Below are positions 1 to 64,000 of a stretch of 64,000 nt of DNA, piece after piece; within the stretch, counting starts at the first letter, position 1, and every line of letters begins with the position of its first letter. Position numbers and translations under genes: made by a program. The stretch comes from an uncultured Kordia sp. (GTDB lineage: Bacteria > Bacteroidota > Bacteroidia > Flavobacteriales > Flavobacteriaceae): positions 496,001-560,000 of the forward strand of contig NZ_CANMEZ010000004.1 of assembly GCF_947496985.1 (NCBI RefSeq). Direction: 5' to 3'. The notes under the pieces were generated by a model. It was not told the origin of the DNA, made no database searches, and was given only the letters and a program-made list of their open reading frames with translations.

Positions 1-62
1 TCCGAAAAAAGATGAATTTAATAGCTGGACAAGAATTAGAATATATCATTCAAAGCCTTTAA
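1..62 (+). CDS. C-terminal tail of a TPR-HTH regulator (partial, cut by left edge)
   Basis: The frame starting at base 3 reads RKKMNLIAGQELEYIIQSL and stops at 60-62. This aligns by eye with the C-terminal ends of the TPR-TM-HTH regulators in this window, for example KKKLNLSAKDSLDEYVNSI at the end of the regulator at 27748 and LRKKLDIAKTIDIINFLE at the end of the one at 6335. The DNA CGAAAAAA at the start is also shared with that gene. I infer the last ~20 residues of another regulator of this family, directly upstream of the first giant LRR gene, which matches the gene order seen elsewhere. Another frame (2-109) is also open but gives no family resemblance. Confidence 0.5.
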   Translation, partial: RKKMNLIAGQELEYIIQSL

Positions 63-130
63 ATACTAGGCTGTCACTTTTTGTTACCAAAAATCATAGC
101 ACATTATAAGTACTAATTTAGCGGCATTGT

Positions 131-138
131 TACTTTTG
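131..138 (+). promoter_or_regulatory. -7 box of the first giant LRR gene
   Basis: TACTTTTG matches the Bacteroidota -7 consensus TANNTTTG and lies 28 nt upstream of the ATG at 167. No clear -33 TTTG is present at the expected distance. A loose relative of the TGTCCAGT direct repeat (TGTCACTT then TGTTACCA) occurs at 72-89, but the spacing to this box differs from the other loci. Confidence 0.5.
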
Positions 139-166
139 TTTCTCACTGATATTTATACAAAAGACA

Positions 167-3100
167 ATGAAAAAACACCTACACTTATTTTTCTTTATTT
201 TTAGTAGTTTTTTAGCAGCACAAACCACCTTTGTTCCTGATGATAATTTTGAAGCATTTCTGGAAGCCAATGGCGCTGGAAATGGTATTGCAAATGATAA
301 TCTTGCGAGTACTATTGGAATGCAAGGACTTCCATTTTTGAACATTCAAAACCAAAATATTGCCGATTTAACAGGTATTGAAGTCATAACGAATCTGTTT
401 ACCATTATTGCAAATGGAAATACATTCACCACGTTAGATGTAAGCAATAATCCAAACCTGAATACAATTATTGCAAACAACAATCCTAATTTAACAACTT
501 TTGTTACTACGGCAGGAAACAATATACGAACCTTGAATCTTAGCAATAGTGGACTCACGCAATTAGACACGAGTCTGTTATTAAATATAGAAACACTCGA
601 TATAAGTAATAATATGATTACTTCGCTAGATTTGATAAGTAATGGAATGCTTGACAATGTATATGTACAAAACAATGCACTTACGTTTCTAAATGTTGCT
701 AATGGAGCTAACGGAGATATACAAGATTTCAATGCTGCTGGAAATGCAGGTCTTACGTGTATCAATGTAGACAATGCGAATGCGGGTTATTTATCTTTTT
801 GGAATATAGATACGACAGCTAGTTTTGGCGAACATTGTTATGATACCACGGTTCCTGATGACAATTTTGAAAACTACCTAGAAACACATGATGATAACGG
901 AAATATGGTTCCTTTAGGATCTAATAGAAGTATGGGAAATGGGATTGCGAATGACGATCATGTCCGAACTTCGAGAATTAGTGGTGTTACGTCTTTGAAT
1001 ATTTCTTCAAGTATGATTGCTGATATTACAGGAATTGAAGACTTTACTTCCTTAGAAATTTTAGATTTTTCAATGAATGGTGTCGGTAATTTTGATCTTT
1101 CAAATAATAATACACTAAAAGAATTGTATTGCGCCTCTAACGGAATGAGTAGTATTAATATAGTAGCAAATACCAATCTGGAAATACTAGACTGTTCTGA
1201 CAATAACAACACAACAATTGATGTCAGTACGAATGTCAATTTAAAAGAACTGAATGCTGCTAACAATGGAACCACAAATTTAGTCTTAGGAAGTATCAGT
1301 TCTTTAGAAAAATTGAACTTAGCAAATAACAATGTTCCAACAATCGATTTTAGTAATTTATCAAACTTGACCGATTTAGACTGCGACAATAATTTTGATT
1401 TTAATGCTTCTGACTTTAGCCTGTTAACTAATTTAGTAAATTTGAATGTGGACCAAACGAGTCTTACTAGTATTAACCTTTCTAGTAATACATTGTTGGA
1501 AACCTTATCTATTAACTTTTTAGGTGGTTTAACTTTAGATTTATCCAATAACGTTGCTTTGACTTCATTATCTGCACAGACAAGTGATATAACGAGCTTA
1601 AACATACAAAACGGAAACAATGCCAATATGACTTTTTTTGATGCGCGATTTAATGAATTCAGTTGCATACAAGTTGATGACCCTACTGCAAGTTATTTAA
1701 GTACATGGCTAAAAGATAATTTTGTCTCTTTTGGTTCTAATTGTAGTATGACAAGCATTCCTGATATTGATTTTGAGTATCATCTTGAAAACCATGATGC
1801 CAATGGAAATCTCGTTGCTGTAGGAAGTCTAAACAGTATGGGAAATGGAATTTTGGATGATGGTTTGGTATTAACCTCACGAATTACAGATGTTACTTAT
1901 TTAGATATTTCTGGAAATAGTATCAATCAATTGAATGGTTTGGAAGCTTTTACAGCGTTAGAAATATTAATTTGTTCAGATAATAACTTTAATAGTTTCA
2001 ATTTTTCACAATTACCACTTTTACGTGAGTTAACAATGAGTGACTTAACATTTCCTATACTTAATTTGTCTAGTAATTTAAATCTGGAAAAATTGATCTA
2101 TAACAATGCCAATAGTACTTCCTTAAACCTAGGAAATAATACTATTATCACAGAATTAAACATAGGAAACAACAACATTGGGTCATTTGATTTTGCACCA
2201 TATACAACCCTAGAAATTTTAAACTTATCAGGTAACATAGGACTATTTGAATCGACTTTCACTACACTTTCCAATTTAAAAGAACTAAACGTAAATGGAG
2301 TTGGTATACTTAGCCTAAATCTTTCAAATAATTTATTACTAGAATCTCTTGCTTTAGATGAAGCCCTAGGTTTTAATTTAGACCTTTCTTCCAATACAGC
2401 TTTGACAAGCATATCCGCTCGTAATGCAGAATTGTCAGGAATCAACATACAAAATGGTAATAATGCTAATATTACATATTTTGATGCAGAACAAAATAGT
2501 GCAACTATGAACTGTATTCAGGTTGATGATCCAAATGCTTCATACTTGAACACTTGGGATGTAGATAGTAATGTGATTTTTACCTTAGATTGTAGTCTGA
2601 CAAATATTCCTAACGCTAATTTTGAAAACTATTTGGAAACCCATGATGCTGATGGAGATTCTGTTGCTGTAGGCGATCCAATGAGTTTAGGAAATGGAAT
2701 TGCGAATGATAATAAGGTGTTTACCTATAGAGTTGCTTCTGTCACAAATTTAGATATTAGCAATCTAGCTATTGGGCAGTTTATTGGAATTGAAGACTTT
2801 ATTGCGTTAGAACATTTGGATTGTAATGGCAATTCAGGAGGTAATTTAGATTTAAGTAATGCCGTAAACTTACTAACACTAGATTGCTCAGGAAACGATT
2901 TGGAGGCAGCAGATTTTTCGAATAACACACAACTTACCACTTTAGATTGTAGTTCTAGTACTATAGGTCCTTTAGATTTGGGTTCCAATACGAATTTGGT
3001 TAATCTAGATATCAGTGATAATCCTTTCATAGCATCTCGCTTTGATGTAAGTGGATTACCTAATTTAGAAATACTAAATGCTAGCAACATTGGTCTTACT

Positions 3101-6100
3101 TCAATAGATTTTAGTGTAAATACGAATCTGAAAACATTGAATATTTCTGATAATAGCAGTTTGGTCAATTTAAATGTGTCTAATAATCTCTTACTTGAAT
3201 CTTTACAAGTTGATAGTGCTTCTGGTTTTGCTCTAGATTTATCAAACAATATTGCACTAACATCTTTTTCAGCAAACAATAGTGATCTGTCCAGTCTAAA
3301 TATGAAAAATGGAAATAATGCTAATGTCACGTATTTTGATGCGCGTATTAATGTATTTAACTGTATTCAGGTTGATGATCCAACTGCTGCTTATTTGAGT
3401 ACTTGGCAGAAAGATGCTAGTACCTTTTTCAGTTCAGATTGTCGACAAACCTTCGTTCCTGGTGATAATTTTGAAAACTATTTAGAAACGCATGATGCTT
3501 CTGGAAATACTGTGGCTGTTGGTGATGCTACGAGTATGGGTAATGGTATAGCGAATGATGATTATGTAAGTACAGCCGCCATAGAAACCGTAACGAGTTT
3601 GAGTTTGTTCAGTGAAAATGTAGCTGATATAACAGGAATTCAAGATTTTACAGCCTTGACAAGTTTTGTTTCGTATGAAAACGATTTTACAACGCTAGAT
3701 GTAAGTGCAAATACAAATTTAGAATCTTTAAATTGTTCATTAACACCTATTAATTCACTTATCATAGGTAACAATACAAATTTGACGAATTTAAGTGTAT
3801 TCAATACTGCTTTAGCGAATTTAGATATCAATCAATGCCCGAATTTGGAAGTACTATCATGCTCTCTTACTCCTATTTCAAATTTAGATATAACTGCTAA
3901 TACAAAACTAAAACAAATATTTGCAGATGAAACTTCTAATTTAATGAGTATTGATATTTCTGGACTTATAGATTTAACAGAACTCCGACTAGACAATTCT
4001 GGAATAACAAACTTAGAAGTAACTACTAATACAGCCTTGGAAGAATTACGCATTCAAAATGTGAATATTGATACAATTGATCTTTCAAACAATACTGCTT
4101 TAAAAGAATTATACGCTTCAAATGCTAGTTTGACAGCATTAAATGTATCAAACAACACACTATTAGAGTTTTTAGGAATAAGTGACAATGCTATCAGCAT
4201 TCTTGATTTTTCTCAAAATACAGCACTGACGAATGTTTTTATTCAAAATAATAGCTTGACCTATCTAAATCTTAAAAATGGTGCTAATATGAGTATTACT
4301 AGCATAAACATTACTGGAAATCCAAACCTAACTTGTGTATTGGTAGATAATGATACCTATGCAAATACTTATTTTACCAACAAAGATGGACAAACGATTT
4401 ACAATGAAGATTCTTGTGGGCAAACCTTGGAATGTCCTGCTGATGTAACTGTAGAAGAAAATGGATCCTGTGAAGGTGTCATCAATGCTCCTACTCCAAA
4501 GGTATATGGAGATGGACTTACTGCTGGTAACGCTTTGAATTTTGATGGCGTTGATGACCGATTGACTGTTTCTAGTGGTTTTACAAGTGATTTGAGTGAA
4601 GTTACTATAGAAACTAAAGTATATTTTGATAACATAGATAATTGGGATGCCTTATTAAACTATACAAATTGGGCATCTGGATATTTACATTTCCAATTAA
4701 ATACTGGAGGAAATTTAGGCTGGTCTGTAAATGGAAATTCGCCAACAGATCATTATGTAGATTTAGGATTACAGACGCATACATGGTATAATTTAGCGGT
4801 TTCCTATTCTGCTACTGATAAAGTAGTTCGTTTTTACTTAAATGGTATATTGCAAGCTGAGCGTACTTATACAACTGCACTTCCATTAGTTGCTAACAGA
4901 CAATTTATTATTGGCGCATGGAATTCTAACCGATTTTTAGATGGTAATATTGATGATTTCCGCATTTGGAATACAATACGAACAGAACAAGAAATACAAG
5001 AAACCTTAGACATTCCGCTTTCTGGAAATGAAGCTGGTTTAATTGCGTATTACAACTTTAACGAAGGGCAAGCATGCGCTGATAATTCAAGTATTACAAC
5101 AGCCAACGATCTAACTGGTAATTACAATGCTTCACTCAATAATTTTGACCTTTCTGGCTTAACCATAGATTGTAGTTCAAACTTTACACTAGGTACAATT
5201 CAGGAGTATCTACTCGTAAATAATTACAACAATGCAAGTATCCTAAACGAAACGTTTCCTGTTGGCACAACGAATGTAACTTGGACTTTTACAGATGCGC
5301 AAAATCAAACAAGTCAATGCATGCAAACCATTACTGTAGAAGACTCAGACGGAAGTTGTAATGAAGTTACTTTGAGTCCTAAAATATTTTTACAAGGTGC
5401 ATTACTCAATCCAAATACGGGAGAAGAAAACTGGATGCGTGACGATCTTCGTAACGCAGGACTCATACCTACAATTTCTCCGTATGATATATCGGAAGTA
5501 AATGGAGTATTATTCATGCTATCAGGTCAAGATGCAATTGTAGATTGGGTACAACTAGAGTTGAGAGATGCAACTAATAACAATATAGTCACTGCTGAAA
5601 CTAGCGCATTACTACAACGAGATGGTGATGTAGTTGGCTTAGATGGAGTTTCTCCCGTTACAATTTCTATAAGTCATGACAATTATTATATCGCAATTAA
5701 GCATAGAAATCACTTGGGAATCATGTCTGCAAATACAATCGCTTTATCAGATGTTACTACTTCCGTAGATTTTACAAACGGAAACAACCAAATTACGTTT
5801 GGAAGTAATGCACAAACTACTTTTGGAATGCCAAATGGAATAGTTGCTATGTGGACAGGAAACGCAAATGAAGATACGATTGTACAATATTCAGGAACAA
5901 GTCCGGATACACCAAACATTCTATCTGAAGTATTAAATGATGCTGGAAACTTTTTAAACTTCCCAACATTTGCTGTGAATGGGTACAATACTAATGATGT
6001 TGATATGAATGGAAGTACTCAGTATTCTGGGATAAATCCGGATACGCCACTCATCTTACAAAATGTATTAGCGCATCCTGGAAACTTTTTAAACTTTAGT

Positions 6101-6136
6101 ACCTATCAAATTATAGAGCAATTACCAGAGAATTAA
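167..6136 (+). CDS. Giant secreted LRR protein with LamG/HYR domains and shared C-terminal module
   Basis: This 1989-residue protein starts with a signal peptide (MKKHLHLFFFIFSSFLAAQ). Five repeating blocks follow, up to about residue 1415. Each block has a header of the type VPDDNFENYLETHD, a D-x-TGIEDFT motif, a run of ~21-residue LRRs (LTSLDLSNN type) and a cap with two cysteines about 28 residues apart (C-I-x-VDD ... C). Residues ~1420-1445 and ~1680-1725 look like the two halves of an HYR domain (CPADVTVEENGSC; TWTFTDAQNQTSQC), with a LamG-like concanavalin fold at ~1455-1645 (NALNFDGVDDRLTV, FYLNGILQ, GNIDDFRIWN). Residues ~1737-1989 are the module shared by all five surface proteins here. 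Likely a cell-surface or secreted adhesin or glycan-binding protein; the ligand is unknown. It has no canonical T9SS C-terminal domain. Confidence 0.9.
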   Translation: MKKHLHLFFFIFSSFLAAQTTFVPDDNFEAFLEANGAGNGIANDNLASTIGMQGLPFLNIQNQNIADLTGIEVITNLFTIIANGNTFTTLDVSNNPNLNTIIANNNPNLTTFVTTAGNNIRTLNLSNSGLTQLDTSLLLNIETLDISNNMITSLDLISNGMLDNVYVQNNALTFLNVANGANGDIQDFNAAGNAGLTCINVDNANAGYLSFWNIDTTASFGEHCYDTTVPDDNFENYLETHDDNGNMVPLGSNRSMGNGIANDDHVRTSRISGVTSLNISSSMIADITGIEDFTSLEILDFSMNGVGNFDLSNNNTLKELYCASNGMSSINIVANTNLEILDCSDNNNTTIDVSTNVNLKELNAANNGTTNLVLGSISSLEKLNLANNNVPTIDFSNLSNLTDLDCDNNFDFNASDFSLLTNLVNLNVDQTSLTSINLSSNTLLETLSINFLGGLTLDLSNNVALTSLSAQTSDITSLNIQNGNNANMTFFDARFNEFSCIQVDDPTASYLSTWLKDNFVSFGSNCSMTSIPDIDFEYHLENHDANGNLVAVGSLNSMGNGILDDGLVLTSRITDVTYLDISGNSINQLNGLEAFTALEILICSDNNFNSFNFSQLPLLRELTMSDLTFPILNLSSNLNLEKLIYNNANSTSLNLGNNTIITELNIGNNNIGSFDFAPYTTLEILNLSGNIGLFESTFTTLSNLKELNVNGVGILSLNLSNNLLLESLALDEALGFNLDLSSNTALTSISARNAELSGINIQNGNNANITYFDAEQNSATMNCIQVDDPNASYLNTWDVDSNVIFTLDCSLTNIPNANFENYLETHDADGDSVAVGDPMSLGNGIANDNKVFTYRVASVTNLDISNLAIGQFIGIEDFIALEHLDCNGNSGGNLDLSNAVNLLTLDCSGNDLEAADFSNNTQLTTLDCSSSTIGPLDLGSNTNLVNLDISDNPFIASRFDVSGLPNLEILNASNIGLTSIDFSVNTNLKTLNISDNSSLVNLNVSNNLLLESLQVDSASGFALDLSNNIALTSFSANNSDLSSLNMKNGNNANVTYFDARINVFNCIQVDDPTAAYLSTWQKDASTFFSSDCRQTFVPGDNFENYLETHDASGNTVAVGDATSMGNGIANDDYVSTAAIETVTSLSLFSENVADITGIQDFTALTSFVSYENDFTTLDVSANTNLESLNCSLTPINSLIIGNNTNLTNLSVFNTALANLDINQCPNLEVLSCSLTPISNLDITANTKLKQIFADETSNLMSIDISGLIDLTELRLDNSGITNLEVTTNTALEELRIQNVNIDTIDLSNNTALKELYASNASLTALNVSNNTLLEFLGISDNAISILDFSQNTALTNVFIQNNSLTYLNLKNGANMSITSINITGNPNLTCVLVDNDTYANTYFTNKDGQTIYNEDSCGQTLECPADVTVEENGSCEGVINAPTPKVYGDGLTAGNALNFDGVDDRLTVSSGFTSDLSEVTIETKVYFDNIDNWDALLNYTNWASGYLHFQLNTGGNLGWSVNGNSPTDHYVDLGLQTHTWYNLAVSYSATDKVVRFYLNGILQAERTYTTALPLVANRQFIIGAWNSNRFLDGNIDDFRIWNTIRTEQEIQETLDIPLSGNEAGLIAYYNFNEGQACADNSSITTANDLTGNYNASLNNFDLSGLTIDCSSNFTLGTIQEYLLVNNYNNASILNETFPVGTTNVTWTFTDAQNQTSQCMQTITVEDSDGSCNEVTLSPKIFLQGALLNPNTGEENWMRDDLRNAGLIPTISPYDISEVNGVLFMLSGQDAIVDWVQLELRDATNNNIVTAETSALLQRDGDVVGLDGVSPVTISISHDNYYIAIKHRNHLGIMSANTIALSDVTTSVDFTNGNNQITFGSNAQTTFGMPNGIVAMWTGNANEDTIVQYSGTSPDTPNILSEVLNDAGNFLNFPTFAVNGYNTNDVDMNGSTQYSGINPDTPLILQNVLAHPGNFLNFSTYQIIEQLPEN

Positions 6137-6149
6137 CAGTCATAATAAA

Positions 6150-6282
6150 GAGGCTATCTAACAAGTTTTTAAAAGGCGTCATTCTGAACTTGATTCAGAA
6201 TCTCATTACACTGATTTTCAATGATGATGAGAAACCGAATCGAGTTCGATTTGACGAAAATTAAACTTTTCAGATAGCCTCT
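6150..6282. repeat. Dispersed palindromic repeat, copy 1
   Basis: The outer ends are inverted: GAGGCTATCT at 6150-6159 and AGATAGCCTC at 6272-6281. Inside, GTCATTCTGAACTTGATTC and a later stretch ending CGAGTTCGATTTGAC form an imperfect inverted repeat. The same architecture and similar ends recur at about 18100-18222 and, as the inner part only, at 48730-48803. It follows the stop of the first LRR gene and could also act as a transcription barrier. It has no coding capacity and is probably a REP/MITE-like non-autonomous element. Confidence 0.65.
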
Positions 6283-6320
6283 AGTGTCTTGTAATACAAA
6301 AACAATAGTTTCTTTATTTG

Positions 6321-6328
6321 TATGTTTG
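6321..6328 (+). promoter_or_regulatory. -7 box of regulator gene at 6335
   Basis: TATGTTTG matches TANNTTTG and ends only 6 nt before the ATG at 6335, so the predicted transcript start falls at or next to the start codon. If this box is used, the mRNA would be leaderless or nearly so. Confidence 0.5.
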
Positions 6329-6334
6329 TAACCT

Positions 6335-7891
6335 ATGAAATTCTACCGTATTCTCTTAGTATTACTGTTTAGCTCTTTTTCTTTTGCTCAAGAAATAGAT
6401 ACCACCTTGGTACAACTTGAAGAAAAACTAGCAAATACAACTTCCGACACTGAAAAAATAAAAGCGATGCTTGCGCTAGGCGAATATGAATTGGATCATA
6501 ACTTTAGTAAAGCTGAATATATTATTACAGAAGCGTTTGAACTATCGCAAAAAAATAAAGAAACGACAACTGCTCATGACAAAGCTTTAATTCAAATTCA
6601 ATTAGGCGTCTTAAAACGAAGAAAAAGTGAACATGCAGCAGCCATCAAACATTACTTAAATGCATTGAGCTTTTTTGAAGGAGAAAAAGATACAGCAAAC
6701 ATGGCAGATGTATATCATAATATAGGAACGGTTCATAAGTTTCAAAAAGATTTTACGGCGTCGTTTTCTAATTATGACAAATCTTTACAACTCAATACAG
6801 CAATCAATAATAAAGAAGGAATTGCATTAGTATTACTCATGAAAGGGAGTAATTATAGAGCGTTGAAAAAGTTGGATTCTGCCGAAATCTATTATAAAAA
6901 ATGCAAAGACATATTTGTAAACCTTAATGATAGTAAAGGTTTACAACAAGTAAATAATTTCTTGGTACGGCTTTATTTAAGAATGAACAAGGTGGAAGAA
7001 GCGCTACAGTTGAACCAAAATAACATTGCGATTGCCAAAAAGAACAATGAAAAGTTAAATTTGGTAACGAATTATATAAAGGCATCAGATATTTACTATA
7101 AAGAGAAAGAATATCGAATTGCAGGAAAATATATAGATTCAGCTCTAAAACTTGCTAAAAAAGAAGGATTTAAGGACAGAATTGCATTTGCGTATGGCAA
7201 AAAAAGTAGGTTGTGGTATAAATTAAAAAACTATAAATCCGCTTACTTTTCACACAGAAAATACAAAAGCTATTCGGATTCATTATATAATATAGATAAT
7301 ACGAAGAAGATTCAGGAATTAGAATTAAAATTTAAATTCCAACAAGAAAAAAGAGAAGTTCAATTATTGGCTGATAACGAATCTGCTAAGAAAAAAATAT
7401 ATCTTATTCTCTTTATCATCACACTACTATTGAGTGCTATTATTGCATTTTTAGTCAAAAGAGATTTTAAATACAAAAAACGCTTGCTACAATTAGAAAA
7501 TAAAGCATTATTGCGAGAAAAAGAACAAATCACAAATGCATTCAATCAATTAAAGAATAGTACAAACGCTGAAGAACGTATCAAAGCAAAACAAGAAATC
7601 CTAAAACTTAAAATTCTTACGGATGACGATTGGCTTCATTTCAGAGATAAATTTGAACTACTCTACCCTAGTTTTCTAAATCTTTTAAAAGACAGCAATT
7701 TTCAGTTTACAAAATCTGAAACCCGATTCTTAATTCTAAAAAAACTAGATTTAGAAACCAAAGAGATTGCAAACATGACAGGAGTTTCAAATGATAGTGT
7801 ACTAAAAACGCAATACAGACTTCGAAAAAAACTTGACATTGCTAAAACAATTGACATCATTAACTTTTTAGAGCATTCTACTCAAAACTAA
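6335..7891 (+). CDS. TPR-TM-HTH membrane-anchored transcriptional regulator
   Basis: The 518-residue protein has a signal peptide (MKFYRILLVLLFSSFSFAQ) and a periplasmic run of tetratricopeptide repeats at about residues 50-330 (ADVYHNIGTVHKFQKDF, EIYYKKCKDIFVNL). One transmembrane segment follows at about 352-373 (IYLILFIITLLLSAIIAFLV), then a charged coiled coil, then a C-terminal helix-turn-helix at ~430-515 (ETKEIANMTGVSNDSVLKT, RLRKKL). This layout belongs to the flavobacterial TPR/LuxR-like HTH regulators: the periplasmic part presumably senses something and the cytoplasmic HTH binds DNA. The 3' third is nearly identical in sequence to the gene at 8513, so the two are recent duplicates. 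The TGTCCAGT direct repeat begins 9 nt after the stop. The signal it senses is unknown. Confidence 0.85.
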   Translation: MKFYRILLVLLFSSFSFAQEIDTTLVQLEEKLANTTSDTEKIKAMLALGEYELDHNFSKAEYIITEAFELSQKNKETTTAHDKALIQIQLGVLKRRKSEHAAAIKHYLNALSFFEGEKDTANMADVYHNIGTVHKFQKDFTASFSNYDKSLQLNTAINNKEGIALVLLMKGSNYRALKKLDSAEIYYKKCKDIFVNLNDSKGLQQVNNFLVRLYLRMNKVEEALQLNQNNIAIAKKNNEKLNLVTNYIKASDIYYKEKEYRIAGKYIDSALKLAKKEGFKDRIAFAYGKKSRLWYKLKNYKSAYFSHRKYKSYSDSLYNIDNTKKIQELELKFKFQQEKREVQLLADNESAKKKIYLILFIITLLLSAIIAFLVKRDFKYKKRLLQLENKALLREKEQITNAFNQLKNSTNAEERIKAKQEILKLKILTDDDWLHFRDKFELLYPSFLNLLKDSNFQFTKSETRFLILKKLDLETKEIANMTGVSNDSVLKTQYRLRKKLDIAKTIDIINFLEHSTQN

Positions 7892-7900
7892 AGGTTTACT

Positions 7901-7925
7901 AAAAACTGTCCAGTTTTTGTCTAGT
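7901..7925 (+). promoter_or_regulatory. TGTCCAGT direct-repeat element, copy 1
   Basis: Two 8-mers in the same orientation, TGTCCAGT at 7907-7914 and TGTCTAGT at 7918-7925, start 11 bp apart (one helical turn). The first is also the right arm of the near-palindrome AAAAACTG-TC-CAGTTTTT. Thirty-one nt separate the element from a -7-like box at 7957. Copies at 10121 and 18277 have the same layout. It is probably a binding site for an activator, possibly the adjacent HTH regulator. Confidence 0.6.
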
Positions 7926-7956
7926 TGCCATTATTAAGACTGAGTATTATTTTTTG

Positions 7957-7964
7957 TAGTGTTG
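7957..7964 (+). promoter_or_regulatory. -7-like box of the short regulator paralog
   Basis: TAGTGTTG differs from TANNTTTG at one position and ends 5 nt before the ATG at 7970. It lies exactly 31 nt after the direct-repeat element, the same distance as at the other three loci. Confidence 0.4.
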
Positions 7965-7969
7965 TAAAC

Positions 7970-8446
7970 ATGAAAAAAATATACTGTATTCTTTTTATAA
8001 TTACATTGGTCTTAGGTGCTATGATTGCGCTCTTTTTAAAGTATAAAAAACGTTTACTTGAGTTAGAAAACAAAATCTTATTGCAGGAAAAAGAACAAAT
8101 AAAAGATGAACTCTATAAACTCAAAAATAATCCTAGTGATGAAGAACGCATCAAAGCAAAGCAAGAAATCCTAAAACTCAAAATTTTAATAGATGAAGAT
8201 TGGATTCGATTTAGAGATAAATTTGAACTGCTCTATCCTAACTTTTTAAATACATTAACTACTTCTAAGTTTCATTTCACAAAATCTGAAAAACGATTCT
8301 TAATGCTAAAAAAACTAAACCTTGAAACCAAAGAAATTGCAAATATGGTGGGCGTTTCATATGATAGTGTCTTAAAAACGCAATATAGACTTCGAAAAAA
8401 AATGGCTATTGATAAAACTATTGATATTATTAACTTTTTAGAGTAA
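7970..8446 (+). CDS. Short TM-HTH regulator paralog lacking the TPR domain
   Basis: I chose the ATG at 7970 (158 residues) because it follows a -7-like box and begins directly with a hydrophobic helix (KKIYCILFIITLVLGAMIALFL). The frame is also open upstream to a TTG at 7925, but that start would overlap the direct-repeat element. The membrane segment, coiled coil and HTH (ETKEIANMVGVSYDSVLKT) match the last ~165 residues of the regulators at 6335 and 8513, while the signal peptide and the whole TPR sensor are missing. The frame is intact, so it may be a constitutive or competing DNA-binding version rather than a decayed gene. It lies between its two full-length paralogs, which suggests that it arose by unequal duplication. 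Confidence 0.75.
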   Translation: MKKIYCILFIITLVLGAMIALFLKYKKRLLELENKILLQEKEQIKDELYKLKNNPSDEERIKAKQEILKLKILIDEDWIRFRDKFELLYPNFLNTLTTSKFHFTKSEKRFLMLKKLNLETKEIANMVGVSYDSVLKTQYRLRKKMAIDKTIDIINFLE

Positions 8447-8512
8447 ATGTTTTTTATTCATAAACACTAAAAATAATGTTCTTTAATCAATAAGAATAGG
8501 TAATTTTAAACT

Positions 8513-10111
8513 ATGAAAAAGGTCTTATATGTTCTTATGCTGTGTGTGTGTTTTACAACTAGCTCTCAAGAAATAGATACTACACTTGTACGATTACAAG
8601 AAAAACTGCATAACGCTCCATCAGATTCTATAAAAGTAGAAACATTACTAAACTTAGGAAAATATCAATTTGGACGCGATAATTACAGTGCTGAAGATTA
8701 CCTGCTAAAAGCAATCGATTTCATAGAAAATGATGCGTATTCCTCTGATCATCAGTTGGCGATTGCCTACAGAGTTTTGGGTGCTGTAGAACGAAGAAAA
8801 GGAAACTATAAAAACACATTTGCCAATTACTATAAAGCATTACGATTATCGTCAGAACCTCAGCATGTGGCAACTGTACATCATAATTTGGGTACAGCAA
8901 AACTTTTTCAATATGAGTTTCCAGAAGCTATAGCTGAGTTTCGCAAAGCAATCTCTATTTGGGAAGATTTAAACAATTATGCTGATGCAGCTGGAAGTTA
9001 TCAAGAAATAGGCGGCGTATATCGTTCTACAAAGCAACTGGATTCTGCTAAATTTTATTATGAAAAAGCTTTAAAAATGTTTGCAATAGGATATAAAGAC
9101 GATACTCTAAAATATATAAATAGATATTATGGAATCCAGAAGAGTCTTGGATTGGTACTATTGCATAAAAAAAAATACGACAGCGCGCTTTCTAAATTCA
9201 AAGAAGCAAGAATACATTTTTCGAAACCGAATCACGATAAGAGTCGATTAATAATAGTAAATGGTAGCATTTCAGAAGCTTATTACCATAAAGGCAACTA
9301 TAAAGAAGCAATTCGGTATGTAAACGAAGCCCTTTCTATAAGTAAGTCAGAAGGTTTAAAATATCGCATTGCTTCATCTTTAAGAAGACGAAGCAGATTA
9401 TACCAACGAATGGGGAATTTTGATGCTGCACTTGACGATTATAAGTTATATAAAAAGTATTCAGACTCGCTGATAAATGCAGAAACGATAAAAAAGATTC
9501 AAGCGCAGGAATTAAAGTATGTATTTGAAAAAGAAAAATTAGCAGATAGTATCGTGTTTGCGCAAGAAAAAAGAAAAATTGAACTAGTGGCAGACAATGA
9601 AGCTTCTAAAAAGAAGATCTATCTTATTCTTTTAATCACTACATTAATTCTTAGTACTATCATTGCATTTTTAGTAAAGAGAGATTTCAAACACAAAAAA
9701 CGTGTATTGGAATTAGAGAATAAAAACTTAATACAAGAAAAAGAACAAATTACGAATGCTTTTACTAAACTTAAAAATAGTACCAATGCTGAAGAATGTA
9801 TCAAAGCAAAGCAAGGCATCTTAAAACTAAAAATTTTGACGGATGATGATTGGTTACATTTTAGAGATAAATTTGAATTGCTCTACCCTAGTTTTTTAGA
9901 TCTTTTAAAAGACAGTAACTTTCAATTTACAAAATCTGAAACACGACTCCTTATTCTGAAAAAATTAGATTTAGAAACAAAAGAAATCGCGAATATGACA
10001 GGAGTTTCTAATGATAGTGTACTAAAAACGCAATACAGACTTCGAAAAAAACTTGACATTGCTAAAACTATTGACATCATTCTCTTTTTAGAACAATCGG
10101 CTGAAAACTAA
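8513..10111 (+). CDS. TPR-TM-HTH membrane-anchored transcriptional regulator
   Basis: This 532-residue paralog of the gene at 6335 has a signal peptide (MKKVLYVLMLCVCFTTSSQ) and TPRs at about residues 60-340 (ATVHHNLGTAKLFQYEF, AISIWEDLNNYADAAGSYQE). A transmembrane helix at ~367-388 (IYLILLITTLILSTIIAFLV) is followed by a coiled coil and the C-terminal HTH (ETKEIANMTGVSNDSVLKT). About 50 bp across the HTH are identical to the gene at 6335. It is immediately followed by the direct-repeat element at 10121 and the second giant LRR gene at 10208, which I infer to be its target. There is no clear -7 box upstream of its ATG. Confidence 0.85.
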   Translation: MKKVLYVLMLCVCFTTSSQEIDTTLVRLQEKLHNAPSDSIKVETLLNLGKYQFGRDNYSAEDYLLKAIDFIENDAYSSDHQLAIAYRVLGAVERRKGNYKNTFANYYKALRLSSEPQHVATVHHNLGTAKLFQYEFPEAIAEFRKAISIWEDLNNYADAAGSYQEIGGVYRSTKQLDSAKFYYEKALKMFAIGYKDDTLKYINRYYGIQKSLGLVLLHKKKYDSALSKFKEARIHFSKPNHDKSRLIIVNGSISEAYYHKGNYKEAIRYVNEALSISKSEGLKYRIASSLRRRSRLYQRMGNFDAALDDYKLYKKYSDSLINAETIKKIQAQELKYVFEKEKLADSIVFAQEKRKIELVADNEASKKKIYLILLITTLILSTIIAFLVKRDFKHKKRVLELENKNLIQEKEQITNAFTKLKNSTNAEECIKAKQGILKLKILTDDDWLHFRDKFELLYPSFLDLLKDSNFQFTKSETRLLILKKLDLETKEIANMTGVSNDSVLKTQYRLRKKLDIAKTIDIILFLEQSAEN

Positions 10112-10120
10112 ATACATACC

Positions 10121-10145
10121 AAAAATTGTCCAGTTTTTGTCCAGT
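10121..10145 (+). promoter_or_regulatory. TGTCCAGT direct-repeat element, copy 2
   Basis: TGTCCAGT occurs at 10127-10134 and again at 10138-10145, 11 bp start to start. The element begins 9 nt after the stop of the regulator gene and ends 31 nt before the TAGGTTTG box of the giant LRR gene. It is a candidate activator site. Confidence 0.65.
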
Positions 10146-10176
10146 GCAATTTTGGCATTATTTATTGTAATACACG

Positions 10177-10184
10177 TAGGTTTG
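10177..10184 (+). promoter_or_regulatory. -7 box of the second giant LRR gene
   Basis: TAGGTTTG matches TANNTTTG and lies 23 nt before the ATG at 10208. A TTTG at 10151-10154 is a possible -33 box but has a long spacer (22 nt). The surrounding sequence TGTAGGTTTGTC / CGTAGGTTTGTC is shared with the promoter at 18333. Confidence 0.6.
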
Positions 10185-10207
10185 TCCTGTTTTTAAACGA
10201 ACCTACA

Positions 10208-13200
10208 ATGAAACAGAAATCCCTTATTATTCTCTTATTCGCTTGTATTTGTCAAACTGCTTTTGCACAAACAACTTCGATTCCCGATCCTATTTTTGAA
10301 AACTTTTTGGAAAGTAATGGCATGGGAAATGGTATTGCAAATGATCAATTAGTGACGACTGCTAATATTGTAAACAGAACCAACTTAAACGTTGAAGACT
10401 TAAATATTAGTGATCTTACAGGAATTGAAGATTTTACAAGTTTATCCGAACTATTAGCGTCTGGAAATGCGCTGCAAAGTCTAGATTTAAGTAACTTAAC
10501 AAACTTAAATTTTGTTACGTTACACGACAATCAATTAGCAAGCTTAGATATTTCTAACAATCCTAATTTAGGTTCGCTGACCGCTTGGAATAATGGACTT
10601 ACCACGATAAATATTACAGGTTGTGTTGGACTTGCTGAATTGTATTTAGAAGACAATCTATTAACAGACTTAGATCTTTCACTATTTCCAAACCTTAACG
10701 CTATAAACGTTACCAATAATCAGTTAACAACACTGAATATTAAAAATGGTACAAATAATAGCAGTCTAAACTATTCTTCAGCTATAAGTGCAACAGGGAA
10801 CCCTAATTTAGAATGTATTACGGTAGATGATCCTGTGTTTTCAGCATCAATTTGGATGAATATTGACACAACAACTTCTTTTAGTACTGACTGTAACGCA
10901 ACAACTTACGTACATAATGATATTTTTGAAGACTATTTAGAAACGCATGACGCGGATGGAAATATAGTTTCTGTAGGAGATGCAACGAGTATGGGAAATG
11001 GTATTGCAAATGACGATTATGTAAAAACACCAAGAATTGAAGGCGTTACGACATTGGATGTTAATTCACTCAATATCAATGATCTTACAGGAATTGAAGA
11101 TTTTGCGGCATTACAAACCTTAAGTTGTTACTTAAATCAATTAACAACATTAAATCTTGCTAGTAATGTGAATTTACTAGAGTTGCAAGCAAGTAATAAT
11201 TCGTTGGCACAATTAAATCTCAGTAATAATACAGCTTTACAAACTATAAATATTGATAACAATACGATTGACGAATTAGATCTGTCAAACAATACAGCAT
11301 TAATATCTGTAACTGTTTCTAGTAATGACTTGATACTATTAGACATGAATAACGGTAATAATGGTGCCATTACTTCATTGCTTGCTACAGGGAATCCCAA
11401 TTTATCATGTATTAATGTAGACAATGCTGCTGTAGCAAATACGTATCCTGGTTGGAGTAAAGATGCGACAACGAATTATGAAGAAGACTGTAATAAAACC
11501 TACGTTCCTGATGCAAACTTTGAAAACTACTTAGAAACACATGATGCTGCTGGAAATACAGTTGCTGTAGGAGATGCAACAAGTATGGGAAATGGCATTG
11601 CTAATGATGGAATTGTGCATACCACAAGAATCGAGAATGTAACTAGTTTATCTATGGTTTTTAAAGGAATCATTGACCTTACGGGAATTGAAGATTTTAC
11701 AGCGCTACAAACTTTAAACTGTCCATTTAATAACATCGTGACGCTTGATCTTTCAAGCAATCTAGCATTAACTTCAGTAAATGCAGTGACTAATAATATT
11801 CAAATTGTAGATGTATCTAATAATACCAATCTTACAAATCTAACTGTAAGTTCTAATAGTATTCAATCCTTAGATTTATCTAGTAATACTGGACTTACAT
11901 ATATAGCTGTATCAAATAATCAGCTTACGTTCTTGAATATTCAAAATGGAAACAATGGAAACGTTACTAATTTTATTGCAACTCAAAATCCAGATTTAAC
12001 CTGTATCAATGTAGATGATGAAAACGCATTTTATTTAACTGATTTTCATTGGAATAAAGATAGTACAGCAACTTATGGTATTCATTGTGATGAAACTTAT
12101 ATTCCTGATGCTAATTTTGAAAACTATTTGGAAACAAATAATCTAGGAAATGGTGTCGCAAATGATAACTACGTATTCACTAGTAACATTTCGGGAATGC
12201 AAACTTTAAATATAGGCAACTTAAACATTGCTGATCTTACAGGGATTGAAGCATTTGTAGCTTTACAAAGCTTATCCTGTTACCGAAATGACTTAACTAC
12301 ATTAGACCTTAGTGCAAATACCGCATTGATAAACTTACTATGCTACAACAATCAACTAACTACGTTAGATTTGAGTAATAATACAGCTTTAGAACTCTTA
12401 GATGCAAATACAAATACTATTTCAAGTTTAAGTCTTGAAGCAAACATTGCTTTAAAAGAAATAAACTTAGATGGCAATGATTTAACATCGTTAAATCTTA
12501 CTACCTGTGTTGTATTGGAAAAACTAAGCGCTAACAATAACAACTTAGAAGAATTGAATATCGCAAACGGAAATAACCCAGCGATTACCCAATTTGTTGC
12601 TACTAACAATCCAAACTTAACCTGTATCCAAGTCGATGATGAAACGGCTTCCTATTTATTAAACACGAGCATTTGGAACAAAGATGATATCGCGTCGTAT
12701 AGCATCCGTTGTGACGAAACCTACATTCCTGATGCAAATTTTGAAAACTATCTGGAAACGCATGATGCCAATGGAAATATAGTTCCGCTAAACGATCCAA
12801 CAAGCATGGGGAACGGAATTGCCAACGATAACTATGTAACGACAGCAAATATAAATACGGTAACGTCTTTAGATATAAATAGTCAAAACATTTCAGATGC
12901 AACAGGAATTGAAAATTTTACTGCTTTAGAAACGTTTGTCTGCTATTCAAACAACTTAAGCACATTAGATGTGAGCGCTAACACAGCACTAAAAAATCTA
13001 ATATGTCAAACTAATAACTTAACAGCTTTAGATGTGAGTGCAAATACAGCATTAGAAGCTCTTGTGTGTCATACAAATAACTTAACCGCATTAGACCTAA
13101 CGACCAATGTAAATCTAATCGTATTAACTGCTAATGACAATTTGATTACTTCCATAGATGCAGAGACTTGCGTTACATTAGAAGAATGTATTGTATCCAA

Positions 13201-16200
13201 TAACAACTTAGATACACTTAATGTAGCTAATGGAAACAATGATCATATGGCTTTTAATGCTACAGGAAATCCAAATCTTAGCTGTATAAATGTAGATAAT
13301 GATGCTGCTGATTACTTAATGTATTGGTTGAAAGATACGACAGCTTCCTTTAGCGCGCATTGCTACGAAACCTACATTCCTGATGCAAATTTTGAAAACT
13401 ACCTGGAAACGCATGATGCTAATGGAAATACAGTTTCGATAGGAGATGCAACAAGTATGGGAAATGGTATTGCAAATGATCAGTATGTAACTACTGTTAA
13501 TATTAATACAGTAAGCAATTTAGATATTCTTAATCTAAATATAGCTGACCTTACAGGGATTGAAGGCTTTGTGGAATTAATAGAATTAAAAGCAAACGGT
13601 AATTTATTTACGACTATTGATGTGTCAAGTCTTTCTCAGTTAACTACAATGTTTCTCCATAACGGAAGTTTAACAGCTTTGGATGTGACTGCTAATCTAT
13701 TACTTGAAGATTTAAGAGTAGAAAACAATCAACTGACGGAAATTGACTTGACGAACAACACGGCTCTTAGAATTTTACAAATTAATGGTAATAGTTTAGC
13801 ATCAATTGATGTGACTAATAATATAGAATTGGCACGTATACGTACGTATGCCAATCCAATTACTGAATTAGACTTATCTAATAATCCACTATTGACTCAA
13901 GTATGGGTCAACAACTCAAGTCAATTAACCACATTGGACATTAAAAATGGAAACAATGGTATTATAGCTAGTTTTAATGCTAGAAACAATCCAAATTTAA
14001 CCTGTATCAATGTAGACAATTCAGCAGCATCGTATTTAAGTTCTTGGGGGATAAACCTAGATGGTTCCACGTCTTTTGGAGAGCATTGTTATGATACCTA
14101 TATACCTGATAATAATTTTGAAAACTACTTAGAAACGCATGATGCAGATGGAAACACAGTAACACTTGGAGATCCGTCAAGTATGGGGAATGGTATTGCG
14201 TTTGATGATCATGTAACTACGGCAAAAATCAACACGGTAACTTCTTTAAATGTGGCTGGTAAAAGTATATCAAACCTAACAGGAATAGCAGAGTTTACAG
14301 CTTTAGAGGAATTATACTGTAGTAGTAACAATATAAATTCGTTAGATCTAAGTATAAATACAGCATTAAGAAGATTAGAATGTAATATCAATATTTTATC
14401 TGCATTAGATCTTAGTACAAATACGAATTTAGAACACGTAAACACTGACAATAATCCAATTTCAGCGTTAAATCTTAGTACGAATGTAGCGCTTACATTT
14501 TTAACATGTCAAAACAATCAACTAACGAGTTTAGATCTTAGTAACAACCCACTACTAACAAGTATTTTTGCAGCTAACAACACGATTTCAACCGTAACTT
14601 TTGGTGCAAATACTGTTTTAGAAACGTTAAGTCTGAACGATAACAGTTTAACAACAATAGACGTATCTCAACTTACAGGATTAGAAAGTTTATTTTTGGC
14701 AAATAATAGCATCACAAGCATCAACCTAATCAGTAATCCAAATCTATTAACTGTTTCGGTAGAAAGTAATGCATTAACGGAATTAGATGTAAGAAATGGC
14801 GTAAATGGCCAAATTACCGCATTCACAGCGCAAAACAATCCAAACCTAACTTGTATCAATGTAGATGACATTTCTGAACCAAGATTAAATGACTGGACTA
14901 TAGATACAGGTATTGCCTCGTTTGCCGAACATTGTAATGAAACGTACGTGCCAGATATTAATTTTGAAATTTACTTAGAAACACATGATGCTGACGGAAA
15001 TATAGTACCAGTAAACGATCCTACAAGTATGGGGAATGGAGTCCAAAATGATAACTATGTAAAAACCTCTCGTATTGAAAATGTGACAAGTTTAGATATA
15101 AGCTTTTTCAATATTGTGGATGTCACTGGTATTGAAGCCTTTACAGCTTTACAATCATTTAACTGCTATGATAATTCTATCACTACAGTAAACTTGAGTG
15201 CAAATACTGCATTGACAAATCTAAACTGTAGCCACAATCAATTAACAGCATTAGATATTAGCGCAAATGTAAATTTAGAAGTATTACAAGCTTCTCAAAA
15301 CAGTATTGGAACCATAGATTTACAAAATAATACAGCACTCAAAGAAATCTATCTACAAGGAGCTAGTTTAACAACACTAAATCTTGATCCGTGTGTGGCA
15401 TTGGAAATTGTAGATGTAACCTTTAACAGCTTAACGGAGTTGAGCATACAAAATGGAAACAATGGAAACATTACAGATTTCAATGCAAATGCAAATCCTC
15501 CATTGAGTTGTATTAGTGTAGATGATGAAACGGCTAGCTACTTAAGTTTACTTCCTTGGAGAAAAGATGCTGCTGTAGTTTTTAGCGAAAATTGTGGAGA
15601 AACCTACATTCCTGATGCTAATTTTGAAAACTATCTGGAAACGCATGATGCCAATGGTAATATAGTTTCTCTAGGTGATCCGATGAGTATGGGGAACGGA
15701 ATTGCAAATGATCAATATGTATTGACTAGCAGGATTTCGGAAGTGAACACATTGAATATAAGTCAACAAAATATTGCAGATGTTACAGGAATCGAACGTT
15801 TTACACAACTGGAATCCTTTATGTGTTACAATAATAATATCATAACACTAGATGTAAGTGCAAACACTGCTTTGGAAACATTAATATGTTTTAGAAATAA
15901 TATAACGACCTTAGATGTAAGTGGAAACACCGCATTAATTACATTAGTCTGTTACTTTAATGAACTAACAACTCTTGATGTAAGCACCAATGTAAACTTA
16001 GAAATTATTGAAGCTGGAAATAACCAACTAACGACCGTAGATGTAAGCTCCAATACAGTTATAAAACAAATTGCGCTCTACAGTAATGACTTAATATCAC
16101 TAAATGTAGATGCCTGTGTAGTATTAGAATATCTCAATTTAAAAGATAATGACTTAACCGAATTAAGAGTTGTAAATGGTAATAACGGAGCAATCACAGG

Positions 16201-18076
16201 TTTTGATACGACACTAAATCCAAATTTAATCTGTATCAGCGTAGATGATGTGACAGATCCAGCTTTAAATGATTGGTTGATAAACGTAGATGGTTCCACA
16301 TCTTTTGGCGAACATTGTAACGAAACGCAAGTGCCAGATGCTATTTTTGAAAACTATCTGGAAACACACGATGCAGATGGAGATACGGTGACTATTGGCG
16401 ATCCAACAAGTATGGGGAATGGAATTGCAAATGATGGATATGTACGTACAGCAAGCATTCAATCGGTGATGAATTTAAGAGTTTCCAATCTCGATATAGT
16501 AGACTTAACAGGAATTGAAGATTTCACAGCATTAGTAGATTTAAACTGTAGCAGAAACCTATTAACAAGCATAGATGTAAGTCAAAACGTATTACTAACG
16601 GATCTAATTTGTAGCAGAAACCAGTTAACAAGCTTAGATGTTTCTCAAAACATATTACTAACAGACCTATTTATTGCAGACAATCAAATTACAAGCATAG
16701 ATTTATCTCAAAATACACTACTAGACTTTGTATCTGCATCAGAGAATCAACTAACGAGTTTAGATCTTTCCAACAATCCATTGATGGAAGAATTAGAGTG
16801 TACAGAAAACCTATTAACGAGCCTAAATATAAATCAATGTACTGTTTTAAGAGACTTGATCTGTAATGATAACAATCTGCAAACAATAGATTTAACAACG
16901 AATACAGGATTGGTATATTTTGAAGCAAATAATAATGATTTGACAAGTTTAGATATTTCTCAAAATACAAACTTGGATTATTTCTCAGTGGAAAACAATC
17001 TACTAACGAGCATAGATGTATCCCAAAACACGAATTTGCAGGCGTTCTCTGTAGAAGATAATCAAATAACAAGCTTGGATTTATCTTTAAATGTCAACTT
17101 AGAAGAAGTCATCTGTCGTAGCAACGCGCTTACCAGTTTGAATCTTAAAAATGGAAATAATGGAAACATTGATTTGGTTTTAATCAATAACAATCCAAAT
17201 TTAACCTGTGTACTTGTAGATGATGCTTCTTATTCGTTTCCTTTTCAAATTAAAGACTTCCAAACGATGTATAATGAAGTAACCTGCGGAATTCAAGTGT
17301 CGCCAAAAGTGCTATTGCAAGGCGCTGCTTTAAATCCAATGACAGGAGAAGAAACGCTAATGCGAGACGATTTACGAACAGCTTCACTCCTACCAACTAC
17401 AAGTCCTTACGGAGATAACAGAACCTGTAATAGTACTGTTTTTGATGTGACCGGAACTGATGCCATTGTTGATTGGGTTTGGATAGAATTGCGCGATGCA
17501 ACGAACAACATGCTTGTACTAGAAGCAAAATCAGCTTTATTACAACGCGATGGAGATGTGGTAAGTGTAGATGGTGTTTCTGCGGTAGACTTTAATGACG
17601 CTTCCGCGGGAAATTACTATGTGACACTAAAACATAGAAATCACTTAGGAATCATGACGTCAACTACGATTGCATTGGCACAAACGGAAACTACAGTAGA
17701 TTTTACAGACGCAAACGACCAAATTACCTATGGAAGCAATGCACAAACAACCTTTGGTATGCAAACCGATATGATAGCGATGTGGACAGGAAATGCAAAT
17801 GAAGATACAATTGTTCAATACTCAGGAACAAATCCTGATACACCAACGATTCTATCTTCTGTGTTAAACGATGCTGGAAACTTTTTAAACTTTCCAACCT
17901 ATATCGTTGGTGGATATAACGCAAATGATGTCAATATGGATGGAGATACGCAATACTCAGGAACAAACCCTGATACGCCTTTCATTCTTCAAAATGTATT
18001 GGCACATCCTGGAAACTTCCTAAACTTTAGTACCTATCAAATCATAGAACAATTGCCAGAAAACTTGAACAATTAA
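10208..18076 (+). CDS. Giant secreted LRR protein (2622 residues, ten LRR blocks)
   Basis: After a signal peptide (MKQKSLIILLFACICQTAFAQ) there are ten header-LRR-cap blocks. The header is usually ETYIPDANFENYLETHD followed by SMGNGIAND; block 2 has the variant TTYVHNDIFEDYLETHD. LRRs have a ~21-residue period (LTTLDLSNNTALELLDANTN type), and each block ends in NGNN followed by a two-cysteine cap (LTCINVDD ... C). The last block, residues ~2060-2350, has the longest LRR run. Residues ~2365-2622 are the shared C-terminal module (PKVLLQGAALNPMTGEETLMRDDL, ALLQRDGDVV, HRNHLGIM, two dockerin-like loops). Likely an exported adhesin or binding scaffold. The repeated blocks are similar at DNA level, so their number may vary between strains. 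The upstream promoter pairs it with the regulator at 8513. Confidence 0.9.
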   Translation: MKQKSLIILLFACICQTAFAQTTSIPDPIFENFLESNGMGNGIANDQLVTTANIVNRTNLNVEDLNISDLTGIEDFTSLSELLASGNALQSLDLSNLTNLNFVTLHDNQLASLDISNNPNLGSLTAWNNGLTTINITGCVGLAELYLEDNLLTDLDLSLFPNLNAINVTNNQLTTLNIKNGTNNSSLNYSSAISATGNPNLECITVDDPVFSASIWMNIDTTTSFSTDCNATTYVHNDIFEDYLETHDADGNIVSVGDATSMGNGIANDDYVKTPRIEGVTTLDVNSLNINDLTGIEDFAALQTLSCYLNQLTTLNLASNVNLLELQASNNSLAQLNLSNNTALQTINIDNNTIDELDLSNNTALISVTVSSNDLILLDMNNGNNGAITSLLATGNPNLSCINVDNAAVANTYPGWSKDATTNYEEDCNKTYVPDANFENYLETHDAAGNTVAVGDATSMGNGIANDGIVHTTRIENVTSLSMVFKGIIDLTGIEDFTALQTLNCPFNNIVTLDLSSNLALTSVNAVTNNIQIVDVSNNTNLTNLTVSSNSIQSLDLSSNTGLTYIAVSNNQLTFLNIQNGNNGNVTNFIATQNPDLTCINVDDENAFYLTDFHWNKDSTATYGIHCDETYIPDANFENYLETNNLGNGVANDNYVFTSNISGMQTLNIGNLNIADLTGIEAFVALQSLSCYRNDLTTLDLSANTALINLLCYNNQLTTLDLSNNTALELLDANTNTISSLSLEANIALKEINLDGNDLTSLNLTTCVVLEKLSANNNNLEELNIANGNNPAITQFVATNNPNLTCIQVDDETASYLLNTSIWNKDDIASYSIRCDETYIPDANFENYLETHDANGNIVPLNDPTSMGNGIANDNYVTTANINTVTSLDINSQNISDATGIENFTALETFVCYSNNLSTLDVSANTALKNLICQTNNLTALDVSANTALEALVCHTNNLTALDLTTNVNLIVLTANDNLITSIDAETCVTLEECIVSNNNLDTLNVANGNNDHMAFNATGNPNLSCINVDNDAADYLMYWLKDTTASFSAHCYETYIPDANFENYLETHDANGNTVSIGDATSMGNGIANDQYVTTVNINTVSNLDILNLNIADLTGIEGFVELIELKANGNLFTTIDVSSLSQLTTMFLHNGSLTALDVTANLLLEDLRVENNQLTEIDLTNNTALRILQINGNSLASIDVTNNIELARIRTYANPITELDLSNNPLLTQVWVNNSSQLTTLDIKNGNNGIIASFNARNNPNLTCINVDNSAASYLSSWGINLDGSTSFGEHCYDTYIPDNNFENYLETHDADGNTVTLGDPSSMGNGIAFDDHVTTAKINTVTSLNVAGKSISNLTGIAEFTALEELYCSSNNINSLDLSINTALRRLECNINILSALDLSTNTNLEHVNTDNNPISALNLSTNVALTFLTCQNNQLTSLDLSNNPLLTSIFAANNTISTVTFGANTVLETLSLNDNSLTTIDVSQLTGLESLFLANNSITSINLISNPNLLTVSVESNALTELDVRNGVNGQITAFTAQNNPNLTCINVDDISEPRLNDWTIDTGIASFAEHCNETYVPDINFEIYLETHDADGNIVPVNDPTSMGNGVQNDNYVKTSRIENVTSLDISFFNIVDVTGIEAFTALQSFNCYDNSITTVNLSANTALTNLNCSHNQLTALDISANVNLEVLQASQNSIGTIDLQNNTALKEIYLQGASLTTLNLDPCVALEIVDVTFNSLTELSIQNGNNGNITDFNANANPPLSCISVDDETASYLSLLPWRKDAAVVFSENCGETYIPDANFENYLETHDANGNIVSLGDPMSMGNGIANDQYVLTSRISEVNTLNISQQNIADVTGIERFTQLESFMCYNNNIITLDVSANTALETLICFRNNITTLDVSGNTALITLVCYFNELTTLDVSTNVNLEIIEAGNNQLTTVDVSSNTVIKQIALYSNDLISLNVDACVVLEYLNLKDNDLTELRVVNGNNGAITGFDTTLNPNLICISVDDVTDPALNDWLINVDGSTSFGEHCNETQVPDAIFENYLETHDADGDTVTIGDPTSMGNGIANDGYVRTASIQSVMNLRVSNLDIVDLTGIEDFTALVDLNCSRNLLTSIDVSQNVLLTDLICSRNQLTSLDVSQNILLTDLFIADNQITSIDLSQNTLLDFVSASENQLTSLDLSNNPLMEELECTENLLTSLNINQCTVLRDLICNDNNLQTIDLTTNTGLVYFEANNNDLTSLDISQNTNLDYFSVENNLLTSIDVSQNTNLQAFSVEDNQITSLDLSLNVNLEEVICRSNALTSLNLKNGNNGNIDLVLINNNPNLTCVLVDDASYSFPFQIKDFQTMYNEVTCGIQVSPKVLLQGAALNPMTGEETLMRDDLRTASLLPTTSPYGDNRTCNSTVFDVTGTDAIVDWVWIELRDATNNMLVLEAKSALLQRDGDVVSVDGVSAVDFNDASAGNYYVTLKHRNHLGIMTSTTIALAQTETTVDFTDANDQITYGSNAQTTFGMQTDMIAMWTGNANEDTIVQYSGTNPDTPTILSSVLNDAGNFLNFPTYIVGGYNANDVNMDGDTQYSGTNPDTPFILQNVLAHPGNFLNFSTYQIIEQLPENLNN

Positions 18077-18097
18077 TTAAACATAAAGATTAAAGAA

Positions 18098-18224
18098 ACT
18101 GTCTAAAAAGTTAAAATATTTGAAGTTGTCACATTGAGCGCAGTCGAAATGCTTTGATAATTAGCACTTATTATTTCTCGACTGCGCTCGAAATGACAAT
18201 AATTAAGACTTTTCAGATAGCCTA
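18098..18224. repeat. Dispersed palindromic repeat, copy 2
   Basis: CTGTCTAAAAAGTT at the left end is inverted relative to GACTTTTCAGATAGCC at the right end. Inside, TTGAGCGCAGTCGAAAT pairs with TTTCTCGACTGCGCTCG, giving a strong stem. The right end GACTTTTCAGATAGCCT matches copy 1 at 6150-6282. It lies downstream of a giant LRR gene, as copy 1 does, so it may have been copied along with the LRR unit. Confidence 0.65.
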
Positions 18225-18276
18225 ATCATTACAGAAGTAACTTTTACAACAATTCACTGAAAATCAAATAAGTAAC

Positions 18277-18301
18277 AAAAACTGTCCAGTTTTTGTCCAG
18301 T
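18277..18301 (+). promoter_or_regulatory. TGTCCAGT direct-repeat element, copy 3
   Basis: TGTCCAGT occurs at 18283-18290 and 18294-18301, 11 bp apart, embedded in AAAAACTG-TC-CAGTTTTT. It ends 31 nt before the TAGGTTTG box at 18333. This copy has no regulator gene directly upstream, which argues against it being only a terminator of the regulator gene. Confidence 0.65.
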
Positions 18302-18332
18302 CAAACTTATGTAATATTTATTGTTTTACATG

Positions 18333-18340
18333 TAGGTTTG
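18333..18340 (+). promoter_or_regulatory. -7 box of the third giant LRR gene
   Basis: TAGGTTTG matches TANNTTTG and lies 25 nt before the ATG at 18366. There is no recognisable -33 TTTG at normal spacing, which fits an activator-dependent promoter. Confidence 0.6.
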
Positions 18341-18365
18341 TCTTGTTCAAAAAAACAAATCTGCA

Positions 18366-21300
18366 ATGAAACAAAAATTACTATATATTCTTTTATTGGC
18401 ATGTATCAGTCATACTGCTTTTGCACAAACTACCACGATTCCCGATGCCAATTTTGAAGCTTTTTTAGAAGCCAACAATATGGGAAATGGAATTCCAAAC
18501 GATCAGTTGGTAACAACTGCCAATATTGAAAACGTAACTGTGCTAAGTTTTAGTGTACAGAATAGAGCTGGTGGTGAAAACACTTCAAATATTTCAAACA
18601 TTAGCGATTTAACAGGAATTGAAGATTTCACGGCATTAGAAGAACTCAATTGCAATGCATTACAACTAGTACATTTAGATTTGACAAGCAATCTAAATTT
18701 AAGAAAGGTATTTGCTAACGATAATGCACTAGAAACCATTAATGTTAATGGACTTACTGCATTAGAAAGACTAGAATGTGAACGCAATGTACTTGAAAGC
18801 CTTTCTTTAAATACAAATCCGGCAATAACTACTGTATTGGCAAATAACAATTCGTTTCAAACAATACATATAAAAAACGGGAACAATAGTGGAATTGATA
18901 CTTTTAGAGCACAAAACAACCAAAATATTATATGCATCAATGTAGATAATACAGCGGAAGGTTTTCTTTCGGAGTGGGATTTAGACACATTATCTGGTTT
19001 TGGAAATCATTGTGGCGAAACATATGTTCCAGATGCTGATTTCGAAACTGAGCTAGAAACCAATGGTATGGGAAATGGAATTGCCAATGATAACTATGTA
19101 ATTACAGCAAATATTGAAAATGTAACGACATTAGATCTTATTGGAGATATCTTAGATCTCACAGGAATCGAAGATTTTACTGCATTAATAAATTTGAATT
19201 GTGCAGGTACAGACATTACTACCGTAAATCTAAGTGCGCTTACACAGTTAGAAACATTGAATTGTGAAAATACCAATTTGGTGAGCTTAGATCTCACAGC
19301 AAATACCAACCTAACAACGTTAAATGCTTCTGGTACCAATATTTCCGAACTAGACCTTTCTCAAAATTCAGCATTAACCGCGTTAAGAGTAAGTTCAAAT
19401 CCTAATTTAACAGCGCTAAATATAAAAAACGGGAACAACACAAATATTACAGAGATTTTTACGGGCGGTACGGAGTCCAATGTATCTTGTATTTTAGTAG
19501 ATGATCCTGCATATTCACGGGAGAATTGGACTGTTGCAAATACTACGTTATTTAGTGATGTAGATTGCGCAACAACAGAAGTTCCTAGTGAAGCGTTACG
19601 AGATAGATTATCTATAATTCCAGGATTAGACGGAGCAGTTTCTGGTTCACACATATTAAATCATAAAGCAGCGATACTAACTACTCTAAGTATTACTGGT
19701 AGTAGTGTTAATGATTTAACGGGTATTGAAGCTTTTACAGGATTACAAGAATTAAGTTGTATTAACACAAATATCACAAGTTTAGATTTAAGTCAAAATA
19801 CTGCCTTAACCAAATTATATTGTAATGACAATGCATTGACAAGCTTAAATATAAGTCAAAATGTAGTATTAACAGAGTTACATTGTTTCAATAATAATAT
19901 CGCAAGCTTAGATGTAAGTCAAAATGTATTATTAACGGAGTTATACTGTTCAAACACCAATTTAACTAGCTTAGATCTTACAGCAAATACCAACCTGACA
20001 ACGTTATATGCTTCTGGAATCAATGTTGCCGCACTAGACCTTTCTCAAAATTCAGCATTAACCATACTAACAGTAGATACGAACCCTAATTTAGTGTCTC
20101 TCAATATAAAAAACGGAAACAATGTCAATATTACCGACATTATTATTGGTGATGCATCATCCAATTTAGCTTGCATATTAGTGGATGATCCTGTATACTC
20201 ACGGACAAACTGGAGTTTTGTAAATCCTATGTTGCTTAGCGATATAGATTGTGCACTAACAGAAATTCTCGACGCTAATTTTGTAGATAGTTTACATCTA
20301 ATTCCAGAATTAGATGGAGCAATTGCTGGTTCAAACATATTAAATCATAGAGCAGCAACTATTACGGTTTTAGATGTAAGTAATACTAATAATATTAACG
20401 ATTTAACAGGTATTGAAGCCTTTACAGGTTTGCAAGAATTAGACTGCTCTAACACAAGTATCACAAGTTTAAATCTAAGCCAAAATACAGCTTTAACCAA
20501 ACTATATTGCCATGACAATGCGCTGACAAGCTTAGATGTAAGTCAGAATGTATTGCTAACGGAATTATATTGTTTCGACAGTGACATTGCAAACTTAGAT
20601 CTAAGCCAAAATACAGTATTAACAAAATTACATTGTTACAATAATGATATCGTAAACTTAAATGTAAGTCAAAATCCATTGCTAACGGAGTTACATTGTT
20701 ACAGCAATGATATCGCTACCTTAGATCTAAGTCAAAGTGTATTACTAACAGAGTTGCATTGTAACATTAATAATATGGCAAACTTAGATGTGAGCCAAAA
20801 CGTATTACTAACGGAGTTATATTGCAATGACAATATATTAACAGAGTTAGATGTTAGCTTAAATACGCAATTGATAGCATTTGATTGCTCTTCCAATCAA
20901 TTAATACGTTTAAACCTAAAAAACGGAAACAATGGAGCGTTTACCACAAGTAAATTAGATGCAAATCCAAACTTAAGTTGTATCAAAGTAGATGATCCTA
21001 CAGCATCTTATCTAGCTGATATATGGGTAAAAGATGCGCAAAGTAGTTATGATCTTACTTGTGGCGAAACCTACATTTCTGATGATAATTTTGAAAACTA
21101 TTTGGAAACCCATGATGCTTCCGGAAATGAAGTTCTTGCAGGCGAACCTACAAGTATGGGAAATGGTGTTGAAAATGATAATTATGTAACGACAACAGCG
21201 ATCAATACGGTAACTCAATTATATGTTGGCGGAAGAGGAATTGCAGATTTTACTGGAATTCAAGATTTTGTGGGATTAACGCAATTACGTATTGAGAGTA

Positions 21301-24300
21301 ATACAAATACTACGATTGATATTTCAAACCTTACGAATTTAGAACGTTTTACAGCACATAGTAATGGAAACCTTACTTCTGTGAATCTAACAGGATTGAC
21401 GAATTTAGATTATATCAGAATTAATAATACAAGTTTGACCAGTCTGGATGTAAGTACCAATACCGCTTTAGAAGTATTATGGGCATTCACAATACCAACG
21501 CTAACAGATGTTATTGATTTTTCTAACAATACATTGCTTCGTCAAGTATTAGTTCATAATTCAGGAACTACTGGAGAACTCGATCTAAGTAATCTTACGA
21601 ACCTCAAGTATTTAGATTGTAGAAACAATGATCTCTCAACAGTCAATGTGAAAAATGGAAATAATGCGAATGTTACCTTTTTTAATGCAACCAATAACCC
21701 AAACTTAAGTTGTATTCAAGTAGATGATAGAGTCTATTCCACAAATCAATGGAGTGATATTGATGCACAATCATTTTTTACAACAGATTGTCGCCAGACA
21801 AATATCCCTGACGCAAATTTTGAAAACTATTTAGAAACCCATGATGCAACTGGAAATACAGTTTCGGTAGGCGATCCAACTAGTATGGGAAATGGCGTTG
21901 CCAACGATAATTCGGTGTCTACTATTCATATAGAAAACGTAACGAATCTAGAAGTTTCTAATAAAGGAATTGTAAGCCTCACGGGAATTGAAGATTTTAC
22001 AGCGCTTACAAACTTAAATTGTTCTCGCAATCAAATTCAGAATTTAGATGTTACCGCAAATACTGCCTTAATTGAGTTCAATTGTTTTGATAATGAACTA
22101 ACAAGCTTAGATGTTACACAAAATGTATTGTTAAATACATTATCTGTTAATGATAATCAATTGACGAGTATCGATCTTACAAATAATACAGCAATAGATT
22201 TTTTATATCTTGAAAACAATCAAATTTCAAATTTAGACTTATCTCAAAATGTGCAATTGAGCTATTTTGTGGTAGGTAATAATCAATTAACGAGTCTCGA
22301 TTTTTCTCAAAATACGCTAATTACAGATATTGGTTGTCAAGATAATATGTTGACAAACATAAATTTGAGTCAGAATACACTAGTAAGAGAATTAGATTGT
22401 AGTAACAATCAATTGGCAAGTTTGGATGTAACAGCAAATACAGCATTACAGTCATTGAATACAGCTAATAATCAATTGACTTTACTAGATCTTACTCAAA
22501 ATACCAATTTAGAATATTTTACAGGCAACAACAATCAATTAGAAACATTAGACCTTTCCTTGAATACCTTACTTGAAACCGTAGAAGTTACAGACAATGC
22601 TTTAACAACGATCAATCTAAAAAATGGAAATACGACAAGCATAACTAATTTTAAATCAACCAATAATCCTAATTTAAGTTGTGTTTCGGTAGATGATGTC
22701 ACGCATGCCAATACCTATTGGGTTGCGAAAGATGCACACACATTTTTTAATGAAGACTGTAGGCAAACCTATATTCCTGATGATAATTTTGAAAACTATT
22801 TGGAAACGCATGATGCCAGTGGAAACACAGTAAGCATTGGAGATGAAACGAGTATGGGGAATGGAATTGACAACGACGATTATGTAAATACAGATGATAT
22901 AGAGAATGTAACGAGCTTACAAATTCACAATCAAAATATAGCAGACCTTACAGGAATTGAAGATTTCACGACTTTAAACAATCTCAATTTCAGCGAAAAC
23001 CAGATAGTTGCTGTGGATTTAACAAGCAATATTGATTTAAGATTGCTGACATTAAATGATAATCAAATTACTTCGATGGATTTAAGTGGAAATCCTGATT
23101 TAATAGCTATTATAGCTAATGATAATCAATTCACGCATCTTGATTTTTCTGCAAATACAGCATTGGAATTTATTGAAGTACAAAACAATCAATTAACAAG
23201 TTTGAATATTAAGAATGGAAACAATATAAATTTCAACTATTTTGATGCGACCAACAATCCAAATCTAACCTGTATCAATGTCGATGATGAAAATGCCTCG
23301 TATTTAACTACTCAAAATTGGTTAAAAGACATAACAGCTTCGTATGGCGAACATTGCTATGATACCTATGTGCCCGATGCTAATTTTGAAGCCTATTTGG
23401 AAGATCGTAATTACGGTAACGGAATAGACAATGACAAGTATGTAACCACAGCCAATATCGTAGATGTAACCTCATTGAACATATTTTTGGGTCCATTTCC
23501 TTCCAACGATGATTTGATTGCTGATATGACAGGAATTGAAGATTTTACAGCACTCAAAACACTCATTGTTCGTAAAGGTTTATTTCAAAGTATCGATGTG
23601 AGTCAAAATCTACTCTTAGAAACCTTGGTGTTTTTCGATGGAGCATTGACGAGTTTGGATGTCACACAAAATACAGCGCTAACGACGTTAACATGTAGCA
23701 ACAACAACTTAACAACCTTAGATCTAACTCAAAACATAAACCTTGTCGAGTTGAATTGTAATAGCAACAATTTAACAGCGTTAGATGTCACCCAAAATCC
23801 AGCACTTTTCTATATAAATTGCTCAAGAAATCAGCTAACGAGTTTGGATATTACGCAAAATCCGCTTCTAGAAGGCTTAGAATGTTTTGATAATCAACTC
23901 ACAAGCTTAGATGTTAGTCAACATCCCGTATTTAACTATTTATTTGCTCATGACAATCAACTCACAAGTTTAAATGTTGCAAATGGAAACAATACGAATA
24001 TGACACAATTTGAAGTGTATGGGAATCCAAATCTAACCTGTATTAAAGTTGATGATGCCGCAGCAGCTACCGCGGGAATGGGCAATTACAATAATTGGGA
24101 TAAGGATGCGCAAGCTAGTTACAATGATGTAAGTTGCGATATCATTCTAGTGGCTCCAAAAGTATATTTGCAAGGTGCCGCTATAAATCCAATTACAGGA
24201 GAAGAAACGCTGATGCGCGATGATTTACGAACTGCTTCACTCCTACCAACGACAAGTCCGTACAGTGACAATGTAACTTGCGATGCTGCCGTTTTCAATA

Positions 24301-24917
24301 CTACAGGAACGGATGCTATTGTCGATTGGATTTGGGTAGAATTGCGTGATGCAAACGACAATACCTTAGTAATCGATGCACAATCAGCATTGCTACAACG
24401 TGACGGAGATATAGTAGCAGTAGATGGAATTTCTGAACTAGGTTTTAATCAAAATGTGAGTGACTATTATATCGCAATAAAACATCGAAACCATTTAGGC
24501 ATCATGACGTTCAATACGGTTGCGTTGACGACTAATATCACTTCCGTAGATTTTACAAACGAGAACAACCAAATTACACATGGAATCAATGCACAAGCAA
24601 CCTTTGGAATGCCGGCGGATATTGTAGGTATGTGGACAGGAAATGCAAATGGAGACACGCTCATTCAATACTCTGGAACTGATCCAGATGTAACTAAAAT
24701 TTTAGCTACCGTATTAAATGATGCTGGAAACTTCTTAAACTTTCCAACATATAGTGTTGTTGCATACACAACAGATGATGTAAACATGGACGGAAACACG
24801 CAATATACGGGAACGACTCCCGACTTGACTTTCATCCTTCAAAATGTATTGGCACATCCTGGAAACTTTCTAAACTTTAGTACCTATCAAATCATAGAAC
24901 AATTACCAGAAAACTAA
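18366..24917 (+). CDS. Giant secreted LRR protein (2183 residues, eight LRR blocks)
   Basis: The signal peptide (MKQKLLYILLLACISHTAFAQ) is nearly that of the gene at 10208. Eight header-LRR-cap blocks follow. Blocks 3 and 4 are unusual: their headers read EVPSEALRDRLSIIPGLDGA and EILDANFVDSLHLIPELDGA, and the two blocks are tandem copies. Block 4 has a long run of LSQN-type LRRs (LTELHCYSNDIATLDLSQS). Residues ~1930-2183 are the shared C-terminal module with loops GNANGDTLIQYSG and DVNMDGNTQYTG. Likely surface-exposed or secreted. The T9SS-tagged gene at 24945 starts 27 nt after its stop, so the two are probably co-transcribed. The promoter carries the same direct-repeat element as the gene at 10208. 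Confidence 0.9.
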   Translation: MKQKLLYILLLACISHTAFAQTTTIPDANFEAFLEANNMGNGIPNDQLVTTANIENVTVLSFSVQNRAGGENTSNISNISDLTGIEDFTALEELNCNALQLVHLDLTSNLNLRKVFANDNALETINVNGLTALERLECERNVLESLSLNTNPAITTVLANNNSFQTIHIKNGNNSGIDTFRAQNNQNIICINVDNTAEGFLSEWDLDTLSGFGNHCGETYVPDADFETELETNGMGNGIANDNYVITANIENVTTLDLIGDILDLTGIEDFTALINLNCAGTDITTVNLSALTQLETLNCENTNLVSLDLTANTNLTTLNASGTNISELDLSQNSALTALRVSSNPNLTALNIKNGNNTNITEIFTGGTESNVSCILVDDPAYSRENWTVANTTLFSDVDCATTEVPSEALRDRLSIIPGLDGAVSGSHILNHKAAILTTLSITGSSVNDLTGIEAFTGLQELSCINTNITSLDLSQNTALTKLYCNDNALTSLNISQNVVLTELHCFNNNIASLDVSQNVLLTELYCSNTNLTSLDLTANTNLTTLYASGINVAALDLSQNSALTILTVDTNPNLVSLNIKNGNNVNITDIIIGDASSNLACILVDDPVYSRTNWSFVNPMLLSDIDCALTEILDANFVDSLHLIPELDGAIAGSNILNHRAATITVLDVSNTNNINDLTGIEAFTGLQELDCSNTSITSLNLSQNTALTKLYCHDNALTSLDVSQNVLLTELYCFDSDIANLDLSQNTVLTKLHCYNNDIVNLNVSQNPLLTELHCYSNDIATLDLSQSVLLTELHCNINNMANLDVSQNVLLTELYCNDNILTELDVSLNTQLIAFDCSSNQLIRLNLKNGNNGAFTTSKLDANPNLSCIKVDDPTASYLADIWVKDAQSSYDLTCGETYISDDNFENYLETHDASGNEVLAGEPTSMGNGVENDNYVTTTAINTVTQLYVGGRGIADFTGIQDFVGLTQLRIESNTNTTIDISNLTNLERFTAHSNGNLTSVNLTGLTNLDYIRINNTSLTSLDVSTNTALEVLWAFTIPTLTDVIDFSNNTLLRQVLVHNSGTTGELDLSNLTNLKYLDCRNNDLSTVNVKNGNNANVTFFNATNNPNLSCIQVDDRVYSTNQWSDIDAQSFFTTDCRQTNIPDANFENYLETHDATGNTVSVGDPTSMGNGVANDNSVSTIHIENVTNLEVSNKGIVSLTGIEDFTALTNLNCSRNQIQNLDVTANTALIEFNCFDNELTSLDVTQNVLLNTLSVNDNQLTSIDLTNNTAIDFLYLENNQISNLDLSQNVQLSYFVVGNNQLTSLDFSQNTLITDIGCQDNMLTNINLSQNTLVRELDCSNNQLASLDVTANTALQSLNTANNQLTLLDLTQNTNLEYFTGNNNQLETLDLSLNTLLETVEVTDNALTTINLKNGNTTSITNFKSTNNPNLSCVSVDDVTHANTYWVAKDAHTFFNEDCRQTYIPDDNFENYLETHDASGNTVSIGDETSMGNGIDNDDYVNTDDIENVTSLQIHNQNIADLTGIEDFTTLNNLNFSENQIVAVDLTSNIDLRLLTLNDNQITSMDLSGNPDLIAIIANDNQFTHLDFSANTALEFIEVQNNQLTSLNIKNGNNINFNYFDATNNPNLTCINVDDENASYLTTQNWLKDITASYGEHCYDTYVPDANFEAYLEDRNYGNGIDNDKYVTTANIVDVTSLNIFLGPFPSNDDLIADMTGIEDFTALKTLIVRKGLFQSIDVSQNLLLETLVFFDGALTSLDVTQNTALTTLTCSNNNLTTLDLTQNINLVELNCNSNNLTALDVTQNPALFYINCSRNQLTSLDITQNPLLEGLECFDNQLTSLDVSQHPVFNYLFAHDNQLTSLNVANGNNTNMTQFEVYGNPNLTCIKVDDAAAATAGMGNYNNWDKDAQASYNDVSCDIILVAPKVYLQGAAINPITGEETLMRDDLRTASLLPTTSPYSDNVTCDAAVFNTTGTDAIVDWIWVELRDANDNTLVIDAQSALLQRDGDIVAVDGISELGFNQNVSDYYIAIKHRNHLGIMTFNTVALTTNITSVDFTNENNQITHGINAQATFGMPADIVGMWTGNANGDTLIQYSGTDPDVTKILATVLNDAGNFLNFPTYSVVAYTTDDVNMDGNTQYTGTTPDLTFILQNVLAHPGNFLNFSTYQIIEQLPEN
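19580..21065 (+). repeat. Tandem duplication of an LRR block inside the third giant LRR gene
   Basis: The DNA at about 19580-20263 recurs at about 20264-21065 with a register of roughly 684 bp. For example, a stretch encoding IPGLDGA at 19617 matches one encoding IPELDGA at 20301, both followed by ILNH and AA. The second copy is longer because it carries extra LSQN-type LRRs. The divergent header shared by both copies is not found in the other LRR proteins. Confidence 0.65.
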
Positions 24918-24944
24918 CTATATAAATATTATTCAATTACTATT

Positions 24945-25757
24945 ATGAACAAAATGACCTTACCTACACTACTTGCCTTAGTCCTTTGTTTTTTCTTTGG
25001 ACAGATACAAGCACAAGATGGCTATACCTATACGTTAGTAGATAACGGAAGTTATAATTTCACTATTTCAGCAGTTCCAAATGCAAGTACATCTAACTTT
25101 GCTACTTCTGTACAGAGTTACGGATTTACAATTCTTTTACCAGATGGTATTACGGCGAGTATCACTTCTTCACTTGGAAGTAGTGCAGTAGCTTCTTTCT
25201 TTAATGGAAGTGACCTTGGACAACCAACTATAGATGGATATCTAATCACAGAAACATTAGGAAGTCCAATGTCATTACCCGCACCTTCTAATGGGACAAC
25301 GAGTCCAATAGTAACAATACAGTTAGTTGGATCACCAACATCAGGAGTTCTTTCCATTTTGGCAAATGATTCTGCTTTAGCAAATGTAGTAACACCACTA
25401 AAATCATTTATGCAGGCAGATATGATTGATGATGCAATGGCATCATTTACAAATGTTGTAAATCCTGATGATTCAGGATTATCAGGAATTAGTACTTTTA
25501 ATTTTTCTACCTTAAGCATAGCTACTGAAGAATTAACTGGTGTTTCAGTATATCCAAATCCAACAACAGATAAAATCCACATCACAGGAGTCGCAGATAT
25601 TACAACTGTTGAAGTAACTAATATTAATGGGCAATTGGTGCTAAAATCAACATCAAATCTAGAAACTTTAGATATGAGTAGTTTACAAACAGGATTATAC
25701 TTTGTAAAAGTTCTAACGAAAGATGCTCAAAAAACAATCAAGGTTGTAAAAAAATAA
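24945..25757 (+). CDS. Secreted protein with T9SS type A sorting domain
   Basis: The 270-residue protein has a signal peptide (MNKMTLPTLLALVLCFFFGQIQAQ), a beta-rich central part without a recognised fold (residues ~25-190), and a C-terminal T9SS type A sorting domain at ~199-270. Diagnostic motifs are VYPNPTTDKI, VTNINGQLV, GLYFVKV and the lysine-rich end IKVVKK. The middle contains LPDGITASITSSLGSS and TIQLVGSPTSGVLSILANDS, somewhat like cohesin-type or other Ig-like secreted domains, but I cannot assign it. It follows the giant LRR gene by 27 nt and is closed by a terminator at 25824. The product is expected outside the cell or anchored to surface LPS. It could interact with the dockerin-like module of its neighbour, but that is speculation. 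Confidence 0.85.
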   Translation: MNKMTLPTLLALVLCFFFGQIQAQDGYTYTLVDNGSYNFTISAVPNASTSNFATSVQSYGFTILLPDGITASITSSLGSSAVASFFNGSDLGQPTIDGYLITETLGSPMSLPAPSNGTTSPIVTIQLVGSPTSGVLSILANDSALANVVTPLKSFMQADMIDDAMASFTNVVNPDDSGLSGISTFNFSTLSIATEELTGVSVYPNPTTDKIHITGVADITTVEVTNINGQLVLKSTSNLETLDMSSLQTGLYFVKVLTKDAQKTIKVVKK

Positions 25758-25823
25758 AATTAAAGTTTTTAGTCTGGCTTTAATTATATGTAATTAGACA
25801 ATATGAGGCACCTAATTACGAAA

Positions 25824-25855
25824 AACGTCATCACCTACCAGATGGCGTTTTTTTT
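25824..25855 (+). terminator. Rho-independent terminator after the T9SS-tagged gene
   Basis: The stem AACGTCATC (25824-25832) pairs with GATGGCGTT (25841-25849, one G-U pair), with an 8-nt loop and a run of T residues to 25855. The same stem sequence is reused at 35974 and 37217. Confidence 0.85.
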
Positions 25856-25939
25856 GCTTTACGACTTACTGTTTAAATATTAATGATTTAGAAGTTTAAT
25901 AAATAAAGTCAGTCGATATAAGTATTCAGTCGCAAGCGT

Positions 25940-26125
25940 TTCTTTTCCGCAGTATAGCAGGAATTTTTCGTTAAAAATTTTTGAATCCTTGCAAAAAATT
26001 TAGAAAAATTCATGCGGTTTTAGTTTTTCAATGAAAGAAAAACTAAAAATACCTCTGGAAAAGCGCCATTTCTTTTGTTTCGTTTTCTTTGGGCGAGCAA
26101 AGAAAATGAAAATGAAAATAAAGTG
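25940..26125. repeat. Inverted-repeat-rich noncoding stretch upstream of mnmE
   Basis: The interval 25758-26280 is 523 bp without a credible gene; besides the terminator it holds this stretch. A perfect 12-bp stem, TTTTAGTTTTTC (26018-26029) with GAAAAACTAAAA (26037-26048), has a 7-nt loop. A second pair, TTTTCTTTG (26083-26091) and CAAAGAAAA (26098-26106), follows. Short inverted AAAAATT/AATTTTT tracts precede them. It may be a remnant repeat element or a structured RNA; it shows no conserved riboswitch that I recognise. Confidence 0.5.
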
Positions 26126-26262
26126 CTGGAAATACAGGTGTATGTATTTTTTAATTCTTAAAGTTTTAAAAAATTAATTTGAAAAAAGTTATATCGAGTT
26201 CATGTTAAATACGAATATCAAAAAGCGAAGTAACTCAACATACAAAAACCAAACATATTCCC

Positions 26263-26270
26263 TACTTTTG
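26263..26270 (+). promoter_or_regulatory. -7 box of mnmE
   Basis: TACTTTTG followed by CAC is a good TANNTTTG match and ends 10 nt before the ATG at 26281, giving a very short 5' leader. No matching -33 TTTG was found at the usual spacing. Confidence 0.6.
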
Positions 26271-26280
26271 CACAAATTAC

Positions 26281-27681
26281 ATGAATATGATTCCAAATGA
26301 TACAATTGTCGCTTTAGCAACACCTTCTGGAGCTGGCGCAATTTCTGTGATTCGAGTTTCTGGAAAAGATGCCATTACAATTTGTGAACCGCTTTTTAAA
26401 TCGATCCGAAATAAAAAGTTGAGCAAACAAAAATCACATACCATTCATTTAGGTCATATCATTGATGAAGATCGTTATTTGGATGAGGTTTTAGTGTCTT
26501 TATTTAAAGGACCTAACTCGTATACTGGCGAAAATACGATTGAAATTTCCTGTCATGGTTCTGTGTACATTCAGCAGCAAATTATTCAGTTACTATTGCG
26601 TAATGGCTGTAGAAATGCCAATGCTGGAGAATTTACCTTGCGTTCATTCTTAAACGGAAAACTCGATTTATCGCAGGCGGAAGCTGTAGCGGATTTAATT
26701 GCAAGTGATTCGGAAGCTTCACACCAATTGGCAATGCAGCAAATGCGTGGCGGATTTAGCAATGAAATCAAAAACTTGCGTGAAGAACTATTAAATTTTG
26801 CTTCTTTAATTGAGTTAGAACTCGATTTCGCAGAAGAAGATGTCGAATTTGCCGATCGTTCACAGTTTAAAACTTTAGTAAAGCGCATTCAATTTGTTCT
26901 AAAACGTTTAATAGATTCATTTGCCGTTGGAAACGTAATCAAAAATGGAATTCCTGTGGCGATTGTCGGAGAACCGAATGTTGGGAAATCTACATTATTA
27001 AATGCGTTGTTAAATGAAGAACGCGCCATTGTTTCTGACATTGCAGGAACCACACGTGATACCATTGAAGACGAATTGGTCATTGATGGAATTTCGTTCC
27101 GATTCATTGATACGGCTGGAATTCGTGAAACAAAAGATGTTGTAGAAAGCATCGGAATTCAAAAAACATTCGAGAAAATAGAGCAAGCACAAGTTGTCAT
27201 TTATTTATTTGATGCTTCTCTCCTATCCAACGATCAAGAAAAATCAAAATTGATGTTGCAGGAAATTCATAAACTTCAAAATAAATTCCCGCAAAAACCA
27301 ATTGTTGTCGTTTCAAACAAAATTGATAAAGGTGATGAAACATTCATCAAAAATACATTTGAGTTTGATAATTTATTATTGCTATCTGCCAAAGAAAATA
27401 TAGGTGTTGATAATTTAAAAAATAAGCTTGTTTCCTTTGTAAACACAGGCGCTTTGCGTAACAATGAAACCATCATTACCAACACACGTCATTACGATGC
27501 GCTACTAAAAGCCTTGGAAGAAATTGACAAAGTGCATTACGGTTTAGAATCTGGCTTATCAGGTGATTTAATGGCAATTGATATTCGCCAAGCATTATAT
27601 CATTTCGGAGAAATCACAGGAGAAATTACAAGTGACGATTTACTAGGAAATATCTTTGCTAATTTCTGTATTGGGAAATAG
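26281..27681 (+). CDS. mnmE: tRNA uridine-5-carboxymethylaminomethyl(34) synthesis GTPase MnmE
   Basis: With MnmG, this GTPase makes the cmnm5 group on U34 of several tRNAs, in the cytoplasm. The 466 residues are the family's normal length. Visible parts are the N-terminal tetrahydrofolate-binding domain (IVALATPSGAGAISVIRVSG, residues 8-27), the central helical domain (FLNGKLDLSQAEAVADLI), and a G domain with P-loop GEPNVGKST at 230-238, a DTAG G3 motif and an NKID G4 motif. The diagnostic C-terminal CIGK with the catalytic cysteine ends the protein. MNMIPNDTIVALATPSG is a standard N-terminus, which supports the start. The gene stands alone between two surface-protein clusters. Confidence 0.97.
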   Translation: MNMIPNDTIVALATPSGAGAISVIRVSGKDAITICEPLFKSIRNKKLSKQKSHTIHLGHIIDEDRYLDEVLVSLFKGPNSYTGENTIEISCHGSVYIQQQIIQLLLRNGCRNANAGEFTLRSFLNGKLDLSQAEAVADLIASDSEASHQLAMQQMRGGFSNEIKNLREELLNFASLIELELDFAEEDVEFADRSQFKTLVKRIQFVLKRLIDSFAVGNVIKNGIPVAIVGEPNVGKSTLLNALLNEERAIVSDIAGTTRDTIEDELVIDGISFRFIDTAGIRETKDVVESIGIQKTFEKIEQAQVVIYLFDASLLSNDQEKSKLMLQEIHKLQNKFPQKPIVVVSNKIDKGDETFIKNTFEFDNLLLLSAKENIGVDNLKNKLVSFVNTGALRNNETIITNTRHYDALLKALEEIDKVHYGLESGLSGDLMAIDIRQALYHFGEITGEITSDDLLGNIFANFCIGK

Positions 27682-27747
27682 TTCAGACAAGCAGTTTTGT
27701 ATTCGTCACAACTTATAGTTAGCTTTGTAATACAACCTATCATACAA

Positions 27748-29418
27748 ATGCGTTCAGCTTCTCTCCTATTTATAATCACGCTTTTGCAATCTTTTACAAG
27801 TATTGCACAAGAGAAAGATTCTACCCTAGTAGCATTAGAAAAAGTGGTAGCAGAAGCGCCAAATGATTCTTTAAAAATTGAAGCATATCTGAAATTGGGC
27901 GATTATCAACTCCGACGCGATTTTAACAGCGTATCTTCCTATCTAAATGAAGCGTTACAAATAATAGAATCCTCAAAAAACACCCATAACACGGAATTAC
28001 AAAAAGCCGAAATTTTACAACAATTTGGTTTAATTTACAGGAGACGTGCCAATTATTCAGAAGCCTTACGAAACTATTACAAAGCCTTAAAAATATTTGA
28101 AAAATACAATGATTCTATAGGATTGGCATCTAGTTGTAATAATATTGGGAATGTACTTATTTATCAAAAAGAACTTAAAAAAGCTAAAAAAATACTTCAC
28201 AAGGCAATTACAATCAATACACAATTAAAACGTCCAAGAAGTATTGGACACAATTACAATATACTTTCCAGAGCGTATAAAGCCAATACTGAAATTGATT
28301 CTTTAAAATATTTTTTAAATAAAACCTTAGCATACTATACAGAAGCCAACTATGAAGAAGGTATCAATCAAGTAATGTCAAATATTTCTAATTTATATGT
28401 CAGAGAAAAACGATATCGGGAAGCATTGGAATTGCAACTAAAAAATCTGGCTTATGTAACAAAAATCAGAAAAAAGACAGCGATTGCAGCTTCTCATTTT
28501 AATATCACAAAAATTTACATCGCATTAAAAGAATATGATAAAGCGCTATTTCACATAAATACATCACTTGACATTGCCAAAACTGAAAAAATGGGACGTC
28601 GGTATTTTTTATCTTATCGAAGAAGAAGTCTCATTTACAATAATTTAAAAGATTATTACAATGCTTTGGAAGATTACAGAAGGTATGCCAAAGCGCGCGA
28701 TAGTATTTTAAACTTAGCTAAGATTAAAGAAATTCGCGAAATAGAGCTAAACTATGCTTTTGAAAAAGAACGTTATATGGATAGCATTCAGTTTGTACAA
28801 GAAAAGAATGTACTCATGCTAAAAACTGAAAATGAATCACTTCAAAAAAAATGGTATCTCGCATTATTTATAATTACTTTATTCATTATCGTTTTTACGT
28901 TTTATTTTGGTGTAAAATACTATAAAAAATTACGCCTCAGAAAACAACTTGAAGCAGAAAAACTAAACACAAAAATTAATGAATTGAGTACTGAAATCAG
29001 TTCAAAAAGGGAAGAAATCACTGAATTGATGACAGAAACCATCATTCATTTACAATCTAAAGAAAAATTAACCGACAATCTCAGTAAACTCTCCAAACAA
29101 CAAGAAGGTGTTTCGCTTACAGGAATTATTGCCGAATTGAAAGCTGACAAATTAGAAGATTCAAAAATTGTTTTACTCAAAGAAAATATAGAAACACTCA
29201 ATTTTGAATTCTTAAAACGACTCCGTGAAAAACATTCCAATCTTACCAAAACGGATGTTGAAGTTTGCTCATTTATAAAACTTGGACTATCAAGAAAAGA
29301 GATTTCTGAACTTAGAAAAACGAGTTTAGAAGCTATAAAATCTACCCGATTTCGTCTAAAAAAGAAATTAAACCTATCAGCAAAAGATTCTTTAGATGAA
29401 TATGTAAATTCAATATAA
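27748..29418 (+). CDS. TPR-TM-HTH membrane-anchored transcriptional regulator
   Basis: The frame is open to a TTG at 27697, but the ATG at 27748 opens directly on a signal peptide (MRSASLLFIITLLQSFTSIAQ), giving 556 residues. TPRs span about 60-330 (SSCNNIGNVLIYQKELKKA, ILQQFGLIYRRRANYSEALR). A transmembrane helix lies at ~367-390 (WYLALFIITLFIIVFTFYFG), followed by a longer coiled coil than in its paralogs and a C-terminal HTH (SRKEISELRKTSLEAIKSTR). It is a more distant member of the family than the pair at 6335 and 8513. It is followed by its own direct repeat (TGCACCCT) and the fourth giant LRR gene, its likely target. It begins 66 nt after mnmE. Confidence 0.85.
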   Translation: MRSASLLFIITLLQSFTSIAQEKDSTLVALEKVVAEAPNDSLKIEAYLKLGDYQLRRDFNSVSSYLNEALQIIESSKNTHNTELQKAEILQQFGLIYRRRANYSEALRNYYKALKIFEKYNDSIGLASSCNNIGNVLIYQKELKKAKKILHKAITINTQLKRPRSIGHNYNILSRAYKANTEIDSLKYFLNKTLAYYTEANYEEGINQVMSNISNLYVREKRYREALELQLKNLAYVTKIRKKTAIAASHFNITKIYIALKEYDKALFHINTSLDIAKTEKMGRRYFLSYRRRSLIYNNLKDYYNALEDYRRYAKARDSILNLAKIKEIREIELNYAFEKERYMDSIQFVQEKNVLMLKTENESLQKKWYLALFIITLFIIVFTFYFGVKYYKKLRLRKQLEAEKLNTKINELSTEISSKREEITELMTETIIHLQSKEKLTDNLSKLSKQQEGVSLTGIIAELKADKLEDSKIVLLKENIETLNFEFLKRLREKHSNLTKTDVEVCSFIKLGLSRKEISELRKTSLEAIKSTRFRLKKKLNLSAKDSLDEYVNSI

Positions 29419-29436
29419 TCAGATATTTACACATTT

Positions 29437-29456
29437 TGCACCCTTTTCTGCACCCT
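29437..29456 (+). promoter_or_regulatory. TGCACCCT direct-repeat element
   Basis: TGCACCCT occurs at 29437-29444 and 29449-29456, 12 bp start to start, 18 nt after the stop of the regulator gene. The element ends 31 nt before the -7-like box at 29488, the same distance as the TGTCCAGT elements. It is probably the cognate site of the diverged regulator at 27748. Confidence 0.55.
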
Positions 29457-29487
29457 ATCATTTCTTTTACACACTAAAAAATATTTC

Positions 29488-29495
29488 TAGTATTG
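29488..29495 (+). promoter_or_regulatory. -7-like box upstream of the small gene and fourth giant LRR gene
   Basis: TAGTATTG differs from TANNTTTG at one position. It would start a transcript about 30-35 nt upstream of the ATG at 29535 and continue into the LRR gene at 29705. Confidence 0.4.
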
Positions 29496-29534
29496 CTGCA
29501 TCATAATTCATAAAGCAACTTATATAAAGACGTG

Positions 29535-29687
29535 ATGTTAGTTTTCATTAAAAACTTTTTTACAAAAACGAATAAACAGCAATCTTCTTTGGAAACACTA
29601 CAATCCAAAAAAGAAAAAATGAAAGCTGAATTAGATTCGCTATATGAATTTGAATTCTTTTTAAAAGAGCTAAAAAATCAATCATAA
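29535..29687 (+). CDS. Small coiled-coil protein (50 residues)
   Basis: The ATG at 29535 opens a 50-codon frame ending TAA at 29685-29687. It begins with a short hydrophobic or amphipathic stretch (MLVFIKNFF) and continues with a lysine- and glutamate-rich helical part (SLETLQSKKEKMKAELDSLY, FEFFLKELKNQ) of coiled-coil character. It sits 17 nt upstream of the giant LRR gene, under the same putative promoter, so it is probably co-transcribed. I know no family for it. The charge pattern and position support a real gene, but the length leaves doubt. Confidence 0.5.
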   Translation: MLVFIKNFFTKTNKQQSSLETLQSKKEKMKAELDSLYEFEFFLKELKNQS

Positions 29688-29704
29688 CCTATCATTCAAT
29701 TCTT

Positions 29705-32700
29705 ATGAAAAGAAATCTATTTTTAATTTTAGTATGTATCGCTTCGTACGGCTATGGACAAACCTCTTGTCCTTTTGATGAGAGTCTATTCTCTGGTACA
29801 CTAACAGTAACAACTGCTGGCGCTTCAAAAACAAAAGCTAGCGATGCTACGTCCAATCATAGATTTGGCGAACGTGTTGCTATTGACGGAAATATCGCTG
29901 CAGTTGTTTCACGTAGCAATGGCGCTGCCGCAGGAAAAGTATATATTTTTACAAATGATGGTTCAGGAAATTGGACAGAACAAACAATCTTATCTGCAAG
30001 TGATGGTTTTGCTGGAGATAATTTTGGTTCTGCTATTGCCTTAGAAGGAAACTACTTATTGGTTGGCGCACGTTCGCAACTAGATGCTGCTGATGTAGAT
30101 ACTGGAGCTGCGTATTTATTTGAATACAATGGTGTGAATACGTGGACGGAAGTTGCCATTTTTGAACCTAGTGATGGTACTACTGGAATTCGCTATGGAG
30201 AATCAGTTTCTATCGAAGGTGATTTAGTACTTGTTGGAGCGCGTAATGGATGTACTGGAGGATGTGCGTATCTATATGAAAATGATGGTACCAATACCTT
30301 TACTTATACCGAAACAAAACTAGAGCCGCAAGTGCAATCAAATTATGATGGCGCACGATTTGGTCATGATGTGTTAGTAAAAGATGGACGTGCGTATGTT
30401 AGCGGACCTCAAGATTTTTCTGCTGTCGGAAATGCTTCCGCAGGATCTGTGCAAATTTGGGATCAGGCAAATGATGGAACTTGGTCACGTACACACAGAT
30501 TAAGAGGTACTGAAACTACAGAAGCTTTTGGATGGTCTATAGATGTTGAAGGAGATTATTTAGCCATTGGTGCTATGAATTTTGAAACTTCTACAACACC
30601 TGAAGCCGATCAAGGAAGAGTTTATGTGTACAAAGCGGATGCAAATGGCGATTATCTGGAAGCCAATAGCGTCATGATTCAAAATGATGATAAAGATAGT
30701 TTTAATGATCAACGTTTTGGAACTGATGTTGCTTTAGATGGAGAATATTTATACGTAGGAACTTTTGGAAATGGAGCAATCAATTCAGATGCGCTCTATA
30801 CATTTAAAGGTAATGGCACCAATAACTGGACGCAAATTGCAAAAATAACTTCAGGCGCTGGTTGGGATGAATTCGCAAACAGAGCTGTAGCCGTTTCTTT
30901 TCCTTATTTATTAATTGGTCAGAATGAAGATGATAGTCCAAGTAATTCTGGAGCTATATACTTTGTCCCGTTGGCAAATCAAGTAGTACCTGTGGCTTCT
31001 GTTACGGAAACTGTAGGCGTGAATACTGGACAAAATAATGGAATTATCAAAGTAAGTTTTGATGATGAAGCTACCGAAACACAAATTAAATTTAGTGTAG
31101 ATGGCGGTACAACATATCCGTACACTTTTGATGATACACTTGGCAATGCAGAAATTACCAATTTGGCGATAGGAAACTATGATGTTTGGGTAGCTTTTGA
31201 TGAAAGCTCCTGCCCTATTAGTTTGGGAAGTTTTGCTATCAATGAAATACCGTATACTGCGATTCCAGATGCAAACTTTGAAGCTGCATTGGAAGCTTTA
31301 GGATATGACGATGTAAGCGCTGACGGACAAGTACCAACAGCGTTAATTGAAGTCGTAACTACTTTAGATGTAACAAATCAATCTATATCGGATTTAACAG
31401 GTATTTCAGATTTTACGGCATTGGTTAATTTAGATTGTTCAGATAACACATTGACTTCTTTGGATGTGAGTGCTAATATGAATTTACAAACCTTAGAGTT
31501 TAATAATAATTCTATTGCATCGGTTATGCTTGGAGCTAATACGACACTAGATTATATAAGAGGTAGATACAATCAACTGAGTACAATTGATATTAGTCAA
31601 AACACCAATCTGACATTCTTAAATTTAAGAAGCAATCTATTGACAACAATTGATGTTTCAAACAATACGCTACTTGAAACCATTAATCTTCGTGATCATA
31701 CCAATCTTACAGGTATTGATATTACCAATAATGTCAACTTAAAAACTTTATACCTTCAAGATACAGACATAAATAGTTTAGATGTTTCTCAAAATAATCT
31801 ATTAGAAATCTTAAGTATACTGAGAGCTAATATAACTAGTATTGATGTTTCAAACTTAACTGCATTAACACAATTAAGAATCTCTGATAATAACTTAACG
31901 AAATTAGATGTTTCAAACAATCCAGCATTGATAAGTTTAGAATGTGCGAATAATAATTTGACATTCCTAAATGCTAAAAATGGAAACAATACCGCAATTT
32001 TAGATGCAGACTTTAATGCTTCAGGAAATACAGCTTTGACTTGTATTTTGGTAGATAATGCCGCTTGGAGTACTACAAATTGGACAAATATTGATACTGG
32101 AGTAGCTTCCTTTAGCGATGCGTATTGTCGTTATACTGCCATTCCTGACGCCAATTTTGAAGCAGAGTTAGAAGCTTTAGGGTACGATGATATTTCTGCA
32201 GACGGACAAGTGCCAACAGCGTTAATTGAAACCGTAACAGCATTAAATGTAAGAAACAAATCTATTAGTGATCTAACAGGAATTGAAGATTTTACAGCAT
32301 TGACAAATTTAAACTGTGGCGAGAACAGCCTGACAATACTTAATATTTCAAATAATACAACTTTAGAAATGTTAACTGCAAACGGTAATAATATTACTTC
32401 GATAGATTTATCAAATAACTTAAATTTAAAAGAGGTTGATCTCGGAGCCAATGAGCTAAGTGCATTAGATATTTCGGCAAATACAGCCTTGACAAAATTA
32501 GAATGTCCTGTAAATGATATTGCTGTTTTAGATATAAGTAATAATATTGCTTTAGAGATATTAGAAGCGTTTCAAACAGATATTGCAGCTATAGATTTAA
32601 GCACTAACATAAACTTGAAAAAATTACGCTTATACAAAACAAATATTACAGAAATTGATGTCTCAAATAATCCATTATTGAACGAATTACGTATTGACAA

Positions 32701-35700
32701 TACTGATGTAAGCACATTAGATATTACGAACAATGTCCTACTCGATTGGTTAAAAGTAAATGGTTCTTTAATTACTTCTTTGGACTTAACAGGATTAACT
32801 GTTTTGACAAGGTTTGAAGGACAAACAGGAGTTTTGGAACATATTGACATCAGAAACGGAAACAATAGCAACATGACCACGTTTAACGTGACAAATAACA
32901 ACAATTTAGATTGTGTATTAGTAGACGATGCTGCATATAGCACAACTTATTGGGCACAAGTTGGTACAGGTTTAATTTTTTCTGAAACCTACTGTCGTTA
33001 CACAGCTATTCCTGATGCCAATTTTGAAGCAGCATTAGAAGCTTTAGGATATGATGATATTGCAGCTGACGGACAAGTGCCAACCGCGTTGATTGAAGTT
33101 GTAGAAGATTTAGATGTAGAAAGTGCAAACATCGCTGACATAACTGGTATTGAGGATTTTATAGCACTAAAAACATTCGATTGCGGTTATAACTCATTAA
33201 GTACTATAGATGTAACTAACAATACCGAATTAAGACAATTAATTATTAGAAATAACAATATCTCATCTATAGATCTTTCTGCAAATACATTATTAGTTGG
33301 TTTTAAAAGTGAAAGTTGTCCTATTGCAAATCTAGATCTATCTAATAATATCAATCTACAAGTATTATGGCTTACTGGAAATGATCTCACAACATTAGAT
33401 GTATCTAACAATACTTTACTAAGGTCATTTTATGGAAATAATAACCAGCTAACTACTTTAGATTTAACAAACAATCCTGCATTACAAGTTGTTAGAGCTA
33501 GTAATAATAACCTAGAATCTTTTGATTTACGCAATGGAAACAATACAAATATAAGCGGAGGTACTAACTTTCAACTAACAGGAAATTCAAATTCAATTTG
33601 TGTTTTCGTTGATGATCTAGCGCATGCAACTACCAACTGGACAACAATAGATTCGTTAGTCACTTTTAGAGACAGTAATTATTGTAGATATACCGCAATT
33701 CCAGATGCAAACTTTGAAGCACGTTTAGAAGCCTTAGGGTATGATGATATTTCTGGCGATGGACAAGTGCCTACAGCGTTAATTGAAGTCGTAACAACCT
33801 TAGACATCAATTCGCAAAGCATTGCAGATATTACAGGAATTGAAGACTTTACTGCTTTAGAAGAATTGTATGCAACTCTTAATACATTTACAAGTTTAGA
33901 CCTTTCAAATAATACTGCATTAAAAATACTTTGGACAAAGTTTACACCTATTGCAACCATAAATCTTAGTGCAAATACCAATCTTGAACAATTGGTATGT
34001 TCTTTCAATGATTTAAGTAGTTTAGATGTTTCTGCAAATACCGCATTAACCTATTTGGAATGTAATAACAATTCAATTGCTACTCTTGATGTGTCTACAA
34101 ATACAGCTTTATTAGACTTGCGTTGTGGAAACAATGCGTTGACAAACATCGATTTAACTACCAATACATTGCTAACTACATTTTGGTGCGATAATAATTC
34201 CATCACAACGATTGATGTTTCGCTTCAAACGGCATTGACTTCTTTTGTTGCAAATGATAACAATCTAACATTTGTAAACATTCAGAATGGTAATAATATG
34301 AACGTTACCAATTTTGTAGCCATCAACAATTCAGGTTTAACTTGTATTTTGGTAGATGATGCTACATACAGTACCACTTATTGGGGAGGAATTGATGTGA
34401 CCACAAGTTTTAACGATCAATATTGTCGCTACACTGCCATTCCTGATGCAAACTTTGAAGCACGTTTAGAAGCCTTAGGTTATGATGACATTTCTGCAGA
34501 CGGACAAGTGCCAACAGCGCTAATTGAAGTAGTTACCAACTTAAATCTTGTCAATGATGGCATTACAGATATTACAGGAATTGAAGACTTTATAGCATTA
34601 ACGAGTTTAAACGCATCAGATAATTTAATTGGATCGTTAGACATCTCAAACAGTCCAAACCTTGTAACGCTCTCAGCTAATGCGTGCGGACTTACAAATT
34701 TAGATATCTCACAAAATACTTTATTACAAAATTTATCAGCAGATTCTAATCAGTTAACAAGTTTGAATACCACAAACAATACAGCCTTAAAAACTATTGT
34801 CGTATATGGTAATTCGATCGCTACCGCAGACTTTTCTACAAATACAGCATTAGAAACCTTAGATCTATTTCAAAATCAACTTACAGCGCTTGATCTAAGC
34901 AATAACATAGCACTAAAAACATTGTTTTGCGATAACAATCAATTAATAAGTCTAAATGTTCAAAACGGAAACAACGGAGCAATTACTGAAATTAACACAC
35001 AAGGGAATGATGATTTATACTGTGTTTTAGTGGATGATGAAGCCTATAGTAATACGTATTGGACAAACTTAGATACGCAAACAAGCTATAACGAAACAAG
35101 TTGCGATTTTGTAATTGTTGATGTGGATGTATTCTTGCAAGGAGCATTAATCAATCCGATTACTGGAGAAGAAAGCTTAATGCGTGACGATTTAAGAACT
35201 GCAGGTGCTTTATACTCTTCAAATTCTCCTTATGGAGATGGTGCTAGTATCAGTGAAACTGTGGGACTTTCTGATAATGGTGTAAATACAATTGTCGATT
35301 GGATTTGGGTTGAATTACGCGATGCAAATACCAATACAACTGTTGTTGCTGGACAATCAGGAGTGTTACAGCGTGATGGTGATATTGTAGCTACAAATGA
35401 TGATTTAGTAACGCCTTTAACCTTTGAAAATGTGCCTGCTGGAAATTATTACATTGTAGTAAAACATAGAAATCATTTAAGCATCATGTCTGCAACAGCA
35501 ATCACATTAAGACAAGTTGTAACAACAATTAACTTCACAGATGCAAACAATCAAATTACGTTTGGAAGCAATGCACAAACCACATTTGGAATGCCAACAG
35601 ACATTGTAGCCATGTGGAGTGGAAACGCCAATGAAGATTCAATCGTTCAATACTCTGGAACCAATCCAGACACACCAGATATTCTGTCAACAGTACTAAA

Positions 35701-35902
35701 CGATGCTGGAAACTTCTTAAACTTTCCAACCTATGTGGTAACAGGTTACAATGCAAATGATATCAATATGGATGGAAACACACAATACTCAGGAACGGAA
35801 CCTGATGTTCCATTCATTCTACAAAATATATTGACGCATCCAAATAACTTTTTAGGTTTTAGTACGTATCAAATTATTGAACAATTACCTGAAAACGAGT
35901 AA
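29705..35902 (+). CDS. Giant secreted LRR protein with N-terminal FG-GAP-type beta-propeller
   Basis: The 2065-residue protein has a signal peptide (MKRNLFLILVCIASYGYGQ), then about seven FG-GAP-like propeller blades at ~30-420 (FGERVAIDGNIAAVVSRSNG, FGSAIALEGNYLLVGARSQ, FGTDVALDGEYLYVGTFGNG). An Ig-like domain follows at ~425-510 (IKFSVDGGTTYPYTF). Five header-LRR-cap blocks start at ~515. Their header, YTAIPDANFEAALEALGYDD followed by GQVPTALIE, is different from the ETHD type in the other three proteins, which fits a separate lineage paired with a separate regulator. Each block ends in a cysteine cap (LTCILVDDATYSTTYW ... YCRY). Residues ~1806-2065 are the shared C-terminal module (VFLQGALINPITGEE, HRNHLSIM). 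It is a likely surface adhesin; its ligand is unknown. Confidence 0.9.
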   Translation: MKRNLFLILVCIASYGYGQTSCPFDESLFSGTLTVTTAGASKTKASDATSNHRFGERVAIDGNIAAVVSRSNGAAAGKVYIFTNDGSGNWTEQTILSASDGFAGDNFGSAIALEGNYLLVGARSQLDAADVDTGAAYLFEYNGVNTWTEVAIFEPSDGTTGIRYGESVSIEGDLVLVGARNGCTGGCAYLYENDGTNTFTYTETKLEPQVQSNYDGARFGHDVLVKDGRAYVSGPQDFSAVGNASAGSVQIWDQANDGTWSRTHRLRGTETTEAFGWSIDVEGDYLAIGAMNFETSTTPEADQGRVYVYKADANGDYLEANSVMIQNDDKDSFNDQRFGTDVALDGEYLYVGTFGNGAINSDALYTFKGNGTNNWTQIAKITSGAGWDEFANRAVAVSFPYLLIGQNEDDSPSNSGAIYFVPLANQVVPVASVTETVGVNTGQNNGIIKVSFDDEATETQIKFSVDGGTTYPYTFDDTLGNAEITNLAIGNYDVWVAFDESSCPISLGSFAINEIPYTAIPDANFEAALEALGYDDVSADGQVPTALIEVVTTLDVTNQSISDLTGISDFTALVNLDCSDNTLTSLDVSANMNLQTLEFNNNSIASVMLGANTTLDYIRGRYNQLSTIDISQNTNLTFLNLRSNLLTTIDVSNNTLLETINLRDHTNLTGIDITNNVNLKTLYLQDTDINSLDVSQNNLLEILSILRANITSIDVSNLTALTQLRISDNNLTKLDVSNNPALISLECANNNLTFLNAKNGNNTAILDADFNASGNTALTCILVDNAAWSTTNWTNIDTGVASFSDAYCRYTAIPDANFEAELEALGYDDISADGQVPTALIETVTALNVRNKSISDLTGIEDFTALTNLNCGENSLTILNISNNTTLEMLTANGNNITSIDLSNNLNLKEVDLGANELSALDISANTALTKLECPVNDIAVLDISNNIALEILEAFQTDIAAIDLSTNINLKKLRLYKTNITEIDVSNNPLLNELRIDNTDVSTLDITNNVLLDWLKVNGSLITSLDLTGLTVLTRFEGQTGVLEHIDIRNGNNSNMTTFNVTNNNNLDCVLVDDAAYSTTYWAQVGTGLIFSETYCRYTAIPDANFEAALEALGYDDIAADGQVPTALIEVVEDLDVESANIADITGIEDFIALKTFDCGYNSLSTIDVTNNTELRQLIIRNNNISSIDLSANTLLVGFKSESCPIANLDLSNNINLQVLWLTGNDLTTLDVSNNTLLRSFYGNNNQLTTLDLTNNPALQVVRASNNNLESFDLRNGNNTNISGGTNFQLTGNSNSICVFVDDLAHATTNWTTIDSLVTFRDSNYCRYTAIPDANFEARLEALGYDDISGDGQVPTALIEVVTTLDINSQSIADITGIEDFTALEELYATLNTFTSLDLSNNTALKILWTKFTPIATINLSANTNLEQLVCSFNDLSSLDVSANTALTYLECNNNSIATLDVSTNTALLDLRCGNNALTNIDLTTNTLLTTFWCDNNSITTIDVSLQTALTSFVANDNNLTFVNIQNGNNMNVTNFVAINNSGLTCILVDDATYSTTYWGGIDVTTSFNDQYCRYTAIPDANFEARLEALGYDDISADGQVPTALIEVVTNLNLVNDGITDITGIEDFIALTSLNASDNLIGSLDISNSPNLVTLSANACGLTNLDISQNTLLQNLSADSNQLTSLNTTNNTALKTIVVYGNSIATADFSTNTALETLDLFQNQLTALDLSNNIALKTLFCDNNQLISLNVQNGNNGAITEINTQGNDDLYCVLVDDEAYSNTYWTNLDTQTSYNETSCDFVIVDVDVFLQGALINPITGEESLMRDDLRTAGALYSSNSPYGDGASISETVGLSDNGVNTIVDWIWVELRDANTNTTVVAGQSGVLQRDGDIVATNDDLVTPLTFENVPAGNYYIVVKHRNHLSIMSATAITLRQVVTTINFTDANNQITFGSNAQTTFGMPTDIVAMWSGNANEDSIVQYSGTNPDTPDILSTVLNDAGNFLNFPTYVVTGYNANDINMDGNTQYSGTEPDVPFILQNILTHPNNFLGFSTYQIIEQLPENE

Positions 35903-35973
35903 GTGTAAAGAAAAAAATAGTGCTTTTAGTTTAGCTATAACGAGGTAACTTAGATTTGGGCTCTAGTTACCAA

Positions 35974-36007
35974 AACGCCATCCAAATATATAGGATGGCG
36001 TTTTTTT
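35974..36007 (+). terminator. Rho-independent terminator after the fourth giant LRR gene
   Basis: AACGCCATCC (35974-35983) pairs perfectly with GGATGGCGTT (35993-36002), followed by seven T residues at 36001-36007. Confidence 0.9.
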
Positions 36008-36188
36008 ATGCATTAAAAACTGTTTTCTTTACGGAACGAATTATAGAATTGACGAATCTCCAAATTGCCAATACCTATATAAAGTGGCTATATCTAGAAA
36101 CATATTGCGATTATCAAGTAATGTAGTATAAAAAATTACTGTAAATTTTAACTGAATACAATTTATACTTATCTTTCAAAAAATAAAA

Positions 36189-37181
36189 ATGATGCGAAAC
36201 ATACTTATTATAACTTCTTTACTCTTTGGAATTCATATGAGTAACGCACAAACCATAGAGCGTCAAGTAATTGGTAGTTCAGGAGCTACTATTTCTAATG
36301 GTTCCACTACTGTAGATTTTACTGTCGGCGAAGTTGTTACGACTACAATTACAGATGGTACTACTACCCTATCACAAGGATTTTTGCAAGGCACTATAAA
36401 ATTAGCAATTAATATTAATCCGAAAGTATTTTTACAAGGAGCAGCATTAAATCCATATACAGGAGAAGAATCGTTCATGCGAGACGATTTACACAGAAAT
36501 AGTCATATTCCAACAACTTCACCTTATGGAGATGGCAACACACTCGATTCTGACATTTTCAATATTCAAGATACAAATGCTTTAGTTGATTGGATTTGGG
36601 TAGAATTACGAAATGCTACAGATAACACACAAGTTATAGCAAGTCAGTCAGCGTTATTACAACGTGATGGCGATATTTTAGATTCACAATACAACACGCT
36701 CGAATTTGAAGTTGCTGCAGGAAATTACTATGTAGTAATAAAACATAGAAACCATTTAGGAATCATGACTACGAATACAGTTGCGCTTTCAAAAACGGGA
36801 ACTACTGTCGATTTTACAGATGCTTCCAATCAAATTACTTTTGGAAATAATGCGCAAACCACTTTTGGAATGCCTTCCGGAAAAGTAGCTATGTGGGCAG
36901 GAAATGTTAATGCGGACACAATTATACAATACTCAGGAACAAGCCCAGATACACCAGAAATCTTATCTACAGTACTTAATGATGCTGGAAACTTCTTAAA
37001 TTTCCCAACATATGCAGTAAGTGGATATAATTCAAATGATATCAATTTGGATGGAACAACACAATATTCAGGAATAAGTCCAGATGTACCTTTCATCTTA
37101 CAAAATATATTAGCACATCCAGGAAACTTCCTAAACTTTAGTACCTATCAAATTACAGAACAGTTACCTGAAAACCCATAA
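36189..37181 (+). CDS. Secreted protein made almost entirely of the shared C-terminal module
   Basis: This 330-residue protein has a signal peptide (MMRNILIITSLLFGIHMSNAQ) and a short beta domain at ~22-72 (ERQVIGSSGATISNG, VDFTVGEVVTTTITDG, TLSQGFLQG), a segment that in other Bacteroidota proteins usually precedes a T9SS type A sorting domain. Here it is followed instead by the shared module at ~77-330 (NPKVFLQGAALNPYTGEESF, ALLQRDGDIL, HRNHLGIM, GNVNADTIIQYSG, DINLDGTTQYSG, ending ITEQLPENP). It has no LRRs and shows that the module is a self-standing unit. The gene sits between two terminators with matching stems, so it is a separate transcript. Function unknown; possibly a soluble partner or competitor of the giant proteins. 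Confidence 0.8.
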   Translation: MMRNILIITSLLFGIHMSNAQTIERQVIGSSGATISNGSTTVDFTVGEVVTTTITDGTTTLSQGFLQGTIKLAININPKVFLQGAALNPYTGEESFMRDDLHRNSHIPTTSPYGDGNTLDSDIFNIQDTNALVDWIWVELRNATDNTQVIASQSALLQRDGDILDSQYNTLEFEVAAGNYYVVIKHRNHLGIMTTNTVALSKTGTTVDFTDASNQITFGNNAQTTFGMPSGKVAMWAGNVNADTIIQYSGTSPDTPEILSTVLNDAGNFLNFPTYAVSGYNSNDINLDGTTQYSGISPDVPFILQNILAHPGNFLNFSTYQITEQLPENP

Positions 37182-37216
37182 AAATCGAAGATTCATGCGG
37201 TTTAAAAATTCAAATA

Positions 37217-37245
37217 AACGTCATCATAACAGATGGCGTTTTTTT
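37217..37245 (+). terminator. Rho-independent terminator after the 330-residue module protein
   Basis: AACGTCATC (37217-37225) pairs with GATGGCGTT (37232-37240), followed by T residues to 37245. Confidence 0.85.
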
Positions 37246-37359
37246 ATATCTCTAATAAAAAACAATTCATCCGTCATATTCTACAGTTCAGGTATTCTTT
37301 ATTTTTTTTAACTGCTTTCAGCCAGACATTTGTTGCATAAATCAAAATATAAACAATAA

Positions 37360-37971
37360 ATGCAATCAATCATGAAGACAATTAAAATGAATTCTTTTAA
37401 AACAATCTCAACTATTACATTAGCACTTCTACTCTTACTAACTATTTCTTGTACTTCTTCGTCTGAGAAGAAATCAGAAACAACAGACACTTCAACGGAT
37501 GTTTCTAAAATTGAAACACCAAAAATTGACATTCAGACAGCTGTACTAAGCAATAATATTGAAGCAATACAGCAACACATAAAAGCAGGAACAGATCTCA
37601 ATACAAAAGATGCTATGACTGGATCAACTCCTTTAATTACTGCTGTTAGTTTTAATAAAAAAGAAATTACAAAAGCCCTTATAGAAGCTGGAGCTGATTT
37701 AAACTTAAAAAACAATGACGGTTCAACAGCATTGCACTCTGCAGCATTTTTCTGTAGAACAGAACTTGTACAAGCACTTATAAATGCTGGATCGGATCAA
37801 TCACTACGAAATAATTTTGGTGCTACAGCCAAAGAATCTGTAATGGGACCATTTGATACTATCAAACCTATCTACGAAATGTTACAACAACAATTAGCTC
37901 CAATGGGCTTACAAATGGATCTAGATCATATCGAAAAAACAAGACCTACAATTGCTTCCATGTTAAAGTAA
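37360..37971 (+). CDS. Ankyrin-repeat lipoprotein
   Basis: The protein is up to 203 residues, with possible starts at 37360, 37372 and 37387. All lead into a lipoprotein signal peptide (TLALLLLLTISC) with the lipid-modified cysteine at about residue 31 of the longest version. After a serine- and threonine-rich linker come about three ankyrin repeats at ~55-150 (DAMTGSTPLITAVSFNKKEI, NNDGSTALHSAAFFCRTELV, NNFGATAKE). The C-terminal 50 residues carry no known domain. It is probably attached to the inner leaflet of the outer membrane and binds a protein partner. The acyltransferase gene follows after 21 nt, so the two are likely co-transcribed. Confidence 0.85.
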   Translation: MQSIMKTIKMNSFKTISTITLALLLLLTISCTSSSEKKSETTDTSTDVSKIETPKIDIQTAVLSNNIEAIQQHIKAGTDLNTKDAMTGSTPLITAVSFNKKEITKALIEAGADLNLKNNDGSTALHSAAFFCRTELVQALINAGSDQSLRNNFGATAKESVMGPFDTIKPIYEMLQQQLAPMGLQMDLDHIEKTRPTIASMLK

Positions 37972-37992
37972 TTTTTAAAAAAACACACTGTA

Positions 37993-39093
37993 ATGACTAC
38001 ACAAAGAAGATACGATATTGACTGGTTACGCGTAATTGCAATTGGTTTACTATTAATTTATCATATAGCCATCATATTTCAGCCGTGGGCAATGTTTATA
38101 GCATTCATACGTAGTAACGAATTTTTAGAAAATTTATGGAAACCAATGACAATGTTAAACGTATGGCGAATTCCATTTCTATTTTACGTATCTGGAATGG
38201 GCTTATACTTTGCCATGCGTAAAAGAAACTGGAAACAATTACTAAAAGAACGTTCAAAACGAATTTTGTTACCTTTCCTGTTTGGAATTATAGCTATTAC
38301 TCCATTGCACATGTTTATATTTCAAAAATACTATAACATGCCATTAGATTATAAAGCACATTTTGGTCATTTATGGTTTTTAGGAAATATTTTTACTTAT
38401 GTAGTACTACTATTACCTGTGTTTTTATGCTTAAAAAAGTTAGAAGATAGTACATTCAAAAAGAAGCTAATAACTATCATGAAAAATCCTTTAGGGCCAT
38501 TAGCAATTTGTGCCTTTTTCATTATAGAAGTACTTTTAGTAAAACCACAAATTTTTGCGTTATACGCGCAAACGTGGCATGGATTTTTCATTGGACTTCT
38601 TGCTTTCTTTTTTGGTTTCCTTTTTATATATGTTGGAAAAACCTTTTGGCAAACAGTATTAACTTGGAAATGGTTTTACATAGGATTGGCAGCTATTTTA
38701 TTTGGAATACGATATATTGAATTTGCTACGGAAGCACCTAATTATTTAATGGCTATTGAATCTAATTGTTGGATATTTGGAATCTTCGGATTAGGTTATA
38801 AATATTTAAATAAACCAAGTAAAACACTAAGCTATTTAAGCAAAGCTGCATATCCTGTATACATCATACATATGTTTGTTTTATATGCAAGCGCCATGTT
38901 GATATTACCACTAAAAATAAACGCTTGGATGCAATTCTTAGCCATTACAATTAGTACGTTTATCGGTTGTTTTATAATCTATGAACTAATCATTAAACGA
39001 ATAGGATTTTTGAAACCATTTTTTGGTTTAAAAAGGAGTTTTACTATTTTTAATACATCTTTAAAGAAATCGAAAATTGAAACAATAAAATAG
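37993..39093 (+). CDS. Acyltransferase family 3 integral membrane protein
   Basis: The 366-residue protein has about ten hydrophobic helices and opens with the family hallmark YDIDWLRVIAIGLLLIYH, a basic residue and histidine in the first membrane helix. FHFGHLWFLGNIF-like and PVYIIHMFVLYASAML segments match acyltransferase-3/OpgC-type enzymes, which transfer acetyl, succinyl or similar groups to extracytoplasmic glycans or lipids. No periplasmic SGNH domain is fused. The acceptor cannot be deduced; no glycan synthesis genes are nearby. Confidence 0.85.
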   Translation: MTTQRRYDIDWLRVIAIGLLLIYHIAIIFQPWAMFIAFIRSNEFLENLWKPMTMLNVWRIPFLFYVSGMGLYFAMRKRNWKQLLKERSKRILLPFLFGIIAITPLHMFIFQKYYNMPLDYKAHFGHLWFLGNIFTYVVLLLPVFLCLKKLEDSTFKKKLITIMKNPLGPLAICAFFIIEVLLVKPQIFALYAQTWHGFFIGLLAFFFGFLFIYVGKTFWQTVLTWKWFYIGLAAILFGIRYIEFATEAPNYLMAIESNCWIFGIFGLGYKYLNKPSKTLSYLSKAAYPVYIIHMFVLYASAMLILPLKINAWMQFLAITISTFIGCFIIYELIIKRIGFLKPFFGLKRSFTIFNTSLKKSKIETIK

Positions 39094-39144
39094 TCTAAAT
39101 AAGTATTAGAACTTGTTTAAAGTTTAGTATAAAATATATACTCT

Positions 39145-40923
39145 TTGGAAATAACAACAAAATCAATAGCAGTTTTACCATTTGTCAACATGTCCAATGA
39201 CAAAGAAAATGAATACTTCTGTGATGGAATTACAGAGGAAATCATCAATGCTTTGACTAAAATAAAAGGTTTAAAAGTTACAGCACGTACATCATCGTTT
39301 GCATTCAAAAATAAAAATGTTCACATTAAAGAAATTGGATCTATTTTAAATGTTACCAATGTGTTGGAAGGAAGCATTCGAATATATAAAAATACCATTC
39401 GAATTACCGTACAATTAATCAATGCTATTGATGGTTTCCCTATTTGGTCAAAACGATTTCAACGAAATTTAGAAGATATTTTCGAACTGCAAGATGAAAT
39501 TAGTTTGATTATCGCTGAGCAAATTAGAGAAAACTTTGGTCACTTTCATATTGCTGAACAAATTCCAACAAAAGGAACTAAAAACATAAATGCATACAAA
39601 TCATATCTAAAAGGCAGACAATTTCAATTAAATTGGAAATTGGAAGACTACTTAAAAGCTATTGAAATGTATAAAATAGCGATACAGGAAGATGCACAAT
39701 ATGCAGATGCTTATTTTTCATTGAGCAGATCCTACGGGATTCTTACAAGTTGGGGATACATTGAACGTGAAGAAGGTATAAAAAATGCGCTATTCTATTT
39801 AGAAAAAGGTTTTCAAATTAATCCAAATTCATATTTAGGCTTTTTCTCTAAATCATCTGTTAGTTTTTGGATCAATTGGGATTATGAAAAAGGGATTCTA
39901 TATCTAAAACAGACACTTGCTATCAATCCAAATTATGCGATTGCTCATGAAGGTTTAGCCGAAATTTACATAGCAACAAATCAATTAGAAAAGGCATTGA
40001 TATACATTGATAAAGCAATAGCAATAAACCCTTTGTCTCCAAATCATTACTTTACAAAAGGAAACATTTATTTTACAAAAAAACAATACAAAAACGCCAT
40101 TGAATATCTAAATATAGCTCTTGAAATTGATTCAAATTTTGCATTGGCTATAGAAACCAAATTAGCATGCTTATTACTTTTAAAAGATAAAAAAGCGTTT
40201 AATCAATATATCTTAGAAAGAGATCAATTACTAAAACCTGATACTTGCCGATTACTTTTCGATTGTTTTCATTCAAAAAAATCTGAAAACAAACATACTA
40301 ATATCACTATTCAAGATAGCTTTAAAAGCCTTTATCCTTGGAATTTTTATCTACTGATACATTCAGGTAAAATAACAGAAGCAATGGCTATTTTTGAAGA
40401 AAAGATCAACTTACGCTTTGGACAACTCGTCAATTATAAACTAGATCCTTTTTTAGCTCCATTACGATCACACAAAAAGTATGAGTATATTAATAAACAA
40501 ATCATTTCACATACTACAAATGAAATTATTCATGCAAACGATACAGAGCAAAAAAGTAATATCAAACCGCTAAGCGCTGAAGAAACAAATGCATATAAAA
40601 ACCTACTTATCAACACTTTAAAAAACGACCAACTCTATTTAAATTCTGATCTATCTTTAAAACAACTTGGGAATACTATTAATTTACACCCTAATAAATT
40701 ATCTTGGTTATTAAATACTGAGTTTAATAAAAACTTCAACGATTTCATCAATCAATACCGATTGGCACATTTTAAAACAATTGCGATTGATCCAAAATTT
40801 GAACACATTACAATTCTTGGACTTGCTTATGATAGTGGTTTCAACTCAAAAAGTGTCTTCAATACATACTTCAAAAAAGTGGAAAATAGCACGCCTAGTC
40901 AATGGATTAAAAAGCAATTATAA
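39145..40923 (+). CDS. FlgO-like/TPR protein with C-terminal AraC-type HTH
   Basis: An in-frame stop lies 13 nt upstream of the TTG at 39145. The FlgO-like domain starts immediately (KSIAVLPFVNMSND), so TTG is the best start and gives 592 residues; the first ATG (39193) would cut into the domain. Residues ~5-130 form the domain often found next to adenylate cyclases (FCDGITEEIINALTKI, VLEGSIRIYKNTIRITVQLI). TPRs at ~150-370 follow (YADAYFSLSRSYGI, AIAHEGLAEIYIATNQLEKA), and an AraC-type HTH occupies ~490-592 (LSLKQLGNTINLHPNKLSWL, LGLAYDSGFNSKSVFNTYF). There is no signal peptide or membrane helix, so it acts in the cytoplasm. It may regulate the hydrolase operon that follows on the same strand. 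Confidence 0.85.
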   Translation: MEITTKSIAVLPFVNMSNDKENEYFCDGITEEIINALTKIKGLKVTARTSSFAFKNKNVHIKEIGSILNVTNVLEGSIRIYKNTIRITVQLINAIDGFPIWSKRFQRNLEDIFELQDEISLIIAEQIRENFGHFHIAEQIPTKGTKNINAYKSYLKGRQFQLNWKLEDYLKAIEMYKIAIQEDAQYADAYFSLSRSYGILTSWGYIEREEGIKNALFYLEKGFQINPNSYLGFFSKSSVSFWINWDYEKGILYLKQTLAINPNYAIAHEGLAEIYIATNQLEKALIYIDKAIAINPLSPNHYFTKGNIYFTKKQYKNAIEYLNIALEIDSNFALAIETKLACLLLLKDKKAFNQYILERDQLLKPDTCRLLFDCFHSKKSENKHTNITIQDSFKSLYPWNFYLLIHSGKITEAMAIFEEKINLRFGQLVNYKLDPFLAPLRSHKKYEYINKQIISHTTNEIIHANDTEQKSNIKPLSAEETNAYKNLLINTLKNDQLYLNSDLSLKQLGNTINLHPNKLSWLLNTEFNKNFNDFINQYRLAHFKTIAIDPKFEHITILGLAYDSGFNSKSVFNTYFKKVENSTPSQWIKKQL

Positions 40924-41192
40924 TCATAGAAAAGTATTGACTCTTACTATTTTCAAAATTAGTTCCATAAATTCCCCTTTCTCTAATTCAATTTAACACA
41001 CTGAAAATCAAATCAATGTATAACCAAATAGTTTTGGTTATATAGTTGTTACAGCATCATCTTCCTTGTAATAACTAAATAAGTCTTTAATCTCATTTAG
41101 AACGTTCGAATTTATAATTCAAGACGATTGGCGCTTCGTTATCTCGCAACTTTGTCCCATCAAAATAAATAATAATCAGGAAACGAAACATT

Positions 41193-42452
41193 ATGACAAC
41201 AGTAACAAAAAATTTAATTCCAATTTTAGTAGCTTTCACGCTTCTATTTTCATCATGCTCAAGCGATGATGACACAACAATTACTACTCCAACGGTCAAT
41301 ACAATAGAAACCGCCGAAGAACTTTCTACATATTTAGAAAATTTAGTACAAACAAACGACATTCCAGGCTTCTCGGTAAGTGTTGCTTTAGAAAATTCAA
41401 TTGCATATCAAAAATCGTTTGGTTATGCCAATATAGCCACTGTAACACCGTATACAAATCAAACTGTAAATAGTATTGCTTCTATAAGTAAAACCTTTGT
41501 TGGTGCGGCAACTGCAAAAGCCATTGAACAAGGTTATTTTACATTAGAAACCAATATCAATGAACTTTTACCAATTGAGATAAACAATCCAAAACAACCA
41601 AGTTCACCTATTAAAATCAAGCATTTGGTAACGCATACGTCTGGAATTGTAGATATTCCATCAGTATATCTTGCAAACAATTATTATATATTACCTGGAG
41701 AAAATAGTACTACTGAAGCTGCTACTATTTTAATGAATGGTATAGGAATACAACAAAGTGAAAAAGTAGCTCTTGATGAATACTTAGCTGAAATTTTTCT
41801 AGAAGATGGCGAATTATACAGTTTAGACAACTACTTAGATGCGGCTCCAGGTGAAGAATGGATGTACTCAAACACAGGAACTGGTTTACTAAGTTACATT
41901 ATAGAATATGTTTCAGATACTTCTTTTGACGGATATGTAAAAACAAACATTTTAAATCCGTTGCAAATGTCTAACACTACATATGACATTTACGAAGTAA
42001 ATACATCCAATTTAGCAACACTATATCTAAATCCAAACTCATCGTTACCAAGATATGGAAATCACAGTTATGCAGAAGGAAGCATACACACTACAAACGA
42101 AGATTTAGGAAACTATTTACTAGACATGATGCGTGGTGCACGTGGAGAATCAGCTGTATTGTTTTCGCCTGAATATTATAATCTACTATTCAACGAAAAT
42201 CTAGAAAGTGGAATTGTGCCCAACTCTTTTGCAGAAAACCATGGTTTATTCTGGTATATGAAAGATGACAATTTAATGCACGGAGGAAACAGTATTGGTA
42301 TTTCATCGCACTTACAACTAAAGCAAAATGGTGCTTCTGGCTTTTTCATCATCACAAATATGGACGGAACTTTTACAGAAAACAATCCAAAATGGGAAAG
42401 TGTAAAAAATCAAATTTCAAACGCCATTCAACAATTTATCAATAACAATTAA
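41193..42452 (+). CDS. Serine hydrolase of the beta-lactamase/class C family, lipoprotein
   Basis: The 419-residue protein has a lipoprotein signal (LLFSSC, cysteine 22) followed by an acidic linker (SSDDD). The beta-lactamase-fold catalytic motifs are visible: S97-I-S-K100, a YSN motif (EEWMYSNTGTGLLSYI) and a late HGG (LMHGGNSIG) in place of KTG. Family members include DD-peptidases, esterases and D-amino-acid amidases, so the substrate is open. It heads an operon: the next genes begin 26, 9 and 2 nt after the preceding stops. A CAACTTTG at 41147-41154 with ATTGG upstream may be its promoter. Located in the cell envelope. Confidence 0.85.
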   Translation: MTTVTKNLIPILVAFTLLFSSCSSDDDTTITTPTVNTIETAEELSTYLENLVQTNDIPGFSVSVALENSIAYQKSFGYANIATVTPYTNQTVNSIASISKTFVGAATAKAIEQGYFTLETNINELLPIEINNPKQPSSPIKIKHLVTHTSGIVDIPSVYLANNYYILPGENSTTEAATILMNGIGIQQSEKVALDEYLAEIFLEDGELYSLDNYLDAAPGEEWMYSNTGTGLLSYIIEYVSDTSFDGYVKTNILNPLQMSNTTYDIYEVNTSNLATLYLNPNSSLPRYGNHSYAEGSIHTTNEDLGNYLLDMMRGARGESAVLFSPEYYNLLFNENLESGIVPNSFAENHGLFWYMKDDNLMHGGNSIGISSHLQLKQNGASGFFIITNMDGTFTENNPKWESVKNQISNAIQQFINNN

Positions 42453-42478
42453 TAGCACATCTCAAAAAACGAATAATC

Positions 42479-43066
42479 ATGACATCAATTAAAAAACAAA
42501 GCACTTCAATCTTATTTTTAATATTATGCATCGTAGTATCAAGCATGGGTAATGCACAAGAAACAGAAACTTTTAGAAAAGGGTTTATGTTCGAAATTGG
42601 TCTTGGCGGCGGTGTTATTAGTGTAGAAGATAGCAAAGGTGTACAAACATTTGACAAATCGCAAGGTGCTATCAGTTTCCCAGAACTAAAATTGGGATAT
42701 TTTCTAAATGAAAACTTAGCGCTTACAGTTTCAATGCCAGGAATGATTTATGAATTCAATAATAATGACAGACACTTTGGAGGAATTCTTCCATCAATAC
42801 AATATTGGGTAAAAGATCGTTGGTGGATTCATGGAGGAATTGGATTAGCCATAGATTCTCCAACATTATATGATATAAAAGACCAAAATGACAAGTGGAA
42901 TTATGGTTGCGCAGTTATGGCGAGTACTGGATATGAAGTTTATAAAAAGAAAAACTTTGCTGTAAACATACAATCAAAAATAGTATTAGGACGTGTATTT
43001 TTAAACAACAATATTAATAGAGATTTTGCAACTTTCAATATTGGTTTAGGGTTTAACTGTTTATAG
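42479..43066 (+). CDS. Small outer-membrane beta-barrel-like protein
   Basis: The 195-residue protein has a signal peptide (STSILFLILCIVVSSMGNAQ) and alternating aromatic/hydrophobic strands with glycine turns (GFMFEIGLGGGVISV, LKLGYFLNENLALTVSMPG, WWIHGGIGLAID, FATFNIGLGFNCL) that suggest an eight-stranded barrel of the OmpW/OmpA-like size class. No specific family was recognised. It lies inside the hydrolase operon, 26 nt after one gene and 9 nt before the next. Confidence 0.7.
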   Translation: MTSIKKQSTSILFLILCIVVSSMGNAQETETFRKGFMFEIGLGGGVISVEDSKGVQTFDKSQGAISFPELKLGYFLNENLALTVSMPGMIYEFNNNDRHFGGILPSIQYWVKDRWWIHGGIGLAIDSPTLYDIKDQNDKWNYGCAVMASTGYEVYKKKNFAVNIQSKIVLGRVFLNNNINRDFATFNIGLGFNCL

Positions 43067-43075
43067 AAAATAGAC

Positions 43076-43942
43076 ATGAAATCATTCTTTATTGACATAG
43101 AATCCAAAAAAGAAATCATCAATTTATACTACAAAAAATTACACGAACTAAATATTCCACATGAGTTTATTACTATTGAAACAAGTTTTGGAGACACCAG
43201 TGTTATTACTGCCGGACAATCTAAAAATCAACCATTACTATTAGTGCACGACATTCATAGTTGTGCACCAATAGCATTGGAGGCAATGAAAAGTCTTATT
43301 GGTAAATTTAGAATTTATGCAATTGATGTTATCGGACAACCAAATACTAGTGCAGAAATTCGTTTAGATACTAAAAATGATGATTACGGAAGATGGCTCT
43401 ATGAAATACAATCACGACTTAATATTTACAACGCGTATTTAGTCGGAATTTCCTTTGGAGGATTTATTGTTTGGAAAGCACTCAGTTATGATCAAAGTAG
43501 AATTAGCAAAGCTTTTTTAATCGCCCCTGTGGGAATTGTCAAAAGAAATCGAATTCATAACTATAGCAAAGTCGTGGTTCCGCTAAAGTTATTTCAATGG
43601 TTAAAAAATACAAAATACCTCCAATACTACATGAAACACCTTTTCTCAGAACACAATTCATTTATGGAAGAATACCTGTCAAAAGTAGTTTTGGGTTACA
43701 AAATGCATTACGCTTCTATTTCAAACATTACAAAAAAGGAAGCTGCCTCCATTCAAATTCCATTATATATAATTGCTGCAAAAAATGATATCTTTTTTCC
43801 TAGTAAAAAATTGATTTCAAAAGCAAAAAGTATTTTTCCATCACTAAAAGAAATATTATTTTTGAAAAATGCAAAACATGTACCAAATAAAGAAGAGTAT
43901 CATGCAATTGCAACATTCGTCAAATCAAATATAAACGACTAA
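43076..43942 (+). CDS. Alpha/beta hydrolase
   Basis: The 288-residue protein has the nucleophile elbow GISFGG with serine 126, an oxyanion region near LLLVHDIHS (residues 55-63), a likely acid Asp in AAKNDIFFP and the catalytic His in NAKHVPNKEEY. Substrate unknown; such enzymes cleave esters, lactones or C-C bonds. There is no signal peptide, so it is cytoplasmic, unlike its two serine-hydrolase neighbours. The next gene starts 2 nt after its stop, implying translational coupling. Confidence 0.85.
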   Translation: MKSFFIDIESKKEIINLYYKKLHELNIPHEFITIETSFGDTSVITAGQSKNQPLLLVHDIHSCAPIALEAMKSLIGKFRIYAIDVIGQPNTSAEIRLDTKNDDYGRWLYEIQSRLNIYNAYLVGISFGGFIVWKALSYDQSRISKAFLIAPVGIVKRNRIHNYSKVVVPLKLFQWLKNTKYLQYYMKHLFSEHNSFMEEYLSKVVLGYKMHYASISNITKKEAASIQIPLYIIAAKNDIFFPSKKLISKAKSIFPSLKEILFLKNAKHVPNKEEYHAIATFVKSNIND

Positions 43943-43944
43943 TT

Positions 43945-45081
43945 ATGAATAAAATACTATTCTTTTTAACTGTGTTTTTCAATTCAGTTATTTGTTTTGG
44001 ACAACAGACTAATGAAAAGAAAATTTCAAAATTATTCAAAACTGAATTAAACAAAGAAAATGTTTATAATGCTTTTCTACATGTATATTCTAGTTCGAAA
44101 AATATTGACATACAATTTGCACAAGGAACCTTTAAAGATGGAAAAATAGTTACGGCAGAAAATCCTTTTTATTTAGCAAGTATTGGAAAAACAGTTACGG
44201 CAACAGCTATTGGCATCTTAAAAGATCAAGAAAGACTACAGTTTGAAGACAAAATAAACATGCATCTATCAAAAGAAATCATGGACAAATTAAATGTGTT
44301 TGAAGGTGTTGATTATTCAAATGAAATTACTATTGCACAGCTATTACAGCATACTTCTGGTTTACCTGATTATTTTGAAGATACTACAATTGATGGAACA
44401 CCAAATATGATCAATCAGCTTTTTGAAAAACCTTCCAAAACTTGGTTACCTAAAGAATTAATAGAATTTTCAAAACAAAAAATGATACCTCATTTTCAAC
44501 CTGGAAAAGGATATTATTATACTGATACCGAATATGTATTATTAGGTTTAATTATAGAAAAAATAAGTGGGTTAGAATTACATGAATTCTTCAAAAAATA
44601 CATCTTTCAACCATTACACATGAAGCATACGTATATGCATTTGAGATCAACCTCAATTAGACAAACATTACAAATGGCAGAAATGTATGCAAGTAGGTAT
44701 GAAATCTCAACTTTCAAAAGCCTCAGTGCTGATTGGGCTGGCGGCGGAATTGTTTCTACAACACAAGATTTATTAAAATTTCATAAAGCACTCCTTTCTG
44801 GAAAAATAGTCCAGAAAAAAACCTTAGAACGCATGCAACAATGGACTCCAGAAACGCAAGGTATGTATTATGGTTTTGGGTTGCGAAAAGTAGTTTTGAA
44901 CGAATTAGATCAAAATTTACCTAAAATAGAACTCATTGGACATTCAGGAAGTACAGCTTCATTTATGTATTACTGTCCCAATATAGACACCTACATTTCT
45001 GGAACATTAAATCAAACGGATTCAACGAAAAATTCTTTAAGTTTAATTACTAATATTCTAACGCTGATTCATCAGAATTAG
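43945..45081 (+). CDS. Secreted serine hydrolase of the beta-lactamase family
   Basis: The 378-residue protein has a signal peptide (MNKILFFLTVFFNSVICFGQ). Catalytic motifs are S79-I-G-K82, a YTD variant of the usual YxN motif (YYYTDTEYVLLG) and HSG (IGHSGSTASF) in place of KTG. It is a distant paralog of the gene at 41193 in the same operon, but without a lipobox. The Tyr-x-Asp version suggests altered specificity or weak activity. Periplasmic. Confidence 0.85.
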   Translation: MNKILFFLTVFFNSVICFGQQTNEKKISKLFKTELNKENVYNAFLHVYSSSKNIDIQFAQGTFKDGKIVTAENPFYLASIGKTVTATAIGILKDQERLQFEDKINMHLSKEIMDKLNVFEGVDYSNEITIAQLLQHTSGLPDYFEDTTIDGTPNMINQLFEKPSKTWLPKELIEFSKQKMIPHFQPGKGYYYTDTEYVLLGLIIEKISGLELHEFFKKYIFQPLHMKHTYMHLRSTSIRQTLQMAEMYASRYEISTFKSLSADWAGGGIVSTTQDLLKFHKALLSGKIVQKKTLERMQQWTPETQGMYYGFGLRKVVLNELDQNLPKIELIGHSGSTASFMYYCPNIDTYISGTLNQTDSTKNSLSLITNILTLIHQN

Positions 45082-45197
45082 GCATATTCCAGGTATGTAA
45101 TTAATTGAAATTAAGGTTGATAAAAAATAATTTAAACAAATCAAAACCACAACGAAATTTCCTTCGTATGTATTTTAAAAATCAATCATAAAATACA

Positions 45198-47423
45198 ATG
45201 GCAAACAATCAACTTTTTGGAATTATTCTCTTTCTATTCCTAAGTTTAAACATTTCAGCACAATCAATTTCAGGTTTACTTACTGATCCGTATGATATTC
45301 CAATTCCAGAGGCACAAATCTACAATCAACAAAATCAAAAGCATACACACAGCGACGAATATGGAAAATTCTTATTAGACAATGTTTCCGTTGGAGATAC
45401 ACTTCGAATTTCGCATATAGGATACCAAACCAAATATATTATTCTCTCTTCCCTTACAAAAGAATTACAGTTTTTTTTGGAAAAGAAATCAATATCGTTA
45501 ACCGAAGTCATCATTACTCCTGAATTAAATGCTTTGCATATAATTAGCGATATAGATATTCAAACAAATCCTGTAAATTCTTCACAAGAAATATTACAAC
45601 AAGTACCTGGATTATTTATAGGACAACACGCTGGTGGCGGAAAAGCAGAACAAATATTTCTTCGTGGATTTGACATTGATCACGGAACAGATATTAGCAT
45701 TACAGCTGACGGAATTCCAGTAAATATGGTATCACACGCGCATGGACAAGGATATTCCGATTTGCACTTTCTGATTCCTGAAACGTTGAATAATATTGAC
45801 TTTGGAAAGGGTCCATATTATGCAAATCAAGGTAACTTTAATACGGCTGGTTATGTAGATTTTAAAACGAAAAAACGTTTACGAGAAAGTACGATAAAAC
45901 TGGAAGCAGGGCAATTTGATACGTATAGAATGGTAGGAATGTTCAATGTGTTGAATACGTTAAATCATTCTGCGTACGTTGCAACGGAATACTTGGTAAC
46001 TGATGGCACATTTGAAAGTCCGCAAAATTTTAGTCGCTTTAATATTTTCGGAAAATACACAGGCTCACTTTCTGAAACTGATAATATTGGTGTTTCACTT
46101 TCACACTTTGAAAGTACTTGGGACGCTTCAGGGCAAATTCCTATACGTGCTGTAAACATTGGGTTAATCAATCGTTTTGGTGCTATAGACGATACAGAAG
46201 GTGGAGTGACTAGCAGAACTAATTTCCTTTTAAATTATGATAAACGACTTTCAGCTAAATCATCAATTAAAAATAGTTTCTATTACAGCAAATATGATTT
46301 CAAACTCTATTCAAACTTTACCTTTTTCTTAGAAGATCCAATCAATGGCGATCAAATAAAACAACAAGAAAAGAGATCATTATTTGGATTAAAAAGTGAA
46401 TATACACGTTCATTTTCAACGAATACTCTAGAAGGTGAATGGACAACAGGAATCAGTTTGCGAAAAGATCAAAGTGATAATAATGAACTTTCGAAAACGC
46501 TAAATCGTCGTGAAACACTTTCAAACATTCAATTTGGTGATATTAATGAGACCAATTATGGAGCTTTTATAAATGCTAATCTTGAATTTGGAAAATGGAC
46601 GATCAATCCAGCAGTACGTTTAGATTATTTTGATTTTCAATACAACGATTTTCTACAAACAAACTACGAAACACAATCACAAAACGAAGCAATTTTAAGT
46701 CCAAAACTGAATTTTTTATACAATCATTCAGATAATTTACAAGCGTATCTAAAAACAGGAAAAGGATTTCACTCTAATGATACACGCGTTGTTATTGCTC
46801 AAAATGGAAAAGAAATCTTACCAGCTGCATACGGTTTTGATGTTGGTTTTATATGGAAACCATTTCCTGAGTTAGTTGTAAATACAGCCTATTGGCAATT
46901 ATACCTAGCACAAGAATTTGTATATGTTGGCGATGCCGGAATTGTAGAACCAAGTGGAAAAACACGCCGACAAGGAATCGATTTAAGCTTGCGTTATCAA
47001 CCGTTTCAATGGTTATTTTGGAATGTAGATACAAATTATACACATGCACGTGCAACTGAAGAGTCAAATGGTGCTGATTACATTCCATTAGCTCCAGACT
47101 TTACAGTAACTAGTAGTTTTAATTTAAAGTTTAAAAATGGTTTCTTTGGCGGAATTAACCTCAAACATATTAATGACAGACCAGCAAATGAAGATAATTC
47201 TATTGTTGCAGAAGGTTATTCTGTTTTTGATATGAACTTAGGTTACAACTGGGAAAAGTTAAGTTTTGGAATTCAAATTCAGAACATATTTGATACCGAA
47301 TGGAACGAAACGCAATTTGCAACAACATCACGTTTACAAAACGAAACACAACCAGTAGAAGAAATTCATTTTACGCCTGGGACACCTTTTTTTATGAAAG
47401 CTAGTGCTACCTATCGGTTTTAG
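45198..47423 (+). CDS. TonB-dependent outer-membrane receptor with CarboxypepD_reg-like N-domain
   Basis: The 741-residue protein has a signal peptide, a carboxypeptidase-regulatory-like beta-sandwich at ~22-100 (ISGLLTDPYDIPIPEAQIYN, ISHIGYQTKYIIL), and a plug at ~110-230 with the family's unusual HAGGGKAEQIFLRGFDIDHG and HAHGQGYSDLHFLIPE motifs. A 22-stranded-type barrel ends in an aromatic residue (ATYRF). The plug type recurs in many bacteria without an agreed substrate. It lies 116 nt after the hydrolase operon on the same strand, so the hydrolases may process the imported compound. No SusD partner follows. Confidence 0.88.
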   Translation: MANNQLFGIILFLFLSLNISAQSISGLLTDPYDIPIPEAQIYNQQNQKHTHSDEYGKFLLDNVSVGDTLRISHIGYQTKYIILSSLTKELQFFLEKKSISLTEVIITPELNALHIISDIDIQTNPVNSSQEILQQVPGLFIGQHAGGGKAEQIFLRGFDIDHGTDISITADGIPVNMVSHAHGQGYSDLHFLIPETLNNIDFGKGPYYANQGNFNTAGYVDFKTKKRLRESTIKLEAGQFDTYRMVGMFNVLNTLNHSAYVATEYLVTDGTFESPQNFSRFNIFGKYTGSLSETDNIGVSLSHFESTWDASGQIPIRAVNIGLINRFGAIDDTEGGVTSRTNFLLNYDKRLSAKSSIKNSFYYSKYDFKLYSNFTFFLEDPINGDQIKQQEKRSLFGLKSEYTRSFSTNTLEGEWTTGISLRKDQSDNNELSKTLNRRETLSNIQFGDINETNYGAFINANLEFGKWTINPAVRLDYFDFQYNDFLQTNYETQSQNEAILSPKLNFLYNHSDNLQAYLKTGKGFHSNDTRVVIAQNGKEILPAAYGFDVGFIWKPFPELVVNTAYWQLYLAQEFVYVGDAGIVEPSGKTRRQGIDLSLRYQPFQWLFWNVDTNYTHARATEESNGADYIPLAPDFTVTSSFNLKFKNGFFGGINLKHINDRPANEDNSIVAEGYSVFDMNLGYNWEKLSFGIQIQNIFDTEWNETQFATTSRLQNETQPVEEIHFTPGTPFFMKASATYRF

Positions 47424-47465
47424 GTAATAGGTTTTGGTGTACAATAATTTTCAAATCAATACAAA

Positions 47466-48734
47466 TTAAGAAAATCGTTCTACTTCAAAACCCTCTAATT
47501 TCATAGAAGTTGTCTTCTCTCCTATTAATTCACTAACCAACTTTCCTGTGGCTGGTCCTAAACTCCAACCCATCATGGCATGACCTGTGGCAACAGTTAA
47601 GTTCTTATAATTATTCGCTTTTCCAATATACGGTAAACCATCTGGAGAACACGGACGCAATCCGCAAGCGGCATTATCAATAAACTTTTTCGGAATTTCT
47701 AAACCATTATAAAAGGTTTCTGCAGCTTTTGCAATAGCATTTACACGTTTTGGATTAATTGTATGATTGATTCCTCCTATTTCCATGGTTCCAGCAAATC
47801 GTGTGAAACCTTGCATTGGTGTTACGGCTACTTTGGCTTCCGCCAGAATTGCAGGCATCGTAATTCCTGTATCTTGTTCTACATCTATTCGGTAGCCTTT
47901 TCCCGCTTGAAGCGGAATATTTATAGCAAGTTTTTTTCCTAAAATAGCACTCCAAGAACCTGCCGAAAGTACAAATTCGTCTGCTTTAAGAGTACGTTTT
48001 GAAGTTTCTACAGAAATAATTTTACCATCACAAAAATGTAAATCCGTAATTGCTTCATTTGTATAAAATTGAACGCCTTTTTCTTTTAAGAAAGCAATCA
48101 TTTGCGACATAAAATTGGTTGGTGTCATATGTGCATCTGAGTCAAAGTACACAGCTCCTTTAATGTTAAAATCAACATTTGGTTCAATTTTTTTGACTTC
48201 ATCTTTGGTCAAATTCTGAACATTCAAGCCTTCTTTAATTGCGCGTTTCCCCATTTCCCATTCTGCTTCTCCTTCTTTATCAGTTTGATAACACATCAGC
48301 AAGCCTTTTCGCTCCAAATGAAAATCAAAATCATCAGAATTACGCATTTCAATATACAATTCACGACTTAATAAGTTGATATCTTTTATAATCGGAATTG
48401 ATCTTTCTACATGTTTTGCTGTAGCAGATTTTTTAAATAACCAAGACCATTTTAAGAAATCGGCTTCTAATCGTGGTTTTACATAAAAAGGACTTGATGA
48501 ATTGAGCATCCATTTTAAACCTTTTGTAATCATGCCAGGTGCCGCTAATGGAATGATATGACTTGGTGTTATATATCCAGCATTAACAAAAGAAGCGCCA
48601 CTAGAAATATCACTTTTATCCACAATGGTAACTTGGTGTCCATCTTGCTGTAAATAATACGCACAACAGAGTCCAATAATTCCACCTCCAATAATAACTA
48701 CTTCTTTTTTCAACCTTTTTAGATTTATCGTCAT
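47466..48734 (-). CDS. FAD-dependent D-amino-acid oxidoreductase, probable D-hydroxyproline dehydrogenase
   Basis: The 422-residue protein belongs to the DadA/DAO superfamily. It has an N-terminal FAD-binding Rossmann motif (GGGIIGLCCAYYLQQDG, residues 16-32) and a C-terminal FAD-contacting segment (GLPYIGKANNYKNLTVATGH). In context it should oxidise cis-4-hydroxy-D-proline to pyrroline-4-hydroxy-2-carboxylate, step 2 of hydroxyproline catabolism. It is the last gene of the minus-strand cluster, 149 nt after the epimerase. Its ATG lies inside a dispersed repeat (48730-48803), so the leader has been replaced by repeat DNA. A TTG seven codons downstream (RLKKEVVIIGGG region) is an alternative start. 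Cytoplasmic side, possibly membrane-associated. Confidence 0.88.
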   Translation of the reverse strand: MTINLKRLKKEVVIIGGGIIGLCCAYYLQQDGHQVTIVDKSDISSGASFVNAGYITPSHIIPLAAPGMITKGLKWMLNSSSPFYVKPRLEADFLKWSWLFKKSATAKHVERSIPIIKDINLLSRELYIEMRNSDDFDFHLERKGLLMCYQTDKEGEAEWEMGKRAIKEGLNVQNLTKDEVKKIEPNVDFNIKGAVYFDSDAHMTPTNFMSQMIAFLKEKGVQFYTNEAITDLHFCDGKIISVETSKRTLKADEFVLSAGSWSAILGKKLAINIPLQAGKGYRIDVEQDTGITMPAILAEAKVAVTPMQGFTRFAGTMEIGGINHTINPKRVNAIAKAAETFYNGLEIPKKFIDNAACGLRPCSPDGLPYIGKANNYKNLTVATGHAMMGWSLGPATGKLVSELIGEKTTSMKLEGFEVERFS

Positions 48735-48803
48735 ACTGAACTTGATTCAGCATCTCATCATTATTTTTTATAATTTATATCTCGACTGCGCTCAATCTGA
48801 CAA
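48730..48803. repeat. Dispersed palindromic repeat, copy 3 (inner part)
   Basis: GTCATACTGAACTTGATTCA at 48730-48749 matches the core of copy 1 (GTCATTCTGAACTTGATTCA), and ATCTCGACTGCGCTCAATCTG at the right matches the core of copy 2. The two arms form an imperfect inverted repeat. The outer TATCT/AGATA ends of copies 1 and 2 are absent. It fills the gap between the epimerase and the FAD-dehydrogenase gene and contains the latter's start codon. Confidence 0.65.
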
Positions 48804-48883
48804 TTAAAAAAACTCAATTCTAACTACCATAATCTTAACTAACAGATTCTGAGCTAAATTCAGGATAATTTATTTTATAAAAA

Positions 48884-49891
48884 TTAAATTACCTGAAAAC
48901 CATGTGCATACGGATCATCTTCATCGTCAATAATAATTGTATTGTATCCGTATACTTTTGCCCAACCTTGAATACTTGGTACTATTGCTAATTTTCCATC
49001 TAAAGTTGTCTCTTTTTCAACTCGCCCAACAAATTTTGATCCGATATAACTTTCATGAATATACTCTTCGCCTTGCTTCAATTTTCCTTTGGCATGCAAT
49101 TGTGCTAATCGTGCAGAAGTTCCTGTTCCACAAGGACTTCTATCAATTGCTTTGTCCCCATAAAAAACAGCGTTTCTACCAGAAGAAGTTTCGTCTAACG
49201 GATTTCCTGTCCACAACATATGAGAAACATCACGAATGGTGTCATTTTCTGGATGAATAAACATATTTGAATACTTTTTATTAATTCGATCACGAACCAC
49301 TTGTGAATATTGAATGATTTTACTCGCTGTAAAATCGTGAATTCCAGAGAAGTTTTCTTGTGGATCAACAATTGCATAGTAATTTCCGCCATAAGCGACA
49401 TCAAAGGTAATTTCGCCCAACTCAGGACAATCAATCGTTAAATTTTCAGCAGCTAAGAAGCTTTTTACATTCGTTAATCGAACCCAATCTACTTTTTTAT
49501 CAGATTGCTTATATTCAATCTCTACCAAACCTGCAGGCGCTTCCATTTTGATTTTCCCTTTTGTCTTTGGAGTAATCAAGCCTTCTTCTATGGCAATGGT
49601 AATGGTACCAATAGTTCCGTGTCCGCACATAGGCAAACAACCCGAAGTTTCTATAAATAAAATACCAAAATCGTTATCAGGATTACTTGGCGGAAATAAA
49701 ATACTTCCGCTCATCATATCATGTCCACGTGGTTCAAACATTAATCCTTTTCGAATCCAATCATATTCTTTTAAGAAATGCTGTCGTTTTTCGCTCATAT
49801 CTGAACCTTCTAAATTTGGTCCACCACCAGCTACAACTCTTACAGGATTTCCACACGTATGTGCATCAATACAGAAAAAAGTCTTTCTCAT
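48884..49891 (-). CDS. 4-hydroxyproline 2-epimerase (proline racemase family)
   Basis: The 335-residue protein interconverts trans-4-hydroxy-L-proline and cis-4-hydroxy-D-proline without cofactor. Both catalytic cysteines are present: C89 in MCGHGTIG and C254 in DRSPCGTGTSA. This excludes trans-3-hydroxyproline dehydratases, where the first Cys is Thr. The start (MRKTFFCIDAHTCGNPVRVV) is typical of the family. It follows the aldehyde dehydrogenase gene by 10 nt. The neighbours supply the dehydrogenase, deaminase and semialdehyde dehydrogenase, which favours the hydroxyproline epimerase assignment over proline racemase. Confidence 0.93.
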   Translation of the reverse strand: MRKTFFCIDAHTCGNPVRVVAGGGPNLEGSDMSEKRQHFLKEYDWIRKGLMFEPRGHDMMSGSILFPPSNPDNDFGILFIETSGCLPMCGHGTIGTITIAIEEGLITPKTKGKIKMEAPAGLVEIEYKQSDKKVDWVRLTNVKSFLAAENLTIDCPELGEITFDVAYGGNYYAIVDPQENFSGIHDFTASKIIQYSQVVRDRINKKYSNMFIHPENDTIRDVSHMLWTGNPLDETSSGRNAVFYGDKAIDRSPCGTGTSARLAQLHAKGKLKQGEEYIHESYIGSKFVGRVEKETTLDGKLAIVPSIQGWAKVYGYNTIIIDDEDDPYAHGFQVI

Positions 49892-49901
49892 AGCAACTTT
49901 A

Positions 49902-51485
49902 TTACAATGCTTCTTTTGTTTCTTGATCGTTTACTAGGCGTAAAATACCTAATGGATTATGATTCTTCAATTCATTTGGTAATAATTCATTTGGCCAATC
50001 TTGGTAACTAAATGGACGTACCCAACGTTTGATGGCATCTCTACCAACAGCTGTAAATCTACTATCCGTAGATGCAGGATATGGTCCACCATGTAACATT
50101 GCAGGCGCAACTTCTACACCAGTAGGAACTCCATTAAAAATGATTCGTCCTACTCTATCTGACAATGCATTTATAATAGTATCATAGTCAGAAGCTTCAT
50201 TCTGTTCAGAAATTACTGTTCCAGTTAGTTGTCCTTCTAAATTAGCAATGATTTGTTCTAATTCAGCTTTGCTTTCACATTGAACAACTAATGAAAATGG
50301 TCCAAAAACTTCTTCATGTAACGTTCTATTTTCTAGGAATGTCATACCATCAACAGTTGCAACTGCTTGTTGTGCATAGTTTTCAGTAACCGCGTCATCA
50401 ATATTTGCTTTTGTTTGCACATTTTTTTGCGCTTGTGCTCTTGCTTTGTTGTTACTGTATGCATTGTGAATATTGGGGTGTAACATACATTGTGGTGCAA
50501 TTGTTACTATTTCAGAAGCTAAGGTTTCGATAAAACTCGTTAACCCATCACTTTTTAAGCCTAAAATCAATCCAGGATTCGTACAAAATTGCCCTGTTCC
50601 TAAAGTGATAGAACCTGCATAGGTCTTTGCTAATGAATGTGCTCTTTCTTCTAATGCTTTTGGTAAAATAATTACAGGGTTGATACTTCCCATCTCTGCA
50701 AATACTGGAATTGGCTCTGGACGTTTTGACGCTAAGTCTAATAATGCACGTCCACCTCGAATACTTCCTGTAAATCCAACTCCTTTTACTTTTGGGTGCT
50801 TTACTAATTCTTGTCCAACTTCAATTCCGCTACTATTTAAGTTTGAAAATACACCATTTGGCATGCCCGTTTTTTCTGCGGCTTTTATAATTGCTGATGC
50901 AACTAATTCACCTGTTCCTGTATGCATTGGATGTGATTTTACAATAACAGGACAACCTGAAGCTAATGCCGAAGCTGTATCGCCGCCTGCTGTAGAATAT
51001 GCTAATGGAAAGTTACTTGCTCCAAATACTACAATTGGTCCAATAGGAACTAACATTTTTCGTAAATCTACTCTTGGCATCGGTGTGCGATCTGGTTGTG
51101 CAGGATCAATACGTGCCTCAACCCAAGAACCTTCTTCAACTAATGTAGCAAATGTTCTTAATTGCCCAATAGTTCTTCCACGTTCACCTTTTGCTCTTCC
51201 TTCTGGCAAACCAGTTTCAGACATATATGTTTGCACTAGTTCATCATCTAAAGCTAGAATTTCGTCAGCAATTGTATTTAGAAACGCTGCTTTTTTCGTT
51301 CCAGAAACTGCTCGAAACTCTTTAAATGCTTCCGAAGCTAGGTGTGCTGCTTCTTGAATTTCTTCTGAAGTTGCCTCAGTATAAACAATTTCATTTTCTG
51401 TATTTGCTTTCGGATTAAACGTTTTATACGTTACACTTCCTTTAGCTGAAAGTGAATTTCCGATATAATTTTTCCCTGTAATCAT
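49902..51485 (-). CDS. 2,5-dioxovalerate (2-oxoglutarate semialdehyde) dehydrogenase
   Basis: This 527-residue NAD(P)-dependent aldehyde dehydrogenase converts alpha-ketoglutaric semialdehyde to 2-oxoglutarate, the last step of the pathway. Catalytic residues are visible: N158 in FGASNFP, E264 in FAEMGSINP and C301 in GTGQFCTNPG. The pattern AEMGSINPVIILP and the length match the alpha-ketoglutaric semialdehyde dehydrogenases found in hydroxyproline and sugar-acid clusters. It lies 240 nt downstream of the DapA-family gene and 10 nt upstream of the epimerase. Confidence 0.92.
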   Translation of the reverse strand: MITGKNYIGNSLSAKGSVTYKTFNPKANTENEIVYTEATSEEIQEAAHLASEAFKEFRAVSGTKKAAFLNTIADEILALDDELVQTYMSETGLPEGRAKGERGRTIGQLRTFATLVEEGSWVEARIDPAQPDRTPMPRVDLRKMLVPIGPIVVFGASNFPLAYSTAGGDTASALASGCPVIVKSHPMHTGTGELVASAIIKAAEKTGMPNGVFSNLNSSGIEVGQELVKHPKVKGVGFTGSIRGGRALLDLASKRPEPIPVFAEMGSINPVIILPKALEERAHSLAKTYAGSITLGTGQFCTNPGLILGLKSDGLTSFIETLASEIVTIAPQCMLHPNIHNAYSNNKARAQAQKNVQTKANIDDAVTENYAQQAVATVDGMTFLENRTLHEEVFGPFSLVVQCESKAELEQIIANLEGQLTGTVISEQNEASDYDTIINALSDRVGRIIFNGVPTGVEVAPAMLHGGPYPASTDSRFTAVGRDAIKRWVRPFSYQDWPNELLPNELKNHNPLGILRLVNDQETKEAL

Positions 51486-51725
51486 ACGTATTGTTTTTTA
51501 TTGTTCTACTCTTTGTTTTTCTAACAAAAATGAACTGAAAAGTGTGCTTTTTTGAAAAATAATAAAAGCGTGACTCAAATCCTAAACTTCTTCCAAGGCT
51601 TCAGAAATTTATAACAGATTTGACTCACTACTTTATTAAAAAAATGACCTTGGATTTAACAGTTACTTATTGACTTTTTTATGAAATTTACAATACTGTT
51701 AAAGATTTAGCACTCATTTTTATTT

Positions 51726-52649
51726 TTAGCTTAAATACTGCTTATAATTTGGTAAAATTGGACGTGTACTGACTCCTTTTCTTATGATTTCAAGTACATT
51801 TTCTCTTTCTGCTCCAATTAATGGTAAACGTGGTTCACGGACATTTTCTGTTCCAATTCCTGTAGCAACTTCAGCTAATTTTATATTTTGAACCAATTTT
51901 GTATTGATATCTAATTCTAGTAAAGGTAAAAACCATCTGTAAATTTCTATAGCTTCTTTAGTTTTTCCTGCTTTCACTAAAGCGTAAATTGCTACGGTTT
52001 CTGCTGGAAACGCACATACTAAACCTGCAACCCAACCGTCTGCGCCCATTAAGATGCTTTCTAGTGCTAAGGTATCTACACCACTTAATATGGCTAATCG
52101 ATCTCCAAAACGGTTTTTGATACGTGTAATGTTTGATATATCACGTGTTGACTCTTTAACTGCTTGAATATTTGGACAATCATTTAATAACTCTTCAAAC
52201 ATATCCAATGTCACTTCAATACCATAATCTACAGGGTTATTATATACCATAATCGGTAAATCAGTACTATTAGCAACAGCTTTAAAATAAGTTACTGTTT
52301 CTCTGCTATCAGCTTTATATCGCATAGGTGGTAACATCATTAAACCACTAGCACCATCTTCTTTAGCATGCTGTACTGCTTGTTTTGCAGCTACAGTCGT
52401 TTGTTCAGCTACATTAATAATAACAGGAACTTTTCCGTCTACGATTTTTACAGCTTCACGAACTAAAGTTCTTTTTTCTTCGTTTGTAAGTGTACTTGCT
52501 TCTCCTAACGTTCCTCCAAGAATAATTCCATGAACACCAGCATTTACTTGTGCCTTTATATTGACAGCAAACATTTCTAAGTCTAGCTGGTCATTATTTG
52601 TAAATTTTGTTGTTACTGCTGGCATTACGCCTTTCCAATTGATAGTCAT
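51726..52649 (-). CDS. DapA/NAL-family lyase, probable 1-pyrroline-4-hydroxy-2-carboxylate deaminase
   Basis: The 307-residue TIM-barrel protein has Schiff-base lysine K165 (IQAVKESTRD), tyrosine Y136 (MVYNNP) and a GGTLGEAST loop in place of the GTTGE of true DapA. In this context it should deaminate and dehydrate pyrroline-4-hydroxy-2-carboxylate to alpha-ketoglutaric semialdehyde. It is the first gene of the minus-strand cluster, opposite the AraC regulator. A TACTTTTA box on the minus strand at 52670-52677, about 20 nt upstream, is a plausible promoter. A role in lysine biosynthesis is unlikely given the neighbours. Confidence 0.88.
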   Translation of the reverse strand: MTINWKGVMPAVTTKFTNNDQLDLEMFAVNIKAQVNAGVHGIILGGTLGEASTLTNEEKRTLVREAVKIVDGKVPVIINVAEQTTVAAKQAVQHAKEDGASGLMMLPPMRYKADSRETVTYFKAVANSTDLPIMVYNNPVDYGIEVTLDMFEELLNDCPNIQAVKESTRDISNITRIKNRFGDRLAILSGVDTLALESILMGADGWVAGLVCAFPAETVAIYALVKAGKTKEAIEIYRWFLPLLELDINTKLVQNIKLAEVATGIGTENVREPRLPLIGAERENVLEIIRKGVSTRPILPNYKQYLS

Positions 52650-52704
52650 TTTAATATTTTTTGATGTGGTAAAAGTACAGTAGCCATTTGTTTTAAAAAT
52701 TGTA

Positions 52705-52730
52705 GATATTATCCAATATTGATACTATTC
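52705..52730. promoter_or_regulatory. Candidate AraC-regulator direct repeats in the hydroxyproline intergenic region
   Basis: GATATTATCC at 52705-52714 and GATACTATTC at 52721-52730 match at 8 of 10 positions and are 16 bp apart. They lie between the divergent deaminase and regulator genes, upstream of the putative deaminase promoter. AraC-type proteins usually bind such direct repeats, but the sequence is AT-rich and chance is possible. Confidence 0.3.
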
Positions 52731-52848
52731 TATCTTAATAATCAGTTTTTATAATTTTTTAGATTAATTTTAGCACATTATTGACTTATTTTCTACTTTA
52801 AAGTCTTAAAATCTAAGTCACGATGTAAATTAGTTAGCTATTTTTATA

Positions 52849-53694
52849 ATGAAAGTATTACCATTTAAAATACCGAAAGCAGAAAGTGATATTTTGATTG
52901 TTCAGGAAGATCGTGGACGAACATTTTATGAAAAACTGCATCAGCATGAAGAAATTCAGCTTTCATATATCATTTCTGGAAAAGGAACATTTATTATTGG
53001 TGATACTATTCGTGATTTTCAACCAAATGATGTGTTGTTGTTTGGAAGTAATCTTCCACATGTATTAAAAAGTGATGTTTCAACGGAGCAAGATTCGTAT
53101 ATGATTTCTGTGTTTTTTACGCACGATAGTTTTGGAGAACATTTTTTTATGTTACCAAAGCTTCAACATTTGCAAAAACTAATGAAAGATGCAAGTTTTG
53201 GAATCAAGTTTAAAGAACATCAAGCTTTATTGAAACCCTTATTTGAAGCGATATTGAATCAAAATACAATCAAGCGGTTTGCTACTTTTTTTGAGATGCT
53301 TTCTATTTTGACTGAATCAAATTATGATACAGTTTCATCCTTCATCAACACAAAAAACTATACGGACGATGAAGGAAAACGTATGAGTGCTGTATTTGAG
53401 TTTGTGATGAATCATTTTGACCAAAAGATAGTTTTGGATGAGATTGCCACTATTGCCAACATGACTCCAAATGCTTTCTGCAAGTATTTTAAACAGCGAA
53501 CCAATAAAACATTTTTTCAGTTTTTGACAGCGATTCGAATTGAAAATGCTTGTAAATCGTTAACCAATCAACCACAGTTATCAATTGCGGAAATAGCCTA
53601 CGCTTGTGGTTTTTTTAATGTTTCAAACTTTAATAGAAAATTTAAAGAGATTAAAGGTATTACGCCAACGAAGTTTCGAAAGAAGGTGTTGTAA
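52849..53694 (+). CDS. AraC-family transcriptional regulator of the hydroxyproline cluster
   Basis: The 281-residue protein has an N-terminal cupin sensor at ~1-130 (HQHEEIQLSYIISGKGTFII) and a C-terminal double HTH at ~180-281 (LDEIATIANMTPNAFCKYF, IAEIAYACGFFNVSNFNRKF, followed by GITPTKFRK). It is transcribed away from the deaminase gene across a 199-bp intergenic region, the classic layout for an activator of the adjacent catabolic operon. The inducer is probably hydroxyproline or an intermediate. Confidence 0.88.
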   Translation: MKVLPFKIPKAESDILIVQEDRGRTFYEKLHQHEEIQLSYIISGKGTFIIGDTIRDFQPNDVLLFGSNLPHVLKSDVSTEQDSYMISVFFTHDSFGEHFFMLPKLQHLQKLMKDASFGIKFKEHQALLKPLFEAILNQNTIKRFATFFEMLSILTESNYDTVSSFINTKNYTDDEGKRMSAVFEFVMNHFDQKIVLDEIATIANMTPNAFCKYFKQRTNKTFFQFLTAIRIENACKSLTNQPQLSIAEIAYACGFFNVSNFNRKFKEIKGITPTKFRKKVL

Positions 53695-53839
53695 ATTATA
53701 AATGTAAAATGCTAAATTTTAAATGTAAAAGTATTTTACTCAATACTAAAATCTCAATACTCACTTCTATCTTCAACTGTAACAATTACTTGTAAATCAG
53801 TACTTATATTTTAGTAAGAAAATAAGTATATTTAACAAT

Positions 53840-55462
53840 ATGATTACAAAAGAAACGTATGCTTGGATTGAAGAACTACTTAATCCTGAAATTACTGAAA
53901 TCTCAGATGGTGATTATAATAGATTAGTTAAAGATTATTTTCAAGAAGATAAAAGAGATTGGTATAAAAAAAATACTGCAGATATAATTGTAAAAAATTT
54001 AAACTTCTGGAGATTAATTCGTAAATTTTCTATGCCAAGAGGAAAAAAAAATCGATTATACAATTTCTCAAGTTTTGTCTTCCCAGCATTTCAAAATTTT
54101 GGGAAAAAAGGATCTAAGCTTTTCTGGAAAGACACTAACAACCAGTCATTTAGCTTAAAAGTAAATTTTGATGGCGCTCATTTTTTAGGTAAATCTATTT
54201 TCACTGATGTTATATTTGATAATGATGCAACCTTTGAAAATACCAAATTCGAAAATGATTTAATTATTCAAAATTGCACATTTAAGGAAAATGTTTTTTT
54301 TCGTAGATCTAATCTAAAAAAATTAAATCTAGTTAGCTCGACTTTTTCTAAAGGTTTTCACTTTACAGATAATGACTGTTATGATGAAGCAAATATTGTT
54401 GATAGTAATTTTAAGGGTTTAACCTTTTACTATGACTCTAGGTTCCATAAAAATGTAAATTTTGGAAAGTTAGAATTTTCTGGAATTGCTTGTCGATTTA
54501 ATGAATCTATATTCCTTGATGACGTCGGTTTTTTTGAATGTAGTTTTTTACATCCTAGTGAATTTATGTCAACAATTTTTTCAAAAAAAGTAGACTTTGT
54601 ACGCCCTGAATTTCATGACCGAGTAAACTTTGATGGAGCAAGATTTGAAAGTGTAGTAATATTTAACAAGCCTATCTTTAAAGGTATAACTGATTTTTCA
54701 TATTGCTATTTTGAAGACGTTAATTTTAAAGAAATTAATACTCCTTGGCGAGATAGAGAAAATTACACAGAGCCAATTAAATTATATTTCAAAGAAATTT
54801 TCTTTAATTCAAATACATTCATTAGTAATACAAATTTCGAAGAGTTAAATCTTAATAATTGTGACGTTTCTGAGGTTAGGTTTAGCCGCTGTATTTGGAA
54901 TGATAAAGAGAATCGATTAAAACTTGTTAATGAATTACCTCCAAAAAACATTAAAACTGAAAATCAACTAAAACTTTCTAATGAAAATCCATCAAGGAAA
55001 ACTGTAGTTGAAAGTTTAATAAAAAAATTACGGGATTCTGAAAATCATTATCGTCAACTAAAAAAGAACTTTGATGGTACAAAAAACTGGGAACTCTCAG
55101 GAAAAGCCTATGTAAGTGAGATGGAAATGCGGAAACGAAGACTTTGGTTAGAAAGAAAGTATTATCAATGGTTTGTTTTTAAGTTTTATGATGTTTTTGG
55201 AGGTTATACGCAAGATTTTAAGAAGCCAATTGTAAGCCTTATTGGTTTAATTCTAGTTTTTTCTGCATTGTATTTCTTTATCGATTATGATATTTCAAGA
55301 GCATTACAAAGAGGTGTAAAAGGCGCATTACCGTATATGCAAATTGATACCGAAAATCCATTTGAAGGTTATTGGTTGATTCTTCGAAATTTAGAATTGG
55401 TTTTAGGTGGAACGTTTTTAGCATTTTTTGTGTTGGCATTACGCAAGCGATTTAAGCAATAA
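53840..55462 (+). CDS. Pentapeptide-repeat-like protein with two C-terminal membrane helices
   Basis: The 540-residue protein has a soluble N-terminus, then a long quasi-periodic F/L-rich region at ~100-330 of degenerate pentapeptide type (GAHFLGKSIFTDVIFDNDAT, FENTKFENDLIIQNCTFKEN) predicting a right-handed beta-helix. A charged linker precedes two hydrophobic helices at ~463-483 (IVSLIGLILVFSALYFF) and ~518-535 (LELVLGGTFLAFFVLAL). Pentapeptide proteins fused to a C-terminal membrane domain are common, but no role is established here. It stands alone between two catabolic loci and converges on the glycerate kinase gene. Confidence 0.75.
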   Translation: MITKETYAWIEELLNPEITEISDGDYNRLVKDYFQEDKRDWYKKNTADIIVKNLNFWRLIRKFSMPRGKKNRLYNFSSFVFPAFQNFGKKGSKLFWKDTNNQSFSLKVNFDGAHFLGKSIFTDVIFDNDATFENTKFENDLIIQNCTFKENVFFRRSNLKKLNLVSSTFSKGFHFTDNDCYDEANIVDSNFKGLTFYYDSRFHKNVNFGKLEFSGIACRFNESIFLDDVGFFECSFLHPSEFMSTIFSKKVDFVRPEFHDRVNFDGARFESVVIFNKPIFKGITDFSYCYFEDVNFKEINTPWRDRENYTEPIKLYFKEIFFNSNTFISNTNFEELNLNNCDVSEVRFSRCIWNDKENRLKLVNELPPKNIKTENQLKLSNENPSRKTVVESLIKKLRDSENHYRQLKKNFDGTKNWELSGKAYVSEMEMRKRRLWLERKYYQWFVFKFYDVFGGYTQDFKKPIVSLIGLILVFSALYFFIDYDISRALQRGVKGALPYMQIDTENPFEGYWLILRNLELVLGGTFLAFFVLALRKRFKQ

Positions 55463-55513
55463 GGATATTTTAAACATCTTTGATTAATAAAAATTAAGAT
55501 GATGAATGTCAAA

Positions 55514-56635
55514 CTATAAACACTTTACAAAATTATATACTGCATACTGTAAATTTTCATAACTGTGAGCCATGGCATGTTGTATATCACAAGGAGATTT
55601 CGTGATTGCATTTACATAATGGACTCCTAATTTTTCTTGTGCCTCAATACTTAAATCTGTAGCGCCACAAAATACAGCCACTGGAATTTTTTGTTTTTTA
55701 GCAGATGTTATTACACCAGTAATCGTTTTACCAGAAAATGTTTGATCGTCCAACTTTCCTTCTCCAGTAATGATCCAATCGGCATTTTGTATATTTTTAT
55801 CAAATTCAAGCAGTTCTTTGACTAATTCAATGCCAGAAGTTAGTTTTCCATTTAAAAATACAGTTGTTCCTGCGCCCATTCCGCCTGCAGCGCCGCTTCC
55901 TTCTATTTGTTGCACATCCATATTGAATTGCTGATGCATTAGTTTTGCCATATGAATCAATCCTTCATTTAAATGTTTTACATCACTTTCAGAAGCTCCT
56001 TTTTGTGGTCCATAAACATGTGCTGCACCTTGCAAGCCATGTAATGGATTTGTAACATCACAAGCAACTTGAATGATTGTAGATACTAGTTTAGGATGTA
56101 CATTGCTCGTATCTATTTGATCAATATGAACTAAGTTTTCACCTATTGGTGTAATTTCTTGACCATTTTTATCTAAAAAATTGTATCCCAAAGCTTTTGC
56201 CATTCCTATACCACAATCATTAGTAGCACTTCCACCAATACCTAAAATGATTGTTTCGGCACCTTTTTCAATAGCTTTAACAATAAACTCGCCTGTTCCA
56301 TATGTCGTAGTTTTTAAACAATTTTGTTCTTCTGGATGCAATAATTTCATTCCAGAAGCTTCTGCCATTTCTATAAATGCAGTCTTTTTAGATTCTAACC
56401 ATAAATACGAAGCTTCAATTGATCTGAACAACGGATCTTTTACCGTAACTTCAATGAGTTTTCCTTGCAAATGATTTGTTAAGATTTCAATTGTTCCATC
56501 GCCACCATCTGCTAAAGGTAAACGTACAATTTCTGCCAAAGGCAATACTCTTTGAATCGCTTCTATAGCAGCATCACAGAATTCATTACCTGTTAATGCG
56601 CCTTTAAATTTATCTGGAGCAAGTACTATTTTCAC
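55514..56635 (-). CDS. Glycerate 2-kinase (GarK/GlxK family)
   Basis: The 373-residue protein phosphorylates D-glycerate to 2-phosphoglycerate in the cytoplasm. Signature segments are MKIVLAPDKFKGALTG at the N-terminus, LADGGDGT at ~42-49, GIGGSATNDCGIGMAKALG and ITGEGKLDDQTFSGKT. The length is normal. In this locus the glycerate would come from the GH63-type hydrolase at 58563, with which it shares strand and neighbourhood. A 262-bp gap with no gene separates it from the symporter, so it may have its own promoter; none was recognised. Confidence 0.93.
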   Translation of the reverse strand: MKIVLAPDKFKGALTGNEFCDAAIEAIQRVLPLAEIVRLPLADGGDGTIEILTNHLQGKLIEVTVKDPLFRSIEASYLWLESKKTAFIEMAEASGMKLLHPEEQNCLKTTTYGTGEFIVKAIEKGAETIILGIGGSATNDCGIGMAKALGYNFLDKNGQEITPIGENLVHIDQIDTSNVHPKLVSTIIQVACDVTNPLHGLQGAAHVYGPQKGASESDVKHLNEGLIHMAKLMHQQFNMDVQQIEGSGAAGGMGAGTTVFLNGKLTSGIELVKELLEFDKNIQNADWIITGEGKLDDQTFSGKTITGVITSAKKQKIPVAVFCGATDLSIEAQEKLGVHYVNAITKSPCDIQHAMAHSYENLQYAVYNFVKCL

Positions 56636-56897
56636 AAAATTTATTTTTTAGTAATTAAATTAAAAACTGTATTTAAGATTAACACAGAGTTAGTTTAACT
56701 TACAATTTTCAGTTTGTTCGTTACACATCTTAAATTGAGTTTCACTAAGTTAATAAGTGCATGACAAATGATCAACTATTCCTTTTAGAATTAACACTTA
56801 AGAATGATTGTTTTCATTGCAAATTTCCTAAACCATAGGAACTAACGAGAAATCATGTTAATGAAATCAATCTAGTTTTTGCCATGCACTTTCAGAA

Positions 56898-58550
56898 TTA
56901 AAAACTATTTAAAATGGTTGGCATAAAATAACTGATAATTAAAATCAGTATAAAAAATGCCACTAATATGTAGACTTCTTTTGTAAAAAAGTCTTCTTTT
57001 TTAACAGTGATATTGAAATTTTTAACTGTTTTTATGTGTGTGTTTTTTGTAAAATAACTGACACTGTATGCTACTAGTAAAGCAATTATAACACCTGTAA
57101 CATTTAACCAAATCCAGAAGACTTCAAAACCTAAGTCGATTCCGAAGATTTCTTGCATGGTTTTAGAAAATATAAGATTGATCAACACAGCAGAAATGAT
57201 TCCTGCATTCATGCCAATATGATTTACTTTTTTAGAGAAAAATGCTAAGATAAATGTGATTAAAACTGGCCCGTAAAATACAGAACCAATTGCATTGATG
57301 ATTTCTATTACAGCACTTTTACTTCCTCCAAAGAGAAATGCGCTGGCAATACAGGCAAATCCCCAAAAAACAACTGATATTTTAGAAATTGACATGTATT
57401 TTTTATTGCTTAATTTCTTTTCTCCTCTGTTGAAAAAATCTTCAACCGTTACCGCAGATAGTGAATTTATTGTTGAACTCAACGTAGACATAGCTGCCGA
57501 TAGTATTCCTACCATTAAAATTCCTATTAATCCATGTGGCAAATATTTTAGGATGAATACTGGTAGCATTAAATCTGCTTTCATACCATTTTTAGCAAAT
57601 TCTTCAGGAAAATGTTGTTGTGTAGTCGAAGCAATATCTTGTAAAAAATCTGGTGCTATTGATATAAGTCCTCCAATGATTAATCCCATTAAACAATAGA
57701 CCAATACAACCGGAAAACGAAATAATCCATTCACTAATAATAGATTTCTAACGGTTTTTTCATTTTTTGCTGATAACAGACGTTGTGCTTGTGTTTGATC
57801 GCATCCGTAATAGGAAACATACAAAAAGAATCCTCCTAAAATCATAGGTAAAATACCGTATTCATTGCCTTTTCCGATACCTAAGTTGAAATCAATAACT
57901 TGTAAACGTGCTGGATCAAAACCATTAACTAATCCACCTTTTTCATTGAGTAAACTCCATCCATAAAACAAGCAAATTAGCAATCCTCCAAAGAGAATAA
58001 TCATTTGTATAGCATCGCCCCAAACTACTGCTTTCATTCCTCCTTGCCATGAATAAATAATCGTAATAATACTGATAATTAAAATTGTATATGTAAAATC
58101 GATATTTAATACCGCTTGTAAAATAATTGCAATAGTGTAGACCATTACACCTGTTCCGAGTGCACGACTGATTTGAAATACAATGCTTAAAATCAAACGT
58201 GTAGAAGTACTGAATCGTTTTTCTACAAATTCATAAATACTTACTACTCCCGATCGAAATAATGGAGGTACAATGACAATCATAATAAAAATCATGGCGA
58301 GAGGAACGGCAAATTCGAAAGTGAGCCATTTCATTCCGCCATTGAGTTTTAAACCAACAAAAGCTGGCGCAGAAATAAAACTGATGGCTGATAATTGTGT
58401 TGCCATTGTAGATAAACTTAATGGAAACCAACCTAGGCTTTTACCGCCTAAAAAGTAATCTTTGGAATCTTTATTTTCTTTGAAGAAGTATCCCATTCCT
58501 AAAAAGAAAATGATGTATCCTATTACTATTGTATAATCAAGCCAATTCAT
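56898..58550 (-). CDS. Sodium:solute symporter (SSS family)
   Basis: The 550-residue protein has about 13-14 membrane helices and begins MNWLDYTIVIGYIIFFLGMG. SSS features are the SLGWFPLSLSTMATQLSAIS segment and the conserved FLYVSYYGCDQTQAQRLLSA region, typical of the sugar-transporting branch (SGLT-like). It is read directly after the GH63-type hydrolase (12-nt gap), so it probably imports the hydrolase's substrate, an intact sugar-glycerate or a related glycoside. Confidence 0.92.
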   Translation of the reverse strand: MNWLDYTIVIGYIIFFLGMGYFFKENKDSKDYFLGGKSLGWFPLSLSTMATQLSAISFISAPAFVGLKLNGGMKWLTFEFAVPLAMIFIMIVIVPPLFRSGVVSIYEFVEKRFSTSTRLILSIVFQISRALGTGVMVYTIAIILQAVLNIDFTYTILIISIITIIYSWQGGMKAVVWGDAIQMIILFGGLLICLFYGWSLLNEKGGLVNGFDPARLQVIDFNLGIGKGNEYGILPMILGGFFLYVSYYGCDQTQAQRLLSAKNEKTVRNLLLVNGLFRFPVVLVYCLMGLIIGGLISIAPDFLQDIASTTQQHFPEEFAKNGMKADLMLPVFILKYLPHGLIGILMVGILSAAMSTLSSTINSLSAVTVEDFFNRGEKKLSNKKYMSISKISVVFWGFACIASAFLFGGSKSAVIEIINAIGSVFYGPVLITFILAFFSKKVNHIGMNAGIISAVLINLIFSKTMQEIFGIDLGFEVFWIWLNVTGVIIALLVAYSVSYFTKNTHIKTVKNFNITVKKEDFFTKEVYILVAFFILILIISYFMPTILNSF

Positions 58551-58562
58551 GCGTTTTAGGTA

Positions 58563-59861
58563 TTAGTTGTCATTCAACATATCAATTATTAAAGCAGCAG
58601 TCCAAGAGAAATTGTTTCCTCCATAGCCAGTTTCTCCTTCACTTTTTCGTGCATCAAAATACTCATAGAATCCAAATTTTTCAACTAATGTTACAGAATC
58701 ATTTTTGATTCTTTCTGAAATTTCTGTGAATCCGTATTTTTTCATACCATTATATAGAATCCAATTGACATTAATCCAAACAGGTCCACGCCAGTATTTT
58801 TTTGGATTGTAGCGTTCACTTGTCGGATCAAAAGAAGCGCACAGATATTGATGATCTTTCCCAAATTTCTCCATCATAGTTTTTATCAATATATCAGCAT
58901 TTTCTTTGGTAGGAATTCCAGCATATAATGGTGTAAATGAAGATGATGACACATAATTTAGTGGTTTGTCATTTCGCAAATCGTAATGTATATATGCGCC
59001 TAATTCTTTATTGAATAATTTTTTATTGAATGATTTGATACTTTTTGCTTGCCAAACTTCTAATTTCTGAATTTTTTCTTCATGATTTCCAATGATTTTG
59101 TACAACTCAAGTAAGCTTTCGTTTGACTTAATCAACATTGTATTGAATAATGGATCTTGTACTAAAAATGGAGATAATTCTGCAATTTTTTGATCACTAT
59201 AATTATGTGTTTTTGCAATTTCTATAATGTTTAGATAATGATCATATTCTTTTTTTGAAGGACGTTGAGAAGCATCTACATGTGTAGTGTCTCTTCTTTC
59301 AAAAGTGAATTCTGGCGACTGCATTGTACTAAATATATCGTCCCACAAAGGAGAATTATCTGTACCCGATTCCCAATTGTGGTAGATATACACCAATCCT
59401 TCATTATGAAGGTCACGATAGTTATAGAAGTATTCGTGATTTTTATATACTTTGTTAAGTAATGGTTCAATTGTTGCCAAAATATTTTCCTTGTCTTTGC
59501 TAATTTTATATAATTCTTGTAATGCAAAACCAGCAACTGGCGGTTGTGTCATTCCTGTAGATTTATACTTTTTTGGAGCTGATGGATGTAAATATGAACA
59601 ATGAAAATCTGCTCCTGGAAAATAGGAATCACTTTCTGTATGAAAGATAATATGTGGTATAAAACCATTTTCCCATTGCGCATCTAATAAAGTCTCCATT
59701 TCTTTTATAGCCTTTTCCATATCGAAATGTGCCAAACCAATAGCAATAAAGCCCGAATCCCAATTCCATTGGAATGGATATAATGCTTCACATGGAATAC
59801 TGAAACCATCTTTCCAGTTGTTTTCCAGCACTTTCATAGCTCTTTTTTGTAATTCTTTCAA
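58563..59861 (-). CDS. GH63-type glycosidase, probable mannosyl- or glucosylglycerate hydrolase
   Basis: The 432-residue (alpha/alpha)6-barrel enzyme lacks a signal peptide, so it is cytoplasmic. Family motifs are WNWDSGFIAIGLAHF at ~32-46, ESGTDNSP with likely acid D168, GPVWINVNWILYNGM, and a C-terminal GETGYGGNNFSWTAALI with likely base E410. Length and motifs fit the compact GH63 branch that includes mannosylglycerate/glucosylglycerate hydrolases rather than the larger eukaryotic glucosidase I. A glycerate kinase nearby supports glycerate release. A related disaccharide hydrolase with other specificity cannot be excluded. Confidence 0.8.
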   Translation of the reverse strand: MKELQKRAMKVLENNWKDGFSIPCEALYPFQWNWDSGFIAIGLAHFDMEKAIKEMETLLDAQWENGFIPHIIFHTESDSYFPGADFHCSYLHPSAPKKYKSTGMTQPPVAGFALQELYKISKDKENILATIEPLLNKVYKNHEYFYNYRDLHNEGLVYIYHNWESGTDNSPLWDDIFSTMQSPEFTFERRDTTHVDASQRPSKKEYDHYLNIIEIAKTHNYSDQKIAELSPFLVQDPLFNTMLIKSNESLLELYKIIGNHEEKIQKLEVWQAKSIKSFNKKLFNKELGAYIHYDLRNDKPLNYVSSSSFTPLYAGIPTKENADILIKTMMEKFGKDHQYLCASFDPTSERYNPKKYWRGPVWINVNWILYNGMKKYGFTEISERIKNDSVTLVEKFGFYEYFDARKSEGETGYGGNNFSWTAALIIDMLNDN

Positions 59862-59936
59862 ACGTAATAGATTTTAGTATGATTTATGAATAATCTTTTA
59901 GTTGATTTGCAATGCTGTTATTTAATTAGGTATGTG

Positions 59937-59976
59937 AAAAACTCACCACAATATACTTATGAAAACATGTGGTGAG
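59937..59976 (-). terminator. Rho-independent terminator after the TonB receptor gene
   Basis: On the minus strand CTCACCACA pairs perfectly with TGTGGTGAG (plus-strand positions 59968-59976 and 59942-59950), followed by five T residues (59941-59937). It separates the receptor transcript from the hydrolase gene, which begins at 59861. Confidence 0.8.
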
Positions 59977-60009
59977 CTGGTATTAAATAAAGCTAATCAA
60001 TCAAGATTT

Positions 60010-62604
60010 TTAAAAGTTAAATGTTGCATTAAAAAATACTCTTGTAGGTAATACTGGTCTCCCTACAAAAAATTCTTCTTCTGTTTGACTATTATTTAAT
60101 CGCGGAGAACCTTCTGTGATTCCATCAGAATTAAATAAGTTGAATACTTGCGTACCTAAACGCATTGTTTCTCCATTGTCTCCTAAATCAAAAGAGTATC
60201 CTAAATTTAAACTTGCCAAACCAATTGCATCTAATTCAATAGAGTTGGCATCGTTAGAGAATTTTTTTCCTGTGTAGTTATATATGATTCCTGCATCAAA
60301 TTTGGCATCGTCATAGTTTACAGAAAGTGTGCTTAAAATATTTGGTTGTCTTCTTAATTCATTTCCTTCAAATTCTGGGTTACTTTCAGATTTAGTAATT
60401 TCATGACTTTGATATGTTAAAGAACCTGCAAAATTAAAGTCTTTTACAAATGCCCAATTCCAAGTTCCTTCAAATCCAAATGTACTTGTATTTTGTGTGT
60501 CTACTTCTTCAATAAATCCACCTCCTGGAGCATTTACAAAACTTACAGAACGTCTATCTTTTAAACTTACTGCATATAATGCTGCTGTACCAGAAAATTT
60601 GTTTTTAGCATATTTTACACCAAGTTCTCCTTGTGTAATTTTTTCAGTTTCGTAAGTAGATGGATTTCCAAACCCGTCAAAACGCGTTCCTCTTAACTCT
60701 GGAAAGAAATATCCTCTAGAGAAGTTTCCATATGCGCTTAAATCGTCGTTCACTTTATATAATGCTGCCAAAGCAACTGCAAAATCATCCGCAGATACAT
60801 GACCTCTTGTAAAACTTCCATTACCCCAAACTACATTGTCAAGGTTTGTAATTCCTGTGTTATCAACTTGAAAAGAATCTGTTCCTTCAACTTCAATGTC
60901 TCCAGAAGCTCTTTCATAACGTACACCAATATCAAAATTCCAACGATCTAATTTAATTTCATCTGTTAAGAATACGGCAATTTTATTACTTGAAATATTT
61001 CTGTTTGTATATGCTGTTCCTCTGTTAGTAACACCATTTATACTATATCCTGAAACATTTACCAAACGTGGTCTGTTGTTAAATTCTCCTAAGTAGTTTG
61101 TTATTACATTAAAATCTCCTGCTTGTGATCGAGACATAAATGTACCTAAGGTAATACTATGATTTCCTGTTCTTTTTGTGAATTTAATGTCTGCCATTAA
61201 TTCTTCTAAAGGTCTGCTCCTATCTAAAATTCTGTTTTCGAATAGTAATGCATTAGAAGCTAATGGTTGTCCATTTAAATAAGTAAAATCTCCTGAAGTT
61301 AAACCTCTAGCATCTAAATATTCTTGCTGAGTTTCTACTACTTTTGCTCCACCAACTCCACTTCCATCAAGAAATAAATTGAATTGATGTTTGTAACGTG
61401 AGTATCTTAATTTTGCATCTAATTTTAAATCATCCGTAAAACGATGTTTGAAATTTGTTAAGAAGTAACCACCTTTTGTTGCAACTCCATCTTCAATTGG
61501 AGAACGATAGATTCCGTCTGGTGTTGCATATGCTATATCTGAAGCTTCTGCAGTTTGTAATGTGAATACTTCTTCTCCATCGTTTCCTGTTGGACGGTTT
61601 CTCGATCCACCTTCTAATGGATAAGGCAAAAAGAATTGTACACTATCGTCAATCCATTGTCCAGAAAATGTAATAGATCCGTTATCTGTTAAGTGTTTAA
61701 TGTTTCCACGTAACTGAAAACCTTCTGTAGCGAGTCCAGTTTTTAATGGACCTTCATCATAACGATAAAATCCAGATAATGCATAAAATGTTTTTGAATC
61801 TTCTCCACCAAGTGGTCCGCTTGTTACAAAATCTGCTTTATAACGTGAGTTTGAGGCTAATTCAGTACGAATTGTTGTTTTTTGTTGACTTCCACCTGTA
61901 ATACTTGTATAATTGATAATACCTGCAACAGAACCAACTCCATATAAGATTGATGAACCACCACGAACAAATTCTAAACTTTTCATTCCGATGTCATTTC
62001 TAAAATATACATCATGCGCAGAAGAATTGAGTCCGAATGTACTTAAAACTGGCATTCCGTCTATTTGTAATGGATTAAATTGGTATTGTCCACCTGAAGG
62101 CAAACCTCTTACGAAAATGTTAGAAGCTACTTCACCACCACCACCTTCAGCAGTAATTCCTGGTACACTTCTTAATACATCTGCCTGACTACTCGTATTA
62201 AGTTTTGCTAGTTCTTTAACACCAAAAGAAGTGATTGATAAAGGTGTTTCTTTTTGTGAACGTCTTGTTGATGTTGCCGTTAACAATACAGCTGACAAAG
62301 CGTTTCCTCCTTGCTTTAAAACGATGTTTAATTTAATTGTTGTTCCGTTCAGTTCAATTTCTTTTTCAAATGTTTCATAACCAACGTATGAAACTGTAAT
62401 TGTTTGCTTACCAGTAAGGTTTGAAGAGAATGAAAAATTACCATCAAAGTCTGTTGCTGCACCAGAAGTATCTCCTTTTATTGAAATGTTAGCACCGGGG
62501 ATTGGAGTTCCAGTTTCATCTTTTACGTTACCGGAAATCTCAGTCTGTGCCATTCCTGTAAAGAACGTAAGTGCGCAAATAAGAGTGAAAATAGTTTTTT
62601 CCAT
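60010..62604 (-). CDS. TonB-dependent receptor with CarboxypepD_reg-like N-domain
   Basis: The 864-residue protein has a signal peptide (MEKTIFTLICALTFFTGMAQ), a CarboxypepD_reg-like domain at ~22-100 (ISGNVKDETGTPIPGANISI, VSYVGYETFEKEIEL), a plug at ~120-235 (SSQADVLRSVPGITAEGGGG, IFVRGLPSGGQYQFNPLQID) and a barrel ending VFFNATFNF. It is shorter than SusC proteins and has no SusD neighbour, so it should take up a small solute alone. It is divergent from the LacI regulator, with a 26-bp palindromic operator between them, and probably imports the sugar-glycerate used by the downstream genes. Confidence 0.92.
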   Translation of the reverse strand: MEKTIFTLICALTFFTGMAQTEISGNVKDETGTPIPGANISIKGDTSGAATDFDGNFSFSSNLTGKQTITVSYVGYETFEKEIELNGTTIKLNIVLKQGGNALSAVLLTATSTRRSQKETPLSITSFGVKELAKLNTSSQADVLRSVPGITAEGGGGEVASNIFVRGLPSGGQYQFNPLQIDGMPVLSTFGLNSSAHDVYFRNDIGMKSLEFVRGGSSILYGVGSVAGIINYTSITGGSQQKTTIRTELASNSRYKADFVTSGPLGGEDSKTFYALSGFYRYDEGPLKTGLATEGFQLRGNIKHLTDNGSITFSGQWIDDSVQFFLPYPLEGGSRNRPTGNDGEEVFTLQTAEASDIAYATPDGIYRSPIEDGVATKGGYFLTNFKHRFTDDLKLDAKLRYSRYKHQFNLFLDGSGVGGAKVVETQQEYLDARGLTSGDFTYLNGQPLASNALLFENRILDRSRPLEELMADIKFTKRTGNHSITLGTFMSRSQAGDFNVITNYLGEFNNRPRLVNVSGYSINGVTNRGTAYTNRNISSNKIAVFLTDEIKLDRWNFDIGVRYERASGDIEVEGTDSFQVDNTGITNLDNVVWGNGSFTRGHVSADDFAVALAALYKVNDDLSAYGNFSRGYFFPELRGTRFDGFGNPSTYETEKITQGELGVKYAKNKFSGTAALYAVSLKDRRSVSFVNAPGGGFIEEVDTQNTSTFGFEGTWNWAFVKDFNFAGSLTYQSHEITKSESNPEFEGNELRRQPNILSTLSVNYDDAKFDAGIIYNYTGKKFSNDANSIELDAIGLASLNLGYSFDLGDNGETMRLGTQVFNLFNSDGITEGSPRLNNSQTEEEFFVGRPVLPTRVFFNATFNF

Positions 62605-62694
62605 ATTTTGTTGATTTAATAATTAATAGTTGATTATGTTGCAATATTAACACAGTTGATACAGTATTTTTACGAAAATGCTAATAAAAAATTA

Positions 62695-62720
62695 TGCAAA
62701 CGTTCCCGGGAACGTTTGCA
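62695..62720. promoter_or_regulatory. 26-bp perfect palindrome, LacI-type operator
   Basis: The half-site TGCAAACGTTCCC is followed immediately by its exact reverse complement. The palindrome lies between the divergent TonB-receptor and LacI genes, and its right half contains the -33 TTTG (62715-62718) of the lacI promoter. GCAAACG...CGTTTGC ends resemble classical LacI/PurR-family operators. Likely bound by the regulator at 62774, giving autoregulation and control of the receptor. Confidence 0.85.
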
Positions 62721-62746
62721 ATTTGTATTTTAAAAATTTACTTTTG
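62715..62746 (+). promoter_or_regulatory. Promoter of the LacI-family regulator gene
   Basis: A -33 TTTG at 62715-62718 and a -7 TACTTTTG at 62739-62746 are separated by 20 nt, a good Bacteroidota promoter. Its position places transcription start just upstream of the ATG at 62774 and argues against an earlier start codon. Confidence 0.65.
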
Positions 62747-62773
62747 AGTAATCAATTCATTTTATCATTCCTA

Positions 62774-63796
62774 ATGAAGAAAAAAAGTAGTGCTACCCTC
62801 AAAGATATTGCAAAACAATTAGGTTTATCAACTTCTACTGTTTCTCGTGCATTAAATAATCATACCGATATTAATCCAGAAACTAAAAAATTAGTAGAAA
62901 AAGTAGCCAAAGAGCTTAATTATCAGCCTAATATTTTTGCGAAAGGATTCCGAAGTCACCGTACTCGGATAATTGGTGTTGTTGTACCTAAAATTTCACA
63001 TTACTATACTTCCACTATTCTCGAAGGTATTTTGGAAACTGCTGAGTTAAATGGATATCGTGTCATAATTTCTGAATCAAAAAATAATTTTGAAAAGCAA
63101 ATTGAAATGTTAAACACAATGATTCAGTTTGGTGTAGAAGGTATTTTGTTGTGTTTAACTCGAAGAACTAAAGATGTTAAAGACATTTTGAGTGTATTAG
63201 ATCGTATTCCTTTGGTGCTGTTTGATAAAGTTTCTAGTAAAATTCCTTGTACGCAAGTTATTATTGATGACAAACAATCTGCATATAATGCTGTAGAACA
63301 TTTAATTAATATAGGAAAAAAACGCATTGCAATTTTTAAAGAAACTGAGAATTCTTTCAATTCCGAAAAACGATTTGAAGGATATTTGCAAGCATTGAAA
63401 GATAATAATATTCCTATTGATGAAAAATTGATTTTAAGTACTGAAGATATTTCGTTAAAACAAGGAAAGCGTTTGACTAACATTGTATTGACGCTTAAAC
63501 AAAAGCCAGATGCAATTTTTGCAATTACGGACAGTTGCGCAATTGGTGTAATTAAAACTTTGAAGAAATTCAATATCAAAATACCTGAAAATATTGGAGT
63601 TGTAGGTTTTAGTAATTCTTTTAATTCAACTATAATTGAGCCCAATTTGACTACGATTGATCAACCTGGAAATAAAATGGGGAAAACTGCGGTTAAGTAT
63701 CTTATTGAAGAAATTGAAAATGATAGCCTTTCTTATAAAACAATTGAGCTCCGTACAAGTTTAATTGTCAGAGCATCTTCTTTTAAAGCATCTTAA
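62774..63796 (+). CDS. LacI-family transcriptional regulator of the sugar-glycerate locus
   Basis: The frame is open upstream to 62678, but that part contains the operator and promoter. The ATG at 62774 opens directly before the HTH and gives 340 residues, the normal LacI length. The HTH is DIAKQLGLSTSTVSRAL with hinge helix region NYQPNIFAKGFRS, followed by a periplasmic-binding-type effector domain (RIIGVVVPKISHYYTSTILE, AIFAITDSCAIGVIKTLKKF, TTIDQPGNKMGKTAVKYLIE). The effector is probably the imported glycoside or its product. Confidence 0.93.
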   Translation: MKKKSSATLKDIAKQLGLSTSTVSRALNNHTDINPETKKLVEKVAKELNYQPNIFAKGFRSHRTRIIGVVVPKISHYYTSTILEGILETAELNGYRVIISESKNNFEKQIEMLNTMIQFGVEGILLCLTRRTKDVKDILSVLDRIPLVLFDKVSSKIPCTQVIIDDKQSAYNAVEHLINIGKKRIAIFKETENSFNSEKRFEGYLQALKDNNIPIDEKLILSTEDISLKQGKRLTNIVLTLKQKPDAIFAITDSCAIGVIKTLKKFNIKIPENIGVVGFSNSFNSTIIEPNLTTIDQPGNKMGKTAVKYLIEEIENDSLSYKTIELRTSLIVRASSFKAS

Positions 63797-63865
63797 ACAA
63801 CCTTCGTAATCATCTTTTGCATATTTCGTCATTTTTTTTGAACTTTAAAATCTAAATAAAACAAT

Positions 63866-64000
63866 ATGACAGTTATAGATGCACTTTACGGAAGTCAATA
63901 CTGGGAATTAAAAAATAAAGGAGTCGATGTCCAAAAAGGACGTTTGTATGGTAATTTATTGTTTGCAGCGACAATTATGATTTATCTTTTTTTGATAATT
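63866..64000 (+). CDS. Unidentified protein, N-terminal 45 residues (partial, cut by right edge)
   Basis: The ATG at 63866 opens a frame running off the end (MTVIDALYGSQYWELKNKG ...). From about residue 31 it becomes hydrophobic (LLFAATIMIYLFLII), suggesting a membrane protein with a short cytoplasmic N-terminus. It lies 69 nt after the LacI gene on the same strand. I do not recognise the family. Confidence 0.6.
   Translation, partial: MTVIDALYGSQYWELKNKGVDVQKGRLYGNLLFAATIMIYLFLII

Follow-up and report, generated by a model that had tools for sequence, protein, structure and literature searches.

In this study, we report paired octamers that precede promoters at a nearly fixed distance in the window (the whole stretch of 64,000 nucleotides of Kordia DNA analysed here) and that recur, with other letters, in other genomes of the family. 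They frequently adjoin genes of one family of regulators composed of TPR, one membrane segment and a LuxR/GerE-like HTH (TPR-TM-HTH), and their letters correlate with the recognition helix of the regulator encoded nearby. Taken together, these sequence features make it highly probable that the pairs are operators through which the TPR-TM-HTH regulators activate promoters mostly devoid of a −33 box.

Paired octamers and promoters in the window

The pattern TGTCCAGT-TTT-TGTCYAGT was found at 7907, 10127 and 18283 (Table 1). In each pair the octamers start 11 bp apart and a −7 box follows after exactly 31 nt (at 7957, 10177 and 18333), which confirms the period and the distance given for the three pairs in the preliminary description. 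There, all three were attributed to promoters of giant LRR genes; this holds for the genes at 10208 and 18366 and not for the 7907 copy, which lies upstream of a 158-codon regulator gene (7970-8446). A promoter in front of a regulator gene was not among the points raised at that time, nor was a family-wide system with co-varying letters. The transcript from the 7957 box would possibly be leaderless.

A scan of the window for the pair with up to three mismatches gave 4 matches, vs 0.25 expected in shuffles. The complete genome, 5.48 Mb in 61 contigs, was also scanned for the 19-mer pair, with the backward sequence as control. At ≤3 mismatches it contained the three window copies (0, 0 and 1 mismatch) and one match with 3 mismatches, the control giving 2. 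No further copy of the pair was present in the window genome at ≤2 mismatches and, in this genome-wide motif search, which had been suggested earlier, the motif was not seen at that threshold without a box 31 nt on.

Table 1. Regulator genes, likely target genes, predicted operators and −7 boxes of the window.
Feature	Position	Strand	Remarks
TPR-TM-HTH regulator, 518 aa	6335..7891	+	Recognition helix NDSVLKTQYRLRKKL, codons 7790-7834; vs G009 copy dS 0.64, dN 0.039
Operator 1 (predicted)	7907..7925	+	TGTCCAGTTTTTGTCTAGT = TGTCCAGT-TTT-TGTCTAGT; precedes sensorless regulator gene 7970
−7 box after operator 1	7957..7964	+	TAGTGTTG; one mismatch to TANNTTTG; 5 nt before ATG at 7970
Sensorless regulator, 158 codons	7970..8446	+	TM + LuxR-like HTH, no TPR; helix YDSVLKTQYRLRKKM; vs G009 copy dS 0.50, dN 0.056
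TPR-TM-HTH regulator, 532 aa	8513..10111	+	Recognition helix same as 6335, codons 10010-10054
Operator 2 (predicted)	10127..10145	+	TGTCCAGTTTTTGTCCAGT = TGTCCAGT-TTT-TGTCCAGT; precedes giant LRR gene 10208
−7 box after operator 2	10177..10184	+	TAGGTTTG, exact TANNTTTG
Likely target: 2622-aa LRR protein	10208..18076	+	Signal-like N terminus
Operator 3 (predicted)	18283..18301	+	TGTCCAGTTTTTGTCCAGT = TGTCCAGT-TTT-TGTCCAGT; precedes giant LRR gene 18366
−7 box after operator 3	18333..18340	+	TAGGTTTG, exact TANNTTTG
Likely target: 2183-aa LRR protein	18366..24917	+	Signal-like N terminus

The sigma-A −7 box of Bacteroidota (TANNTTTG) is exact in two of the three window sites and carries a single mismatch in the other. 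Sigma-A promoters of flavobacteria have a TAnnTTTG box at −12 to −5 (PMC9723704), so that the pair spans about −62 to −44. The −7 box is alike in these promoters and in the paired-octamer sites, whereas a −33-like TTTG is mostly missing from the latter, being found 17-23 nt before the −7 box in only 5/37 and 6/33 sites (G356, G153, G255b, G187b, G127 and G295b were left out of these counts and of the logo). The earlier claim that the −33 boxes are weak or missing does not hold strictly in the window, as 10127, alone among the three window sites, has TTTG (10151-10154, 22 nt upstream of the 10177 box).

The position of a site does not by itself determine the sign of regulation, and the regulators might bind the pairs and repress. 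Repressor sites, however, tend to overlap the core promoter and to vary more in position, while the pairs stay clear of it, ending 31 nt before the −7 box in one fixed register. The scarcity of TTTG is, moreover, as expected of activator-dependent promoters. Repression is in our opinion very improbable, activation being the preferred reading.

Recurrence of the sites in related genomes

Among the 11 genomes of the genus examined, the pair was present at ≤1 mismatch in one other, G009, with four copies in one cluster; a fifth copy, with two mismatches, lies behind the ortholog of the gene at 8513. All five G009 copies have 31 nt to the box, and the counterpart of operator 1 is identical (19/19 bases). 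Over eleven window-type sites from four genomes, identity was 95% in the pair vs 43% in the 31-nt spacer. Additionally, a scan of the genome collection with the window-type regulators returned three other species, and the site was found in 3/3. The regulator and LRR genes of the window are tandem paralogs and two of the copies come after paralogous regulator genes, as if the repeats were gene-end or duplication debris, or recombination points expanding the LRR array, with no regulatory role. This explanation, which we regard as extremely improbable, is contradicted by the third window copy, from which the preliminary description had already concluded that the repeats are not simply a gene-end feature, and by three of the G009 copies; all of these come after LRR genes. 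Gene-end or duplication debris was rejected, given that the spacer has diverged and the pair has not, and that the geometry recurs with other letters and in other genera.

Searching 397 genomes of the family for the full pattern at ≤3 mismatches gave 36 matches in 27 genomes, vs 6 for the backward control. When the gap was allowed to vary from 16 to 46 and no mismatch was accepted, 13 matches in 10 genomes were obtained vs 1 in the control, with a gap of 31 in 10 of the 13 and gaps of 34, 25 and 32 in the others. Outside the window genome the gap was 31 in 8/11 matches (binomial P about 2e-10, for one preset of 31 gaps). The surroundings of 36 sites outside the genus were fetched, 33 from the full-pattern and 3 from the variable-gap search. 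According to our own ORF calls, 33 of these 36 sites are intergenic; that of G059 overlaps only a short antisense frame, and those of G356 and G153, inside genes, are probably due to chance. In 14/36 sites, a TPR-HTH gene of the same strand ends 11-601 bp upstream, while in G129 the site lies in front of such a gene and in G187b it is divergent from one. Such a gene is consequently found within about 600 bp in 16/36 sites and anywhere in the fetched stretch in 22/36 (6 elsewhere). The other 14, G356 and G153 among them, have no TPR-HTH gene in the fetched stretch, although several stretches end at contig ends, and for two of them (G193 and G029) the regulator is 8-12 kb off. One-turn spacing, same orientation and constant distance, taken earlier as a regulatory layout, recur with other letters and in other gene orders.

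The reverse approach started from the regulators. Profile A2, built from 18 regulators, was run on 41 family genomes and then on 41 further chosen ones, mostly large; in this second set, 6/56 matches had no fetched flanks. Loci of the window genome were excluded from the count of AGT-type pairs, from the first letter-free test and from the count of 94 regulators given below. An AGT-type pair with ≤2 mismatches occurred 16 times in the first 40 regulator loci, vs 1.6 in shuffled sequence. The letter-free test looked for 8-mer repeats between genes with a perfect TANNTTTG behind them. In the first 40 loci, period 11 gave 21 register matches, 20 of them at d 28-34, vs 0-3 for periods 9, 10, 12, 13 and 22, period 21 giving 8. 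The corresponding figure for period 11 in 30 second-set loci was 50, with 38 at d 28-34 and the remaining 12 contributed by L174 and by L184 read in reverse, vs 1-9 for periods 8-10, 12-14, 21 and 22. None of the matches of period 21 (8 in the first set and 4 in the second) was near d=31, and the letter-free peaks were located at the overlapping registers d=30-32.

When TGT was required in the second unit, a requirement set after the letter-free results, which took in 70 of the same 90 loci, a site at spacing 31 was found in 33/94 regulators (90 loci). The other 30 spacings together accounted for 34 cases (mean 1.1 each), 8 of them at spacing 32; in L171, L174, L176 and L192 this spacing seems to be a genuine minor class. 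Of the cases with a perfect box, 24/28 were at spacing 31. No site at spacing 31 was found within the scan for 61/94 regulators. In total, 35 spacing-31 sites were present in 406 kb of regulator loci, while 516 kb comprising the site-first loci, L011 and the window, regulators included, contained 2 beyond those behind the choice of the loci; one of these two, L067, looks genuine. In 29 class-level loci, many of which match the TPR part only, the letter-free test gave nothing at 31 with a perfect box. Outside the order (198 genomes), 3 site matches vs 4 in the control were found, that is, chance level; one of them (G479, L237) is directly 3' of a TPR-HTH gene, and this arrangement was also observed in L147, where the box is poor (GACATTTG).

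The regulators and the letters of the neighbouring sites

The genes at 6335 and 8513, named as candidate binders in the preliminary description, belong to the site-adjoining TPR-HTH family. Pfam revealed TPR families and nothing else in 6335, 8513 and 27697, the histidine kinase and AraC domains typical of HTCS not being found by Pfam in these three, and the gene at 7970 had no Pfam match. Matches to Pfam TPR_MalT were below the curated cut-off, as was a match to the NCBIfam kinase FimS, limited to the N-terminal 402 residues or less. In the model of 8513 (mean pLDDT 84, pTM 0.56), TPR helices extend to about residue 320 and are followed by a long helix with a hydrophobic stretch near 368-388 and, at the C terminus, by an HTH whose recognition helix spans 500-514; the best 50 Foldseek matches listed for the full-length model were mostly TPR proteins. 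A signal-like N-terminal stretch and basic residues past the membrane segment suggest that the TPR part would lie outside the cell membrane.

By sequence similarity, the C-terminal domain is of the LuxR/GerE type. Its profile A4, compared with PDB sequences, matched EsrB (7vim, E 6.4e-4) and StyR (1yio, 0.004) and, more weakly, VpsT (0.039) and NarL (0.066); given that the unrelated chains 8vd6 and 3s84 reach 0.007-0.009, weight is placed on EsrB and StyR alone. The AlphaFold2 model of this domain (pLDDT 89), examined for the four-helix HTH fold, had mostly LuxR/GerE proteins as Foldseek top matches (VraR, TMt 0.79; GerE, 0.75-0.76); with a best E-value of 0.2, its likeness to these proteins and to DosR is weak by that measure.

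One recognition helix is common to 6335, 7970 and 8513. With respect to their G009 copies, the full regulators have dS/dN of 0.48/0.073 and 0.64/0.039 (the second being 6335), and the similar values of 7970 indicate that this gene is maintained. Rfam found nothing beyond one tRNA in 7 loci. Further TPR-HTH genes exist in the window genome, and those examined (before gene 167, before 29705, L138 and L139) have no spacing-31 site at ≥6/8 letters. Two weak, chance-like spacing-31 sites with 5/8 letters were seen in L139, and before gene 167 there is TGTCACTTTTTGTTACC, with period 10, 42 nt upstream of TACTTTTG (counted by eye).

For the comparison of helices with octamers, we compiled 48 regulator-site pairs, of which 33 were regulator-first, 13 site-first and 2 from the window, and 40 distinct helices were tested; G071b, whose second unit lacks the initial TGT, was dropped from the association test. 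Of the 16 strongest associations between helix columns and octamer positions, 13 were reached in 0/1000 shuffles, which ignore descent; many of the pairs are related by descent, so that the counts given here do not represent independent events. One helix residue is mirrored in the letters that come after TGT: Q goes with TGTACCC, N with TGTCACC and Y mostly with TGTC(C/T)A. In the second octamer of the 21 KK(A/S)R-subfamily pairs, positions 4-6 were CCA (10), CTA (2) or CCG (1) with Y, ACC (6) with Q and CAC (2) with N. Among the Y helices, another residue accompanies position 5, E with C (10/10), A and N with T (1 each) and D with C (1). The covarying residues align to 501 and 508 of 8513, both inside the recognition helix. 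L183 (DG..Y, TGTCCGCC/TGTCCGGC) and L140 fit this pattern poorly, and the two octamers of a pair are unequal in L216 and L234.

When the 397 genomes were searched for TGT(A/C)(A/C)CC pairs, 17 sites were returned vs 0 in the control. A regulator adjoins 14 of the 17, and the 6 regulator-site pairs not in the earlier set all had the expected residue (Q four times, N twice). Sensor similarity does not match the specificity class: the sensor of L184 (Q) is 71% identical to that of L183 (Y) and at most 30% identical to those of other Q members. The C-terminal domain outside the helix agrees with the class in 17/21 cases, and therefore exchange of the module together with its site is as possible as repeated switching.

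The pho box of PhoB is an 11-bp direct repeat with TGTC at its core. Given this likeness in geometry and letters, the pairs could belong as operators to some other protein, such as a winged-helix regulator of the OmpR/PhoB type, with the TPR-HTH genes as mere frequent neighbours; the gene directly upstream of the site-first locus L066 is, by eye, AraC-like. PhoB, however, belongs to the winged-helix OmpR family, while the letters of the paired octamers vary with a LuxR-like helix, even between paralogs of one genome. A single fixed regulator would mean a single fixed site per genome, and the four paralogs of genome G220 have four different sites (L180, TGTCTACC; L199, TGTCCACC; L205, TGTCACCC; L206, TGTACCCC). 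Together with the fit of the new regulator-site pairs, this makes a different protein very improbable, and binding by the TPR-HTH regulators themselves is preferred.

Proposed mechanism, known systems and likely target genes

In the mechanism that we infer, as regards binding, dimer geometry, activation, membrane topology and amplification, the regulators would be membrane-anchored one-component proteins in which one TM helix joins a cytoplasmic HTH of the LuxR/GerE type to a TPR sensor on the outer side of the inner membrane. Two adjacent HTH domains, separated by one turn of DNA, would occupy about −62 to −44 and would recruit RNA polymerase to, or position it at, a TANNTTTG promoter mostly without a good −33 box. 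The TGT of each octamer is common to the family and the following letters would be read by the recognition helix, so that paralogs in one cell could be directed to different promoters that share one geometry. In the window, 6335, 7970 and 8513, sharing one helix, would all act on the three sites and in this way switch on the giant LRR surface proteins. Via the 7907 site, the sensorless HTH protein 7970 would be made and would amplify the response, and given the shared helix and its own predicted operator it is a candidate amplifier.

We also consider it reasonably probable that the system represents a Bacteroidota-wide form of addressing, in which each of the many paralogous membrane TPR sensors of a cell would own promoters by means of a near-invariant geometry and a helix-to-letter code, sensor and address being re-pairable in evolution. 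Two thirds of the scanned regulators have no recognisable site and the spread beyond the order comes down to single loci, which speaks against generality. If the addressing is true, targets would be predictable from the regulator sequence. The fixed geometry and the helix-letter code would then allow the prediction of regulons from genome sequence for another membrane-regulator family, the regulons concerned being glycan-use operons, secreted surface proteins and pore-forming-protein loci, and the paralog set would be a natural series for protein-DNA recognition tests.

Among known systems, MalT likewise combines a TPR-like sensor with a LuxR-type HTH at its C terminus and is an activator whose boxes, also direct repeats, lie upstream of the core promoter. 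In contrast to the membrane-anchored TPR-TM-HTH regulators, it is a cytoplasmic ATPase without transmembrane segment. The SusR-like regulators of Bacteroides are also membrane regulators with the sensor outside and the HTH inside, and with predicted direct-repeat sites near glycan-use genes (Ravcheev et al. 2013, PMC3878776); some paired-octamer loci have SusC-like genes behind the site (by eye). They differ in spacing, their direct repeats being predicted 67 or 77 bp apart, vs 11 bp here (periods 8-14, 21 and 22 were scanned). HTCS regulators are Bacteroidota membrane sensor-regulators with predicted direct-repeat sites as well, but according to that paper they have an AraC-like output and a predicted repeat distance of 21 bp on average, vs a LuxR-like HTH, no Pfam kinase domain and 11 bp here. 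Other regulators are described in PMC10316084 and PMC12125979, and no description of an 11-bp pair with the 31-nt distance was found in searches of the open-licence PMC literature.

Besides the LRR giants, the genes behind the sites include, by eye, SusC-like genes and secreted proteins. A 2024 paper on Thiol_cytolysin-type proteins in Bacteroidota (PMC11169675) mentions no such regulator in its accessible text. Of ten target fragments submitted to Pfam, eight came from the TGTACCC, TGTCCAC, TGTCTAC and TGTCCAT classes, and Thiol_cytolysin was found in 4 of these 8.

The regulator and LRR gene array of the source contig

Regulators with a TPR sensor, one membrane segment and a LuxR/GerE-like HTH (TPR-HTH) alternate with or adjoin giant LRR genes in an array, in which the spacing-31 site (paired octamers 31 nt before a −7 box) was detected in the central part alone. 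Box TAGTGTTG and the ATG of the gene for the sensorless regulator are separated by 5 nt, so that the mRNA of this gene, to judge from the sequence, may be leaderless. A looser pair, TGTCAC-N4-TGTTAC, is located 3′ of another TPR-HTH gene and 42 nt upstream of TACTTTTG, and it is perhaps a variant of the same geometry.

Features by position
Feature	Location	Details
Array	G000:C4 490543-525415	
TPR-HTH regulators of the array	G000:C4 near 490543, 494422, 502335, 504513, 523697	contig coordinates
Looser pair	window 50-170	before gene 167; period 10
Box and ATG of sensorless regulator	window 7957-7972	
Further TGTTTAGTTTATGTCTAGT site	L067, minus strand, about 2460 (reversed coordinates)	spacing 31, box TAACTTAG
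TGTCTAGT class	L067, L078, L079, L081, L087, L088, L090	gene neighbours as in text
Conserved leader	up to about 110 nt 3′ of −7 box	L178, L198, L200, L179, L201, L205, L177 and others

Site classes in other genomes

Sites of the TGTCTAGT class are repeatedly found close to genes which, judged by eye, resemble GH2, GalT, dehydrogenase and SusC genes, and this suggests a putative galactan-use regulon. One of these fetched loci, L067, carries a further TGTTTAGTTTATGTCTAGT site 3′ of a TPR-HTH gene, which was picked up solely as background.

Leader downstream of the sites

Many TGTCCACC- and TGTACCCC-class sites are trailed by a conserved leader, roughly TGTCATTAAGTTGACA ... CGTTTTGTGGTCTTG ... 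GGCTGCAGACC. At the seven loci searched, no Rfam family matched this leader. The genes downstream are not alike, yet the leader is kept; it is possibly a structured 5′ leader.
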